From positions 5,179,001-5,243,000 of the forward strand of contig NC_068976.1 of NCBI RefSeq assembly GCF_016808095.1: a DNA stretch of 64,000 nt, written 5' to 3'. Under the pieces are notes generated by a model that saw nothing but the letters and a program-made list of their open reading frames with translations, was not told the DNA's origin and ran no database searches. Made by a program: the position numbers and the translations under genes. Each line of letters opens with the position of its first letter. Position 1 is the stretch's first letter. Below are positions 1 through 64,000 of this stretch, one piece after another. This stretch comes from Vigna angularis. Its lineage: Eukaryota; Streptophyta; Magnoliopsida; Fabales; Fabaceae.

Positions 1-3000
1 CTCTCGAAGCCCTGAAGACTACGGGAGGGGTGACCCCTGCGCAAGTTGAGGGAAGTGCTCAGTATTACCCTCCGTTGTTCAATGCTGGGAGCCAATCTGT
101 TTCATTCCCAATGTATGGATTGCCTCCAGGTTACACCCCACCTGTGGGAGAATACACAAAAGGGGAGCAGACTTCATTCTCTTTCCCTACCACTGCTAAC
201 GTACCACCAATCAGTACTCAGGGACCTGTTGTAATGTCTGCACCTATGGTAAATGAAGGGATGTATGCAAGCATGACTGATGGAATACGAGTAACCCCGG
301 TGCCACCTGTGATTACCGGAGAGGGCTTTTCTACAAGGGCTGCGCCATATACTTCGTTTTAGGGGATAACTAGTAATGTTGATGGGGCGAAGGATAAACT
401 GGAGAGCCTAGAGGCAAGATTGAGGGCTGTTGAGGGGTATGAAAGTTATGGATTTGGGGATGTTTCTAGATTGAGCTTGGTTCCTGGCGTCAAAATACCA
501 CATAAGTTTAAAGCGCCAGATTTTGAGAAGTATAAGGGAAATACATGCCCAAAGAGCCATCTAACCATGTTTTGCAGAAAGATGGCTGCATATGCTTATG
601 ATGAGCAGTTGCTCATCCATGTTTTTCAAGATAGTTTGGCTGGAGTGGCGTTAAACTGGTATACCCATTTAGAGCCGACTCGAATTCGTTGTTGGGCGGA
701 CTTGGCTGATGCTTTTGTGAAGCAGTATATATATAATACACATGTTGCGCCAGATCGTTTACAGCTGCAAAACATGTCAAAGAAAGACAACGAAAGTTTT
801 AAGGAGTATGCTCAGCGGTGGAGGGAATTGGCTGCACAAGTTGATCCACCTTTGTATGATAGAGAAATGGTGGCAATGTTTGTAAATTCGCTCCAACCAC
901 CATTCTATGAACATATGGTGGGAAATGTATCTTCAAATTTTGCCGATATCATCGTGATAGGCGAGCGGATAGAGATCGGGTTGAAGAATGGGAAGATTGC
1001 ATATGGCTCATCGGTGGTTGCAAATTCCAAAAAACCCAATTTCAACTCAGGAAAAAGAAAGGAAGGAGATGTGCATGCAACATCTGCAACCCCGGTGTGG
1101 AGAGGTCAGGCTCCCACTCATAACTATCGACCATACTGGGGTCAACATCCACATGCAGCTAACGCGTCATTTGGTCATCAAATTAGGCCTCAACAGCAAC
1201 CAGGATACTATCAACCACAATACATTCCGACGAATGATTGGAGGGGAGGGGCAAACGTAGGTTCCAATATGAATGTGGGTCCAAATACTTATCCAAGAAG
1301 GAACCAAGAAAGAAATTATGTTAACTTTACCCCAATTCCTACTACTTATACGGAATTATTGCCTCATCTTATCAAACAAGGTCTGGTTGTCGTTTGTCCC
1401 CTGAAGCCTTTGCAGCCTCCATACCCAAGAGGTTATGATGCAGATGCAAAGTGTAGTTATCATGGAGGGGCCGCTGGTCATTCCACTGAGAGGTGTCTGG
1501 CTTTCAAGCATAAAGTGCAGACTCTAATTGACTCTGGGTGGTTAAAGTTCCAAGAGGATAAGCCTAATATTGAGGCCAATCCTTTATCTGGGCATGGAAG
1601 TGCTTCGACGAATGCTGTCGAAGTGAAAGAACATGAGCTGGTGAGGAATGTGAAAGAAGTCAAGAGCTCTAGGAGGTTTATTTTGGAGGCGTTGCTGAAA
1701 GTGGGTATCTTGAAGGGTGATTATGATGAGAGTATGGCATGCGCGCTCCACCCAGATGCTGAGCACTCTATTGAGGAGTGTGTTAAGTTTGAAGAAATTC
1801 TGCAAGACCTGTTAGATCGTGGCCTGATGCAGGTATGCTACAAGAGGGAAGAGGGAGATGTATTTGCGCAAACTGGTGATGAATCCGGTATGATTTTACC
1901 AGAACCATTGGTGATTCGTTTCACTAAGACTACCTCTATCCCACCAACTCAAGGAAGGTCGCCCGTTGTTATCCGTGTACCAGCTCCTTTTCCTTACAAG
2001 AACGAAAAAGCCGTCCCATGGAGATATGGGACGCATGCGTCAAGCGAAGAACAAAGCGTTGACCCTGCCGTCAAAAACATATCAGGGATAGGTGGAATGA
2101 CTAGGAGTGGTCGAATTTTCACGTCACCAGAGTTGGCACGAGAAAGAGTCAATGATAAGGAAGCAACGATGGCCGCGAGGGCAAAAGAATTCTTAAAGGG
2201 GAAGGGTGCACAGACAGAGGAGATCCCTGACAAGGAAGAAAGGAGAGAAGTTTCTGAAGAGGAGGCTTGTGAATTTTTAAAATTCATACAACAAAGTGAA
2301 TATAAGGTGGTGGAACAGTTAAACCGTATGCCTGCTCGTATATCCTTGTTAGACTTGCTCATGCATTCAACATCACACAGAAAGTTGCTAATGAAGATAC
2401 TCAGTGAGGCTCACGTGGAGCAAGGTATTTCGTTGAATAAATTCGAGGGTATTGTTGGCAATATTGTTGCTAATAATTATCTCACCTTTACGGATGAAGA
2501 GATACCTGCTGAAGGAAGAGGGCATAACAAGGCTCTTCACGTCTCTGTGAAATGCTTGGATCATGTTATAGCACGTGTTTTAGTGGACAATGGGTCCTCT
2601 TTGAATGTCATGCCGAAAGCAACCTTGGAAAAGCTACCTTGCGAAGGAATGCATATGAGGCCGAGTTCAATGATTGTGAGGGCGTTTGATGGTAGCAAAC
2701 GAGAGGTGATGGGAGAGGTGGAATTACCAATGCAAGTTGGCCCGTGTGTTTTTCAAATAACATTCCAGGTTATGGATATTCTGCCTGCTTATAGCTGTCT
2801 GCTGGGACGCCCACAGATCCATTCGGCTGGGGTTGTGCCTTCTACACTACACCAGAAGTTGAAGTATGTGATGGGAGATAAGCTGGTGATAGTATCAGGA
2901 GAAGAGGATCTTCTTGTGAGTGGGCCATCATCCACACGCTACATCGAGGCGGCTGAAGAAGCTCTCGAGACAGCCTTCCAGTCGTTGGAGATTGTGGGAA

Positions 3001-3454
3001 ATGCTTGTGTGGAACCGTTTCCAGTAAATCCTCGTCTATCATGTGCTTCTATTATGATGGCCAAGATTATGATAAAAGAGGGCTATGTATATGGGGAAGG
3101 TTTGGGCAAATATCGGCAGGGGCGAGCATTCCCTATAGAAATCGTTGAAAACAAGAACAAATATGGCTTGGGGTACAAACCTACCAAGGAAGACAGGAAA
3201 AGGATGATTGAAGAAAGAAAAGAACGCAGTCTGGCCCGTGCAGAAAGACGAGGGCCCCGAGAGAGCAAAATTCACATTGTTGACATCAAGGAAAGCTTCC
3301 GCAGTGCTGGGTGGATCAACACTGGCCAGATAGCAGCTGTGGAGGATGAAGAAAGGCCTCAAAGTTTGAGCTTTGTGTGGGCTTGCTCCCCTGATACTCA
3401 ACTCAACAATTGGGAAACACTGGATTTACCTGTGATGCTTAATGTGAACAAAAT
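1..3454 (+). pseudogene. Ogre gag-protease exon, 5'-truncated by the window edge, one in-frame stop
   Basis: The reading frame is open from the first bases and runs to the predicted splice donor at 3455. A single in-frame TAG at 360-362 breaks it; the frame simply continues on either side, so this is a point nonsense mutation and not a start. The first part is proline-rich. The gag core (capsid-like, 'LNWYTHLEPTRIRCWADLADAF') follows at about 480-1000. The protease domain is near 2550-2830 with active-site stretch 'VLVDNGSSLNVMP', where the usual D-T/S-G is D-N-G. A G-patch-like segment ('GYVYGEGLGKYRQGRAF') follows at about 3080-3180. Gag packages element RNA and protease matures the polyprotein. 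The nonsense codon should prevent full-length translation from an upstream start. Confidence 0.88.
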
Positions 3455-3632
3455 GTAATAGTTTTAATTAAGCTTATAGTTTCGATTGGGGCTTTAGAAC
3501 TGAGATTTTGCGGATTGATTCTTTTTTTACTTTTCACTCAGCGTGATAATAAAGATGCATTTCATCATCATTTGGCATTTTTCTTTGTTTATCTTATTTA
3601 TTTATACTTTTTCATAAATTTAAATGATGCAG
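3455..3632 (+). other. Predicted 178-bp intron between protease and RT exons of Ogre
   Basis: The upstream frame stops at 3456-3458 and the RT frame is a different one. A GTAATA donor at 3455 and a pyrimidine-rich stretch ending in the acceptor GATGCAG at 3626-3632 would remove 178 bp. The joined codon is ATA, and reading continues without a stop through 'CDNDCFENNDIN' into the RT frame. Splicing at this position is known for Ogre elements. The exact sites here are my inference. Confidence 0.75.
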
Positions 3633-6600
3633 ATGTGACAATGATTGTTTTGAAAATAACGATATCAATGTTCCTAATTTTGAGCACCCTATCAATAATA
3701 CGGAAGATGATTTCGAAGATGATGTGGAACCCTCTCCAGAATTGTTGAGATTAATGGAACAAGAATCTAAGGAGATAAAACCCCATCAGGAGGAGATTAA
3801 AATACTCAACTTGGGAGAGAAGGATGAGATAAGGGAGGTGAAAATCGGTACTAGTATGAAAACGGAAGTGAGGGAAAGATTGCGTGTCCTGTTGAAGGAA
3901 TTTAAAGATGTGTTCGCATGGTCTTACAATGACATGCCGGGTCTGGATACCGATATTGTGCAGCATAGGCTCCCACTCAAGCCGGAATGCCCTCCAGTCA
4001 AGCAAAAACTGAGAAGAATGAAGCCGGAAATGTCCCTAAAAATTAAAGAAGAGGTCCAAAAGCAATTTGATGCAGGATTTTTGGCTGTGGCAAGATACCC
4101 ACAATGGGTAGCAAATGTTGTACCAGTGCCTAAGAAAGATGGGAAGGTTCGAATGTGTGTTGACTATCGTGATTTGAATCGTGCAAGTCCGAAAGATAAT
4201 TTCCCGTTACCACACATCGATACTCTGGTTGATAATACGGCCAAATTTTCGTTATTTTCGTTCATGGATGGATTCTCGGGATATAATCAAATTAAAATGG
4301 CACCGGAAGATATGGAAAAAACGACCTTTATCACGTTATGGGGAACATTCTGTTATAAGGTGATGTCTTTCGGACTCAAGAATGCTGGAGCAACATACCA
4401 AAGGGCAATGGTGACACTCTTTCATGATATGATGCATAAAGAAATTGAAGTTTATGTGGATGACATGATTGCAAAGTCGGAATCAGAAGAGGAGCATATT
4501 TTCAATCTAAGGAAATTATTTGAGAGACTGAGAAAGTACAAACTCAGGTTAAATCCTGCTAAATGCACGTTCGGTGTAAAGTCTGGAAAATTGTTGGGCT
4601 TTATTGTCAGCCAAAGAGGGATAGAAGTTGATCCTGACAAAGTAAGAGCGATAACGGAAATGCCTGCGCCCAGAACAGAAAAGGAGGTTCGAGGTTTTCT
4701 GGGAAGGCTGAACTACATTGCTAGGTTCATCTCCCAATTAACTGCTACTTGTGAACCAATGTTTAAGTTGCTACGGAAAAATCAGGCTGTAGTCTGGAAT
4801 GAAGATTGTCAAATTGCTTTCGAAAAGGTCAAACAATACCTGCAGGACCCTCCTGTATTGCGTCCACCTATGCCAAGAGGACCGCTCATTTTGTATTTGA
4901 CCGTACTGGATAATTCAATGGGTTGTGTATTGGGTCAGCATGATGAAGACGGGAAAAGAGAGCATGCCATATATTACTTGAGCAAGAGGTTCACAGATTG
5001 CGAACAACGATATTCGTCGTTAGAGCGAACTTGTTGTGCACTGGCGTGGGCTGCTCATCGTTTAAGGCAATACATGTTGAGTCACTCTACTTGGTTGATA
5101 TCTAAAATGGATCCTATCAAGTACATTTTCGAAAAGCCCGCTCTCACTGGAAGGATAGCTCGATGGCAGATGCTACTATCGGAGTACGACATTGTATATG
5201 TTACTCAGAAATCTATCAAGGGTAGCGCTTTAGCAGAATTTTTAGCCCATCAGCCCATTAGTGATTATCAGCCGATGCAACCTGAGTTTCCTGATGAAGA
5301 TATCATGGCTTTATTTGCTGAGAACAGAGATGACAAAAATGAAAAAGCCTGGACGGTATTATTCGATGGGGCATCGAATGTAATGGGGCATGGAATAGGG
5401 GCAGTGCTTATCTCTCCTAAGAATCAATACATTCCAATGACGGCAAGGTTGTGTTTTAATTGCACAAATAATATCGCAGAATACGAAGCCTGTGCTATGG
5501 GTATTCGAGCAGCAATAGAGTCTAAAGCAAAAATTCTGGATGTATACGGAGATTCAGCTTTGGTTATCCATCAATTGAAGGGAGAATGGGAGACTAGGGA
5601 TACTAAATTAATTCCATACCAAGCTTACATCAGGGGATTAATTGAGTATTTCGATTCCATCACGTTTAATCATATACCGCGAGAAGATAATCAATTAGCA
5701 GACGCGTTGGCTACCTTGTCGTCGATGTTTGAAGTTGATCAAGATGCAGAATTGCCAATGATTGAAATGAAGAGTCATGCGGGGCCAGTGTATTGTCATT
5801 TCATCGAGGAGGAAGTAGATGGTAAACCTTGGTACTTTGATATCAAGCATTATCTTAAGACTCGAGAATATCCAGAGAAGGCATCCGAAAACGATAAAAG
5901 GGCGTTAAGGAGGTTGGTTGGCAGTTTCATTTTGAGTGGGGATATTCTATATAAGAGGAATCATGACATGGTTCTCCTTAGATGCGTAGATGCAAAAGAA
6001 GCCGAGCTGATACTAAAAGAAGTACACGAGGGTACATTTGGCACGCACATGAATGGGCACTCAATGGCCAGGAAGATACTGAGAGCGGGGTATTTTTGGT
6101 TGACTATGGAAAATGATTGCTGTACACATGTGAGAAAGTGTGAGAAATGCCAGGTATACACAAGTAATATCAATATGCCACCCACGACCTTGAACGTGTT
6201 GTCTGCACCATGGCCCTTTTCGATGTGGGGAATAGATGTCATCGGAGCTATAGAGCCAAAGGCGTCAAATGGACACCGTTTCATATTAGTCGCAATCGAT
6301 TACTTCACCAAATGGGTTGAGGCCGCTTCTTATGCTAATGTGACTAGAAAGGTGGTGACCAAGTTCATAAAAAGGGAGTTGATTTGCAGATACGGGCTCC
6401 CTAACAAGATCATCACTGATAATGCTACTAACTTGAATAACCAGATGATGACAGAGTTATGTGAGGAGTTCAAAATTCATCATCTTAATTCTTCTCCTTA
6501 TCGTCCAAAGATGAATGGGGCAGTAGAGGCTGCTAACAAAAATATCAAGAAGATTGTGCAGAAGATGGTGGTCACATATAAAGATTGGCATGAAATGCTT

Positions 6601-7077
6601 CCTTTTACTTTACATGGTTACCGCACTTCGGTACGAACATCGACTGGGGCAACGCCTTTCTCGCTTGTATATGGAATGGAAGCAGTACTTCCGTTTGAAG
6701 TAGAAATTTCGTCTTTACGAGTTTTAATGGAAACCCAATTAGAAGAGGCTGAGTGGGTTCAGGCTCGTTTCGACCAGCTCAATCTCATTGATGAAAAAAG
6801 ATTAACAGCAGTATGCCATGGACAATTGTACCAAAGAAGAATGAAGAAGGCATTTGACAAAAAGGTACATCCAAGAGAATTTCATGAAGGTGAGCTGGTG
6901 TTAAAGAAGATCTTACCTATACAAAAAGATCATAGAGGCAAATGGACTCCAAATTATGAAGGGCCATTTGTAGTGAAAAAAGCATTTTCTGGTGAGGCAC
7001 TAATTCTCACGAGAATGGACGGAGAGGAGTTACCATTGCCAGTTAATTCTGATGCAGTAAAAAAGTTTTACGCATGA
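3633..7077 (+). CDS. Ogre RT - RNase H - second RNase H - integrase exon
   Basis: About 1147 codons are open from the predicted acceptor, with a first internal ATG at 3724. The order is RT ('VRMCVDYRDLNRASPKDNFP' and catalytic 'YVDDM' near 4454), then an RNase H attached to RT ('YYLSKRFTDCEQRYSSLE'). A second RNase H-like domain follows ('FDGASNVMGHGIGAVL' at about 5360, then 'YGDSALVIHQLKG' and 'REDNQLADALATLS'). The integrase has an H-H-C-C zinc segment (about 6030-6150) and a D-D-E core: 'WGIDVIG', 'IITDNATN', and the E in 'NGAVEAANKN'. A tandem second RNase H is a known Tat-lineage trait. No stop interrupts this exon, so it is better preserved than gag. Confidence 0.93.
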
Positions 7078-8483
7078 TGATTCCGTGATAGTGGTTGCTA
7101 TTAAGGAGATGTTGATATTATCGTTAAATATTATTGTACTCTGTGCTTTTTTTAATAAAGGAAGTTCGCATAGTTCATTCATATTTTGGTTGTTTGCATT
7201 CCATCTGAAATATTGCATGTCACGCTGAGCTGTTAAGTAATCAAGAAAAAATGAAAATGAAAATAAGTAAACGCATGTTGATAAAAGCATCACAGGTATA
7301 TCAGGTTGGTGAGCTCGGTCCTGGAGGATGTCGAAAAAGGAAAACGAAAAAAAAGAAGGTCACATGTTGAGTTTGTTGTTAATAAAGTTGTCAAGGACAT
7401 AGTATTTTCACAAAAAAAAAAAAAAAAAAAGAAGAGGGTTTTGAAAAAATACCGTTGGAGAGCCCTTTCTTGATTCAAGGTTTAAGGTGTAACCGGTGTT
7501 CTTTTCTTGATAAAGCGTCTGCATTCACATTACTTGAACCCTATTTTTTCCGTTTCCCACAAGACGAAGGATTTCGCCATATGCCTAATATTGGGGCAGT
7601 TTTCATCATGTTACATATCACTGATAATCCGTTGATTAGGGAGATAAAATATAAAAAAAAAAAAAGAAGAAGAAGAAGAAGGAGAAAACAAAGGAAACAA
7701 AACAAAGGAAAAATGAAGTTGATGTGTCAAGTACTACATAGTTTAGTTTCAGGGTTAAATTCAAGAGAAAGTCAGACAAACAAGATTCGGAGTGACGTGT
7801 GGCCGTTTTTCGTTACCCAATCGTCAAAAGCAGTTCAACCAATTGCACCCCTTTTGAGCCAAAATGCATAATTGTTTTCATCACCCTAGACAAGAATCAT
7901 TAGCAGGTCGATGTCAATTTAAAAGGGTACATCATAAGCATCCAAAGAAAAAGGATAAAATGAATGAAAAGGAAAGTATCATAAAGGATCACAACAGGGG
8001 CAACGAAAAGAATGATCCAAAGGGAAAGAAAGAAAAAACAACAATAAATATGCCTGAAGTTCAAATCCCTAAAAACAGTTGACTGGGCACCTTGCAAATG
8101 ATTCTTGTCTAAAGACTTTAACCGTCAAACAATTATTTGGGCCTTCATTATCCTTTCTTTCAAAACCCTTTGACCTTTAGCCACGGTACAAGCCGATAAA
8201 AGTCCACGCTGACTGAAGACTGTTGGTCCTAATCTTTCTCACGAATTTAACTTTGAAACAGAATAATGTGGTGAACGACGCAATTCAGTGTTATTTTAAA
8301 AAAAAAAATAAATAAATAAAAAAAAAAAGTCTCCCTGTCAATCGAAGATCATCCAATTTGGGGGGATCCTTCATACCCAAATCATTATTCATTTGTTTTT
8401 CATAACCATTCTTCCACATCATACAGGGTTCAAGTTAATTTGGATTGCAAAAAGCGATAAAAAGAATTTTAACTCAGGGTTAC
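7078..8483 (+). other. Ogre 3' non-coding region, first part
   Basis: From the integrase stop to the young element insertion I see no conserved coding capacity. The sequence holds several A-rich tracts (7409-7440, 7651-7700, 8297-8330) and short open frames of low-complexity lysine/arginine codons. Ogre elements normally have a long untranslated 3' region here. It continues at 19125. Confidence 0.75.
8479..8483 (+). repeat. Target-site duplication GTTAC, left copy
   Basis: GTTAC at 8479-8483 immediately precedes the first LTR. The same five bases at 19125-19129 follow the second LTR. A perfect 5-bp duplication is the expected footprint of LTR-retrotransposon integration and fixes both element ends. 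Confidence 0.95.
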
Positions 8484-10889
8484 TGATGAATCATTATTTT
8501 CTTCACTGCACTTAGTTTATTGTGCTAGATTTAATCAGGAAATTGTGCTTAATTGTCTAGTATTTTCCCATTTTACTGAATTGAGCTTAATTCGATCAGA
8601 AATTCTTATTTTAATTAATTTGAATTATCTGAAACTAATTATTTATATTATTGAGTGCAGGGAAAATTCTGGATAATATTTTAGGACATTTGGAAGAAAA
8701 AAATTATTTAAGAAAACATTGTTTGGCATCAGTACAACACACAGCTATTTCAACCATCACAAAAAGGGAATTTGATTTTTTTTAAAAAAATAGAAAGCAT
8801 TCATGTTTGGAAAATTAATTTTGGCAAAGGGAAGTTCTAAGTGCAGCCACGGTTTTGGCAAGCATTTGGCAAAGTTGATGTCCACCTTTAGAAGCTCACG
8901 GCAATTACATCTGCAACTCATTTCTTTCAAATGAAAAATCTTGCAAAAGGACAAAACAAAAGAGCAATTGGAGTCAAATAAGGGATCAAATTTGGTGGAA
9001 ATTTACGTTGGGAAGTTGCTATTCCCTTGCCATGTCACGGTTACATATCCTAAACCCATGGACAAGTTATTTTGGTGAAAGCATTCAGCAAAAACATCTT
9101 TTTGAATGAGGGGGCCACCATTTGGGTCACATTCACGGTCAGGAGGAACTGTAAAATGCTGATAAATACTTGTTGAAGTGTAAAGAGAACATGGTCCCAC
9201 ACTTATGCACATCCATTATTCCTAGAATAAGAATGGGAGCCACCAATTATTGGAAGTTCACGGATACTGATTTGGAAGCTGGGAGAAGATGGAGACGGAA
9301 GGGGCATCAACTTGGTTGAGCACTTCACGGTGGTTGCTGAAAGAGAAGAAGACTCCCGTCCAGTAGTAGCCATCACCGAGAGGGAGAAGAATGAAGCGTG
9401 ATGCACGGCCAGCTAAAGATCACCAAAGCAGCTGCTACATACAGTAGTGTAGCTGGTCCAGCAACCCATCGAAGGGAGAAAATGGAGGTGCAGCTGCCCA
9501 CACTTGCACGTACAGCAGCCTGTCCAGAGATGATGGAGAAAGTGTGCAGCAGCCACACGCCAGAAGAGAACCACGTCCATTTTCATACATCCAGCAAGGG
9601 AAGAAGGATTGGTCTTGTCGGTCCAGCAGCTTTGGAGAGCACCATGGTGATTGATGATGGAAGCACGTCCACCAGCAGCAGCAGCCATCAAACGTCCAGC
9701 AAACTACAAGCAGCCTCCACGTGCACAGCAGCAAGCTTGAAGAGAAAGGGAGAAGGAGATGTTGAGAGAAATAAAATGAAGAAGCATGGATGAGCTGCAC
9801 CTTGGTCTTGTCTCCAGAAAGCTCACGGCCTTATCCAGAAAAGTAGAGAGGAGAAAATGCAGCAGCCACCACCTTCATTATTGGTTTATGTGTGCAAATC
9901 CAGCAAGGAGATGCAAGAAGGACCTCTCGGTTGAAGCACAAGTTGTTCACGGGAGTTGATCTGGAGGCTGTGCAGTTGCTCACGGTCAATGGCTTGGTAG
10001 TAGCTGATCAGAGTTGGAAACGGATGAAGCACACAGCAGCTGGTCCGAGCAAAGAATGGAGGTGTAGTGTCCAGCTTCAACCACACCAAGAGGAGGAGGC
10101 CGTGAGAGTCCAACAGCCCACACTTGGGACGTTCCAGGAAGCTGAAACAAGAAGACAAGGATTAGGGGCCCACTTTATTTTTGGTATAGACAAAATGAAA
10201 GAATGTTTTATTAATATGGGTGGAAAAATTGGCTGAAATGGAGAAGTCACGGGAGGTTGCAACAAAAAGAGAAGTGGCTATAAAAGATGAAGAGCAGCAG
10301 CAGATTGGAGTATTAGATTTAGGAGTAGATTTTGGTGTTATAGTAGAATTAGTTTAGGAGAAGTCACGCCTCTTCCTTCTTTTCCAGTTCTATTTTCATC
10401 ATCCAGTTCTATTTTCATCAGTACTTGAATTTTATTTCTGAAGCGTGCATTTCACACTTTGATCATTTCATTTTCATTTTATTTCAAGTGATGAATTTTA
10501 ATTTAAGAATTGAATCTTCGATAAATTTTATTTTGAGTCAAGTGCTTTTAATTTTATCGTCTCTTTTATTTTACCGCTTATTACTTTTTGAGTCGTTTAA
10601 TTTTACCGTTTCTCAAATTTACCGCTTTCCGTTTTTACCGTCTTTTACTTTTTGATTTTACTATTTTTAAAATTTGCTTCAGTGTTGTTAAATTCAGTTA
10701 TTGTATTTAAATTCCAGTTTAATTTATTACCGCAAACAAAAACATCACAAACCCCCCCACTTCGTGTAAAAAAATCTGAGACTAAACCACCAAAATTGGT
10801 CCTTGAGAGACGACCTAGGAGTCACTTCCTAGTCCTGTACTGCATTAATTTTGTTGTATCAAATTTGTATGACCGCGACAGTCGTATCA
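8484..10889 (+). repeat. 5' LTR of the young element (2406 bp)
   Basis: It is co-linear with 16719-19124 at a constant offset of 8235, with no indels. By eye there are seven mismatches, for example T at 9192 against C at 17427. It ends in TG...CA with short inverted TGAT/ATCA termini. A TATA box (TATAAAA at 10279-10285) marks the likely U3-R boundary region. The hexamer TCACGG occurs about nine times between 8897 and 10250. Long minus-strand frames inside it are not conserved proteins. Confidence 0.96.
10279..10285 (+). promoter_or_regulatory. TATA box of the LTR promoter
   Basis: TATAAAA lies in the context GGCTATAAAAGATG, about 600 bp before the LTR end, as expected for an LTR promoter driving the genomic RNA. 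The 3' LTR has the same box at 18514-18520. Confidence 0.65.
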
Positions 10890-10894
10890 AATTT

Positions 10895-10912
10895 TGGCGC
10901 CGTTGCCGGGGA
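10895..10912 (+). promoter_or_regulatory. Primer-binding site complementary to tRNA-Asp
   Basis: TGGCGCCGTTGCCGGGGA starts five bases after the LTR end. Its complement matches the 3' end of plant tRNA-Asp(GTC) including CCA, as I remember that tRNA. It would prime minus-strand DNA synthesis. Confidence 0.88.
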
Positions 10913-11433
10913 CCAATAACGGTTTGGTTTTAGATTTTTGTTGTGTAAATTTTTGTTCTGTTAATATGTTTGTTTTGTGTGTTTTGTCTTGTATATTTTT
11001 GTAGGCGACAACGACACCTTCAGCAAATTTTGGCGACGTTGTCACTTCAGTCCAGGTTCTTGTTTTAGATTTTTACTGTTTTTGTTTTATTACGTGGTTG
11101 TAATATATGTTTTGTCTTTTATATTTTTATTGTGTTGTGTTTTGTATTATGTTTGTCAATTAAAAAAAAATCTTAAAAAAAAAAAAGTTTTTAATTTTGT
11201 TCTGTCTTGTTTGTGTCTGAAGCATGTTTAATTGTGTTGTGTTTTATTTTGTGTTATGATGTGATGTTCTGTATGTGTGTTGCATGTGCTTTATCTGTTA
11301 AATAAAAAAATTTAAAAAAAAAATTTATTATGTTCTATCTTTTGTGTGCGTGTAACATGTATAAATGTGTTGTGATTTATCTGTTTAGTAATTTTTAGTA
11401 TTTAGTTTTTATTTGTTTTATTTTTATTTTTTC
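10913..11433 (+). other. Untranslated leader of the young element
   Basis: This is about 520 bp of T-rich leader between the primer site and the gag start. A second, degenerate primer-site-like stretch (TTTTGGCGACGTTGTCAC) sits near 11028-11045. No coding potential is apparent. Confidence 0.6.
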
Positions 11434-12897
11434 ATGTCTACCTATTCTGGCTATGTGAATACTGCTTATTCTGTGGATGCCTCTAGCTATGACTCTTATT
11501 CTGCATATTACTGTGATTTTAATTCTGCTAAATTTTATGATGAGAAAAATATGGATCATCCTCAATTTCCTGAGCTCACTCCTCGTGAGCCGGTCCCACC
11601 TACAAAGGATGATATTCATTGCGTTCTTAGCACTGGACTGATATATATGCTTCCTAAGTTTCATGGTTTTGCTGGAGAATGCCCACATAGACATTTGGAG
11701 GAGTTCCACAACATTTGCTCTTCAATGAAGCCTCCACATGTCCCTCTTGATCACATTTTCTTGAGGGCATTTCCGCACTCATTACAAGGAGCAGCTAAGG
11801 ATTGGCAAGACTCTCTTCCTCTAGGATCCGTTACCGATTGGGGATATCTTGAGCTTCAGTTTGTGAGAAAATTCTCCCCTGAGCAGTATGGATACATCAA
11901 CGATCCTGAGTGGAACAATCTTAACAATGAATGGTACGATACCCCACAAGATCATTATCAAGAACCACCATTCGAGAGTCCTTTCATGCCTCCACCAGTC
12001 CAGCAATATCAGAATCAGCAGTATAATGCCTCTGCCCAAACAACTCCTCAGCCTTCAACTTCTGAACCTACATTGAAGGAGTTATTGGAGCAGATGACCA
12101 TGCAGAATCTCAAGTTCAAGCAAGAGAGCATGAAGATCCAGCAGGAAACTCAAGCTGCCATGCAGAATCTGAGTGATCAGATCGGGCAGATGGCCACTCT
12201 TGCACCTGAGGAGACTGCTGATGAACATTTTGAGGCCCAAGCAAGAATAAGCAGTAATTCTGACCCAGGTAGACCAATTTCATCTTCCACTACTTTTCAA
12301 ATCTTCAAGGAAGTGGAGGTAAGCATACCTCAGTATGATTATGCTATTCATGATTATGTTAATAATTATGCTGTTGATATGTATGCGGATGACTATATTG
12401 TTGCTGAGCATGATTTTAATTTTCCCTCTGTGCATGATGAGAACAAATTTTTGCCATCATATCTGAATACTTCTTATCCATGCACTGAACATGAATCTGA
12501 ATTTGTGGTAGATAATGTTTCTAAAATTGAAATTGATTCATGTTCTGAGGATGTATCTAAGGTTCAGCCTATTACATTGGGATTGGGTGTTATACCTCTG
12601 CATGATATTTCTGTGGAACCATTTCGTACTAACCATATTGCAGGAGGTACGTATAAATTTGATCAACATACACCCACAGTGGAAAACAAAGGTGCTGACA
12701 CTGACAATTCGAAGATCAACAGGCACCTGCTGAATCCGCTCAGTAACAATATTTGCTGTTTAGATCCGGCGGTGGAGGATATTTCCCTGCTTGATCAGAT
12801 TTGGAGGATGAAGCAGTTCGTCCTCAACAATTTTGTGCTGGATCCTGAAGAGAAGAACATCTCCCTACAAATCCAAAATTGGCAACTGCCACCCTGA
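11434..12897 (+). CDS. Gag protein of the young element (487 aa)
   Basis: The ATG at 11434 is the first in frame; upstream codons are T-rich leader. Residues of about 55-150 form a retrotransposon gag core ('LPKFHGFAGECPHRHLEEFH' then 'AFPHSLQGAAKDWQDSLP' and 'LQFVRKFSP'), the plant gag family found in Athila and Tat elements. A glutamine-rich segment and a coiled-coil-like stretch ('TLKELLEQMTMQNLKFKQES') follow. The acidic C-terminal half is unfamiliar. There is no CCHC zinc knuckle and no protease motif, and the frame ends in a plain stop with no pol downstream. The protein probably forms particles that package the element RNA, using enzymes supplied in trans. Confidence 0.88.
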   Translation: MSTYSGYVNTAYSVDASSYDSYSAYYCDFNSAKFYDEKNMDHPQFPELTPREPVPPTKDDIHCVLSTGLIYMLPKFHGFAGECPHRHLEEFHNICSSMKPPHVPLDHIFLRAFPHSLQGAAKDWQDSLPLGSVTDWGYLELQFVRKFSPEQYGYINDPEWNNLNNEWYDTPQDHYQEPPFESPFMPPPVQQYQNQQYNASAQTTPQPSTSEPTLKELLEQMTMQNLKFKQESMKIQQETQAAMQNLSDQIGQMATLAPEETADEHFEAQARISSNSDPGRPISSSTTFQIFKEVEVSIPQYDYAIHDYVNNYAVDMYADDYIVAEHDFNFPSVHDENKFLPSYLNTSYPCTEHESEFVVDNVSKIEIDSCSEDVSKVQPITLGLGVIPLHDISVEPFRTNHIAGGTYKFDQHTPTVENKGADTDNSKINRHLLNPLSNNICCLDPAVEDISLLDQIWRMKQFVLNNFVLDPEEKNISLQIQNWQLPP

Positions 12898-13650
12898 CCA
12901 GGGAAGTTTTCTTTTTCTTTCTTCCCCGTTTTCATATTTTTAGTGCACTTGTCCTTTATCTGTTTATTGTTTTAATTGATGATCTTATGCTTAGAAAACA
13001 TCTAGGACAGTGTAGTTTAAGTGTGGTCTTGGGAAGATTCTGCATTTTATTTTTTCTTTTAAGTTTGTTTTTCCTTTTCTTTTTTGTTTTCGAATTATTA
13101 ACTTTAAAAAAAAAAAAAATTTAAATAAAAAAAATTTGTGTGTTATGTTCCAGATCTGTTGTTTTGTTAATTTATGTTCTGTAAATATATGTTTTTTCTG
13201 CTATTTTTGACATTTGTGTTTTGTGTGCTTTGATATTTTGTGTTCGATTTTATGTCTTTTGTTTTGTTAATTTGTGTTCTATTTTTTATTTAGTTTTTGT
13301 TTAAAAAAAATAATAATAAAAAATATAAATAAAAATAAATAAATAATCGTAAGAGCAGAATTAGCAAGTAAAGGGCAGAGAGGTGAAACTATCTGAGTGC
13401 ATTTATTGAACATACCATATACGCAAAAAACATTCTGTCTTACATAATAATAAAAATAAAATACATAAAAACATAAATATAGTTGTTCGGGGTTCGATCT
13501 TCCACGATCGTTAATATTACAAACCTTAATATAAAAAAAAAACACCATAAAAAAAATAAAAACATAAAAAAAAAATTGTTCAGATTACATGCCTCATTAA
13601 TATTCTGGCCACACTCGGCCAACAAAAACATAAAAAAAAAAACATAAAAT
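12898..13650. other. AT-rich spacer between gag and the antisense gene
   Basis: About 750 bp of T-rich then A-rich low-complexity sequence, with A-tracts near 13106-13135 and 13540-13575. It may hold 3' ends for both convergent genes (gag on +, homeobox gene on -). No protein is recognisable. Confidence 0.55.
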
Positions 13651-14205
13651 TTAAAATTGGAAGAATTCTCGAGTTGGTTGTGGTGGTCTAAGGGAGAGCA
13701 CCGTTGAAGGAGCTCTGGTTCGGAATGCAGGGGGCGTAGGTGGCGGGATTTGCCGTTCATCTTTGTCGTCGTCGATTATGATGGGAATGGGGAAGAGGTC
13801 CAACAGCCTCGGTGCCCTCATTATCACCCAGTTGTATTCTTTCAACAAAAAAAAAAAAAACTTGTGTTAATAATAGAAGAGGAAGTGAAAATTTTCAATA
13901 AAAAATTGAGGTGTGATCAGGGTCTTACCGTACATATATAGCGGCAGTTGTGAAAACTGAGTGCCAGTGGGGTCTATCTCCGCTTGCCAGCGCCTGACCC
14001 GATTGCCGTGGTTGTTGAACCAGCAATGCACGTTGTATTCGCTGGCATCTCCGAAGATCCTTAGTCGAGACGTGATCTCGACAACTTGCGCTCTGCTTGG
14101 GTGTGTGACCCCAAAGTTGTAGATTCTGGTCATCATCTGGGTCTGATCTTCGGTAGGACGCCACCGCTGACTGGTGTATCTCTCTGATTCCATGTCACTC
14201 GTCAT
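13651..14205 (-). CDS. WUSCHEL-related homeobox (WOX)-like protein on the antisense strand, two coding exons, 154 aa
   Basis: The first coding exon runs 14205 down to 13929 and the second 13838 down to 13651. A GTAAG donor (13928-13924) and a T-rich acceptor ending AG (13840-13839) remove 90 bp. The coding total is 465 bp, exactly 155 codons with stop. Residues of about 13-74 read as a WOX homeodomain: 'QRWRPTEDQTQMMTRIY', 'EITSRLRIFGDASEYNVHCW', then 'WFNNHGNR' in helix 3. The invariant W, F and second N are kept; the usual Q is N. After splicing, residues 104-110 are 'LLDLFPI', close to the WUS-box T-L-x-L-F-P. WOX proteins are nuclear transcription factors of stem-cell niches. It lies tail-to-tail with gag. 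The frame, splice sites and two family hallmarks agree, so I read it as a captured and possibly functional gene. Expression is unproven. Confidence 0.82.
13839..13928 (-). other. Predicted 90-bp intron inside the antisense WOX-like gene
   Basis: On the minus strand it opens with GTAAG after TACG and closes with a long T-tract followed by GTTGAAAG. Removing it joins G with AA to make a Glu codon and keeps the frame open into the WUS-box exon. Confidence 0.75.
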
Positions 14206-14219
14206 GCCTCTCTAGTATT

Positions 14220-14870
14220 CTAAAACATAAAAAAATGAAAAAAAAAAAACCAAAAAAAAAAAAAACCAAAAACATAAAAAATAAAAAAACAGAAAAATAT
14301 AAAGCATAAAAAAAAATATTAGATTAGTCTGTGTTTTCTTTATTTGTTCTTGTTTCCTTTTAGATTTATTTGTCCTGTCTGTCTTTGATTGTTTCTGTAT
14401 TTGGTCTCAGATCTGTTTCACGGTCCTTGCAAAAGGGTCCTAAACGGATCTACGTCCAGTTGTCCAGTTGTCCTTGTCCATATTGTTCTTGTATATTAAG
14501 TTTCTGTGTTTTATTTTTTTTTAGTGGGGTACGTGGCGTTGTTCTACCCGATTGTCTCTGCAATACCTTCAATCGAAGGGAGATTAACGTCTGGTTTCCA
14601 GCCTATATACCCCTTACGTTTTTTGACAGTTATGTTTTATGCGTTTAAGTGTTTTAAGTTTCAGAAAAATGAAAAAAAAAATTTGAAAAGGAGAAGAAAG
14701 AAGATAGATCGGGCAGGGGGAGAGGACAAGTATTGCAGAAAAGAAAGAAAAAAAAAATATACAAGAAAGCAGGAAAAGGGAGAGGGTGAGAAAAGCTGAG
14801 AAAGTGCAAAAAGAAAGAAAAATGTAAATGAAAGCAGAAAGAAAGGTAGATCTAGGTGCAGATGACTTAC
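14220..14870 (-). other. Predicted 651-bp 5'-UTR intron of the antisense WOX-like gene
   Basis: On the minus strand the donor is a consensus CAG/GTAAGT (boundary 14871/14870). The acceptor TTTTATGTTTTAG ends at 14220, with the ATG 14 bases further on. The interior is AT-rich, with long T and A tracts as plant introns have, and encodes nothing recognisable. Confidence 0.65.
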
Positions 14871-15020
14871 CTGGAGTAGTAGGCTGGCAGAGGAGCTCCT
14901 CGCTGATCTCAGACTCTTCAGAAGGCGCAGTGGCAGAGGCTCCGCGCAGGCTCCAGACGCTCAGAGGAGGAGAGAGAAGAGAGAGAAGACAGGAGCAGAG
15001 AGAGTGAGAAGTCAGAAATG
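14871..15020 (-). other. Predicted 5'-UTR exon of the antisense WOX-like gene
   Basis: On the minus strand about 150 bp of CT-rich then GC-richer leader lies between the TATA box and the consensus splice donor. It differs sharply in composition from the surrounding AT-rich element DNA. The upstream limit is inferred from the usual 25-30 bp TATA-to-start distance. Confidence 0.55.
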
Positions 15021-15043
15021 TTGCTCGACGCTGAGGAGGTACC

Positions 15044-15052
15044 CTTTTATAG
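15044..15052 (-). promoter_or_regulatory. TATA box for the antisense gene
   Basis: The minus strand reads GGCTATAAAAGGGTACC. The box lies about 30 bp before the CT-rich leader exon and is independent of the LTR promoter, which points the other way. Confidence 0.65.
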
Positions 15053-15065
15053 CCAAAAATTCTGC

Positions 15066-15114
15066 CACTGTAGCAACAGTTCCGGTCATTGCCACCGAAA
15101 CTGTTGTCACAGTG
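15066..15114. repeat. Imperfect 21-bp inverted repeat just upstream of the antisense TATA box
   Basis: The left arm begins CACTGTAGCAACAGTT and the right arm ends AACTGTTGTCACAGTG. The arms match at about 18 of 21 positions around a 7-base centre. Relative to the antisense gene it sits immediately 5' of the TATA box. It could be a protein-binding palindrome or an RNA hairpin in the sense transcript. Confidence 0.7.
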
Positions 15115-15173
15115 CCGGTCATCTCCTTTTCAGAAAAAAATAAAAAAAAATTAAAAATTAAAAAAAAAAATTT

Positions 15174-15249
15174 AGCATCTACTGATGGATGCTAGGTGAT
15201 TTAGACATCTGCTGATGGATGTCATTGACAACATCTACTGATGGATGTT
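15174..15249 (+). repeat. Array of three 20-nt hairpins with covarying stems
   Basis: Three units start at 15174, 15204 and 15230. The first is AGCATCTACTGATGGATGCT. The stems are AGCATC/GATGCT, GACATC/GATGTC and AACATC/GATGTT, each a perfect 6-bp pairing. The outer two pairs change in a compensatory way while the 8-nt loop (TACTGATG or TGCTGATG) is nearly constant. Units with the same core occur in elements A (31570-31646) and B (62900-62956). The pattern points to a selected RNA structure. Confidence 0.8.
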
Positions 15250-16718
15250 ATTGAAAAATTTCTTCCCTTTTTCCTACTTTTTATTGCACTTGTCTATATT
15301 ATTTGACTGCTCTGAAATTGATAATCTGATGATTGTTACACACTGAGGACATTGTGTGATTTAAGTGTGGTCTACTGGGAAGAAATTCTAATTATTCTGT
15401 TATTTCTGTTAGTTTCTGTTAGTATGTATTTTGTGTGTTAAATTTTTTGTTTTTGTGTGCTAAATTTTTTCTGTTTTAAGTTGTTTTAGTGTGTCTTGAG
15501 TGCAATAAATTTTACATTTTTCTCTTGATTTCTGGATTATCTAAGTTGTAGATTTTTCCTTCACTTACTTACTACTTATAGATTGTAATCCTTGCTTTTC
15601 TTTGCTTGGAAAGATGATTATACGTTTGAGAGGTTGATTTGATTGTGACGAATACCCTGTGTGAGATTTGAGCCACTTAATTTTCTTTCTTGTGTGTGAT
15701 ATGTATCTTGAATGCTTGCACATATGCCTTGGCTTGATTCTTTTTGATATAGTTGATTGATATGCATGTTCAGACGTGATAAAGGCATTTTTGTTCTTGA
15801 ACCTCTTTAGCCAAATAAGCCTACCTTGTTATTATCCTTTGATAACCCCTTTGAGCCTATACTGTATATATTTCTTTGTGTTGAAGCTCATACACTGATC
15901 CTAAGTGAAAAACAAATGATTACCTTAACCTTAGGAAGGTCTGGAGCTATAGAAGTATTTTGTGAATAAGTGTGGTCTCCTTGGGAATTCTGATGAATTG
16001 GCTAGTTGGTTCCTCATCATGTTTTGAAATGAAAATTTATATCCTGTTGTGTGATAAAAAAAAGAAAAAAAAAGACAGGATAAAAAAAAATGATGAGAAA
16101 AAGAGAAAAATTGAAAAATAATTTTGTGAATAATGGAGTCGAGAAGAGGATTGAATTAGAGGTTTGGGTGAGATTTCACTGTGTTTACATTTTTTTCCCT
16201 AGTGCACCTCTATTTCTTCTGAGCTATAGCTACTTATCCAAATTTATCCTCCCCTGTCCTTGGCCCCATTACAACCCAGTAAAGACCTTTAGATCTGAAC
16301 ATGCATATGTTTTAAGTGTTGATATTAGAAGCTTGCCAAGTCTATTTGTGTTTGTTTTCTTGAGTGCATTGAGTGACATTGATTTACCCTAGACACTTGA
16401 GAGAAACACTGTGAGTGCATCTGTGAGGTTTTGTTATTTTTGAATCACCTCTTGAGCTGATTAATCATTTTGCTGTGTATTGAATTGCTTGGATTATTTC
16501 TGTAAGTATCTGCTTTATTTGATTTGTGTTGGATAATCTCTACTTCTTTTATTTGTCTAGAATTCTTGAGAACTGTGTAAAATTCTGTTTGCTTTCTTGC
16601 GAGTTTTTATTTTTCTGTCTGCTGAGTTTGTGTCATTATTCCCAAAGTCCTTTGAACCATTCCCTGATTTGCGTCTTAATTTTGCCCAGGAGTGCAAAAG
16701 ACTAAGTGTGGTCTATTT
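15250..16718 (+). other. 3' internal non-coding region of the young element
   Basis: There is no conserved protein. The motif AAGTGTGGTCT recurs near 15363, 15969 and 16704 (also at 13019 beyond gag). The last copy is a few bases before the 3' LTR, where the polypurine tract should be. Low-complexity A-tracts occur near 16057-16100. Confidence 0.6.
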
Positions 16719-19124
16719 TGATGAATCATTATTTTCTTCACTGCACTTAGTTTATTGTGCTAGATTTAATCAGGAAATTGTGCTTAATTGTCTAGTATTT
16801 TCCCATTTTACTGAATTGAGCTTAATTCGATCAGAAATTCTTATTTTAATTAATTTGAATTATCTGAAACTAATTATTTATATTATTGAGTGCAGGGAAA
16901 ATTCTGGATAATATTTTAGGACATTTGGAAGAAAAAAATTATTTAAGAAAACATTGTTTGGCATCAGTACAACACACAGCTATTTCAACCATCACAAAAA
17001 GGGAATTTGATTTTTTTTAAAAAAATAGAAAGCATTCATGTTTGGAAAATTAATTTTGGCAAAGGGAAGTTCTAAGTGCAGCCACGGTTTTGGCAAGCAT
17101 TTGGCAAAGTTGATGTCCACCTTTAGAAGCTCACGGCAATTACATCTGCAACTCATTTCTTTCAAATGAAAAATCTTGCAAAAGGACAAAACAAAAGAGC
17201 AATTGGAGTCAAATAAGGGATCAAATTTGGTGGAAATTTACGTTGGGAAGTTGCTATTCCCTTGCCATGTCACGGTTACATATCCTAAACCCATGGACAA
17301 GTTATTTTGGTGAAAGCATTCAGCAAAAACATCTTTTTGAATGAGGGGGCCACCATTTGGGTCACATTCACGGTCAGGAGGAACTGTAAAATGCTGATAA
17401 ATACTTGTTGAAGTGTAAAGAGAACACGGTCCCACACTTATGCACATCCATTATTCCTAGAATAAGAATGGGAGCCACCAATTATTGGAAGTTCACGGAT
17501 ACTGATTTGGAAGCTGGGAGAAGATGGAGACGGAAGGGGCATCAACTTGGTTGAGCACTTCACGGTGGCTGCTGAAAGAGAAGAAGACTCCCGTCCAGTA
17601 GTAGCCATCACCGAGAGGGAGAAGAATGAAGCGTGATGCACGGCCAGCTAAAGATCACCAAAGCAGCTGCTACATACAGTAGTGTAGCTGGTCCAGCAAC
17701 CCATCGAAGGGAGAAAATGGAGGTGCAGCTGCCCACACTTGCACGTACAGCAGCCTGTCCAGAGATGATGGAGAAAGTGTGCAGCAGCCACACGCCAGAA
17801 GAGAACCACGTCCATTTTCATACATCCAGCAAGGGAAGAAGGATTGGTCTTGTCGGTCCAGCAGCTTTGGAGAGCACCATGGTGATTGATGATGGAAGCA
17901 CGTCCACCAGCAGCAGCAGCCATCAAACGTCCAGCAAACTACAAGCAGCCTCCACGTGCACAGCAGCAAGCTTGAAGAGAAAGGGAGAAGGAGATGTTGA
18001 GAGAAATAAAATGAAGAAGCATGGATGAGCTGCACCTTGGTCTTGTCTCCAGAAAGCTCACGGCCTTATCCAGAAAAGTAGAGAGGAGAAAATGCAGCAG
18101 CCACCACCTTCATTATTGGTTTAAGTGTGCAAATCCAGCAAGGAGATGCAAGAAGGACCTCTCGGTTGAAGCACAAGTTGTTCACGGGAGTTGATCTGGA
18201 GGCTGTGCAGTTGCTCACGGTCAATGGCTTGGTAGTAGCTGATCAGAGTTGGAAACGGATGAAGCACACATCAGCTGGTCCGAGCAAAGAATGGAGGTGT
18301 AGTGTCCAGCTTCAACCACACCAAGAGGAGGAGGCCGTGAGAGTCCAGCAGCCCACACTTGGGACGTTCCAGCAAGCTGAAACAAGAAGACAAGGATTAG
18401 GGGACCACTTTATTTTTGGTATAGACAAAATGAAAGAATGTTTTATTAATATGGGTGGAAAAATTGGCTGAAATGGAGAAGTCACGGGAGGTTGCAACAA
18501 AAAGAGAAGTGGCTATAAAAGATGAAGAGCAGCAGCAGATTGGAGTATTAGATTTAGGAGTAGATTTTGGTGTTATAGTAGAATTAGTTTAGGAGAAGTC
18601 ACGCCTCTTCCTTCTTTTCCAGTTCTATTTTCATCATCCAGTTCTATTTTCATCAGTACTTGAATTTTATTTCTGAAGCGTGCATTTCACACTTTGATCA
18701 TTTCATTTTCATTTTATTTCAAGTGATGAATTTTAATTTAAGAATTGAATCTTCGATAAATTTTATTTTGAGTCAAGTGCTTTTAATTTTATCGTCTCTT
18801 TTATTTTACCGCTTATTACTTTTTGAGTCGTTTAATTTTACCGTTTCTCAAATTTACCGCTTTCCGTTTTTACCGTCTTTTACTTTTTGATTTTACTATT
18901 TTTAAAATTTGCTTCAGTGTTGTTAAATTCAGTTATTGTATTTAAATTCCAGTTTAATTTATTACCGCAAACAAAAACATCACAAACCCCCCCACTTCGT
19001 GTAAAAAAATCTGAGACTAAACCACCAAAATTGGTCCTTGAGAGACGACCTAGGAGTCACTTCCTAGTCCTGTACTGCATTAATTTTGTTGTATCAAATT
19101 TGTATGACCGCGACAGTCGTATCA
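16719..19124 (+). repeat. 3' LTR of the young element (2406 bp)
   Basis: It has the same length as the 5' LTR and is about 99.7% identical to it by eye. It ends ...GTCGTATCA, directly followed by the GTTAC duplication. Near-identity of the LTRs indicates a recent insertion. Confidence 0.96.
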
Positions 19125-20660
19125 GTTACACTTTCTTCCTGCTCATTAAAGGGTTCTATACCTATCAACGTTGTTTTTAAGGAATGCGTTTTGAACATAC
19201 ATTGTGTTTGATGACAATATTAACAATGGATTCCAAGCATGGAATTTAAAAAAAAAAAAAAAAAAAATGAAGGTCTCATTTGTCTATGCATCCATGCATC
19301 ATCATGACATAACATCATCTTAGAGGAAGCGAGGAGAATTGTTTGCAAAATCTTCATGTTTTACTCGGCATTTATCAACTTTCCAAAGCTGCAAGTCAGG
19401 TTTTAATTTTCTGTTATCGACCCTCTGCATGGCAATGGTCGGATTTAAATTTCTGTTCTGTGAGTTTGGCCCTCTGCAAGACAATGGTCAAATCCAGGTT
19501 TTAGTTTTCTGTTATCGGCCCTCTGCATGGCAATGGTCGGATTTAAATTTCTGTTCTGTGAGTTTGGCCCTCTGCGAGGCAATGGTCAAATCCAGGTTTT
19601 AGTTTTCTGTTATCGACCCTCTGCATGGCAATGGTCGGATTTAAATTTCCGTTCTGTGAGTTTGGCCCTCTGCGAGGCAATGGTCAAATCCAGGTTTTAG
19701 TTTTCTGTTATCGACCCTCTGCATGGCAATGGTCGGATTTAAATTTCTGTTCTGTGAGTTTGGCCCTCTGCGAGGCACTGGTCAAATCCAGGTTTTAATT
19801 TTCTGTTATCGACCCTCTGCATGGCAATGGTCGGATTTAAATTTTCGTTCTGTGAGTTTGGCCCTCTGCGAGGCAATGGTCAAATCCAGGTTTTAATTTT
19901 CTGTTATCGACCCTCTGCATGGCAATGGTCGGATTTAAATTTCTGTTCTTTGAGTTTGGCCCTCTGCGAGGCAATGGTCAAATCCAGGTTTTAATTTTCT
20001 GTTATCGACCCTCTGCATGGCAATGGTCGGATTTAAATTTCCGTTCTGTGAGTTTGGCCCTCTGCGAGGCAATGGTCAAATCCAGGTTTTAATTTTCTGT
20101 TATCGACCCTCTGCATGGCAATGGTGGGATTTAAATTTCTGTTCTGTGAGTTTGGCCCTCTGCGAGGCAATGGTCAAATCCAGGTTTTAATTTTCTGTTA
20201 TCGACCCTCTGCATGGCAATGGTCGGATTTAAATTTCTGTTCTGTGAGTTTGGCCCTCTGCGAGGCAATGGTCAAATCCAGGTTTTAATTTTTTGTTATC
20301 GACCCTCTGCATGGCAAAGGTCGGATTTAAATTTCTGTTCTGTGAGTTTGGCCCTCTGCGAGGCAATGGTCAAATCCAGGTTTTAGTTTCTGTTATCGGC
20401 CCTCTGCATGGCAATGGTCGAATTTAAATTTCTGTTCTGTGAGTATGGCCCTCTGCGAGGCAATGGTCAAATCCAGGTTTTAGTTTTTTGTTACTGATAC
20501 TTTACTTGACATTGGTCATTTGGCATCGTGACTTGAATTATTTTGTTCGTTTTCTTTCATGATTGAAACCCGGACAAAATTAGTGTCTTTATCTTTACTT
20601 AGCTTTACTTAAATAATACGAAAAGATTAAATTTTCATATTATTTAGTAATATCTAAGTA
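19125..20660 (+). other. Ogre 3' non-coding region, second part
   Basis: This resumes the sequence interrupted at 8483; 19125-19129 is the right GTTAC duplication. It is dominated by the 97-bp minisatellite. The tail (20490-20660) contains ACCCGGACAAAATTAGTG near 20569, an inverted partner of the LTR start CAATTTTGTCCGGGTTG at 20682. No gene is present. Confidence 0.75.
19399..20490 (+). repeat. 97-bp tandem minisatellite, about 11 copies, in the Ogre 3' region
   Basis: The repeated landmark CCCTCTGCATGGCAATGG recurs about every 97 bp. Each unit has two related halves of about 48 bp, one with CTGCATGGCAATGGTCGG and one with CTGCGAGGCAATGGTCAA. The array is therefore a dimer-based higher-order repeat. 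Copies differ by a few substitutions. Minisatellites in the 3' untranslated region are known in Ogre elements. Confidence 0.92.
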
Positions 20661-20672
20661 AAGAGGGGCAGC
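20661..20672 (+). promoter_or_regulatory. Ogre polypurine tract
   Basis: AAGAGGGGCAGC lies directly against the LTR start TGTCAACAC. It is the expected plus-strand primer site. Confidence 0.7.
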
Positions 20673-22009
20673 TGTCAACACTCAATTTTGTCCGGGTTGA
20701 AAAAAAATGTGTTTTTATTGGTTTCTTTTATTTTATTTTTATTTTACCTTTTTTGTTTTACTCTATTTTTATGTATTTAGATTTTTGCTTTTAATTCAAT
20801 TTCTATTTTTCTTATCTTCAATTTGTTTTAATAGAATTAATTAAAAATTTGAAAAATAAAATTAAAACTGAAAATAATTAAAAGATAAAATAAAATTGAA
20901 ATAAAATAAAATAAAAAAAATAGAAAACGTGGGAAGTGGCGTATGGGAAGCATGTCTGAGGAGGGGGGACCAGTTTGTTAGAGAGGATTTTTCCAAGATT
21001 TTTGGAAAGAGAAAAGGAGGAGACCAGGTGGTTAGTGGGGGGATTTTGTTTGATCAGAGAGAGAAAAAAGGGGGAAAGAGGGCATACGAGGAACCATCAT
21101 CTGGGATCATTATCCAGAGTCATCATTGGCACCGGCACTGGCAAGAGGAGGTCACCGGATACACAACTAGCAGTAGCAGCAGCCCCAGCAGCAGGTAGGT
21201 TTTTGTTCACCTGTACATTCAAATTCATCATGTATGCTTACTGCATAAGCTCCATGCACCCCTGTCTCGCCAGCCCATATACCATTGTCACAGAATCATC
21301 TATCCCACTCATGCTCATATGCACACTACACACTCATCGTCCCAATACTCAAATGGACCCTCAGAATTTCGAGGTCTCCTCCACTGGATTCACTCTTTCG
21401 GTGAGGATGAATGGGACGAAGGAGGCCATGGCATAGAACCCCTACTTTGGGCAGGCTTAAGAGGAAGAGAGTGGCTGATTGTTTCGTGGTTGGCGGTTTG
21501 GAAGTAGTAGTCTGCTGTGTGGTGGTGGCAGCGGCGTCGCTAAGGTTGTCCTGGTAGGTGATGGTGACCGTGTAGGTGGCCGAGGAGGTGGACGAGTATA
21601 GGCACGGGGAGGGACATTATCGTGGCAGTGGTCGTGTTCGTCGTGGAGGCTTTAGCAATGGTGAAGTTGATGTTGATGGGTGATGATGGCACGAGCGGAT
21701 CGGAGATGAAGACGGAGGAAAACCATCCATGAGAATCGCTGGTTTTCGAAGAGAGAGGAGTGGAGACGGTGGTGTCTTGGCTGACGGTGGTTCTGGTGGT
21801 GCGAGGGGTCGCCGGCGAGGCCAAGGCGCGTTCTGTTTGAGGCGACGGTGGCCGGCTATGGCAGAGGGGGCGGTGAACTTGTGGTGTCGAGCAGGAGACC
21901 TTGGGTCTCTAGAGAGGGCGTGAGCTAGAGAGTGGGAATGAGGATGAACCTCCTGAACCCCTAGAAAATTCTAGGTTAGAAATTGACCATGTGGGCCAGG
22001 CCCAGAAAT

Positions 22010-22510
22010 GAGCGTACGTCCAGGAACCTTAGGCCTCTTTTGGAACGCTCGTTATTTAGCGTCCGCTAGCCATTTCCACACAACGAACGCTCGTCATTTA
22101 GCGTCCGTTCGCCATTTTCCCAGTGAGCGCTCGTTATTAGGCTTTCATCCCCAACGTCCGTTCGACATCTCCCCACAACGAACGCTCGTTATTTAGCGTC
22201 CGTTCGCCATCTTTACCGAACGAGCGCTCGTTATTTAGCGTTCGTTCTAGGCGTCCGTTCGCCATCTTTCCTCAATGAGCGCTCGTTATTCACCTTTTGT
22301 TATTTAGCGTCCGTTCGCCATATCCCCACAACGAACGCTCGTTATTTAGCGTCCGTTCGCCATCTGTCCCCCAACGAACGTTCGTTCTCTCCCCAACGAA
22401 CGCTCGTCATTCAGTTTCCATTTCTAAACGTCCGTTATATTACCAATGAACGTTCGTTCTCTCCCCAACGAACGCTCGTTATTCTGAATCTGTCCCCAAC
22501 GTCCGTTCGG
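22010..22510 (+). repeat. GC-richer tandem array of CGAACGCTCG-type units in the Ogre LTR
   Basis: Irregular units of about 30-45 bp are built from AACGAACGCTCGTTATTTAG and AGCGTCCGTTCGCCAT. Many contain near-palindromes pairing CGAACG with CGTTCG. Units are shuffled and truncated, and the array ends at a T-rich tract near 22525. Confidence 0.8.
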
Positions 22511-22678
22511 CCACTTCCATTTCTTTTGTTTATTTATTTTTTTTTTTTTATTAATATTTTTTTTCTTCCTTATTTTACTTTGTTCTATTTATTTATTTTA
22601 GACATCTACTTATCTTAAAATATATATTTAATAATACAATATTTATATTTTAAATAAAAAGAATTTACAAAAAATATT

Positions 22679-23235
22679 TTGAAAAGGTTTAAGCACACGT
22701 GCGACCGCTCGCGTAGGCCTTGTGCTAAAAAAACCTTTTCCTTTTCTTTTACAAAAGTCAAAAATCAAATAAAAATATTTTGAAAAGGTTTAAGCACACG
22801 TGCGACCGCTCGCGTAGGCCTTGTGCTAAAAAACCTTTTCCTTTTCTTTTACAAAAGTTAAAAATCAAATAAAAATATTTTGAAAAGGTTTAAGCACACG
22901 TGCGACCGCTCGCGTAGGCCTTGTGCTAAAAAACCTTTTCCTTTTCTTTTACAAAAGTTAAAAATCAAATAAAAATATTTTGAAAAGGTTTAAGCACACG
23001 TGCGACCGCTCGCGTAGGCTTTGTGCTAAAAAAACCTTTTTCTTTTCTTTTACAAAAGTTAAAAAATCAAATAAAAATATTTTGAAAAGGTTTAAGCACA
23101 CGTGCGACCGCTCGCGTAGGCCTTGTGCTGAAAACCTTTTTCTTTTCTTTTACGAAAGTTAAAAATCAAATAAAAATATTTTGAAAAGGTTTAAGCACAC
23201 GTGCGACCGCTCGCGTAGGCCTTGTGCTAGAAAAC
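22679..23235 (+). repeat. Six tandem copies of a roughly 100-bp unit in the Ogre LTR
   Basis: TTTGAAAAGGTTTAAGCACA recurs near 22679, 22780, 22879, 22979, 23080 and 23179. Each unit contains GCACACGTGCGACCGCTCGC, including a CACGTG G-box core, and a pyrimidine-rich tail. Copies differ only slightly, so the array amplified recently. Confidence 0.92.
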
Positions 23236-23801
23236 CTTTTCCTTCTTTATTAAAAATACTAAAATATTCCCAAACCACAAGTAATCTCTCTTCTAGAACT
23301 ACGTTACCCTTGATTCTTCACCAAAAATGGAGATACGTAGGAGCAAGGCCAATCCTTGTCAGGTTCATTTCCCAAAAATACAAAATCATTTCCAAACAAA
23401 TTTCTCAAACAGTTTCAGAAAGAACTACGTAACCCTGATTTCTCATTTTGAATGAGAATACGTAGGAGCAAGGTCAATCCTTGTCGGGCCCAAAAAAACT
23501 AAAAAATATATTTTTTTTATTTAGAATTTTATTTTAGGGACTAGTTAAACATTTTGAAAACCACATCATATTCGTGCATTTAGTTAAAAGTACTGCCTTC
23601 GGGCAGGCGCTGTAGGGTGCTAATACCTTCCCTACGCGTAACCGACTCCCGAACCCAGAATCTGGTTTTCGTGGACTGTGTCCTATTATTTTATGGTTTT
23701 TCCGTAGTTTTCCAGAATAAACTATGGTGGTGACTCCAAAATCTCTTTTCAAAACTTGTTTCTTTTTGGATCGTCGTCCCGTCGCGATTCTGGTTGCGAC
23801 A

Positions 23802-26160
23802 GCAACCAATTCAATGGATTATCACATGAAAATCCATATGAGCATCTGACCACATTCAATGAGATATGCAATTCTGTGAAGATCAATGGCGTGCCAAATG
23901 AAGCTATTAGATTGAGCTTGTTTCCTTTCTCTTTGGGAGACAATGCTAAGATGTGGTTGAACTCTTTTCCAGAGAACAACTTTACTGAGTGGGAAGCCGT
24001 GGTTGCAAAGTTTCTGAACAAATATTTCCCACAATCAAAGGTGAATAAAGTTAAATAAGAAATTTCTTCTTTCAGGCAGGGCATGGATGAAACATTAGGT
24101 CAAGCGTGAGATAGATTTAAAGGCTTGTTGAGGAAGACACCCACACATGACTTTGATGATCCTACAATAGTCATTCTATTCCTTGGAGGTCTAAGCTCAC
24201 AGACTAAATTGATACTGGAGGCCTCAGTTGGAGGTAATATCAAGTGCAAGACTCTAGAGGAAGCCTATGAGTTGATTGAAAATATGACTACAAATTATAA
24301 TGAGATGCATAGTGAAAGAACTCATCTTCAACAAAAAGGAGTTCTACAATTACAATCTCAAGATGCTCTATTGGCACAAAACAAGATTATGACTCAACAA
24401 TTGGAAACTTTGATGAAGAAAATCTCTCAATTGCTAAGGGAGTTGCAGAACGTTTCTCAAGTTCAACAACAACTTTGTGAGTTGTGTGGTGGAGATCATA
24501 TTAATGTTCAATGTTCTATACCAGAAGTTACCCAAGAGAAAGTCAATTTTATGAGTCAAGGTAATCAATTTCGTCCAGGTAATTACAATCAAGGATGGAA
24601 ACCTCACCCAAGTATGGGTCAAGGACAAGCTGGGAAATTCAATAGAGCACAACAACAACAACAATGGCAACATTAACCCTCTTTGTCTGAAAGAACTGTA
24701 AAGCTAGAAGAGACACTCCAACAGTTCATGCAAGTGTCTATCTCCAATCATAAAAGCACTGAAGCTGCTATAAGGAATTTGGAGATACAGGTTGGCCAAT
24801 TGGCTAAAAAGTTGGAGGAAAAATCTGAAAAGCAGGTTTGGGCTAATACTGAAGTTAACCCTAAAGAGGAGTGTAATGTTATCATGAGCATTAGTAGTGA
24901 GAGGTTGGAAGAGAGAAAAATTGAGAGAAAAGAAAGAGATGAGTTGAGTGAAAAAGAAGAAGAAGAAATTAAAGAGGGAAAAAGTGAGGTTGAGAGGAAA
25001 TAAAAGGGAGAAAGAAAAGAAGAAGAAGAGGGCGAGAGAAAAGAGAGACAAATTGAGAAAACTCTACCTTACCCTAAAGATTACTCTAGAAAGGAAAAAG
25101 AGAGACAATTAGGGTGTTATAAGGAGATGTTCAAGAAATTGTGGATTACTATTCCATTGATTGAGGCATTGCACCAAATCCCTATGCATGCAAATTTTTT
25201 GAAGAAGTCCTTAAAAAAGAAGAAATATTTAGATGAGGGAACAATTGAAGTATAGGGAAATTGTAGTGTGATTTTGCAGAAGACACTTCCTCCTAAAGTC
25301 AAAGATCCGAGAATTTTTACTATTCCTTGCACTATTGGGGATCGTGATGTAGGGAAAGTTCTAATTGATTTAGGGGCTAGCATCAATTTGATGCCCTTAT
25401 TTATGCTAAAGAAGATTGGTGATCTTGAGGTTAAACCTACTAAGATGGTGTTAAAAATGGTGGATAGATCTACCAAGAATCCCTATGGTGTAGTGGAAGA
25501 TGTTGTGGTCCAAGTTGATAAACTTAAATTCCAGGTGGATTTTGTAGTGATGGACATGGGGGAAGATTTGAAGATTCCTATCTCTCTTGGAAGGCCATTC
25601 ATGAAGATAGCTAAGGTATTATCAATGTAGATGATGAAGTTGTAATGCTTAAAGACCAAGATGAAGAGGTGACTTTCAATGTCTTTAATGATTAGAAGCT
25701 GATTCAAGTGAAGAAGACTAGTCCAAAAGCTACTGATGAAAATTTGTCAAAGACTAATGTATCTAAGCAAGCTGCTGACTCAGTCAAGGGAGGTAAGTAT
25801 TGTTTCTTGTCACATGTAGAGGAAGATGAGAAAGATATTAAAGAGAAGATAGTCCACCAAGACTTGAAGTGTGAAGATGAGGAATTCAAACCCGGCAAAC
25901 CAGTCAATTACAAGAACATGTTATGGGTTGTGAAGGAGATTAAAGTGAACAGAGTTATTGAGATTGAAGCTCCATATTCTAGAAGAGTCAAGAAGGTGGA
26001 CCGGAAGTTGTTGAAGATAAGTTGGTGTGATGAAAGCAAGAGGAACACCAACATCAAAGCTTCAAACTGAGCATTATGGCGTCAGGCTCGTGACGTTAAA
26101 CAAGCGCTTGCTGGGAGGCAACCTAGTGTTTTTGAAAACTTTTATTTGGTTTGGTGTGTT
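23802..26160 (+). pseudogene. Element A gag-protease, decayed
   Basis: Gag core ('NPYEHLTTFNEICNSVKING', 'MWLNSFPENNFTEWEAVVAK') is followed by a single zinc-knuckle-like stretch ('CELCGGDHINVQC' near 24480). A lysine/glutamate-rich linker follows, then a protease-like domain at about 25268-25620 ('VLIDLGASINLMP', catalytic D kept, usual T/S replaced by L). Stops break it at about 24056, 24108, 24675, 25000, 25254 and 25628. The C-terminal segment near 26070-26130 encodes 'RDVKQALAGRQPSVFE', also conserved in element B. The Ogre insertion removed its N-terminus. It cannot give full-length protein. Confidence 0.85.
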
Positions 26161-27219
26161 TGTTATTGTGTGATATGATTTAGTTGCATTATGGATGTTT
26201 TTGTGGATGTATGGTTATGATGTGCATCGAGAGTTAATTATTTTAAGTGTGAGATGTTAAGCTTGAGTTGGAAAGTGAAAAGTTTTGAAAGGGCAAAAAT
26301 TCAAAAAAAAAGGGGCCTTCTAAGGACACTTAGGACAAGCAAGAAAAGAGGGGAGAATAACCACCGCATCGCGCTCAGCGCCCTTCTAAGGGGGCACTCA
26401 GCGCCATCGACGCTGTTTGGACAAAATGGGCTTTTAAAGCTCAGCGTCATTAGACCTAGCCCATTCTTTTAACCCTAAAGGGTGCGATTTTACTCTCCTT
26501 TCTCACTACCACACTTTCCAGCCACTTAAGACCTTTGCCTAGGGTTCTCTATCACTTTTCCCTTTCATCCATTCACTCAAAATCACCATTTTCACTATCT
26601 TTGCTTCATTACATCCATCAAGTTTCGGGTTTTTGGTGTGCTGTTGCTAGTGTCCATAAAAGCCCTAAGTTTTCACAAGCTCTTTGTGCATTTTTTGAAA
26701 GCTTTGATTTCCACTCAAGTAAGGATCTTGCATTTTCAAATTTTACTCTTGAAAGCTTTGATTTTTGATGTTTATGCACGATGTGTTGTTGAATCTGCTG
26801 GTTAAACTTTTGGAGAGGGTATATTGTTGAAAATAAACGGTGGAAAGCCCTGCATTGAAGGAGAAAAATGCCAAATGGTCATGCTTCATTTTCTGGTATG
26901 GCGCCGAGGGCCCTTCTAGGAAGCGCTCAGCGCGAGCGTGGCTGGTGCATGGTGTTTGTTTTGTGTTCTGGTGGTTTTGATTGTGTGCAGGTGCCACTGA
27001 GGGCCCCTTGTTTGTCCCTCAGCATTGGAGAAAAAGGTTTTTATGTTGATTAGTGCTTTAAATTTAAGATGCTTATGTTTGATGTGTTATGTTGAAAGTG
27101 TGAATTATGTTATGAGCAATAGAAAGCATGGCTGTAAGCACTATTGAGTATGTGTTGAATGAATTGATATTATAGATGACTCATTAGTGGAATGTGTTGT
27201 GTTTGATTGTGGTGCAGAT
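26161..27219 (+). other. Element A spacer between gag-protease and ORF2
   Basis: About 1.06 kb without a conserved frame. It contains AGCGCC-rich modules (26362-26412 and near 26895-26935) that also occur in the LTRs of this family. It ends in a probable splice acceptor GTGGTGCAG at 27210-27218, two bases before the ORF2 ATG. Element B has the same arrangement. Confidence 0.65.
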
Positions 27220-27600
27220 ATGGCTTCATCCTCTAGCAAGTGTATTAAGACCATTGCTTCCAAGACAGACAGAGAACAGAAGAGGAAAGAACAAATATAT
27301 TCTAACAAGTTCCTCTCGCACATGCATGAGAGGCACTTTTAGGCAGTACAAAACAGCAGGTTGTTGATGGAGAGAAACGTGGGATTAATACCTTCCATGG
27401 CACCTGAGTTTGAGAGGGAACTTGGAAGAAGGCAATGGGAGAACTTACCTTCTTATCCATCACCTGCCAACATAGCTGTGCTGAAGGAGTTTTATACAAA
27501 TGCAAAGACATTCGGTGGTGCTACTCATGGGGCATATATGAGCTATGTGAAGGGAAAAAGAATACCTTATGATGCTGTCACAATCAATAGGTTTCTTGGT
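27220..27600 (+). pseudogene. Element A ORF2, first part, cut by the CACTA insertion
   Basis: The ATG at 27220 starts 'MASSSSKCIKTIASKTD'. It continues as 'LLMERNVGLIPSMAPEFERE' and 'SPANIAVLKEFYTNAKTFGG', then breaks at the CACTA end after 'AVTINRFLG'. A TAG at 27340 already truncates it. The sequence resembles the family annotated in plants as 'putative plant transposon protein' (as I recall, Pfam PF20167), common in legume retroelements and of unknown function. It continues at 30691. Confidence 0.78.
27598..27600 (+). repeat. Target-site duplication GGT of the CACTA element, left copy
   Basis: GGT precedes CACTAGT at 27601 and is repeated at 30688-30690 after ACTAGTG. A 3-bp duplication is diagnostic for CACTA transposons. 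Confidence 0.88.
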
Positions 27601-28236
27601 CACTAGTAAAAAAACAGTTTTTTAACGTGCCTAATATGCATCAGTTTTTACAAAACCGAAGCATATTAAAATACGGTGGCATTTTTGTAATTAAGAGGAA
27701 CTTATACGCTTCGGTTCGTTGAAGACCGAAACTATTCACTCTACTGCCTCGGTTATTTAAGAAACCGAGACATAAAAGCCTATGCAAATGCACCCAATCC
27801 TACAAGACAGTATGACAACTTTTCATCAAAGCCCTACTGCATCGGTTAGCAAATGAACCGAGTTAGTAGTGTTCTTCCTGCCTCATTTATTTGTTGAACC
27901 GAGGTAGTAACCCTTTTTACTTGTTAAAATTACTTGAACCTTTTCTTCTTCCCTAGCGCGCCTCCATCTTCTTCTTCCTTGCGCCTCCTCGTTCTTCTTC
28001 TTCTCCTACGCCTCCTCGTTCTTCCTCTTCCCCTACGACCTCCATCACCACTGGACGAACCTCCACCACCAAATGCATAGTCCTCGCATCCTCCATTTCG
28101 CTCACACAAACAAATCTCCACTTCACGATCTGGTTTCTCTCGCGGGTTGCTCGCTGCGTCCACCGCCGTGCCGCCACAGTTCGTCCACCATCGGGGCCTC
28201 CATTGTCTCCGGCGAAGTGGGGCTAGGGATTCCAAT

Positions 28237-28490
28237 CGCGAGCTTCCCCTTTCTCGCACTGACGAGACTAATAATTGGGCGACAACAAAGAAACCTTCGG
28301 GAGGGTTTGAGAGGAGGGTTCTTCGATTCGCAGTCGCGCGCTGACGAATCAGAGAGTTAGGTTTCGAATAACAGCTTTGTGCTGTCGGAGTGGCGATTCG
28401 CCTCCAACGGTGGGGGGTTTGAGGGAGAGAGTGAGGTTATTGGGTTTGGCTCCAGCGGGCCTGCCCGTTGGCATTAGCATCTTCATCGTC
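28237..28490 (+). pseudogene. Captured fragment of translation initiation factor eIF4B
   Basis: Reading with one frame change gives 'SRTDETNNWATTKKPSGGFE', then 'GGFFDSQSRADESES', a stop, and 'VSNNSFVLSEWRFASNGGGF'. Plant eIF4B has this series of SRADE-x-x-x-W repeats with glycine-rich linkers (SRADEsdsWvsnksFvps). The stop at 28358-28360 falls where the family has W, so TGG has become TAG. eIF4B normally assists eIF4A in mRNA unwinding. Here the frame is shifted and interrupted, so no product is expected. Confidence 0.72.
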
Positions 28491-28644
28491 TTCATAGAGT
28501 GCTCTTGAAGCTGAAAGGTGGGGGTATTGTTTCTTTTCTTCTTCTCATAGACTTGTTAGTTTCAATGTTTACATTGTTTTGCTTTGCTTTGCTTCAAATT
28601 CGATCCCAAGTTTCAGCTTCTCTAACGCGCTACTCCAAATTCGC

Positions 28645-28812
28645 TTTTGGGCCTCTGAGGCCGCCGCCTCTAAGCCCTCAACCTCTGATGGGATCACGGT
28701 CCAACAAATTCTGGCCAATAATTGGAACATTTTGGACAAAAACGAAGGCGATTGGAAGAGTCATGCCACCGCCATAGCTCAATCTATTGATTTGATCAAA
28801 CGTCGCTTGTAG
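28645..28812 (+). pseudogene. Captured exon of an organellar peptide chain release factor (RF2/PrfB family)
   Basis: The frame gives 'SDGITVQQILANNWNILDKN' and 'EGDWKSHATAIAQSIDLIKR'. I recognise this as the N-terminal region of plant class I release factor 2 homologues, which terminate translation in organelles. The frame ends in TAG directly before GTAAAT. A CAG/GTAAAT exon end with C changed to T would explain this, so the piece likely retains the splice junction of the source gene. Catalytic GGQ sequence is absent, as only this exon was captured. Confidence 0.6.
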
Positions 28813-29189
28813 GTAAATACCTTGTTTTCTCTTAAATTAAACGTGCTCTGATTTGGTGTGCATACTAAAAGCTTGATGGTGGAAAATTGTGGATAAATGT
28901 GTTGCTCTGTGGTCATAAACTCCTAAAAATCATTTTGTTCTTGACTATGTTTTAGATCCTTGGTGAATGATTATTTTCTTGCCTATTTTATGGATTCGAA
29001 TCTGGATTTGGAGATGATGTGCATGAAATGGATGCAATGAACGCTCTAAATTTGTATCCATTAGATGGTTTTGTGTTATCGTAGATGCTTTCATCAACTG
29101 TTGTTGTATTGATTGGATAGTTGATTGTGTATTTGTTGTGTTATGTGAGCAGGATATATTTGGTTTCAAGGCTTAGGTGAAACATAGTT

Positions 29190-29690
29190 ATGGCATATTT
29201 AGAAAATTTGCTCTTGGAGGCAGCTAGTAGAACCTGACACTCTCGGCTAACTTCAAGAGGAGGACATGGTAATGGTGAGAATGTCTCAAGTTCAGATGAT
29301 GAACATGAATATCCTTGCCCAAATCACTCTGGCTCATGAGTTCCCCTAAAGAAGATATTTGATCCAAAGGAAAGATATGATGGCAAGGGAAGTCAGGAAG
29401 AAGAGGATGGCCAATCTGATGACAATGGTGACAACAGCGATGAATATGATTTTGGTGATGATCTTTATAAGAATGAAGATGATAGGCGTAAGCTTTCTGA
29501 GATGACTGAACTACAGAGAGAGATGATATTGTCAGATAGGGCTACCAAGAAGTATGATAAAGACTTATTGGGGGAAGATATCATCAAAGTGGGAGAAGGA
29601 AAAGACAACTGTACCTGGGACACATACTTCACCTCCTCCATCATCTCGTGTGCGGTCATCAGTCGCGCGATTTGGTGTGCAAAGTAAAGA
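29190..29690 (+). pseudogene. Captured fragment of VIP5 / RTF1 (PAF1 complex)
   Basis: The ATG at 29190 opens 'MAYLENLLLEAASRT', close to the VIP5 N-terminus. Then come 'SGS-stop-VPLKKIFDPKERYD', an acidic stretch, and 'DDLYKNEDDRRKLSEMTELQ' with 'REMILSDRATKKYDKD'. The last phrase is the conserved RTF1 N-terminal motif. Near 29615-29670 a shifted frame gives 'SPPPSSRVRSSV', matching the next part of the family. Stops and a frameshift disable it. The intact protein acts in transcription elongation and histone modification. Confidence 0.75.
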
Positions 29691-29802
29691 CTATGATGCT
29701 CAATAGATAACGTTAGTTAACGAAGTTTATTGATTCTATTTGTGTTTAGAGGGACGTGCAATATTTTTATGACTTAATCGGATTCTTGGTTGTAATTTGC
29801 AG

Positions 29803-29878
29803 GGAAATCCTTGGAAGTGTTAGTGATCACTATGCCAAAGATGCAGAGTGTCCGGTTGTATTCGTGAAGCACCCGTAA
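29803..29878 (+). pseudogene. Captured last exon of a universal stress protein (USP)
   Basis: After an acceptor-like TTGTAATTTGCAG, the frame reads 'EILGSVSDHYAKDAECPVVF' and 'VKHP' then TAA. USP domains end with LGSVSDyca-x-x-A-x-CPVlvVK-x-P, so the motif position and stop fit a terminal exon. The DNA after the stop resembles a 3' UTR. The other USP exons are not present. Confidence 0.65.
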
Positions 29879-30690
29879 GAGAGATTGGTTTATTTTTCTA
29901 CATATTCACTCTTGATTTGAATGTGTCTCACAGATTTAATGCTCTTCAAATCAAGGGTACATATATATATATATATATTGTAGTTTTAGAGGAGTTAGAT
30001 CCTTGATACTTGTTATATTCTGTAATGCCAAAGTTGGATTTACATTACCAAACGGTTGCAACAGATTGGTGGCCATGTTGGCATTTTGTTGTAATCATGT
30101 TGGCCAAATCTTATAAAATGGGCTGCTGATAGCTCTATTTCTAGGATATTGTTTTTGTTATTATTATTGTTGGTATTAATTTTATATCTCTCCATAAACT
30201 ATGAACATTATAGGAAGACAAATAATAATAAAAAAAATGTCATTTTTGTAGTGACAACGCCTATATAAAATGATCTAGGTAAGAAACAAATGTGATTCTG
30301 ACAACGCATGATGTACTTTGATATTACTTTTAAGAAAAGAAGCCGTAAATAAAATGGATTTATTAGACCTAAGAAAAAAAAAGTCATAAATCAAAGAAAG
30401 TAAGAAGTTGTGGGAGGCAGCGTCACATCATAATTTTGGGGAGATACTGCCTTGGTTCAGTAGGAACCGAGGCAAAAAGTTCTTTAAGAAAAAAAAGATA
30501 TAAAAAGAGAAAAGTTGTACTACCTCGGTTATCTATGAACCGAGGCAAAATCCTACCTCTTTTTACCCAGGCTTAGAACCGAGGCAAAAAGCCTACCCCT
30601 TTTTGCCTCGTTAGTATATACCTCGGTTGCAGAACCGCTGTCTATAAGCGAAAATAACTGTTGTCGTTTCTCTTGACTGCACTAGTGGGT

Positions 30691-31581
30691 ATTGAATTGA
30701 CAAGAGAGCAGTGTTAGTTTGCTCTAGAATTAGATGAGGATGTTAATTATGTTGATGTGGAGGGGACTTTGTGTATGCCAGGTTGCCAGTTTCAAAGGAA
30801 TAGGAATGACACGCCAATTCATATTATTAGGAGGTCCTACTTAACTCCTTTGGCAAAATATTGGATGACATTCACTCATGCCAATATCCAACCATGTTCA
30901 CATGTATCAAACATCACCACAAACAGAGTAGTCTTCCTCAACTGTGTCCTCAAAGGTTTAAATATTAATGTGGGGTAGGTAATAGAAAATGAGATCAAGC
31001 ACTATGCCCATTCTGTAAGCAACAAATCACCTTTAGGGCACCCTTATCTTATTACTTACTTGTGTGAGCGTGTAGGAGTGAATACCTCCACACCTCCATT
31101 TGAACGTCCAAGGAAGGAGATTGATGCCTTCTATTACACCCAATACAGTATGTTGGATGAGGCAGGAATCCCTATGCCAGCACCACAACCTCCTAAGCCT
31201 CATAGGAGAGCACCACAATAGGCTCAACAAGATCATGCCCAGGATGCTACTTCTTTCCATATGAGAGACATGTATATGTCTCTAATGGAGTCCAAGATGG
31301 AGGCATTGTATAGAGGAGAACAAGTGTTACTGATGACCCTGACTTCTTTCTTTCCTGAGAAACGATTCATGACTCAGGAGGACTTCATGGTCCATGTGGC
31401 ATGGCCTACAGATCCAACTCAGGCTAGTGGAGGAGCTAGATCATTTAGAGCAGCTGCTATGGAGGAGGATGTTGAAGATGAGGAGGAGGAGGAAGATGAA
31501 GATGAAGAGGAAGAAGAAGAAGAGGAAGATGATGATGATTTTGTGACATCAGATGTTGATTTGCTAGAGAGCATCTACTGA
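30691..31581 (+). pseudogene. Element A ORF2, second part
   Basis: This resumes the ORF2 frame after the CACTA element: 'YVDVEGTLCMPGCQFQRNRN', 'YWMTFTHANIQPCSHVSNIT', and 'LLMTLTSFFPEKRFMTQEDF'. It ends in a long acidic tail and 'DLLESIY' before TGA at 31579-31581. Internal stops occur at about 30715, 30976 and 31219. The stop codon lies inside the first hairpin of the following array. Function of this protein family is unknown. Confidence 0.78.
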
Positions 31582-31646
31582 TGGATGCTGGATATGAAGG
31601 AAAGCATCTACTGATGAATGCTGGATAACATCTACTGATGGATGCT
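31570..31646 (+). repeat. Hairpin array in element A (three units)
   Basis: Units start at 31570, 31603 and 31627. The first is AGCATCTACTGATGGATGCT with a perfect 6-bp stem. The second and third each have one stem mismatch. The loop TACTGATG is identical in all three. The array is related to those at 15174 and 62900. Confidence 0.8.
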
Positions 31647-32942
31647 ATTCTCACAGGATTTTTGTTTTCTTTTGCTTTATTATTATGAAAGTGTGAACTT
31701 TGAAAGTGGTTAAATATGTATTGTACTTGGCTTAATGAACTATGCTTGAATGGTTTAGCTAATGTGTTTTTGATGAGTAATGTTATCTTGCTTCTTTATT
31801 GTGTTGATTGATGTTGAGATGATGCATGATGTAGTCTTATAAACAGGTGGTTGCTCATGATTGTTAGAAACAGATGCATGATGTCAATTGTGATTAATTT
31901 TTTTGGCAGGATGTTATTGAATTATGGAACTTGATTGAACCTGTGAGAGTTTGGACTCCAAAGTTTTTGATTGATTGAGTGTTATTGCTTTGGAAGCAGG
32001 ATTGATTTTTCCTAATTTTCTATGATTGAATCACTTGTTTGCTTCTTACACATGATCAAGGCCATGTTTTCTTCTCCCTTAGAGCCCATGCCAATAGGTG
32101 AACCTAACAAAGAACAATGTTTCTCTTTACCCTTTGAACCTTGAGCCTAAATTTGAAAGTTGAAAACCCTTTTTGAAATCCTTGCCTTGAGTTAAGTAGA
32201 GTATGTTTATGTGGTAATAGAGAATGGTTCAAGTTTGGGGTTGTGAGAAACCGGAAAGAACTTTGTGAAATTCATTAAAGAGCATTGAGCAAAATCAAAA
32301 AGCAAAAGAGAAGAAAAGAAAGAAAAGAAAAGGTTAAGCTCAATGAAAGGAAAGTTGGGAATGAATTAAAGATTGATTTCTCACATAAAAGAAGAAAGAT
32401 AGTTGATTGTTAATGTGAATAAATGAATTGTTCACTCTTTTAACTCAAGGAACTTTGTTGTTTAGAAAAACCAATTTTCTTCTTAGCCCGACCTCAATAG
32501 AAGCCTCAAAAAGTCCTTGTGATGATAACTTGCTTGTGACTGTGTTTGATATGTGGTTAAATGAAACGCAAAGTTGATTCATGTGACATTGTGATGGTAG
32601 AGTGTAAGAGTGTCACCTCACTATAGACTTTTGAGTACTTGAGTGAAACACTATCCTTGGTGAGGAATTGTTCCATGCACTATAGGATACCATTCTTGCT
32701 TGGCTGTTGATCATTCATGAGTGTGCATTTGTTATATATTGTGAATTTGTGAGCACCATAGTTGAGTTTGAGTGGATAAAGCATCAATGCATCTTGACTG
32801 ATATTTTTATGATAAGCAGTTATGAGTGATTACTTGTCTTAGAAGAAAGTGCTTTTTGATATGCTGAACCATTGAAGTGTTGTTTAAGCTGAGTTACATG
32901 CTGTTTTGCTTGAGGAGAAGCAAAGTTTCAAGTTTGGGATTG
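31647..32942 (+). other. Element A 3' non-coding region
   Basis: No conserved protein. The motif TTCAAGTTTGGGGTTGTGAG near 32228 recurs as TTCAAGTTTGGGATTGTGAT near 32927, where it forms the presumed polypurine tract against the LTR. Element B is co-linear over the corresponding region at 62957-64000. Confidence 0.65.
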
Positions 32943-33596
32943 TGATAACGGTTGATTTCACCGTTATTTGGGAATAAATTTTGATAATAAATGAATCCTT
33001 TTTGACTTATAAGCTTGCTTGTTCTCTTGTTTTTAGCTTATTTTGGTGAATAAGAGAGTTGAGGTTATACTTGAAGATTTTATCACTAAATTCCCTTGAT
33101 TTTGTAGGAAACTGGGATGAATTGGAAGAGGAGTTAAATGTCAATAAGTTGGAACTCAGAAAGGACAGAAAGAGCATCAGAAGAGAAGGCTGTTGAAGGT
33201 CGCACGACACTTGGGCGCCCTTTTCTGGGGCCCTCAACGCAAGATGTCTCGCATCCACGCCTGAGCGCCCTTTCAGGAGCGCTGAGCGCCAGTCTTCATG
33301 TAACATTTCACGCCTGGGCGCCCTTCCTGGGGGTGCTGAGCGCCACTCCTCTCGCTTGCTCACTTGGGCGCCCTAAGTTGGGGCTCTGAGCTTTCTCCAT
33401 GACAAGGGGAAACTAAATTGAATTTGTTGTTGGGGGATGATGTAACTTTGTGAACTCTCATGTATTTGAATTGGTTTTAATTGATTTATGCTTCTTTCAT
33501 TAATTGTTAGGGTTATTCTTCTTTGCTCTATGCTTGTTATCTTTAACTCATTCATGACATGATTATTTGTTTTCGTGATATGGACACATACGGGAA
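32943..33596 (+). repeat. Element A 3' LTR, truncated
   Basis: It starts TGATAACGGTTGATTTCACC and follows the element B LTR (56340) until ACACATACGGG near 33596. The TGATAACGGT...ACCGTT start holds a short inverted repeat. It contains four AGCGCC modules (33210-33395). The remaining half present in B (about 500 bp) is not found downstream, so the LTR is cut at the junction with the next sequence. Confidence 0.8.
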
Positions 33597-35190
33597 TAGT
33601 CGAACCAATATAGATTGTCTGTGTTGATCTTTCTCTCTCTCTCTTCTCTCTTGTTGATTCATCACTTTTGTTTATTGATTTCAAGAAAGTTATACAATTG
33701 TTATGCCATTTGTTGTGTAAGAAACTATAAAATCATTATCTTGTTCATCATCAAAAACCAAGACATATAAGAAGGTTAAAGCTCCCCGTATTAACAATAT
33801 CCATCCTAAAGAGAAGAAGAGAGGGAAAAGCTCAAAGAAAAGAATACATCTGAATTGAAGAAAAGAGAAGAGAAAATAGAAAGAGATACTCTCGAGCTTA
33901 AGCGCAAATATCTTACTACTGTAAGATTTTAGAGAGAAACACATGCGAGTGTTTAGATTGTATTGTATTGTAATCAGATCCTCTCGTAGAAAGATTCAGT
34001 CTAAACTGCTTGTAAGCAATCGTTGATTGCAATTCCGTAGAGAATTAAAATACTTACAACTAAACTCTTTTGAGTTGAGGAATGTAGATGTGATAGTCTA
34101 GTAGCAGGAATGGTTCGAATACTCAAGGAAATCTCGGCAGGGAGCTGAGTACCAAGAGTAGTGCGAATACTGACGTAAATCTCGGCAGCGAGCTGAGTAG
34201 CAGGGGTGGTGCGAATACTCAAAGGAAATCTCGGCGAGGTAGTTGAGTACCAAGAGTGGTGCTAATACTCATTTGTAATTGGGTGAAGAATATAGTGGAA
34301 CCCTCTGCTGAGGAGATTGGACGTAGCTCAGCTGTACCGAACCAATATAAAATCTCTCATGTTATTCTCTCTTCTCTTTGCTAAACGATCCTCTTAGAAA
34401 ACCTGCAGTTGAGCTTTATATTTAAAAATATAAGAACTTCCAAGCTAAACGATCCTTTATTTTTAAACGAAGTTCTTACAAACACTGTAGTAAAAATTAT
34501 TCTGAGCATCTAAGCCTTTAAGTGAATATTTTACACGCTCGACAATGTGTTATATCAGAAGCGTTGCGAAAAATGTTTTCCATAAACACTATTCAACCCC
34601 CTTCTTCTAGTGTTTTTCAGGTACTCCAACCTTGGCAGGTAGCTGAGTACCAGGAGTGGTACGAATACTCAATTGATTTAGGTTAACTGGAGGTTATTCG
34701 CTGATTAGGGATACTAGGAGTGGTGAACAATACTACACAATCATAAGTGGGGAAAACTAAACTACACGTAGTTTCTTGGAGGTATTGAGAGCGTCTAGGG
34801 ATACTAGGAGTGGTGAATAATACTACACAATCAGGAGCGAGTTAAACTCAATTGTACTTCATTAAATATCTAACAGAACCCTATATGTTAACTTAGAGGA
34901 GAATTGGGCGTAGCCTTAACAAATGAACCAATATAAAATATTGTGCGTGGTTTAGTCTATTGATAAACGATGTAGTCTAGTTAACTTCTCCTACGCTTCC
35001 TCTCTTTGACAATAAGCATTATGCCACTTAATATTACTGCCCATATTCAAAACTTGGATACGTTGAGTTGGCCAAGTAAACGATCCCTCCAAGACAACGT
35101 ATCAAGCTTAACCAATTTCAAGTATCACGTACATCATGATCATATTTGCAAGTTATGGAAACACTATTCAACCCCCCTTCTAGTGTTTCC
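33597..35190. repeat. Degenerate Ty1-copia-type LTR remnants
   Basis: CACTATTCAACCCCCTTCTT (near 34588) and CACTATTCAACCCCCCTTCT (near 35161) resemble the 3' ends of SIRE-like LTRs. AACCAATATAAAAT recurs near 34343 and 34942. About three copies of a roughly 48-bp unit with GAGTACCAAGAGTGGTGC and AAATCTCGGCAG lie at 34117-34264. The 33740-33800 stretch resembles the minus-strand LTR edge at 54437-54500. This appears to be a mosaic of old fragments; boundaries are unclear. Confidence 0.45.
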
Positions 35191-36495
35191 CCACACCATC
35201 AATGTTGATAAGTTCTTGATATTAGTGAAATTCAATGTATAATTAACATTTATCTTGCTTTGATTAAATATAAATTCTATGATAACTTCCCCAATTTTAC
35301 TTTTTTTTGCAGAAATACATGAATCTAAGGAGTTAAATCTGCAAATTGAAGAAAAGAAGAAGAAATCCAACCATTTCAAAAGAATATGCCTTGCCACAGC
35401 TGAAGCGCCACCTAAGGGCTTAAGCCACAAAGAAAATCCATCCATGAAGGTTTCCTTAAGCCATAAGCTGAAGCTTGAGCCTTAGAAGAATGCTTTAATA
35501 TTAAGCAACCTTAAACAAGTCCAGTAGTTCATAGCCTAAGCTATGAAGGAAACCCACCAAGGTAGGAAACCTCAACGTAGGAGTTGTGAGCCATAATCTA
35601 AGCGATCATGCGAAAGTATATAAATATAACATTATGGACAAATTCAAAAGATAGGTGGAGCAAGAGAGAACTAGAGAGAGAAAAGACTTCAGTCTTAGTT
35701 ATCTTACGGTGATTTTAGACAAAGACTCTAGTGAGCCTCTCACACATAATCCATATAATTCATAGACACATTCTAAGAGGATTTGGAGACGTTTTCCTCC
35801 TCCTTGGTTGTACTTCTTTCCGTATTCATGAGGAGTTAAATTTTCATTGTGTTGGAACATGATGTAGGATATTCAAACTCTATTGTATTCGGCAACAAGT
35901 TCATTTATGCAAGCTACAAATACAACAAAATACTGACATCTAACCAAAGAACCCAATATATAGCTAACTCAATGAAAAATTAACATAAAGCAAGGCATTG
36001 GTTAAAGAACTTCTAATTCAACCACAATTAAAGTATTCACGTTTATGCTAAGATTCAAGCTACGATCAGAACATGGTATATCTTAAGATAATACTAGGAT
36101 GAAAATTCAGAATAAACTAATGCGACATTTCAACTTAGAAGGTTTTCACCAATTATATTTCAAATTGAATCACACCTGAGACAATTAACAATTCATTGAA
36201 GAATATAATAGTCCAAATAAATATTATAATTTTCATCAAAGATAACTATGTACATAATAACATTACCCATCTAGCGAAGAAAGTTAAAACAACCTCATAA
36301 ACTATATACACACCAAAATCAACATTTCACCTCGTGTTCAAACCAAAAATTGAAATCAAACAAGGTTAGCTCCTTCACACCTGGTTCGAATCCTTCTCTT
36401 AATTAAACCCTTAACTCAAAACTCTTTGAGTGCCTATCGTTATTCACTCAACCTTCGTGCTCTCTCGTTCTCCTGATTCCACTTCGCCTCACGTT
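35191..36495. other. Intergenic sequence without a recognised gene
   Basis: AT-rich. A TATA-like stretch (GTATATAAATATAAC near 35615) followed by a purine-rich leader (35655-35690) could be an old LTR promoter. I found no conserved protein or clear termini. Confidence 0.4.
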
Positions 36496-37854
36496 TGATG
36501 AATCATTACCTTGTCCTATTCACTTAGCTTTTCGCACCGAATTTAATTAGTGAATTGTGCTTAATTGTCCATTATTTTCTCAATTTTGCTATTTAGGCTT
36601 ATATACCAGTAATTTATATTTTAATTAATTTGAATTATTTGAGCTTAATTATTTCATTTATTATTTTCAGGGAAAATTTTGGAATTATATTTTGGACTTC
36701 ATGAGGAGCTTCAATGTCATTTACTATTGTCCACATCAACATTTGTTTTTATTTTCTTTTGTAATTTCGTTTTTATGGTATTTTGGGTGAGACTTGAACA
36801 TTGGGCCCCTTTTTAGCGAATAAGGAAAAAACCCATTTGTGGGGCAGACTTGGTTGCCTAGGGTTTTGAACCCATGCAGCCACAACTTAGGCTATTCCAT
36901 TGTGTTGGACGTGAACAACTTCTCACCTTTGAGGTTTTTGTATTATTCATTTTCCAATTTAAACTAAATTTTGTTTACTACTCTTGCTTAATTCCAATTT
37001 CGTTTTGAGTTCATTCGTTTTCTTGTCTCTACTATTTCGTTCTTGCCTCTACTGTTGTGTTTCTAATTCGTTTTCCCATTTTGTTTTCTCATTTCGTTTT
37101 CTAGTTCCATTTTCGTTTTGCTGCTGTTTTAGGTTCTCGTTTTCTTCTCTAGGTGTTCGTTTTGTCTCCTTCATTCTCTGTTTCATTTTGTTGATGTTTT
37201 GCTATGTATTTCAATGAATGATTTCGTGTTCTTCTCTGGGTGCACTTCCTTTTTAATGGAAGCTTGAAATTTGTGGGTTGGTAACTAGGGAGACTGCATT
37301 GCCTCGTTGAGATTACTACACTAATATTGTGATTCTGCTGTTCTTGCCTTGCTTGATATGTAATTTGTTTTGTGCTTGCATTTTAGTTCACGCTTAGTGG
37401 TCTAATTTTTCTTTAATCTCCGTTTAGTTGATTGCTCAATCTGTAGTGGCGCATAATTGATTAAATAGGTGCATTACATTTGCTTAATTCATTTTTATGA
37501 AAACCAGATTAATCTTTCCTTAGTTGATTGGTTCGTGTTGGATTAGAGGTGAGAGGAACGGATAATTATTGCTAATCAGGGATTAGAAACATTGCAATTG
37601 AACTAATAACCAACCTATCCTTAATTAGTGTTTTAATTTGTGTTTTAGTTAGTTAATTTAGTTTGCACATTCTGCTCAACCCCTCCACTACGTGTTTAAT
37701 CCTTTGATGGAACCAAAATTGTTCCTTGAGAGACAATCTAGGAGTCAATTTAATTTGCACATTCAATTTGAGTCGAGCATGACATCTATATCAATCAAAT
37801 CTTACAATGTAGAGGTTTCTCTATCAATAAAACTATTACTCAGGTGTCCGACTC
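36496..37854 (+). repeat. Diverged solo LTR related to the young element's LTR
   Basis: TGATGAATCATTACC, then TAGTGAATTGTGCTTAATTG and TTTTAATTAATTTGAATTAT, parallel the first 200 bp of the LTR at 8484. The end region also matches (CCTTGAGAGACAATCTAGGA near 37723). The right end is uncertain: CA at 37853-37854 followed by AACGTT fits the ACGTT to the left only roughly. There is no internal region, so it is an old solo LTR. Confidence 0.6.
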
Positions 37855-38905
37855 AAACGTTTTAGTTTTTATTAAAACTACAAAGGACCTATTTATATAA
37901 TTATTTATATAGTTATAAGTGTTTATACGTTAAACACTTATTTTACAAGTCCTTAATTAAGCTGCTCACAGGCCCATGATCATTATTACTCACACCATAA
38001 AAGACATACTTAAATACAATACATTTCAAGAGAGGAATATGATTATTAGATTAAAACTTGAATTATATACTTTTTTTTTAAGAAAAAAAAGAGTATATCA
38101 GACCTTTTTATTATGATTTTCAGTATCACATCACATAAGGAACAACACTAAATTGTTGCCAAGTGGTTGACCACTTCGCTAAAGGTTTGCTCATAAAATG
38201 ATCGCCAGAAAATTAAAAATAATTCTAACGATCGCGTCATTAAAGAAGTTAATTTTCGATTATCTTGTACCGTACGTAGTCAAGCACATGATACGTCAGT
38301 GTGTATATGCAAGGGAAAATAATCTATTCATACTAAAATTAAAATAAAATTTAAATGTAAAGAAAACCTAAAATCACAAAATTAATTTTAACTTATTATC
38401 AATTTAAAAATATAAAAGCAATTATAATCAACAAGCTTTTTATCTGAGTTATATTATATTTCCATAAGCAAAACATTACATTTGAGTTTTATAAGTGAAA
38501 AAGATATACAATTATAAAATTTGACTCCTACTAAAGTTGCTCAAATTTGATTGAAAAATCAAAAAAACATTTTTTACTAATAACATAATTCTCAAAGAAC
38601 GAAAGTTTTATAAATATTAATTGAAACAATACTAAACACCATTTGATAAATATCCCACTAATTAACGTGGATGTCATCTTGGAAACAATTCATGCTCCAC
38701 CAGGTCCATGTTTAGCTCTCCACATTGTCCAATGCGAATCATCACTACCAGCTCTTCAGCTAATTTTACCTCTTTTAATTCATATTATTTCTTTGATTTC
38801 TAAACCAACTCAAGTCTTCAAAGAAATAATTCTCAGTAATATCTCCCCCCAAAATTTCAAACCCCTAATCTTGCATAATATTGACGAACATAAATTAAAT
38901 AACAA

Positions 38906-38908
<3 letters not shown>

Positions 38909-38966
<58 letters not shown>
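38909..38966. repeat. (TA)n/(CA)n microsatellite
   Basis: About 42 bp of TA repeats pass directly into about 16 bp of CA repeats, forming a compound microsatellite. Confidence 0.95.
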
Positions 38967-39093
38967 AACGAATTCTCCGCTAAATATTAATAATATTCAT
39001 TATAATGTGATGTCCCCACAGGTTGTTTGTTCCTCATTTTACCACTTGCTTAATTGCTTTGGCTGATTTAAATTCTTGAACTAAGCAGAATAG

Positions 39094-39096
<3 letters not shown>

Positions 39097-39140
<44 letters not shown>
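39097..39140. repeat. (TA)n microsatellite
   Basis: About 44 bp of uninterrupted TA repeats some 500 bp upstream of the YUC start codon. Confidence 0.95.
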
Positions 39141-39141
<1 letters not shown>

Positions 39142-39655
39142 GTTCACACACATAAAAAGAGATATATCACCATCCTTCTCAGTCTCTCTCTGTGATGAAT
39201 GCTGATATCCTTCTCACTCTCTCTCTGTGATGAATGCTGATTTTGCCCCGTAGTTGGTGCTCATCCTTCTGTTTAACCCTCTTCCATTGAACAATACAGA
39301 CACCCAAACAAGAAAAACGGAAGTTTTCTTCATTTTTTGTTCTCTCTTTTTCTTTTTCGGTTTTGCAAAATAGTGGATAAGACCCTTCTCAATCCCCTCC
39401 AAAATTCAAGGAACTTGTTCACAATCCCAATCCTCCACAGCAGCAAATCACATCCCAAATCCTCAAAAACCATAGAGCTTTCACTTTCAGTTGTGATTTT
39501 GGTTAACCTTGGCCCCCAGTTGTGTTGAAACATAGAATCAATCCATTTTGTTTTTGCGTGTCTTTGGGTCGAGAGTCATGTACTAATCCCTCCAGGTCCT
39601 GAGATCGGTCCGTTTAAAGAACCCAGCTTGTTGCTCTTGTTCAATGCATTCTTGG

Positions 39656-42600
39656 ATGGACAATTGCTTGAGAGAGCTAGAGGGGAAGCAAGCACATGAC
39701 CTTTTATTCATAGAGAAAATGAAGAATTATTCATCACAAAGTAGTAGTTGTAGTAGAGAGAGATGTGTGTGGGTGCCAGGGCCAGTGATTGTGGGAGCAG
39801 GGCCTTCAGGGCTTGCAACAGCAGCATACCTGAAAGAGAAAGGAGTTCCAAGCCTAATCCTAGAGCGATACAACTGCATAGCATCGTTGTGGCAACTCAA
39901 GACCTATGACAGGCTTCACCTCCACTTGCCAAAGCAGTTTTGTGAACTCCCCTTGATGGGGTTCCCTTGTGACTTCCCAACATACCCGACAAAGCAACAG
40001 TTCATAGAATACTTGGAGAGGTATGCTGAAAGGTTTGCCATTAGGCCAAGGTTCAATGAGAGCGTTAGGCATGCTGAATTTGATGGCAGTCTTGGGTTTT
40101 GGAAGGTGAGGAGTTTTAACAGGGAGGTGGCAACAGAGTTTGTGTGTAGGTGGCTGATTGTGGCCACCGGGGAGAATGCAGAGGCAGTGGTGCCTGAGAT
40201 TGAGGGAATGGGGGAGTTTGGTGGGACCGTAAAGCACACAAGTCTTTACAAGAGTGGGGAAGAGTTTCGAGGGAAGAGAGTGTTGGTGGTTGGGTGTGGG
40301 AATTCTGGGATGGAAGTGTGCTTGGATCTTTGCAACCACAATGCTACTCCTTCTCTTGTGGTCAGAGATACAGTAAGAACACCCTTTCTCTATTTTTCTC
40401 TATTTTTCTCTATTATGCCTTTTCTCTTTCTTTCCAAAAACTTGGCAAAGTGTGTACCATAGATTCACACACTGAAATTCTAGTTACATTTCAAAAGATA
40501 ATATAAACACCTTTAAAAACAAAAAAAAAAACTATCTAAATTTTGAGTTTTTTTGTTTTTGTGGGATCACTGATTTAACATGAATGCGTGAGAAGACGGT
40601 ACCTACATAACAGCTAAGAATTATCAGAATTTAGATAGTTTTATTATATAATATATAACTTTACTACCCTATATGCATGAGTAGATTAAGGAGAGGTTCA
40701 ATTTTACAAAGTATGTATCAAAAACACCGTGTTATGAAAAATAAAACGTGTTCAATGATTTGAGAAAAATTAGATTTTAAATATTGGTTATCTTTAGAAA
40801 ACCAAAAACAGGAAATACAACTAATATATAATCCAATATTTGTTTGTTAATTTAATCTATTTATCCAGTATGTAAATGTAAGATGAGACAAATTAACCCT
40901 AATATTTGAATACTAGCCCCATATACAGTCATTTGACATTTCTTTGTGAAGATGTAGATCAATATTAATTGGGTGTCTACAAAACATTATACAAGAAAAA
41001 TTGAATGTATGTACTTTTTCATGTTGTAATTTATCCATATGATGAATTTTCTGTTTTGTTTTTGGGTGTGAAGGTACATATCTTACCACGAGAGATGCTG
41101 GGAAAATCAACTTTTGGGTTGTCCATGTGGTTGCTCAAGTGGCTTCCAATTCGGTTTGTAGATCAGTTTCTTCTCATAGTGTCATGGTTCATGCTTGGTG
41201 ACACCGCTCGGTTCGGATTGGACCGGCCAAAATTGGGTCCCCTTCAACTCAAAAACCTCTCCGGAAAGACACCAGTGCTTGATGTGGGTACCCTTGCCAA
41301 GATCAAAAGTGGACATATAAAGGTACTTCCCGTTTTATTAAATCAATTTCAACTTCTTTTTTTCTGGAATCCTTCAGTTTCTGTGCATCAATGTCAAGTG
41401 ACAAAAATAAGAATTTGATGATCATTATTGGTTTAATTTGATTTAAATGTACGATGTATTTTAGTTTATAAAATTTTTTCTTTCTTTTTAATACATTTCT
41501 TTTACTTGAGTAGACAAGTCCTAAAGTTTTGGAGTCATAAAGTTCTTCATTAAATTTATTTGTAATTTGGTCCTTCTAAATGACAGTAATTTGTTGTGTT
41601 TCTAAATGAATCATGGAAAAAGTAGCTAGTGCTGGTTTTATATTCATGTGATAGATCATCTATACAAAAGTTAATCCTTCGGGGATGAATAAACATTGAC
41701 ATTGATCTTGATAGGAGAAATTTATCAATAACACGTCCTTCTTTTTACATCTTTCTACAAATCGATCCCTTCAAAGCATCAACTTTGTAACATTTTTTTG
41801 TAATTAATTTATGAATAATTATTTTGAACACTTTGTTTCATAAAGGTATACTTTTAAAACCTAGAACAAAATTAACTTTATTTTTTTCTTCTTTGTGCAA
41901 GTTCATACACATTCACCCCTTAAAGAAAGTACGATGTTATTAGCTTGTGAATAGTTTAATCACTTATAAAGACCAACTTGCGTAGTTAAAAGTTTTAAGA
42001 ACAGAAAAAAAAACACAAACTTTAAGTATGTTAGAGTTAACCACCATTCTTTTTTCCTTAGAAATAAGTATTCAAATGAGTAGAAAAATAGTTTGTTAGT
42101 TTCTTTTATAATACGCAATCCGTGGTTTTCCTTTTCAAATTTAATTTGCTTTTCCAGAAGCACAAATAGCGATCATCTTTTGATATCTTTTTATTTAATT
42201 CTCAATTTTCAATTAAATGACTCTACTTACATGTTTTTTTCAGCGTTACTTTTGTATTCGCAACATCTTTCATATTGTTGTGCGCTTACAATCAAATCAG
42301 AAGGCTTTATAATACGTGAAATGTTACAAAAGCTAAGGGACAAAAGAATTATCATTATTATTTCAATCATGTTGCTGGGAGCGTAATTATTTTCATTAGA
42401 TTGTTGTTTGTTTTGTTTGAACACAGCATGCAGTAGTAGTAGTACTACTACAACACTTTCCACTCACTGAGCATGCCAACACAATATATTGCCTGCTGCA
42501 GGTGCGACCAGGCATCAAGCGGTTAAAACGTTATACAGTTGAATTTGTTGATAGAAGGACAGAGAATTTTGATGCCATCATATTGGCAACTGGTTACAAA

Positions 42601-43725
42601 AGTAATGTCCCCTATTGGCTAAAGGTATATTATGCGTCAATATATTCATTCTCTTCTCTTTCAATCAATTAAAACCTAAATAAAGCTAAATGCTATCTCT
42701 TCATTCTATGATAATATATGTTAAAGATAGAATGGTCATATTCATGATTTAAAATGAAAATTATTGTCTTTTTTAATATCTAATTGTAATCATGTTTGAT
42801 ATACAATTTTTACTCACTTTAATCTAAATTTTTTTAAAAAATCGTAATTTAAGGATTAAAGTCAGCATATATATAATTTCTTTTTGATTTTTTTTTATTT
42901 TCAAATATTAATACAGAGATTTTCAGTAGACTAAAATGCCACTTTATCCTATTTTAAAAACACTTATCTCTAATCCTGCTTCGTTTAGTGAGTTGCTTTA
43001 CAGATATCTACATATAGAAAATAAAATATTTATGTACTTAGTTTTTATGGAAGATTATTTGTTTAGTATTTCTAAAACGAAAGTACATAAATTATTTTAA
43101 CTTAGAGAAAAGTAATGCTTTCTATTTTTTTTTGTTCTCTTATAAACAAGTTAAAATCCAAACATATAACTAATAATTTCAATAAGGTATGAAATTAATT
43201 ATCAACGTATTTAATTAATATGACTTTTACAATTATGAAGATTGAATTTTCCATATATTAAATATTTATATTTACGAAATCTTACAATTAACAATTGATT
43301 ATGTTTTTAAAGTAGTTGATTGATGAAAAGTTGTTTGGTTTTCAAGTATTTCAAAATTTACCCATTAGTTGTATTTAATGAAACTCAACGGTTGTGAATG
43401 AGGAAAGCGAAGGAAAATAAAGTCTCTCTATATGAGAATTCTGAAAATGATGTAAAGGAAAAAAAAAAAGAAAACTAATGTAATTGGAATGGCGTATGTG
43501 CAGGAAGGGGATATGTTCTCGAAGAAAGATGGGTTTCCAACGAAGCCATTTCCAAATGGATGGAAAGGTGAGAATGGACTCTATGCAGTTGGTTTCACCA
43601 AACGTGGCCTTCTTGGTACATCAATGGATGCCAAGAGAATAGCTGAAGACATCGAAAGATGTTGGAAAGCAAAGCATAGCACCACTTTTTCCCTCTCACT
43701 TAATGTTCCACGATCAAATTCATGA
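39656..43725 (+). CDS. YUC6: Indole-3-pyruvate monooxygenase, YUCCA family (YUC6 type), four exons
   Basis: Exons 39656-40372, 41074-41322, 42502-42624 and 43504-43725, all in phase 0 with GT...AG introns, give 436 aa. It oxidises indole-3-pyruvate to auxin using FAD and NADPH, the rate-limiting step. The FAD motif GAGPSG is at residues 47-52. The monooxygenase signature '[11 protein letters not shown]' and the NADPH motif GCGNSG (213-218) follow, then '[15 protein letters not shown]', '[13 protein letters not shown]' and '[15 protein letters not shown]'. Length is normal. The N-terminus '[15 protein letters not shown]' parallels Arabidopsis YUC6, so I start at 39656; an in-frame ATG at 39644 would add four residues. 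No stops or frameshifts. It is the only intact host gene here, surrounded by transposons. Confidence 0.93.
40373..41073 (+). other. YUC intron 1 (701 bp)
   Basis: The donor is ACA/GTAAGA after 'SLVVRDT' and the acceptor GTGTGAAG precedes GTACATATC. The interior is AT-rich with no coding signal. Confidence 0.9.
41323..42501 (+). other. YUC intron 2 (1179 bp)
   Basis: The donor is AAG/GTACTT after 'KSGHIK' and the acceptor GCCTGCTGCAG ends at 42501. AT-rich, with no recognised insertion. Confidence 0.9.
42625..43503 (+). other. YUC intron 3 (879 bp)
   Basis: The donor is AAG/GTATAT after 'YWLK' and the acceptor GTATGTGCAG ends at 43503. AT-rich, with no coding signal. Confidence 0.9.
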
Positions 43726-44988
43726 TGTTTTTTTCTTCTTTCCAAATTAGAGGTTATAAAGAAGATGATATTAATGTTTGAGTATTGAGATTGGGGGAAT
43801 TTTGTGGTGGCATCACATATGTGGACAATGCTATTATATTCTTGTTATTAGTATCAAGAGTGGTGCTCCTCCAATCCATACGATGAAAAGTGGACAAAGT
43901 AAGAAAGGAAATTGGTGGGAACATTTGCCCGTTGTTGGAGAGTCTTTCAGTTCACATTGAGAATCTGACATGTGAATTGAAGTCAAAGATGTTAAGTCTA
44001 TCGAAAAAAAAATTTAATTAGAAGACACAAATATAAAATCTAAGTTTAATCGTTTAAAGAATTGACATCATTCTTTATTCAAAACTTTAACATAATACTT
44101 TTATATAAGAGGTTTGAATTTCCTCCAGGGTCCAAATAAAAAGGGGTGGTGGAGATAATGAAATTTTTTCAACCTTGATTTTCTTAACATATTATATACA
44201 GTGGGAATTTTCTTTATATATATAAATAGGTTTTACTTTGTAGAGAGCAAAGGAACCAAAGTGACCAAGAAAAGGAGAAGAAAAAAAAAGACTAGAGTTG
44301 AAGGAAATCCTCTGGAATAGTGTTTGATATGTGATTGTGGTTTTAACATGTATTCCCATTGATTTCTTTTTTAATTTTTAAATATAGAATAGAGTATGAC
44401 ACTGTGATGCTTTTTTGGTTCCCCTTTGAGACCTGAATGCTCGGTCAGTTCAGGTATTTGTTTTCGATATTTTTTTTGTAAAATTTAAAAATAAACAGAA
44501 TAGTTAGGAAAGGAAATGTTTCTTGGTGATGGAGTGCTACAACTGTGGTAGATCATGTTCCTTGTTACTACCTTCCATGCAATTTCGTTATGCAAATGAT
44601 TCTCGTTCCATGTGGGGGAGTTAGGAGTTAGGACCACCGTTTCGCTTTTCCATGGAAACTAATTTAAGAACGTATATTTCAAAACTGCCAAATTTGCAGG
44701 GAATTACAGTCGAATAGTTGCTTTCATTTATTACTATTTCCTTTACACACCAACTTCCTTAAATTAAGTGTTCACAAGGTTTACATGAATTCTCTCCAAA
44801 TTATTAATTCACGGGGAAAGAAGTATTTAATTCCTTTAAATTTTACTATTTCTGTATATATAATTTGACTGTTAAATTTATCTCTTCAATTAATAAATAT
44901 TTTAAACTTTAACTGTCCAAAATAATCCTAACAGTTTTATAATTAAGATTTTATAAATTATTCCATATATTAAATTTGGGTTATAATG
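43726..44988. other. Downstream region of the YUC gene
   Basis: 3' UTR and intergenic sequence, AT-rich with poly-A runs (44009, 44280). No recognised gene or complete transposon. Confidence 0.55.
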
Positions 44989-47511
44989 TGTAACATCTCA
45001 AAAATACAGTAATAAACCATATAATAGAATTAATTACATTTAATAATATATCAATTCAGTCTTATACTAAACAAGTGTACGGTTTTGGTCGAACGGTCTT
45101 ACATAACATTTCCAAAAGTAAACTGTACAAGATTAAAGGGAACATGACCGAACGACTTACAAAAGTCAAAGTACCGATCGGTCAGATAACAAAAAGGAAA
45201 AGGAAGCGACCGAACGGTCACCCCATACTAAGCTAAACTATTAACCGAACGTACTACTGTTCGGCCTTTACTTCAACTTCTACGAGGTTCGCATCCTCCA
45301 AATTTTCTTCTTCCAGCACCTCTTCCAGTAGCGCGCTTCCATCTGCTCACATCCACACGGATGATCATTGCAAAACAAGACGGACGTACAACAAGACAAC
45401 ACAAGGAAAACGCAGGGTAAGCTTATGTAATTTAATTCAAGAAATAACATACGTTTATCAAATTCAAACACATCAAGTACATTTCAACATACTATACAAA
45501 CAAGACCTACTACTAGACTGACCGTCCGGACTGTATGAATTCTGTGTAGCTACGACGTTCGTGCACCCGGGTGATGTAGTAACTAGAATTCTCATCAGCT
45601 GCCACCCGAGGTTAGTCCGTTCCGTCCAAAGTACCCCTAAGGACTAGGACCTCCTGCCGTTCCCACACATGATCTACCCTCCTCTATGTGAGGACGAGTA
45701 CTCACGGAACATCACGATGAACCGCCAGCTAAGCATTTCCACATTCATACTTTACCAAATTTCAATATTCATCCAAGAGTCGTTCCTTCCCGGAACGCTC
45801 GTTCAAATCCACAATCTTATATCCATCTCATATACTCTTCATTCTTTATAACCTTTCACTTAGGCATCATTTTCATCATCCTTTCTAAACACATAAAATA
45901 CCGAACGTTCCGCCCTCTTCATAACGAGGACGAACGATAAAAACGAGACAGATAAAATCTCTCGTTCCAGAATAGAATAAGACCAAGAGAATTACTTTTA
46001 GATTTAAGAATATTTTGAGTACAATAATATACCATATATGACGAACGTTATTTACATCGTGAATCAGTTAAATGAACTGACTCTCGTGAGTTCAAACCCA
46101 TACTCAAACAATAATTTACGTACAGGGGCTCTAGGCCGGATCCAATGAATGTAGACACGTCAGAACGTTAAATAACCATATTTAGAATCATTCATAGACA
46201 GAAGACGAATGCCAGTAAGTGACTGAACACGGTAAGAATATACTACTGAAATTTGGACGAACGCTAATTCATCAAGATTGATTTTGTCAGGAACGAGTAC
46301 GAGCGCTTGGTATAAGACCGAGCACTACTCATTATGTGCGCTAGGTGTAAGACCGAGCACTAATAAACTTATAATACAAGGGTTTGGAAAATATATTAAG
46401 CTACTATTGACTTGGTGTTTTCGAACAACAATAATATACAATTACATATAAGTATATATTGGGTTCATCACATTAGACTCAGGGATAACTATGCTTGGCC
46501 GAACGCTCAAACATAGTATTACCACACGAGGGCGCTCGTCCTACACTAGGATTCTCTCCAAATGAAAGAATTTTGTTTCAACTAGGTTTACTAGAAAAAC
46601 CGAACGGTCAATGACCGTTTAGTAACGAACGTACTTTATCATAGTGAAATCTCATATACAGAATCCATTTACATTCCAACTCATTTTTCTTAACTTATAA
46701 CTTCATAAAATTCATATCATAATCAACTTTCATACTTCATATAAATTTCATATATTTTATACATTATAACACAACTCAGCCATATTTCATTTCATCTCAT
46801 TAAATCAACGAACGCTCATTCAATCCAATCATATTAACCATCATGCATCAAAATCATTCATTCAACTAAACGAACGTTCAAACATTGCAACAGCATACCA
46901 ATTAAATTAAATAAGCTTCCCTTACCTCTAGTGTGAACGTACGTCCTTCAGACTAAAACTCAGCTTGCCAAAAACTACGATTCCTTCTACCCTCAACGCT
47001 CAACTACTCTTCGAACCAAAATCAAATAACAAACCAAATAGGATTCAGAATTAAACTAAGGGCTCATGAAACCAGAACTTGGTTTGCATGTTTACAAGAA
47101 CGAACGGTTAAGGAAGAGGAGACTTACCAGTTTCAGAATCCATAACTGTTCGGCTTAAGTAGAAGCTTGGGACGCCGGAAATGCTCCTACGGTGCCTGAA
47201 TGATGATCGGAGAAGAGGAAGGGTGAGTTTTCTTAGAGAGAAGATAGGGTTTCTAGTGAGAAGGGGGAGAAAATGAAAAGATCAGAGTTTGGGAAGGAGG
47301 GTGCATGCAGAGAAGAGTGGGACAGAAGTTTCAGAAACAATCATTTTCTTCCCACGTCCAAACGAGCGTCCGCTCTCCTGCCGACACCTGCCTTCCACTA
47401 TCTGATTTCAGAATTTTCGGTGATTGACACCTGGCGTCCGCGCAGAGGGTTTGGATGTGTTTTTAATGAGTCTGAGCAGGGGTTTTTGGGTGAAATTTAC
47501 GAGGTCTAACA
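44989..47511 (-). repeat. Solo LTR, probably Ty3-gypsy Tekay/Del type
   Basis: It begins TGTAACATCTC and ends GAGGTCTAACA, an 11-bp imperfect inverted pair. TAATG (44984-44988) and CAATG (47512-47516) flank it as a 4-of-5 duplication. On the minus strand the end GAGATGTTACA resembles Tekay/Del LTR 3' ends as I remember them, hence the orientation. CGAACG or its complement is scattered roughly 20 times. No coding region and no partner LTR in the window. Confidence 0.6.
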
Positions 47512-47516
47512 CAATG

Positions 47517-48878
47517 CATGCTAACACAGAAAAAGGTTTAAAAATCTGCCATCAATTTCATTTATTCATCATATAGTATAATAATATTTATAATTCAAAA
47601 ATTGTATGACTAGTTCTTGTAAATATAACTTTATCTCACTATAACATAATACCAAATTTAGTTTTCAATACATTATTACAATAAACTAAGTTGACTCAAA
47701 TAAATTTTAAAATAAAATTAAAAAGTATAACCTTTTTTTATATATTTATATTATAAATAACACATATGTCTATTAAACTGATGCTAACTACAACTTAATC
47801 AACATTAAGCCGATATTAACTTTTTATTAGTATTGAATTAGTGCCTCTTTAACTAACATTAATACAATTCACTTAATTTTGGACATTACTAAAGTCGATT
47901 AAGTCAAAGTCAATTCTAAGTCAACAACAACTATTTTTAACTAGTAAAAGTATTTGTTTTAGTGTAAAAGATAACTTTGAGCTCAGTAAACATTAACTAA
48001 TTGAATATTAAAAAGAAATAAATTTTTATTATATTTTATATTTATATTTATTTAAGTTAATATTAACTAGGTTTACATTTATTTTATTATTTATTTAAAT
48101 TAGTGTCGATTTGGCCACTAATATAATATATATTTAAGTTAGTATTGATTAGGCATACTAATAAATGTATATTTTATATTTATTTAAGTTAGCGCATGTC
48201 AACATTAATATAATATATATTTAATATTTATTTAAGTTAGTGTAAGTTAAAGACGATGTTAATTTATAAGTTATGAATATATCCATTTTATGAGAATAAA
48301 TAGAGTTATATATTATTTTTATCAAAAACCTGAAATTAAAGTTGACAAATTTTTTTACTCATAATTTTTCTTTTTCATTCTTCAATAAACTCTTTACACT
48401 TATTTCCTCACCCATAATTATCTTCTTCATCCACAGCCACCTCATTCATCCACACTCATCTCCTTCATTCATACTCATCTTTTTTATTCACATTCATCTC
48501 CTATATTTACACTCATGTTTTTTATCTATTCTTATCTATAGATGAGCTGTAAGAGTGGCTACTGTCGATTGAGGTAGGGTACAAAAGTGTGACTAAGTCT
48601 TATAATAATGGAGTTCATGGTTTGGTGATGCTCATGGTGTGATTTATGATTGGGATAATCATGTTGGTGGTGTACCTGTGATGATGATTATGGTATTGAG
48701 GATGCTTCAGGTTATGCTATGTTGATAATGATATTACTATAATGGCTATAGTAGGTAGTTAGCATATGTGCTAATGAGTGGATAGACCAAAGGTCTATGT
48801 GTGAGATGTTAATGATGATATCAAGGGTTAGAGATCAATGATTAAGGATGGAGGTTTAAGGACCGGGGATCGATGATT
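47517..48878. other. AT-rich intergenic region with dispersed TTAAGTTAGT motifs
   Basis: TATTTAAGTTAGT recurs near 48131, 48181 and 48229. Partial inverted forms (ACTAACATTAAT) lie near 47852. This may be an old subterminal-repeat transposon fragment, but no termini were found. A CT-rich stretch with repeated ATTCATCCACACTCATCTCC-like units lies near 48430-48530. No gene. Confidence 0.45.
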
Positions 48879-49960
48879 TGTAGGAACAATCGGTACCGTT
48901 ATAGAGTTGCGCAGCGGAATGAAATATAGATAGCGGAAAACATGTTCGGTCAAACTCGTATTAAGATGGTCCGTTTTAGAAAATTAATTTTCTTAGAAAA
49001 AATTTATTGAACAATTTAAATGCACAAAATGTAAAGAGTGTAGGGAGTAGAAAAATTCACACAAGAATTTTTATCCTGATTCGATTCAAAATAATCTACG
49101 TTCAGTTGTTAATCACTACAAAAAGTGATTAACGTTTTCACTAAAAAACAGTTTCATAGATTACAATGGAGTGAAAGAATAGAATGATAAAACCTTCCTT
49201 CGACAAACGAACCGGAAGGGTGCTTCCTTCGACCAATGAACCAGAAGCATGAATCTACACTTTCCTTCAACCAACGAACCGGAACAGTGCAGATAAAATC
49301 TTCCTTCGACAAACGAACCGGAAGATGACAGCCTTGCCAACTCGAAGAGAACCGCTCCAATCTGTGACCCACAAAGCGCGAGCTTCTCCTATTCACGAGA
49401 CTAGACAAAACACTTGAACTAACTTTTTGGAACTTCCTCAGACAAACTGTATTATCAAAAAGCTTAGAGTTGACCCTCTAAGGGTTTTGGAACAACTATA
49501 TATAGGCAACTGGTCTAAGTTAGAAAAGACAGATTACAACTGCCACTAATAATTGATTATTGTTAGTGATAATCGATTATTTAAGTCCGTTACAAGGTTT
49601 TTCAATAACTGATAATCAATTATCTTGAGGAACAATCGATTATTCTAGAGACTTATGCAGTTCTCATCAGGACCAGTTGATAATCAATTATTTGAAGGAA
49701 TAATTGATTATTCCAGAGCGAAATGCTTTTTTCAAGAGTACTCATGATAATCGATTATAACTTCTCATAATCGATTAAATGCGTAACTTAACTAAAGATA
49801 CGAGATTTTCTAAGTATTACATATTCAAAGACTTTCCTAATACATTTATATTCTACAAAGTGCTTATAAAACAATTTTAACAGCTTCTTCAAGTCTATCT
49901 TCTTGCAGCATCATCAAAATCATTTATCTTCAAATTTGCCAATGCTCCTCATTGGTAACA
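48879..49960. repeat. Solo LTR with perfect TGATT duplications (1082 bp)
   Basis: It begins TGTAGGAACAATC and ends CTCATTGGTAACA. TGATT is at 48874-48878 and 49961-49965. The interior has about four units containing CTTCGACAAACGAACCGGAA (49195-49325) and many ATAATCGATTAT-type palindromes (49545-49780). The palindromes also occur in the SIRE-like LTR downstream. No internal domain remains, so it is a recombination-derived solo LTR. Confidence 0.85.
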
Positions 49961-50235
49961 TGATTGAGTAATTCACTATGAAAGAATTATTTATGTTAGA
50001 GGATTAGGAATCCTATTGTTGTTACTTCTATGTATGGGGTGTTTGATTATGATTGATATAATCAGAAGGTATGTATCTTCTTGTGTATATGATTATGGGT
50101 GATATAATCAGAAGGTATGTATCTTGTTGCGTGTTTGATTATGGTTAATATAATCAGTATATAAGTATCTTGTTGTTATGATTATTTTATCGATAGCTTA
50201 CCCCATAAATGTTTGTTGTTAGAATTGATGGACAT
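49961..50235. other. Short spacer with a three-copy repeat
   Basis: Units of about 48 bp containing TGATATAATCAGAAGGTATG recur near 50035-50170. TGATTAT...ATAATCA can form a hairpin in each. No gene. Confidence 0.6.
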
Positions 50236-51276
50236 TGTTTCTCAACACCAAGAGAGGGGGTGAATTAGTGTTTTATAAAAGCTTTGATTTTTTAAATCTT
50301 TCTCGTAAACAATGATGTTCTTGAAACCTTTCTTGCGTAGCAATCAAACGTGTGCAGTAAAATAGTATGCGAAAATGTGAAACCAAATGCAGATGTAAAG
50401 AAATAGGGAGAAGAAAAACAAACTTAGTTTTTATACTAGTTCGACCTCAATGCCTACATCCAGTCACCCTCCCAATCAACCTTAGATTAGAGAGTAATTC
50501 ACTATAATGATTAGAGTATTACAGCTAAGGCTTTACAGAGCAACTCTCAAATGTAAACACCTCAAACTCTCAATCAAATATAGAACAAAAAAACCTGCCA
50601 ACACAGAACAACCCGTCCCTGTTGCAGCAAACCCTTTGAGATATCCCCTCTCAAAGTCAAGAGTACACCACTCTTCTTCCTGACGTCACATGTACAGGGA
50701 AACAACAAATCCAAGATTGCAAGTCTTCTCTCTTGAGCTCCCAAAATGCACCTTCATTTGTGCGAAAATGATCAGTCTTTGTAGTCACGTAATCTGCTTC
50801 AAGAATTCGTCAAGATTTGTCAAAACTCTCACACTCTTGATTCTTGGAGCTTTTTATCAATCTGTAAAATTTTCTCAAAATGAATTCAATCAATTATGAA
50901 AATGTGAGTATGATCAATCGTTACATATTTTCAAAAAATGCATCAATATATAGTTTATATCAATCCTGACGCAAACTAATCGATTAACTCACTTATGTAA
51001 TCGATTGCGTTAGACAGATGTAACAGAAATACAACCAATTCAGCTCCTAATTGAATACACAATTAATGCAATCGATTCTCATTAAATGTTGGTCAAACAT
51101 ATTTAAAAATATGATCGTTATTACAATTATGACAAGCATAAGTCAGTTTTCAAACATAACAGACTTAATTGAATACACAAAGCATGTAATCGATTAAGTT
51201 TTAACACTTAGAATATTTTTGAAAACTTTTCTTTATAAAAACACATCACAGCACATTTGAAAAAGATATGTGCAAA

Positions 51277-54063
51277 TGTTAACTCATTGGCAAGTGTACC
51301 AAATCGTATCAAGCAATATAAAATGGTAAGACCAAATATCGTTTCCCAAGAGACTCATGACACCAAACAATCGTATAATACCTTAACTAATTAAGACTAA
51401 AAAATGATTCCATTGAATGAAATTTGAATGCAATAAAAGTAAACATAATAACTTGAATGTAAAATTGATTTTTTGAAGCTAAAATAAGAATGAATGAATG
51501 ATATTGAGATGATATGACATGATGATGTTGTTGGGGTTAGATTTCACCTACTTCACTTTCATGCATATTAGAACTCATCTTCTTCATTAGAATGCTAATG
51601 TCACTTTCAAAATCACTTAGAACCCAATCCCTTGGCGTAAAAAGTCTAGCTTTGATTATTAGACAACAATGCCTTGAAAACCCTAATAACTAATTTTGCA
51701 TTAAGAAAAGAAGCTTAAGACAACTAAACGTCCTATTTCTATCTCTAGATAATATTTCCTTTATGTGAAATCCTCCAAATCATGGTTCCTAAGTATTTCC
51801 CAATAAAAAAGAAATCCAATCATCAAGCTATGAATGACCAAAACATAACAAGCATTAAGAATAGGAGAAAATCACTAGCATTCAATGAAAGAAGCATAAA
51901 ATATTCAAAACATGTTCAACTACGTGAAGTTTAGAGGTTACATCTTTCCCCAACAACAAATGAATTTAGCTCTCCATTGCCATGGAGAATCTTGGCTTAC
52001 AATGGAAGAATGTAAATGAGATGGAAACCTAAGAAAGAGAAAAGGAAAGCTCCCGCATGCCCAATCTTCCTCCAAAGGGTCGAAAAAAAGTGTTTATGTG
52101 CTTCAACCATCAAAATATACGAACCCTAATGAATAGAGGCCTTTAAATAGATCCAAAATTCCACCAGCACTCAACGCCCTAACTAGGGGTTGGAAGGCGA
52201 AACTACACGAAGAGTGGCACTCAACGTCCTGGCTGAGGGCAACCAGGCGTCCTACGGTGTAGCTGACTGGCGCTCAGCGCCGCCCAGGCGTGCTTGCGAG
52301 ATCCTTGGCCCTTAGCGCCCCTGAAGAGGACGCCCGGGCGTCCATGCGTGACAACCAGCGTTGAGGGCCCTAAAAAGGGCAACTAATAACGGTTAAATAT
52401 ATCATTATCTGTGATTCAATTTTGATATTAAATTAACCCTTTGTTACTTAGAAGCTTGCTTGAACTCATGTTTTTAGTATAGTTTTGTGAATAAGTGAGT
52501 AGAGGGTATACTTGATGATTTTATCACTAAATTCTCATGATTTTGTAGGTTATTGGAATGATTTAAAAGAAGAGCAAAAGTACCAAGAAGTTGGAATTGA
52601 AGAGGGACAGTTAAAACATAAAAAAAGGAGCATAGGAGGCCACACAGGGCACTTGGGCGCCCCATTCTAGGCGCTTGAGCGCCAGTTTGTGTAGTGCAGG
52701 GCGCCTGGGCACCCCAAGAGGGCGCTTGAGCGCCAGCTTTGTACTGAAGGGCGCCCTAGAAGGGCGCTTGAGCGCCAGCTTTGACCCGTACCTTGCCTAG
52801 GCGCCCTAAGTGGGGCGCTGAGCGCCAGTTTTGTGGGCTTGGACCTGTTTTCTTTTATTTTTATGTTCTATTTAAGGACTTGGATGTCCTAGGTATTTTA
52901 TCTTTTGATGGCTTGAACCCAGAAACACACTTTTCACCCCTTGGGGGTAGATTTGGGGATGTGACAGCTCTCCTCTTCTCTTTCTAGGGTTCTTCTATCT
53001 TTTTCATTCTTTCATTCCATTGTTCATCTAGTTTCACCATGTTAATGGGGAACTAAATTCTATTTGTTGTTGGGGAATGATGTAAACCTTTGTAAACTCT
53101 CATGTATTGAATTGATTCTTATTTAATTATGCTTCTTTCATTAATTGTTAGGGTAATTCTTCTTCACTCAATGATTGCTTTGTTTAACTCATTCATTAGC
53201 TTGATGTATGATTTGCATGAGTAACGGAAGGTATCTTACAATTCAGGTTCTGGAGAATTATTCCCTGAAGTAGTATTGCTCAGAAATGGGGGTATGAGTT
53301 CTAGTTGTCTTAAGCTTTTGTTCGTAAGAATTAATTATTAGGGATGATGAAAGACATTATGATATATAATTAAGGATAGGCTTTCTTTACCGAGGAATCG
53401 GGTTTTAAGTACTTTAGATAATGACATTGACATTAATGAAGAAGACGAATTCATACATGCATGAGTGGAAACTTGGTGAAATCTAAACTCCAACAACATA
53501 TTTATCTCATATTATCAACTTCATCCATCCATTCTAGTGTTTAGTCTCAATTGATCAAATTGCATTCATGTTTACTTTTATTGCATATGCATTCAAAACC
53601 CCAAAAATTGTTCTTAAGTCTTAATTAGTTTATCAATTACACAACTGTTTAGTGACGTGAGTCCTTTGGGATACGATACTTGGTCTTACCATTTTATATT
53701 ACTTGATACGATTCGATACACTTGTCGGAGTCTTAACAGCAACCATACGTGGTTGCGTGACAACCAGTGCCCAGGGCCCCTAAAAAGGGCATCCAAGCGT
53801 CCTTTAGCCTTCTACAGCCTTCTATTCTGGTGCTTTTGTTGTCCTTCCTGGGTTCCAACTCCTTGATACTTTACTCTTCTTCAAAAAGATACCAATAACC
53901 TACAAAATTGAGGGAATCAGTGATAAAGATCATTAACTATAACCTTTATTCACTTATTCACCAAATTCAACTAAAACAAGAGTTTAAGCAAGTTTCAAAG
54001 TCAAAGAGAGTTGATTTAGTATCAAAATTGCATCACAGATAACGGTAAAATCAATCGTTATCA
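51277..54063 (-). repeat. Outer solo LTR of the element A/B family, minus orientation
   Basis: On the + strand it starts TGTTAACTC and ends ACGGTAAAATCAATCGTTATCA's final TCA; the complement gives the family start TGATAACG and end TTAACA. GCAAA (51272-51276) and GTAAA (54064-54068) are a 4-of-5 duplication. AGCGCC/GGCGCT modules occur at 52150-52330. It is interrupted by the plus-oriented LTR at 52384-53738. Confidence 0.78.
52384..53738 (+). repeat. Inner solo LTR of the same family, plus orientation, with GCAAC duplications
   Basis: It begins TAATAACGGTTAAATATATC (the first TG now TA) and ends GGAGTCTTAACA. GCAAC flanks both sides (52379-52383 and 53739-53743). It has six AGCGCC modules at 52650-52830. 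Length is 1355 bp against 1185 bp for the element B LTR. It lies in the opposite orientation inside its own relative. Confidence 0.85.
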
Positions 54064-54500
54064 GTAAACACACGAGTTTTAATCGATTCACCAACTAATG
54101 TAATCGATTCAAAACTAGTTGTTTTGCCTCAGTTCAAAACTCAAGCTGTCTAATGACTTTAATTGATCATCACAACACTGTAATCGATTAAGTCATTCAG
54201 ATATGCTTTTGTGCATGTGGTTTTCATATCACAAAAACATACATTGTGCATACACAAATATAATCACTTCATAAACACAATAGTATGCATCAATCAATAT
54301 AGTATGTCCAACAAATGTGATAAACACAGTATGTGCAAATTACACAGTAAGCATGTACACATTGAACATATAACCCAATTACAGAAACATTTTGTTGTGA
54401 CATGACAACATTCATGTGTTGTTATTATTAATGTGTTATCATCATCAAAAACCAACATATAGGGATTGCGTTCAGCTAACAGAGTGCTCCCCTATCAACA

Positions 54501-55596
54501 ATCTCCCCCTTTTTTGATGATGCACAACCATGATTAATAAAATAACCATGATGTACAATGCACAATCAAAAAATTATTTCACAGACACAGTTTCAACCAT
54601 ACTCAATTATCTCAATCAATGTTCAATTATTTCTCTCCCTTTGGGCATTAGCAAAAAAGGATATATAGCAAAATGTAATTGAAACAGAGATATTGAATCA
54701 TATAGAGATCCATCAAACATGTTACCATAAAAATAATGATGCTCCCCCTGTCAGCAATATTCACATGATTTTAATATTTTCTCCCCTTTTTAACATATGA
54801 ACGAGCATATAATAACATACAATACTCCCCCTATCAATATGCATATTACATTTCAGTATTAAAATTGCATGATAGAGATATGATAGAGTATGTATCATTC
54901 AAATATGTTCAAGCAATGTACCAGAAGATATTACAAATATGGTATCAAAGAAAATTTGAAACAACTTGAAACAGACAAACTAGTTTAATCATCTATAAAT
55001 CCATACCAAATTCACAGCGGATTGAACACAATGAGATTTATGATGAATAAGCATATAACAAGTCATATGGCATGGTTTAAAGTAAGATAATCAGAAGTTT
55101 AGAAACTTCAAACCAGTTGACAGATTTCAATCGATTATATCTCTCCTGTAATCGATCCAATGCATCAGAGTATTGTTGAATTTTCTTTTCAACTTAGTGT
55201 ACAATTAATAGTCTAATATCACCTGGATAATGTCTTCATCTCAACTAGATCAAGCATTAGTTCACAAGCAGTTTAACTGAGAAGTAATATTATAGTATAA
55301 GTATGAATATGCAATGTGATGATGTAACATTTAAATGTTCAAATGCAATCATACAAGTGACAAAATTAGATTATAATCCAAATGATCAATTTCCATTCAC
55401 AATGCACAGAGATTGATTAAATCAAAAGCATAATTTCATTTCATAATGATCAACCATTAAAACCCAAACAATAAGATATGGCTTTATAACCACTGATTAC
55501 AAAAACAGAAGAAATCAAAACACTCAATAAAAAAAACATATAATGCTTAAGACCCTAAGACTCCTATTCCGAATATGATTTAACCATTATCAATGC
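54501..55596 (-). other. SIRE-like 3' non-coding region with repeated polypurine tracts
   Basis: Minus-strand purine tracts of the form AGGGGGAG occur at 54502-54515, 54742-54749 and 54825-54831. A shorter AAAAGGGGAG is at 54781-54790. The first abuts the LTR and should be the functional primer. No gene. Confidence 0.65.
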
Positions 55597-56339
55597 CTAC
55601 GATCTTTTCTTATTTTTATTTTTCTTCATATCACAAATCAGCAATCCATCATCATCATCACCACTTTCATCTTCCTCACTCTCCTCTTCACTCTCTTCAT
55701 CTTCTTCATTCTCGTCATCAGGTTTATCCATTTGTAACTTTTCTTTGATAACATTTACATCTTGACTGATGGTTTGATAGAGAATGGTTAAAAAGTGCAT
55801 CTGCCTCACCATATACTTCTCGAATTCAGAGCGAGGCCGGTAGGGTGTTGACGATGAGCCTGCAGCTTCTTCTTCTTCCTCGGCATATTCATCTTTAAAC
55901 ATCCAACCCTCTGGACCGTGCTGGAGTCCTATGTCATGTAGTGCAGATTTATCAATCAAGTTACTTTTCCCATAGGATTCACTAGACTCATTTACACACT
56001 TTACACCAAAATGAATCAGTAGTTTAGAAATGAATACACAGTAGGGTAGACTAGCAGATTCAAGCCTAGTGATTTTCAACATGTTTTCAGATATAACAGC
56101 TGCCCAATCAACTTGGATATTCTCCCTGAAAGATTTCAGAAGGCACAGGTCCTCAGTTGTTGTCTGCGCATGATTGCTTCCTCTTGGCATCAGAATCCAA
56201 GATATAATGAAGGCACACAGACAATCATCTTTCTTCATTCCTCTCATTTTGTAGTGGGAGTAGTCCTTCACTTCATCTGGATTTCTTAAACAATCTTGAT
56301 ATACAATGAACTTGTTCCATCCCAGATTGCATTGCTTAC
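55597..56339 (-). pseudogene. SIRE-like env-position ORF, 5'-truncated by element B
   Basis: On the minus strand the frame is open from the element B junction for about 246 residues: 'NLGWNKFIVYQDCLRNPDEV', 'LCAFIISWILMPRGSNHAQT', and 'SASLPYCVFISKLLIHFGVK'. A charged C-terminus follows ('NEEDEESEEESEEDESGDDD', then lysine-rich). The ATG at 56358 belongs to the inserted LTR, so the natural N-terminus is lost. It resembles the extra ORF found 3' of pol in SIRE-type elements and the plant transposon-protein family. I see no clear transmembrane segment, and its function is unknown. Confidence 0.62.
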
Positions 56340-57524
56340 TGATAAAAGTTGATTTCACCGTTATTTGAGATTAAATTTGGATAATAAATGATCCATTTTT
56401 GACTTAGAAGCTTGCTTGTTCTCTTATTTTTAGCTTATTTTGGTGAATAAGAGAGTTGAGGTTATACTTGAAGATTTTGGTGAATAAGCCTCGCATTCAC
56501 GCTTGAGCGCCCTTTCAGGGACGCTGAGCGCCAGTCTTAAAGTAACGTTTCACACTTGGGCGCCCTTCCTGGGGCGCTGAGCGTCACCCCTCTCGCAAGC
56601 TCGCCTAGGCGCCCTAAGTTGGGGGCACTGAGCGGTGTCAACATTGGCCAATGATCCAATTCAACTGTATATAAGGACTTGGACGTCCTAGAGGGAGTAT
56701 CTTTTGATAGAATTGACACAAATTCAGATTTTCCCAACTCTCTGGAGGCAGAAGTGGATGCGAAAGCTCTACTCTTCAGCTTTTAGGGTTTATCTTTCAT
56801 TCTCATTCCATTGTTCATCTTGTTTCTCCATGACAAGGGGGAACTAAATTGAATTTGTTGTTAGGGGATGATGTAACCTTGTGAACTCTCATGTATTTGA
56901 ATTGATTCCAATTTATTTATGCTTCTTTTATCAATTGTTAGGGTTATTCTTCTTTGCTCTATGCTTGTTATGTTTAACTCATTCATGACATGATTATTGG
57001 TTTTCGTGATATGGACACATACGGGGAAACTTAGATCTGGAGAATTTCTCCCAAAAGCAATATTGCCCAAGGATGGGGATTGGAGGTTTGGTCGTCTTAA
57101 GCTTCTAATCATAATGCAGAATTAATTATTAGGGATGCAAGGGATTGTGGTCTAGTAATTAAGGATAGGCTTTCTTCGCCGAGGGATCGGGTTTTAAGTA
57201 CTTTAGAAAGTGACGTTAACAATTGAATGAAGAAGATGAATTCTTATATGCATGAGAGTAAACTAGGTGAAATCTAAACCCCAACAACATACTCATCTCA
57301 TAATTACAATATCATTCATTCACCTTTGTGTTTTTTTTCAATTGATCAAAAGTGCATTCATATTACTTTCTTGTTTTTGCATTCAAAACTATAAATTGTT
57401 CTTAAAAGTCTTAATAAGTTAAGAAATCACATGAATGTTTAGTGTCGTGAGTCTTTTGGGAAACGATACTTGGTCTTACCAATTATTATTAATACGATTC
57501 GGTACACTTGTCGAGGTCTTAACA
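56340..57524 (+). repeat. Element B 5' LTR (1185 bp)
   Basis: It starts TGATAAAAGTTGATTTCACC and ends CGAGGTCTTAACA, six bases before the primer site. AGCGCC modules lie at 56498-56640. It aligns with the truncated element A LTR (32943) and the solo LTRs at 51-54 kb. Confidence 0.88.
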
Positions 57525-57530
57525 AGGTTT

Positions 57531-57548
57531 TGGCGTCGTTGCCGGGGA
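57531..57548 (+). promoter_or_regulatory. Primer-binding site of element B
   Basis: TGGCGTCGTTGCCGGGGA differs from the young element's site by one base (T for C). It is otherwise complementary to the tRNA-Asp 3' end. Confidence 0.82.
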
Positions 57549-57732
57549 CTCGTGGTTTAAACTATACTTTTGTGTGATTCTTAACCGATTAGACTTTATC
57601 TCTAATTTTATCTTTTTATCTTTTATTTTTATCTTTTTATCTTTTTAATCCTTAATTTTTATTTTATCTTTAAGTTTATCTTTTTTATCTGTTAGTGCTA
57701 ATTGGGTGCTCTACTATTTTTTTCTCTAGTGT

Positions 57733-60496
57733 ATGCAGGATACAATTCGGACTAGAAGCACAAAAGACTATGAACCTCTTCTTGTAGGTCTGGACAACAG
57801 TAGAAGAAAAAGGAGGAATAGAACGTCTAGAGAACTTTTCCCTTCTCTTAAGACTCTTTTATAGCCTTCACCTCAAAGATTTGACCAGGGAATAGAAAAT
57901 ATTGCTGAAGAGCAGAATGACAGACGTACCCTGGTATATTATGCAACAATTATTAGCCCTCATCATTTTAATAGCATTGCAAGGCCGATGGTTAATGCTG
58001 CAAATATGGAGATGAAGCCAGCTTTGATTCAATTGGTGAAGAGCAACCAATTCAATGGATTATCACATGAAAATCCATATGAGCATTTGACCACATTCAA
58101 TGAGATATGCAATACTATGAAGATCAATGGAGTGCCAAATGAAGCTATTAGATTGATCTTGTTTCCTTTCTCTTTGGGAGACAATGCTAAGATGTGGTTA
58201 AACTCTTTTCCAGAAAACAACTTTACAGAGTGGGAAGCAGTGATTGCAAAGTTTCTAAACAAATACTTCCCACAATCAAAGGTGAACAAAGGAAAGCAGG
58301 AAATTTCTTCTTTCAGGCAACACATGGATGAGACATTAGGTCAAGCATGGGACCAATTTAAAGGCTTGTTGAGAAAGATGCCCACTCATGGTTTTGATGA
58401 ACCTACAGTAGTCATTCTATTCCTTGGAGGTCTAAGCTCACAAACTAAATTGATGCTAGATGTCTCAGCTAGAGGTAATATCAAGTGCAAGACTCCAGAG
58501 GAAGCTTATGATTTGATTGAAAATATGGCTACAAATGATAATGAGATGCATAGTGAAATAACTCAACTTCAACAAAAAGGAGTTCTACAACTACAATCTC
58601 AAGATGCTCTACTGGCACAGAACAAGATTATGACTCAACAACTGGAAACTCTAATGAAGAAAATATCTCAATTGCCAAGGGAGTTGCATAACGTTTCTCA
58701 AGTTCAACAACAACTTTGTGAGTTGTGTGATGGAGATCATATTAATGGTCAATGTGCTATGCCGGAAGTTACCCAAGAGGAAGTCAATTTTATGGGTCAA
58801 GGTAATCAATTTCGTCCAAGTAATTACAACAAAGGATGGAAACCTCACCCAAGTATGGGTCAAGGGCAAGCTGGGCAATTCAACAGACCACAACAACAAC
58901 AATGGCAACAACAACCCTCATCATATGAAAGAACTGTAAAGTTAGAAGAGACACTCCAACAGTTCATGCAAGTGTCTATCTTCAATCATAAGAGCACTGA
59001 AGCTACTATAAGGAATTTGGAGATTTAGGTTGGCCAACTGGCTAAAAAGTTGGAGGAAAAAATCTAAAAAGCAGTTTAGGGCTAATACTAAAGTTAACCC
59101 TAAAGAGGAGTGTAATGCTATCATAAGCATTAGTAGTGAGAGGTTGAAAGAGAGAAAAATTGAGAGAAAAGAAAAAGATGTGTTGAGTGAAGAAAAAGGA
59201 GAAAGTGAAGAGAGAGAAAGTAAGGTTGAGAGGAGAGAAAAAGGAGAAAGAAAAGAAGAAGAAGAGGGCGAGAGAAAAGAGAGAATAATTGAGAAAGCTC
59301 TTCCTTACCCTAAAGATTATTCTAGAAAGGAAAAAGAGAGATAATTAGGGTGTTTTAAAGAGATGTTCAAGAAATTGGGGATTAGTATTCCATTGATTAA
59401 GGCATTGCACCAAATCCCTGTGTATGCAAAAGTTTTGAAGAAATCTCTCAAAAAGAAGAAGGATTTAGATGAGGGAACAATTGAAGTACAAGGAAATTGT
59501 AGTGTGATTTTGCAGTAGACACTTCCTCCTAAGGTCAAAGATCCGAGAAGTTTTACTATTCCTTGCACTATTGGGGATTGTGATCTAGGGAAAGCTCTAA
59601 TTGATTTAGGGGCTAGCATCAATTTGATGCCCTTATCTGTGCTAAAGAAGATTTGTGATCTTGTGGTTAAACCTACGAAGATGGTGTTGCAAATGGCGGA
59701 TAAATCTACCAAGAATCCCTATGGTGTAGTGGAAGATGTTGTGGTCCAAGTTGACACACTTAAATTTCCAGTGAATTTTGTAGTGATGGAGATGGGGTAA
59801 GATTTGAAGATTCCTATCATTCTTGGAAGGCCATTCATGAAGACAGCTAAGGTTGTCATCAATGTAGATTATGGAATTCTAATGCTTAAAGACCAATATG
59901 AAGAGGTGATTTTCAATGTCTTCAATGATGAGCAACCAATTCAAGTGAAGAAGACTAGTCCAAGAGCTATAGAGGAAAATCTATCAAAGACTAGTGTATC
60001 TGAGCACGTTGCTGACTCAGTCAAGGGAGGTAAGAAGTGTTTCTTGTCACAGGTAGAGGAACAGGAGAAAGAGATTAAAGAGAAGATAGTCCACCAAGAC
60101 TTGAAGTGTGAAGATGAAAAATTCAAACCTGACAAACCAATTGAGTACAGGAACAGGTTATGGGTTGTGAAGGAAATTAAAGTGATTGGAGTTATCGAGA
60201 TTAAAGCTCCATATTCTAGAAGAGTCAAGAAGGTGGACCGAAAGTTGTTGAAGATGGGTTGGTGTGATGGAAGCAAGAGGAACACCAACATCAAAGCTTT
60301 AAACAGAGCATTATGGCGTCAGTCTCGTGACGTTAAACAAGCGTTTGCTGGGAGGCAACCCAATGTTTTTGAAAACTTTTATTTTTATTTGATTTGGTGT
60401 GTTTGTTATTGTGACTTAGTTGCATTAGGGATGTTTGTGTTGATGTATGGTTATGATGTGCATCGAGAGTTAACTATTTTAAGTGTGAGATGTTAA
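57733..60496 (+). pseudogene. Element B gag-protease, decayed
   Basis: The ATG at 57733 opens 'MQDTIRTRSTKDYEPLLVGL'. An in-frame TAG lies at 57862-57864, then gag is open to 59028: 'NPYEHLTTFNEICNTMKING', 'MWLNSFPENNFTEWEAVIAK' and a zinc-knuckle-like 'CELCDGDHINGQC'. The TAG at 59026 stands where element A has CAG. The protease region near 59600-59800 has 'LIDLGASINLMPLSVLKKI', and a TAA at 59798 stands where A has GAA. A last open part (59804-60496) holds 'ILGRPFMKTAKVVINVDYGI' and 'RDVKQAFAGRQPNVFENF'. The sequence gives no full-length protein, but it is better preserved than element A. Confidence 0.85.
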
Positions 60497-61452
60497 GCTT
60501 GAGTTGGAAAGTGGAAAGTGTTGAAAGGGCAACATTTTTTAAAAAAAAAAAAATTAAGGGTTGAAATTGAGGGCACCTACCTAAAGACACTTAGGGCAAG
60601 CAAGAAAAGAGAGGAGAAGAATCACCGCATCGCGCTCAGCGCCCTGTTGAGGGACGCTCAGCGCCAGCGACGTTGTTTGGACACTTTGGGCTTTTTAAGC
60701 TCAGCGTCATTTCAGCCCATCCTAGTCTTTTAACCCTAAGGGGAACAATTTTACTCTCATTTCTCACCCCCACACTTTCCAGCCACTAAAGACCTTTGCT
60801 TAGGGTTCTATATCACTTTCCCCCTTTCATTCATTCACTCAAAATCACCATTTTCACTCTCTTTTCCTTATTCCACTCATCAAGTTTGGGGTTTTTGGGG
60901 TGCTGCTGCTAGTATCCATAGAAGCCCTAAGTTCTCACAAGCTTTTTGTGCATCTTTTGAAAGATTTGACTTCCACTCAAGTAAGAATCTTGCATTTTCA
61001 ATTTTTACTCTTGAAAGTTTTGATGTTTGATGTTTATGCATGATGTGTTGTTAAAACTGTTGGTTAAACTGTTTGAGACGGTTTATTGTTGAAAATAAAC
61101 GATGAAAAACCCTGCATTGAAGGAGCAAAGTGCCAAATGGTCATGTTCCCTTTTTTGGTATCATGCTGAGGGCCCCTCTAGGGGCGCTCAACGCAAGCGT
61201 GGCTAGTGCATGGTGCTTGTTTAGTGTCTTGATGGTGTTAATTATGTGCAAGTGCCACTGAGGGCCCCGTGATTGTCCCTCAGCGTAGGAGAAAAGTTGT
61301 TATGCTGATTGTTGCTGTGAATTTAAGATGCTTGTGTTTGATGTGTATGTTGAGAGTGAGAATTGTGTAAGCACTAGTGAGTATGTGTTGAATGAATTGA
61401 TATTATAGATGACCCATTAGTGGAATGTATTATGTTTGTTTGTGGTGCAGTT
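60497..61452 (+). other. Element B spacer between gag-protease and ORF2
   Basis: No conserved frame. AGCGCC modules occur near 60628-60665 and 61160-61200. The splice-acceptor-like GTGGTGCAG ends at 61450, two bases before the ORF2 ATG, exactly as in element A. Confidence 0.65.
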
Positions 61453-62476
61453 ATGGCTTCATCCTCTAGTAAGCGTATCAAGACTGTTGCTTCCAAGACA
61501 GACAGAGGTCAGAAGAGGAAAGAGCAAATATATTCTAACAAGTTCCTCTCGCACATGCATGAGGGGCACTTTCAAATAGTCCAAAACAGGAGGTTGTTGA
61601 TGGAGAGAAAGGTGGGATTAATACCCACCATGGCACCTGAGTTTGAGAGGGAGCTTGGAAGAAGGCAGTGGGATAGCCTAGCTTCTTTCCATCTCCTGCC
61701 AACATAGCTGTGGTCAAGGAATTTTATACAAATGCAAGGACATTTGGTGGTGCTAATCATGAGATGTATGCAAGCTATGTGAGGGGAAAGAGGATCCCTT
61801 TTGATGATGCCACTATAAATTCTTTCCTGGGCACTATATGGATAGGTGAGCAGTGTTAGTTTGCCTCAGCTATGGAAGAAGAAGTAGATTATGAAGAGGT
61901 GGAAAGGACTTTATGTATGCAAGGCAGGATGTGCCTATGCATATCAAGAGATCCTTTTTAGCCCCCTTGAAAAAGTATGGGATGGCCTTTACCCATGCCA
62001 ACATCCAGCCATGCTCTCATGTGTCAGACATCACGACACATAGAGCCATCTTCCTATACTGTGTGCTCAGAGGACTTAATACTAATGTGGGGCAAGTTAT
62101 AGCAAATGAAATTAAACAATGTGCCCATGCTGCTAGTATCCATTGGAACGTCCAAGGAAAGAGATTGATGCCTCACCCAGTACTACATGCTGGATGAGGC
62201 AGGAATCCCTATGCCATCACCACAACCTCCTAGGCGTCATAGGGGAGCACCACAACAGGCTCATATGTCTCTAATGGAGGCATTGTATAGAGGAGAACAG
62301 GCGTTACTGATGACCCTGACTTCTGCCTTTCTTGAAAGACAATTCATGTCTTAGGTGGACTTCATGGCCCATGTTGCATGGCCTACAGATCCAGCTCAAG
62401 CTAGTGGAGAAGCTGGAGGCTATGGAGGAGGATGTTGATTCTAATGACAACAAAGGTTGATTTGCTGGAGAGCATC
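61453..62476 (+). pseudogene. Element B ORF2, decayed and cut by a Cassandra-like LTR
   Basis: 'MASSSSKRIKTVASKTDRGQ', 'LLMERKVGLIPTMAPEFERE' and, after a frameshift near 61690, 'PANIAVVKEFYTNARTFGG' match element A ORF2. Later parts give 'MAFTHANIQPCSHVSDITTH' and 'LYCVLRGLNTNVGQVIANEI'. An internal deletion near 62145-62180 and several stops disable it. It belongs to the plant transposon-protein family of unknown function. Confidence 0.75.
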
Positions 62477-62899
62477 TGTAACGCCCCGACAACTTACAAG
62501 GAATATTGACTACCCCCACACATCAACACGAGGCTTTCCAATGTGCTTTGTCCTCACTCGCACACTTTCCGGGAAAACTTCCCAAAAGGTCACCCATCCC
62601 TAAATTACTCCAGGCTAAGCACGCTTAACCATGGAGTTCTTATGGGTTAGGCTACCGAAAAGCAAATGCATTTTGGTGATATGAGTAGCCAAATCAATCC
62701 CTTTAAGCTATCCTTCAACTATATAGTCTCATACCTATACAGTCTCTAGATCCCTCTCATTTTGGTGTATGTTCGATTCATCCATGTGTCCCTTCCACTG
62801 GAAGCCTGCCAGGAGCCGCTCCTTGTTTGTGCCCCTTGCACTTCGTGCCTTTTTGCACCGGCGATCACTCCCTGCCCTCGTCAGTGCCCGGGTGTCACA
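62477..62899 (-). mobile_element. Cassandra-like solo LTR (423 bp) with 5S rRNA-like sequence
   Basis: On the + strand it runs TGTAACGCCCCGAC ... GGGTGTCACA, with GCATC on the left (62472-62476) and ACATC on the right (62900-62904), a 4-of-5 duplication. Cassandra TRIM retrotransposons are known to carry 5S rRNA promoter sequence in their LTRs. Only one LTR is present. Orientation is taken from the 5S-like segment. Confidence 0.8.
62567..62670 (-). other. 5S rRNA-like segment with Pol III box sequences
   Basis: The minus strand contains GGTTAAGCGTGCTTAG (5S box A region) and GGGATGGGTGACCTTTTGGG (intermediate element and box C region), spaced much as in plant 5S rRNA. Flanking 5S stem sequence is diverged, so it is a Cassandra-type domesticated promoter and not a ribosomal gene. 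Confidence 0.8.
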
Positions 62900-62956
62900 A
62901 CATCTACTGATGGCTGCTGGATATGATTTGCTAGGGAGCATCTATTGATGGATGCT
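62900..62956 (+). repeat. Hairpin array in element B (two units, first split by the Cassandra-like LTR)
   Basis: Unit one began at 62471 (AGCATC) and resumes at 62900 as ACATCTACTGATGGCTGCT. Unit two at 62937-62956 is AGCATCTATTGATGGATGCT with a perfect 6-bp stem and one loop change. Confidence 0.75.
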
Positions 62957-64000
62957 ATTTTAACAGGATTTTTCTTTTGTTCTATTTTTATGAAATTGTG
63001 AACTTTTAAAGTTGATTAATATGTACTGTTCTTGGCCTAATTAATTATGCTTGAATGGTTTGGTTAATGTGTTTGTGATGAGTAATGTTATCTTGTGCTA
63101 CTTTATTGTGTTGAATGATGTTGAGATGATGCATGGTCTAGTCTTATAGACAGGTGGTTGCTCATGATTGTTAGAAACTGATGCATGATTTCATTTGTGG
63201 TTAATTTGTTGGGCAAAATGTTATTAAACTGTGGAACTTGAGTTAGCCTATGAGAGATTACGCTCTAGAGTTTTTGATTGATTGAATGCTATTGCTTTGG
63301 AAACCTGATTAATTTTTCCTAATTTTCTATGATTGAACCACTTGCTTGCTCGTTACACATGATCAAGGCCATGTTTTCTTTTCCCTTAGAGCCAATGCCA
63401 ATAGGTGAACCCAAAAAAGAACAATGTTTCTCTTTATCCTTTGAACCTTGAGCCTAAAGTTGAAAGTTGAAAAACCCTTTTTGAAATCCTTACCTTAAGT
63501 TAAGTAGAGTATGTTTTTATGGTAATGGAGAAGGGTTCAAGTTTTGGGTTGGGAGAAACCGGAAAGAACTTTGTGAAATTCATTAAAGAGCATTGAGAAA
63601 AAGCAAAAGAAAAGAAAATAAAGAAAAGAAAAGGTTAAGCTCAATGCAAGTAAAGTTGAGAATAAGTTCAAAATTGGTTTCGCACATAAAAGAAGAAAGA
63701 AAGTTGATTGTTAATGAGAATAAATGAGTTGTGCACTCTCTTAACTCAAGGATTTTGTTGTCTAGAAAAACTAATTGTCTTCTTAGCCCGGTCTCAATAC
63801 AAGCCAAAAAAAGTCCTTGTGATGGTAACTTGTTTGTAAGTGTGTTGGATATGTGGTTAAATAAAAGGCAAAGTTGATTCATGTTACATTGTGATAGTAG
63901 AGTGTAAGAGTGTCACCTTACTATACACCTGTGAGTTTGAGTGGAACACTTTAGAGTGCTTGAGTGAAACATTTTTGAGTGCTTGAGTGAAACACTATTG
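62957..64000 (+). other. Element B 3' non-coding region
   Basis: Co-linear with element A 31640-32660. Contains TTCAAGTTTTGGGTTGGGAG near 63536, the internal copy of the purine-tract-like motif. No gene; the window ends before the 3' LTR. Confidence 0.7.

What the first reader, a model, noticed from the sequence alone, without database searches (positions are those of the whole stretch)
13651..15052. A complete WUSCHEL-type homeobox gene sits antisense inside a young gag-only retrotransposon
Seen: two coding exons on the minus strand join in frame to exactly 155 codons. They give a WOX-like homeodomain (WFNNHGNR in helix 3) and, only after splicing, a WUS-box-like LLDLFPI. Known: the homeodomain plus T-L-x-L-F-P box defines the WUS clade of WOX regulators, and plant LTR elements sometimes carry antisense extra ORFs. 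Inference: a mobile element is spreading a stem-cell-regulator-type gene with its own promoter. The protein is short and has N in place of the helix-3 Q, so it may have altered DNA binding or act as a dominant competitor of host WOX proteins.
Basis: partly seen in the sequence, partly recalled or inferred. Interest (0 to 1): 0.93.

Follow-up and report, generated by a model that had tools for sequence, protein, structure and literature searches.

The report
Retrotransposon carrying a plant stem-cell-type gene
A jumping gene of what is most likely the adzuki bean carries, written backwards inside it, a complete stem-cell-type regulator gene that evolution has kept intact in most of the copies examined, which suggests that the element needs that regulator to spread.

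Summary
Window 8484-19124 is a young LTR retrotransposon: LTRs 99.71% identical, GTTAC target-site duplication, one gag ORF, no pol match. Antisense inside it lies a complete predicted gene: TATA box, 5'UTR exon and intron, two coding exons, AATAAA. The spliced 154-aa product is a WOX-type homeodomain protein (Pfam E 1.8e-6; nearest solved structures STENOFOLIA and WUSCHEL) with a WUS-box-like LLDLFPI.

The window lies in a 448-Mb genome, six of whose contig lengths equal those of Vigna angularis. There, 39 other copies were chosen by non-coding promoter/UTR similarity. All 39 keep both splice sites; 36 of 39 keep an open spliced frame. dN/dS is 0.20 (0.14-0.29), against 0.61 (0.50-0.72) for gag. 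So the gene is no passenger; it is more constrained than gag.

Priority: WOX genes amplified by LTR elements in Vigna marina and V. riukiuensis were mentioned in a 2023 meeting report (PMC10714607). My seven topic searches found no account of the antisense gene, its introns, motifs or selection. How it helps the element is inferred: I favour sequence-specific control of the element's own chromatin or transcription. A stem-cell 'drive' is the boldest reading left open.

The parts
8479..8483 (.). Target-site duplication, left copy (GTTAC); right copy at 19125-19129
   Evidence: Read directly
8484..10889 (+). 5' LTR, 2406 bp, with TATA-like GGCTATAAAAG at 10276
   Evidence: 99.709% identical to the 3' LTR, 7 mismatches, no gaps
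10895..10912 (+). Primer binding site, TGGCGCCGTTGCCGGGGA; complementary to the tRNA-Asp 3' end by recall
   Evidence: Sequence; tRNA identity recalled, not tested
11437..12897 (+). gag ORF, 486 aa from the first ATG; only long sense ORF of the element
   Evidence: PF03732 E 4.9e-4, 20.7 bits, below the 24.1 cut-off; 38% identity over 76 aa to an Athila-like gag at 57988
13402..13407 (-). Predicted poly(A) signal AATAAA of the antisense gene
13651..13838 (-). Coding exon 2: WUS-box-like LLDLFPI, degenerate EAR-like VLSLRPP, stop
   Evidence: dN/dS 0.198 among open copies
13839..13928 (-). Coding intron, 90 nt, GTAAGA...AG
   Evidence: GTAAGA donor and AG acceptor at the aligned place in 39 of 39 copies, length 75-115 nt
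13929..14205 (-). Coding exon 1: ATG and WOX-type homeodomain
   Evidence: 277 nt in 38 of 39 copies
14220..14870 (-). Predicted 5'UTR intron, 651 nt
   Evidence: CAG|GTAAGT donor, TTTTAG| acceptor; no RNA evidence
14871..15020 (-). Predicted 5'UTR exon; its start is a guess of about 25-30 nt after the TATA box
   Evidence: Present in 20 of 20 copies, which were chosen by this stretch; gene model P0058 of V. angularis runs through it to the same donor
15042..15054 (-). TATA box GGCTATAAAAGGG of the antisense gene
   Evidence: core TTATAGCC (plus strand) in 18 of 20 copies, not in L023 and L028
15176..15247 (+). Three copies of CATCTRCTGATGGATG just upstream of the antisense promoter; candidate binding repeats, a lead only
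   Evidence: At least one in 17 of 20 copies; also at WOX-free places 31572, 31629 and 62939 of the window
16719..19124 (+). 3' LTR, 2406 bp

Best explanation
This is a non-autonomous, gag-only Ty3-type LTR retrotransposon that carries an antisense accessory gene with its own predicted promoter and introns. The gene encodes a short WOX-type homeodomain protein. Because it is antisense to the genomic RNA, its introns are not removed during retrotransposition, so each new copy is a complete gene (inference). Among copies the protein is under strong purifying selection, stronger than gag (shown), so it contributes to the spread of the element (inferred). Most likely it works as a nuclear DNA-binding factor that acts on the chromatin or transcription of the element itself in dividing, germline-forming cells, as VANC proteins do for VANDAL transposons; the WUS-box-like motif would supply contact to a co-regulator (both inferred).
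For: Complete gene and homeodomain. 39 of 39 copies chosen by non-coding DNA keep donor and acceptor, 36 of 39 an open frame. dN/dS of the CDS 0.202 (0.135-0.285), against gag 0.608 (0.505-0.720). Changes among 40 protein variants are conservative. Base-reading residues kept. Same arrangement in 20 of 20 ten-kb copies; LTR pairs 99.29-100% identical in 17 of 20. Precedents: VANC, Grande gene23 in the nucleus from its own promoter.
Against: No transcript, protein or binding was seen. WUS-type TGAA sites are not enriched in the element; TAAT is raised in LTR U3 only, one of 24 tests. The candidate repeats also stand at WOX-free places and are missing in 3 of 20 copies. A protein acting in trans would help defective copies too, which makes strong selection on single copies harder to explain. 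The EAR-like motif is degenerate in this subfamily.
Confidence: 0.5

Rival explanations
1. Passenger: a captured gene carried along with no function.
For: Plant LTR elements do carry captured gene pieces (review). 3 of 39 copies have a broken frame and 2 more lack the first ATG.
Against: dN/dS 0.20, lower than gag; splice sites kept in 39 of 39, exon 1 length fixed in 38 of 39 while intron length varies from 75 to 115 nt.
Confidence: 0.03
2. Meristem or germline drive: the WOX-like protein acts on the cell that carries it, favouring stem-cell fate, so that insertions in such cells reach the germline more often.
For: WUS-type homeodomain with a WUS-box-like motif; an effect on the carrying cell line would explain how selection sees single copies (inference).
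Against: No expression or phenotype data. Hundreds of copies without a reported growth defect argue for weak or silenced activity. The helix-3 and backbone contacts and the EAR-like motif are changed.
Confidence: 0.12
3. Host benefit: copies are kept because the plant uses them, for example in stress adaptation.
For: The meeting report raises coastal adaptation for V. marina and V. riukiuensis but calls the contribution unknown.
Against: Copies are many, very young and scattered; selection acts across different elements rather than at one locus; the same gene is amplified in adzuki bean, which the report does not list among the coastal species.
Confidence: 0.1
4. The antisense RNA, not the protein, is what counts, for example by forming double-stranded RNA with the genomic transcript.
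For: Proposed for antisense ORFs in general (review).
Against: An RNA role does not predict low dN/dS, codon-frame specificity or loss of insertions and deletions in exon 1 only.
Confidence: 0.04

Closest known systems
WOX genes amplified by LTR retrotransposons in Vigna marina and V. riukiuensis (meeting report PMC10714607, passages read; preprint cited there not held)
   Same: WOX genes between near-identical LTRs with target-site duplications, many copies, genus Vigna.
   Different: The passage gives no orientation, promoter, introns, motifs, gag or selection; this window is most likely adzuki bean.
Antisense accessory ORFs of plant Ty3 elements: Grande gene23, Retand ORF4, RIRE2, PvRetro13 (PMC7264820 parts 1-2; PMC11963269 and PMC4093653 passages)
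   Same: [quoted passage not shown] own promoter in Grande; conserved among copies; some nuclear or putatively DNA-binding.
   Different: Those encode other domains or none known (Transposase_28, SMC-like); no homeodomain appears in the passages seen. Here pol is absent.
WUSCHEL and STENOFOLIA homeodomains (PDB 6ryd, 6ry3, 6wig)
   Same: Best sequence and fold matches; arm R-W, N90 and R94 kept (contacts from PMC7203112, passages).
   Different: 34-41% identity in the eleven top fold matches; Q89 to N, K82 to Y, Y86 to C, K92 to G; protein only 154 aa.
VANC anti-silencing proteins of VANDAL transposons (PMC10398659, abstract and passages)
   Same: Proposed way of working: an element-encoded sequence-specific DNA-binding factor acting on repeats in the element's non-coding DNA.
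   Different: Unrelated protein, DNA transposon; binding here untested.
Phalaenopsis Ty3 elements with an acquired AlkB-type RNA demethylase (PMC9289625, abstract and outline)
   Same: A host-type functional domain fixed in a plant Ty3 lineage.
   Different: Different domain and function, shown by in vitro assay.

Membership tests
WOX homeodomain proteins | Homeodomain of WOX type | tested here: met
   PF00046 above its cut-off; best solved relatives WUS and STENOFOLIA by sequence and fold
WUS clade of WOX proteins | Homeodomain groups with WUS-clade homeodomains | tested here: not met
   13 WUS-clade rows form one side of a branch without the Vigna family, support 97/96; the family branches apart at 98/96. 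Short alignment, long branches, seven recalled rows, midpoint root
WUS clade of WOX proteins | WUS-box T-L-x-L-F-P C-terminal to the homeodomain | tested here: inconclusive
   Window LLDLFPI (T to L); subfamily III members read TLDLFPI
WUS clade of WOX proteins (WUS/WOX5 type) | C-terminal EAR motif LxLxL | tested here: not met
   Window ends VLSLRPP; most subfamily II and III members seen read ELSLRL. WOX5 likeness recalled
WUS clade of WOX proteins | Co-repressor (TOPLESS) binding and WUS-type DNA sites | not testable with these tools
   No binding data; site counts not enriched for TGAA
Non-autonomous gag-only LTR retrotransposon | LTR pair, target-site duplication, primer binding site, gag, no pol | tested here: met
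   the window's own Ty3 pol (3724-7074) finds only itself in the window. A very distant pol could escape that query
Athila lineage | Reverse transcriptase groups with Athila | not testable with these tools
   No reverse transcriptase in the element; gag 38% over 76 aa to an Athila-like gag, the label Athila being recalled
Antisense accessory ORF (aORF-3R) of plant LTR elements | Antisense, between gag(-pol) and 3' LTR, in many copies, with its own promoter | tested here: met
   Position and orientation in window and in 20 of 20 fetched copies, but those copies were chosen by the promoter/UTR stretch; promoter predicted only

The most novel reading that the evidence does not exclude
The element is a selfish stem-cell driver. 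By carrying and expressing its own WUS-like regulator it biases which meristem cells found the germline, so that copies with a working gene are transmitted more often than their share. That would be an element that spreads by steering development rather than only by copying itself.
Probability: 0.12. Interest if true: 0.95.

Novelty: new member of a known kind. Interest (0 to 1): 0.72.

Why it matters
It gives a case where, of the two proteins of a retrotransposon, the better conserved one is a host-type developmental regulator and not gag. It makes the open question of what antisense genes of plant LTR elements do testable, because homeodomain binding, co-repressor contact and meristem effects all have ready assays. 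It also warns that 'WOX family expansions' in Vigna annotations may be transposon genes: a significant WOX expansion was reported for V. reflexo-pilosa, without a transposon link in the passage I read (PMC10357499).

Tried and rejected
WUS-type binding sites: TGAA and tandem TGAA counts in LTR, leader, gag, antisense promoter and 3' region were not above dinucleotide shuffles. TAAT was raised in LTR U3 (22 against 13.5; 1% of 200 shuffles) and, weakly, in the whole LTR (6%); with 24 tests I do not build on it. The sigma-70 scan is bacterial and says nothing here.

A sense-strand gene as the cause of the low dN/dS: one antisense frame of exon 1 gave 0.27, but its third positions coincide with the coding third positions, and one search lists no plus-strand ORF of 60 aa or more across exon 1 (the nearest, 13750-13941, touches its last bases). 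The invariant-site count is significant for three of four mutation models (not for kappa 6, CpG 10); the conservativeness of changes holds in all four.

A close host donor gene: not found. Homeodomain identities of the three subfamilies to all WOX rows were 32-50%. Only the best 120 of 3048 matches of the WOX2 query were listed, so other host WOX proteins were not compared directly. Whether subfamilies II and III also ride on elements could not be tested; the genome tool did not complete.

Full report
WHAT IS THERE. The element spans window 8484-19124. Its two LTRs are 2406 bp each with 7 mismatches and no gaps. GTTAC stands on both sides. With a rate of about 1.3e-8 per site and year, which I recall, this is roughly 0.1 million years. 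A primer binding site follows the 5' LTR, then one gag ORF (11437-12897; Pfam gag match below its cut-off). A Ty3 pol query found no match in the element. On the minus strand lies a full predicted gene: TATA GGCTATAAAAGGG (15054-15042), a UTR exon ending at 14871 with CAG|GTAAGT, a 651-nt intron, ATG at 14205, exon 1 to 13929, a 90-nt intron, exon 2 from 13838 to the stop at 13651, and AATAAA at 13407-13402. The core GGCTATAAAAG is also the TATA of the LTR (10276, 18511).

THE PROTEIN. It has 154 aa. Pfam Homeodomain scores 28.1 bits against a cut-off of 22.9. The nearest solved sequences are STENOFOLIA (6.5e-11) and WUSCHEL (2.4e-10); the only other row under E 10 was an unrelated enzyme at 0.98. 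An AlphaFold2 model of exon 1 has mean pLDDT 79.7, residues 21-60 at 92-97. Its first eleven Foldseek matches are WUS and STENOFOLIA chains, three of them with E below 0.001. Against WUS (contacts read in passages of PMC7203112) it keeps the docking W39, the base-reading R38, N90 and R94, and N83 and R96. It changes Q89 to N, K82 to Y, Y86 to C and K92 to G. After the homeodomain come LLDLFPI and VLSLRPP. In more distant kin these read TLDLFPI (subfamily III, most members) and, in most members seen, ELSLRL. So a WUS-box and EAR-like pair seems ancestral and the window subfamily has eroded it (inference).

HOW MANY, AND WHERE. A protein search found 61 matches among 70 candidates, 59 of them named Vigna angularis, one V. 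radiata, one the window itself. A profile search found 82 among 1691 candidates, adding V. umbellata (P0071, P0074), V. mungo (P0081) and one WOX2-like protein of Rehmannia. Three subfamilies differ in helix 3: WFNNHGNR (window), WFQNHGNR and WFQNYGYR. In a homeodomain tree the three together form one side of a branch (98/96), apart from the WOX rows sampled. Three annotated V. angularis gene models, P0046, P0058 and P0060, run into the window's promoter and UTR sequence. Six of its contig lengths (C3, C5, C8, C9, C10, C11) equal lengths listed beside V. angularis proteins (P0019, P0018, P0021, P0069, P0042, P0004), so I take the species to be adzuki bean; C2 differs by about 3.7 kb from its likely counterpart. 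In that genome the protein gave 1009 first-look candidates, 150 of them scored. The 150 exon-1 rows listed lie on C1 to C11; 10 have one in-frame stop. These rows are chosen by protein likeness, so they favour intact copies.

SELECTION. To lessen that bias I searched with non-coding DNA only (window 14240-15060, promoter to UTR intron): 572 candidates, 40 scored, namely the window and 39 others. All 39 were read: 20 as 10-kb stretches, 19 as short ones. Exon 1 is 277 nt in 38 of 39. The GTAAGA donor stands in 39 of 39. An AG acceptor was sought within 15 nt of the aligned place and was found exactly there in 39 of 39. Intron length runs from 75 to 115 nt. The spliced frame is open in 36 of 39 (L017 and L032 have a stop, L021 a frameshift); of the 36, L040 and L044 lack the first ATG, leaving 34 fully intact. 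dN/dS (Nei-Gojobori over all pairs, codon bootstrap): whole CDS 0.202 (0.135-0.285), 33 distinct among the window and 36 open copies; exon 1 0.211 (0.096-0.404), window and 38 copies, stop-bearing ones kept and L021 left out; exon 2 0.198 (0.120-0.302); homeodomain 0.247 (0.093-0.544). The first 20 copies alone gave 0.217 (0.147-0.308). Control frames of exon 1: sense +1 3.09, +2 0.63 (0.35-1.35); antisense 1.54, 2.39 and 0.27, the last sharing third positions with the coding frame. The gag ORFs of 460 codons or more, from 12 of 21 elements (window included; 9 shorter ones dropped), give 0.608 (0.505-0.720). Pairs of copies are not independent, and the 39 are the most window-like in their non-coding DNA, so the numbers describe this subfamily. 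A protein-level test on 40 distinct database variants agrees: mean BLOSUM62 of 152 changes +0.50 against -0.43 to -0.47 expected; 7 changes in 14 core or contact sites against 145 in 72 others, P 8e-7, the 14 sites being my choice. Annotated proteins are themselves a selected sample.

THE CARRIERS. Exon 1, exon 2, UTR, promoter and 3' region were found in 20 of 20 ten-kb stretches, the gene antisense to the 3' region in each. In 17 of 20 a pair of LTR-like repeats lies in the stretch, 99.29-100% identical (one pair only 334 bp); L009, L011 and L026 show none in what was fetched. A gag DNA match is present in 17 of 20, only 89 nt long in L025 and 254 in L024; L012, L015 and L028 have none, though translated comparison finds gag likeness in 20 of 20. 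L012 shares LTRs 99.5% identical with the window but has a different gag ORF (48% over 56 aa) and 90% identity in exon 1. So LTR, gag and gene seem to recombine as modules (inference). The pol query matched 2 of 20 stretches, L016 and L013, outside the element in both by position.

HOW IT LIKELY WORKS. Shown: complete predicted gene, homeodomain, selection, many young copies. Inferred: antisense placement protects the introns, because the genomic RNA is read the other way. The protein enters the nucleus and binds DNA. Its target is most likely the element's own DNA, as for VANC proteins (PMC10398659, abstract and passages), whose targets are tandem motifs in non-coding DNA. A three-fold CATCTRCTGATGGATG with TGAT cores lies just upstream of the antisense promoter and recurs, or a close variant does, in 17 of 20 copies; repeats of TGAT were the second-best of four probes for WUS. 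It is a lead only: it also stands at WOX-free places of the window, and TGAA sites are not enriched. The boldest rival is action on host stem cells, because it would explain how selection can act on single copies of a protein that otherwise works in trans.

WHAT IS KNOWN. A meeting report of 2023 (PMC10714607, passages) says V. marina and V. riukiuensis, the latter with more than 1000 copies, accumulated WOX genes mostly between identical LTRs with target-site duplications, and that any part in coastal adaptation is unknown. It cites a 2022 preprint that I could not read. Seven searches on this topic showed no fuller account in the held library, which lacks preprints and most subscription journals; the 2026 report of the same meeting series holds neither 'WOX' nor 'Vigna'. 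The core phenomenon is therefore known; anatomy, subfamilies and selection are, as far as these searches go, not described. Antisense genes of unknown function in plant LTR elements are a known class (PMC7264820, two of three parts read; Retand, PMC11963269, passages; common bean, PMC4093653, passages). None of the passages I saw describes a homeodomain there; in PMC11963269 'homeobox' and 'homeodomain' occur 0 times.

Noticed in passing
window 12918-13066 and 15259-15415: A 73%-identical direct repeat flanks the antisense gene on both sides; it may mark how the gene was captured, or be a repeat of this element lineage.
   Followed up: partly
window 15176, 15206, 15232; also 31572, 31629, 62939: CATCTRCTGATGGATG, an imperfect palindrome, in tandem beside the antisense promoter and in WOX-free element remains.
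   Followed up: partly
window 420-7077: Two long ORFs of another Ty3 element: gag with a G-patch domain (420-3458) and pol with RT, RNase H and integrase (3724-7077).
   Followed up: no
window 19384-20467: Tandem array of 49/98-bp units directly beside the WOX element.
   Followed up: no
window 39644-40462: Flavin monooxygenase-like ORF (PF00743, PF13738), resembling a YUCCA-type auxin gene by recall.
   Followed up: no
window 55597-56358 and 57988-61836: Minus-strand ORF with a weak Transposase_32 match (below its cut-off) near an Athila-like gag; a second copy of that gag-pol stretch lies at 23801-27605, 88% identical.
   Followed up: no
G000 C9 14399138, 14407266, 14415386 (L033-L035): Three equal-scoring copies about 8.1 kb apart, as if element copies sit in tandem, sharing LTRs.
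   Followed up: no
proteins P0071 (V. umbellata) and P0081 (V. mungo): Gene models in which a WOX-like piece is fused to another protein: a PF28140 match with an arabinogalactan-like tail by recall, and SUI1/eIF1. They may be annotation chimaeras or real fusions.
   Followed up: no
V. reflexo-pilosa genome paper PMC10357499: Reports significant expansion of WUSCHEL-related homeobox genes; these may be element-borne copies (passage).
   Followed up: no
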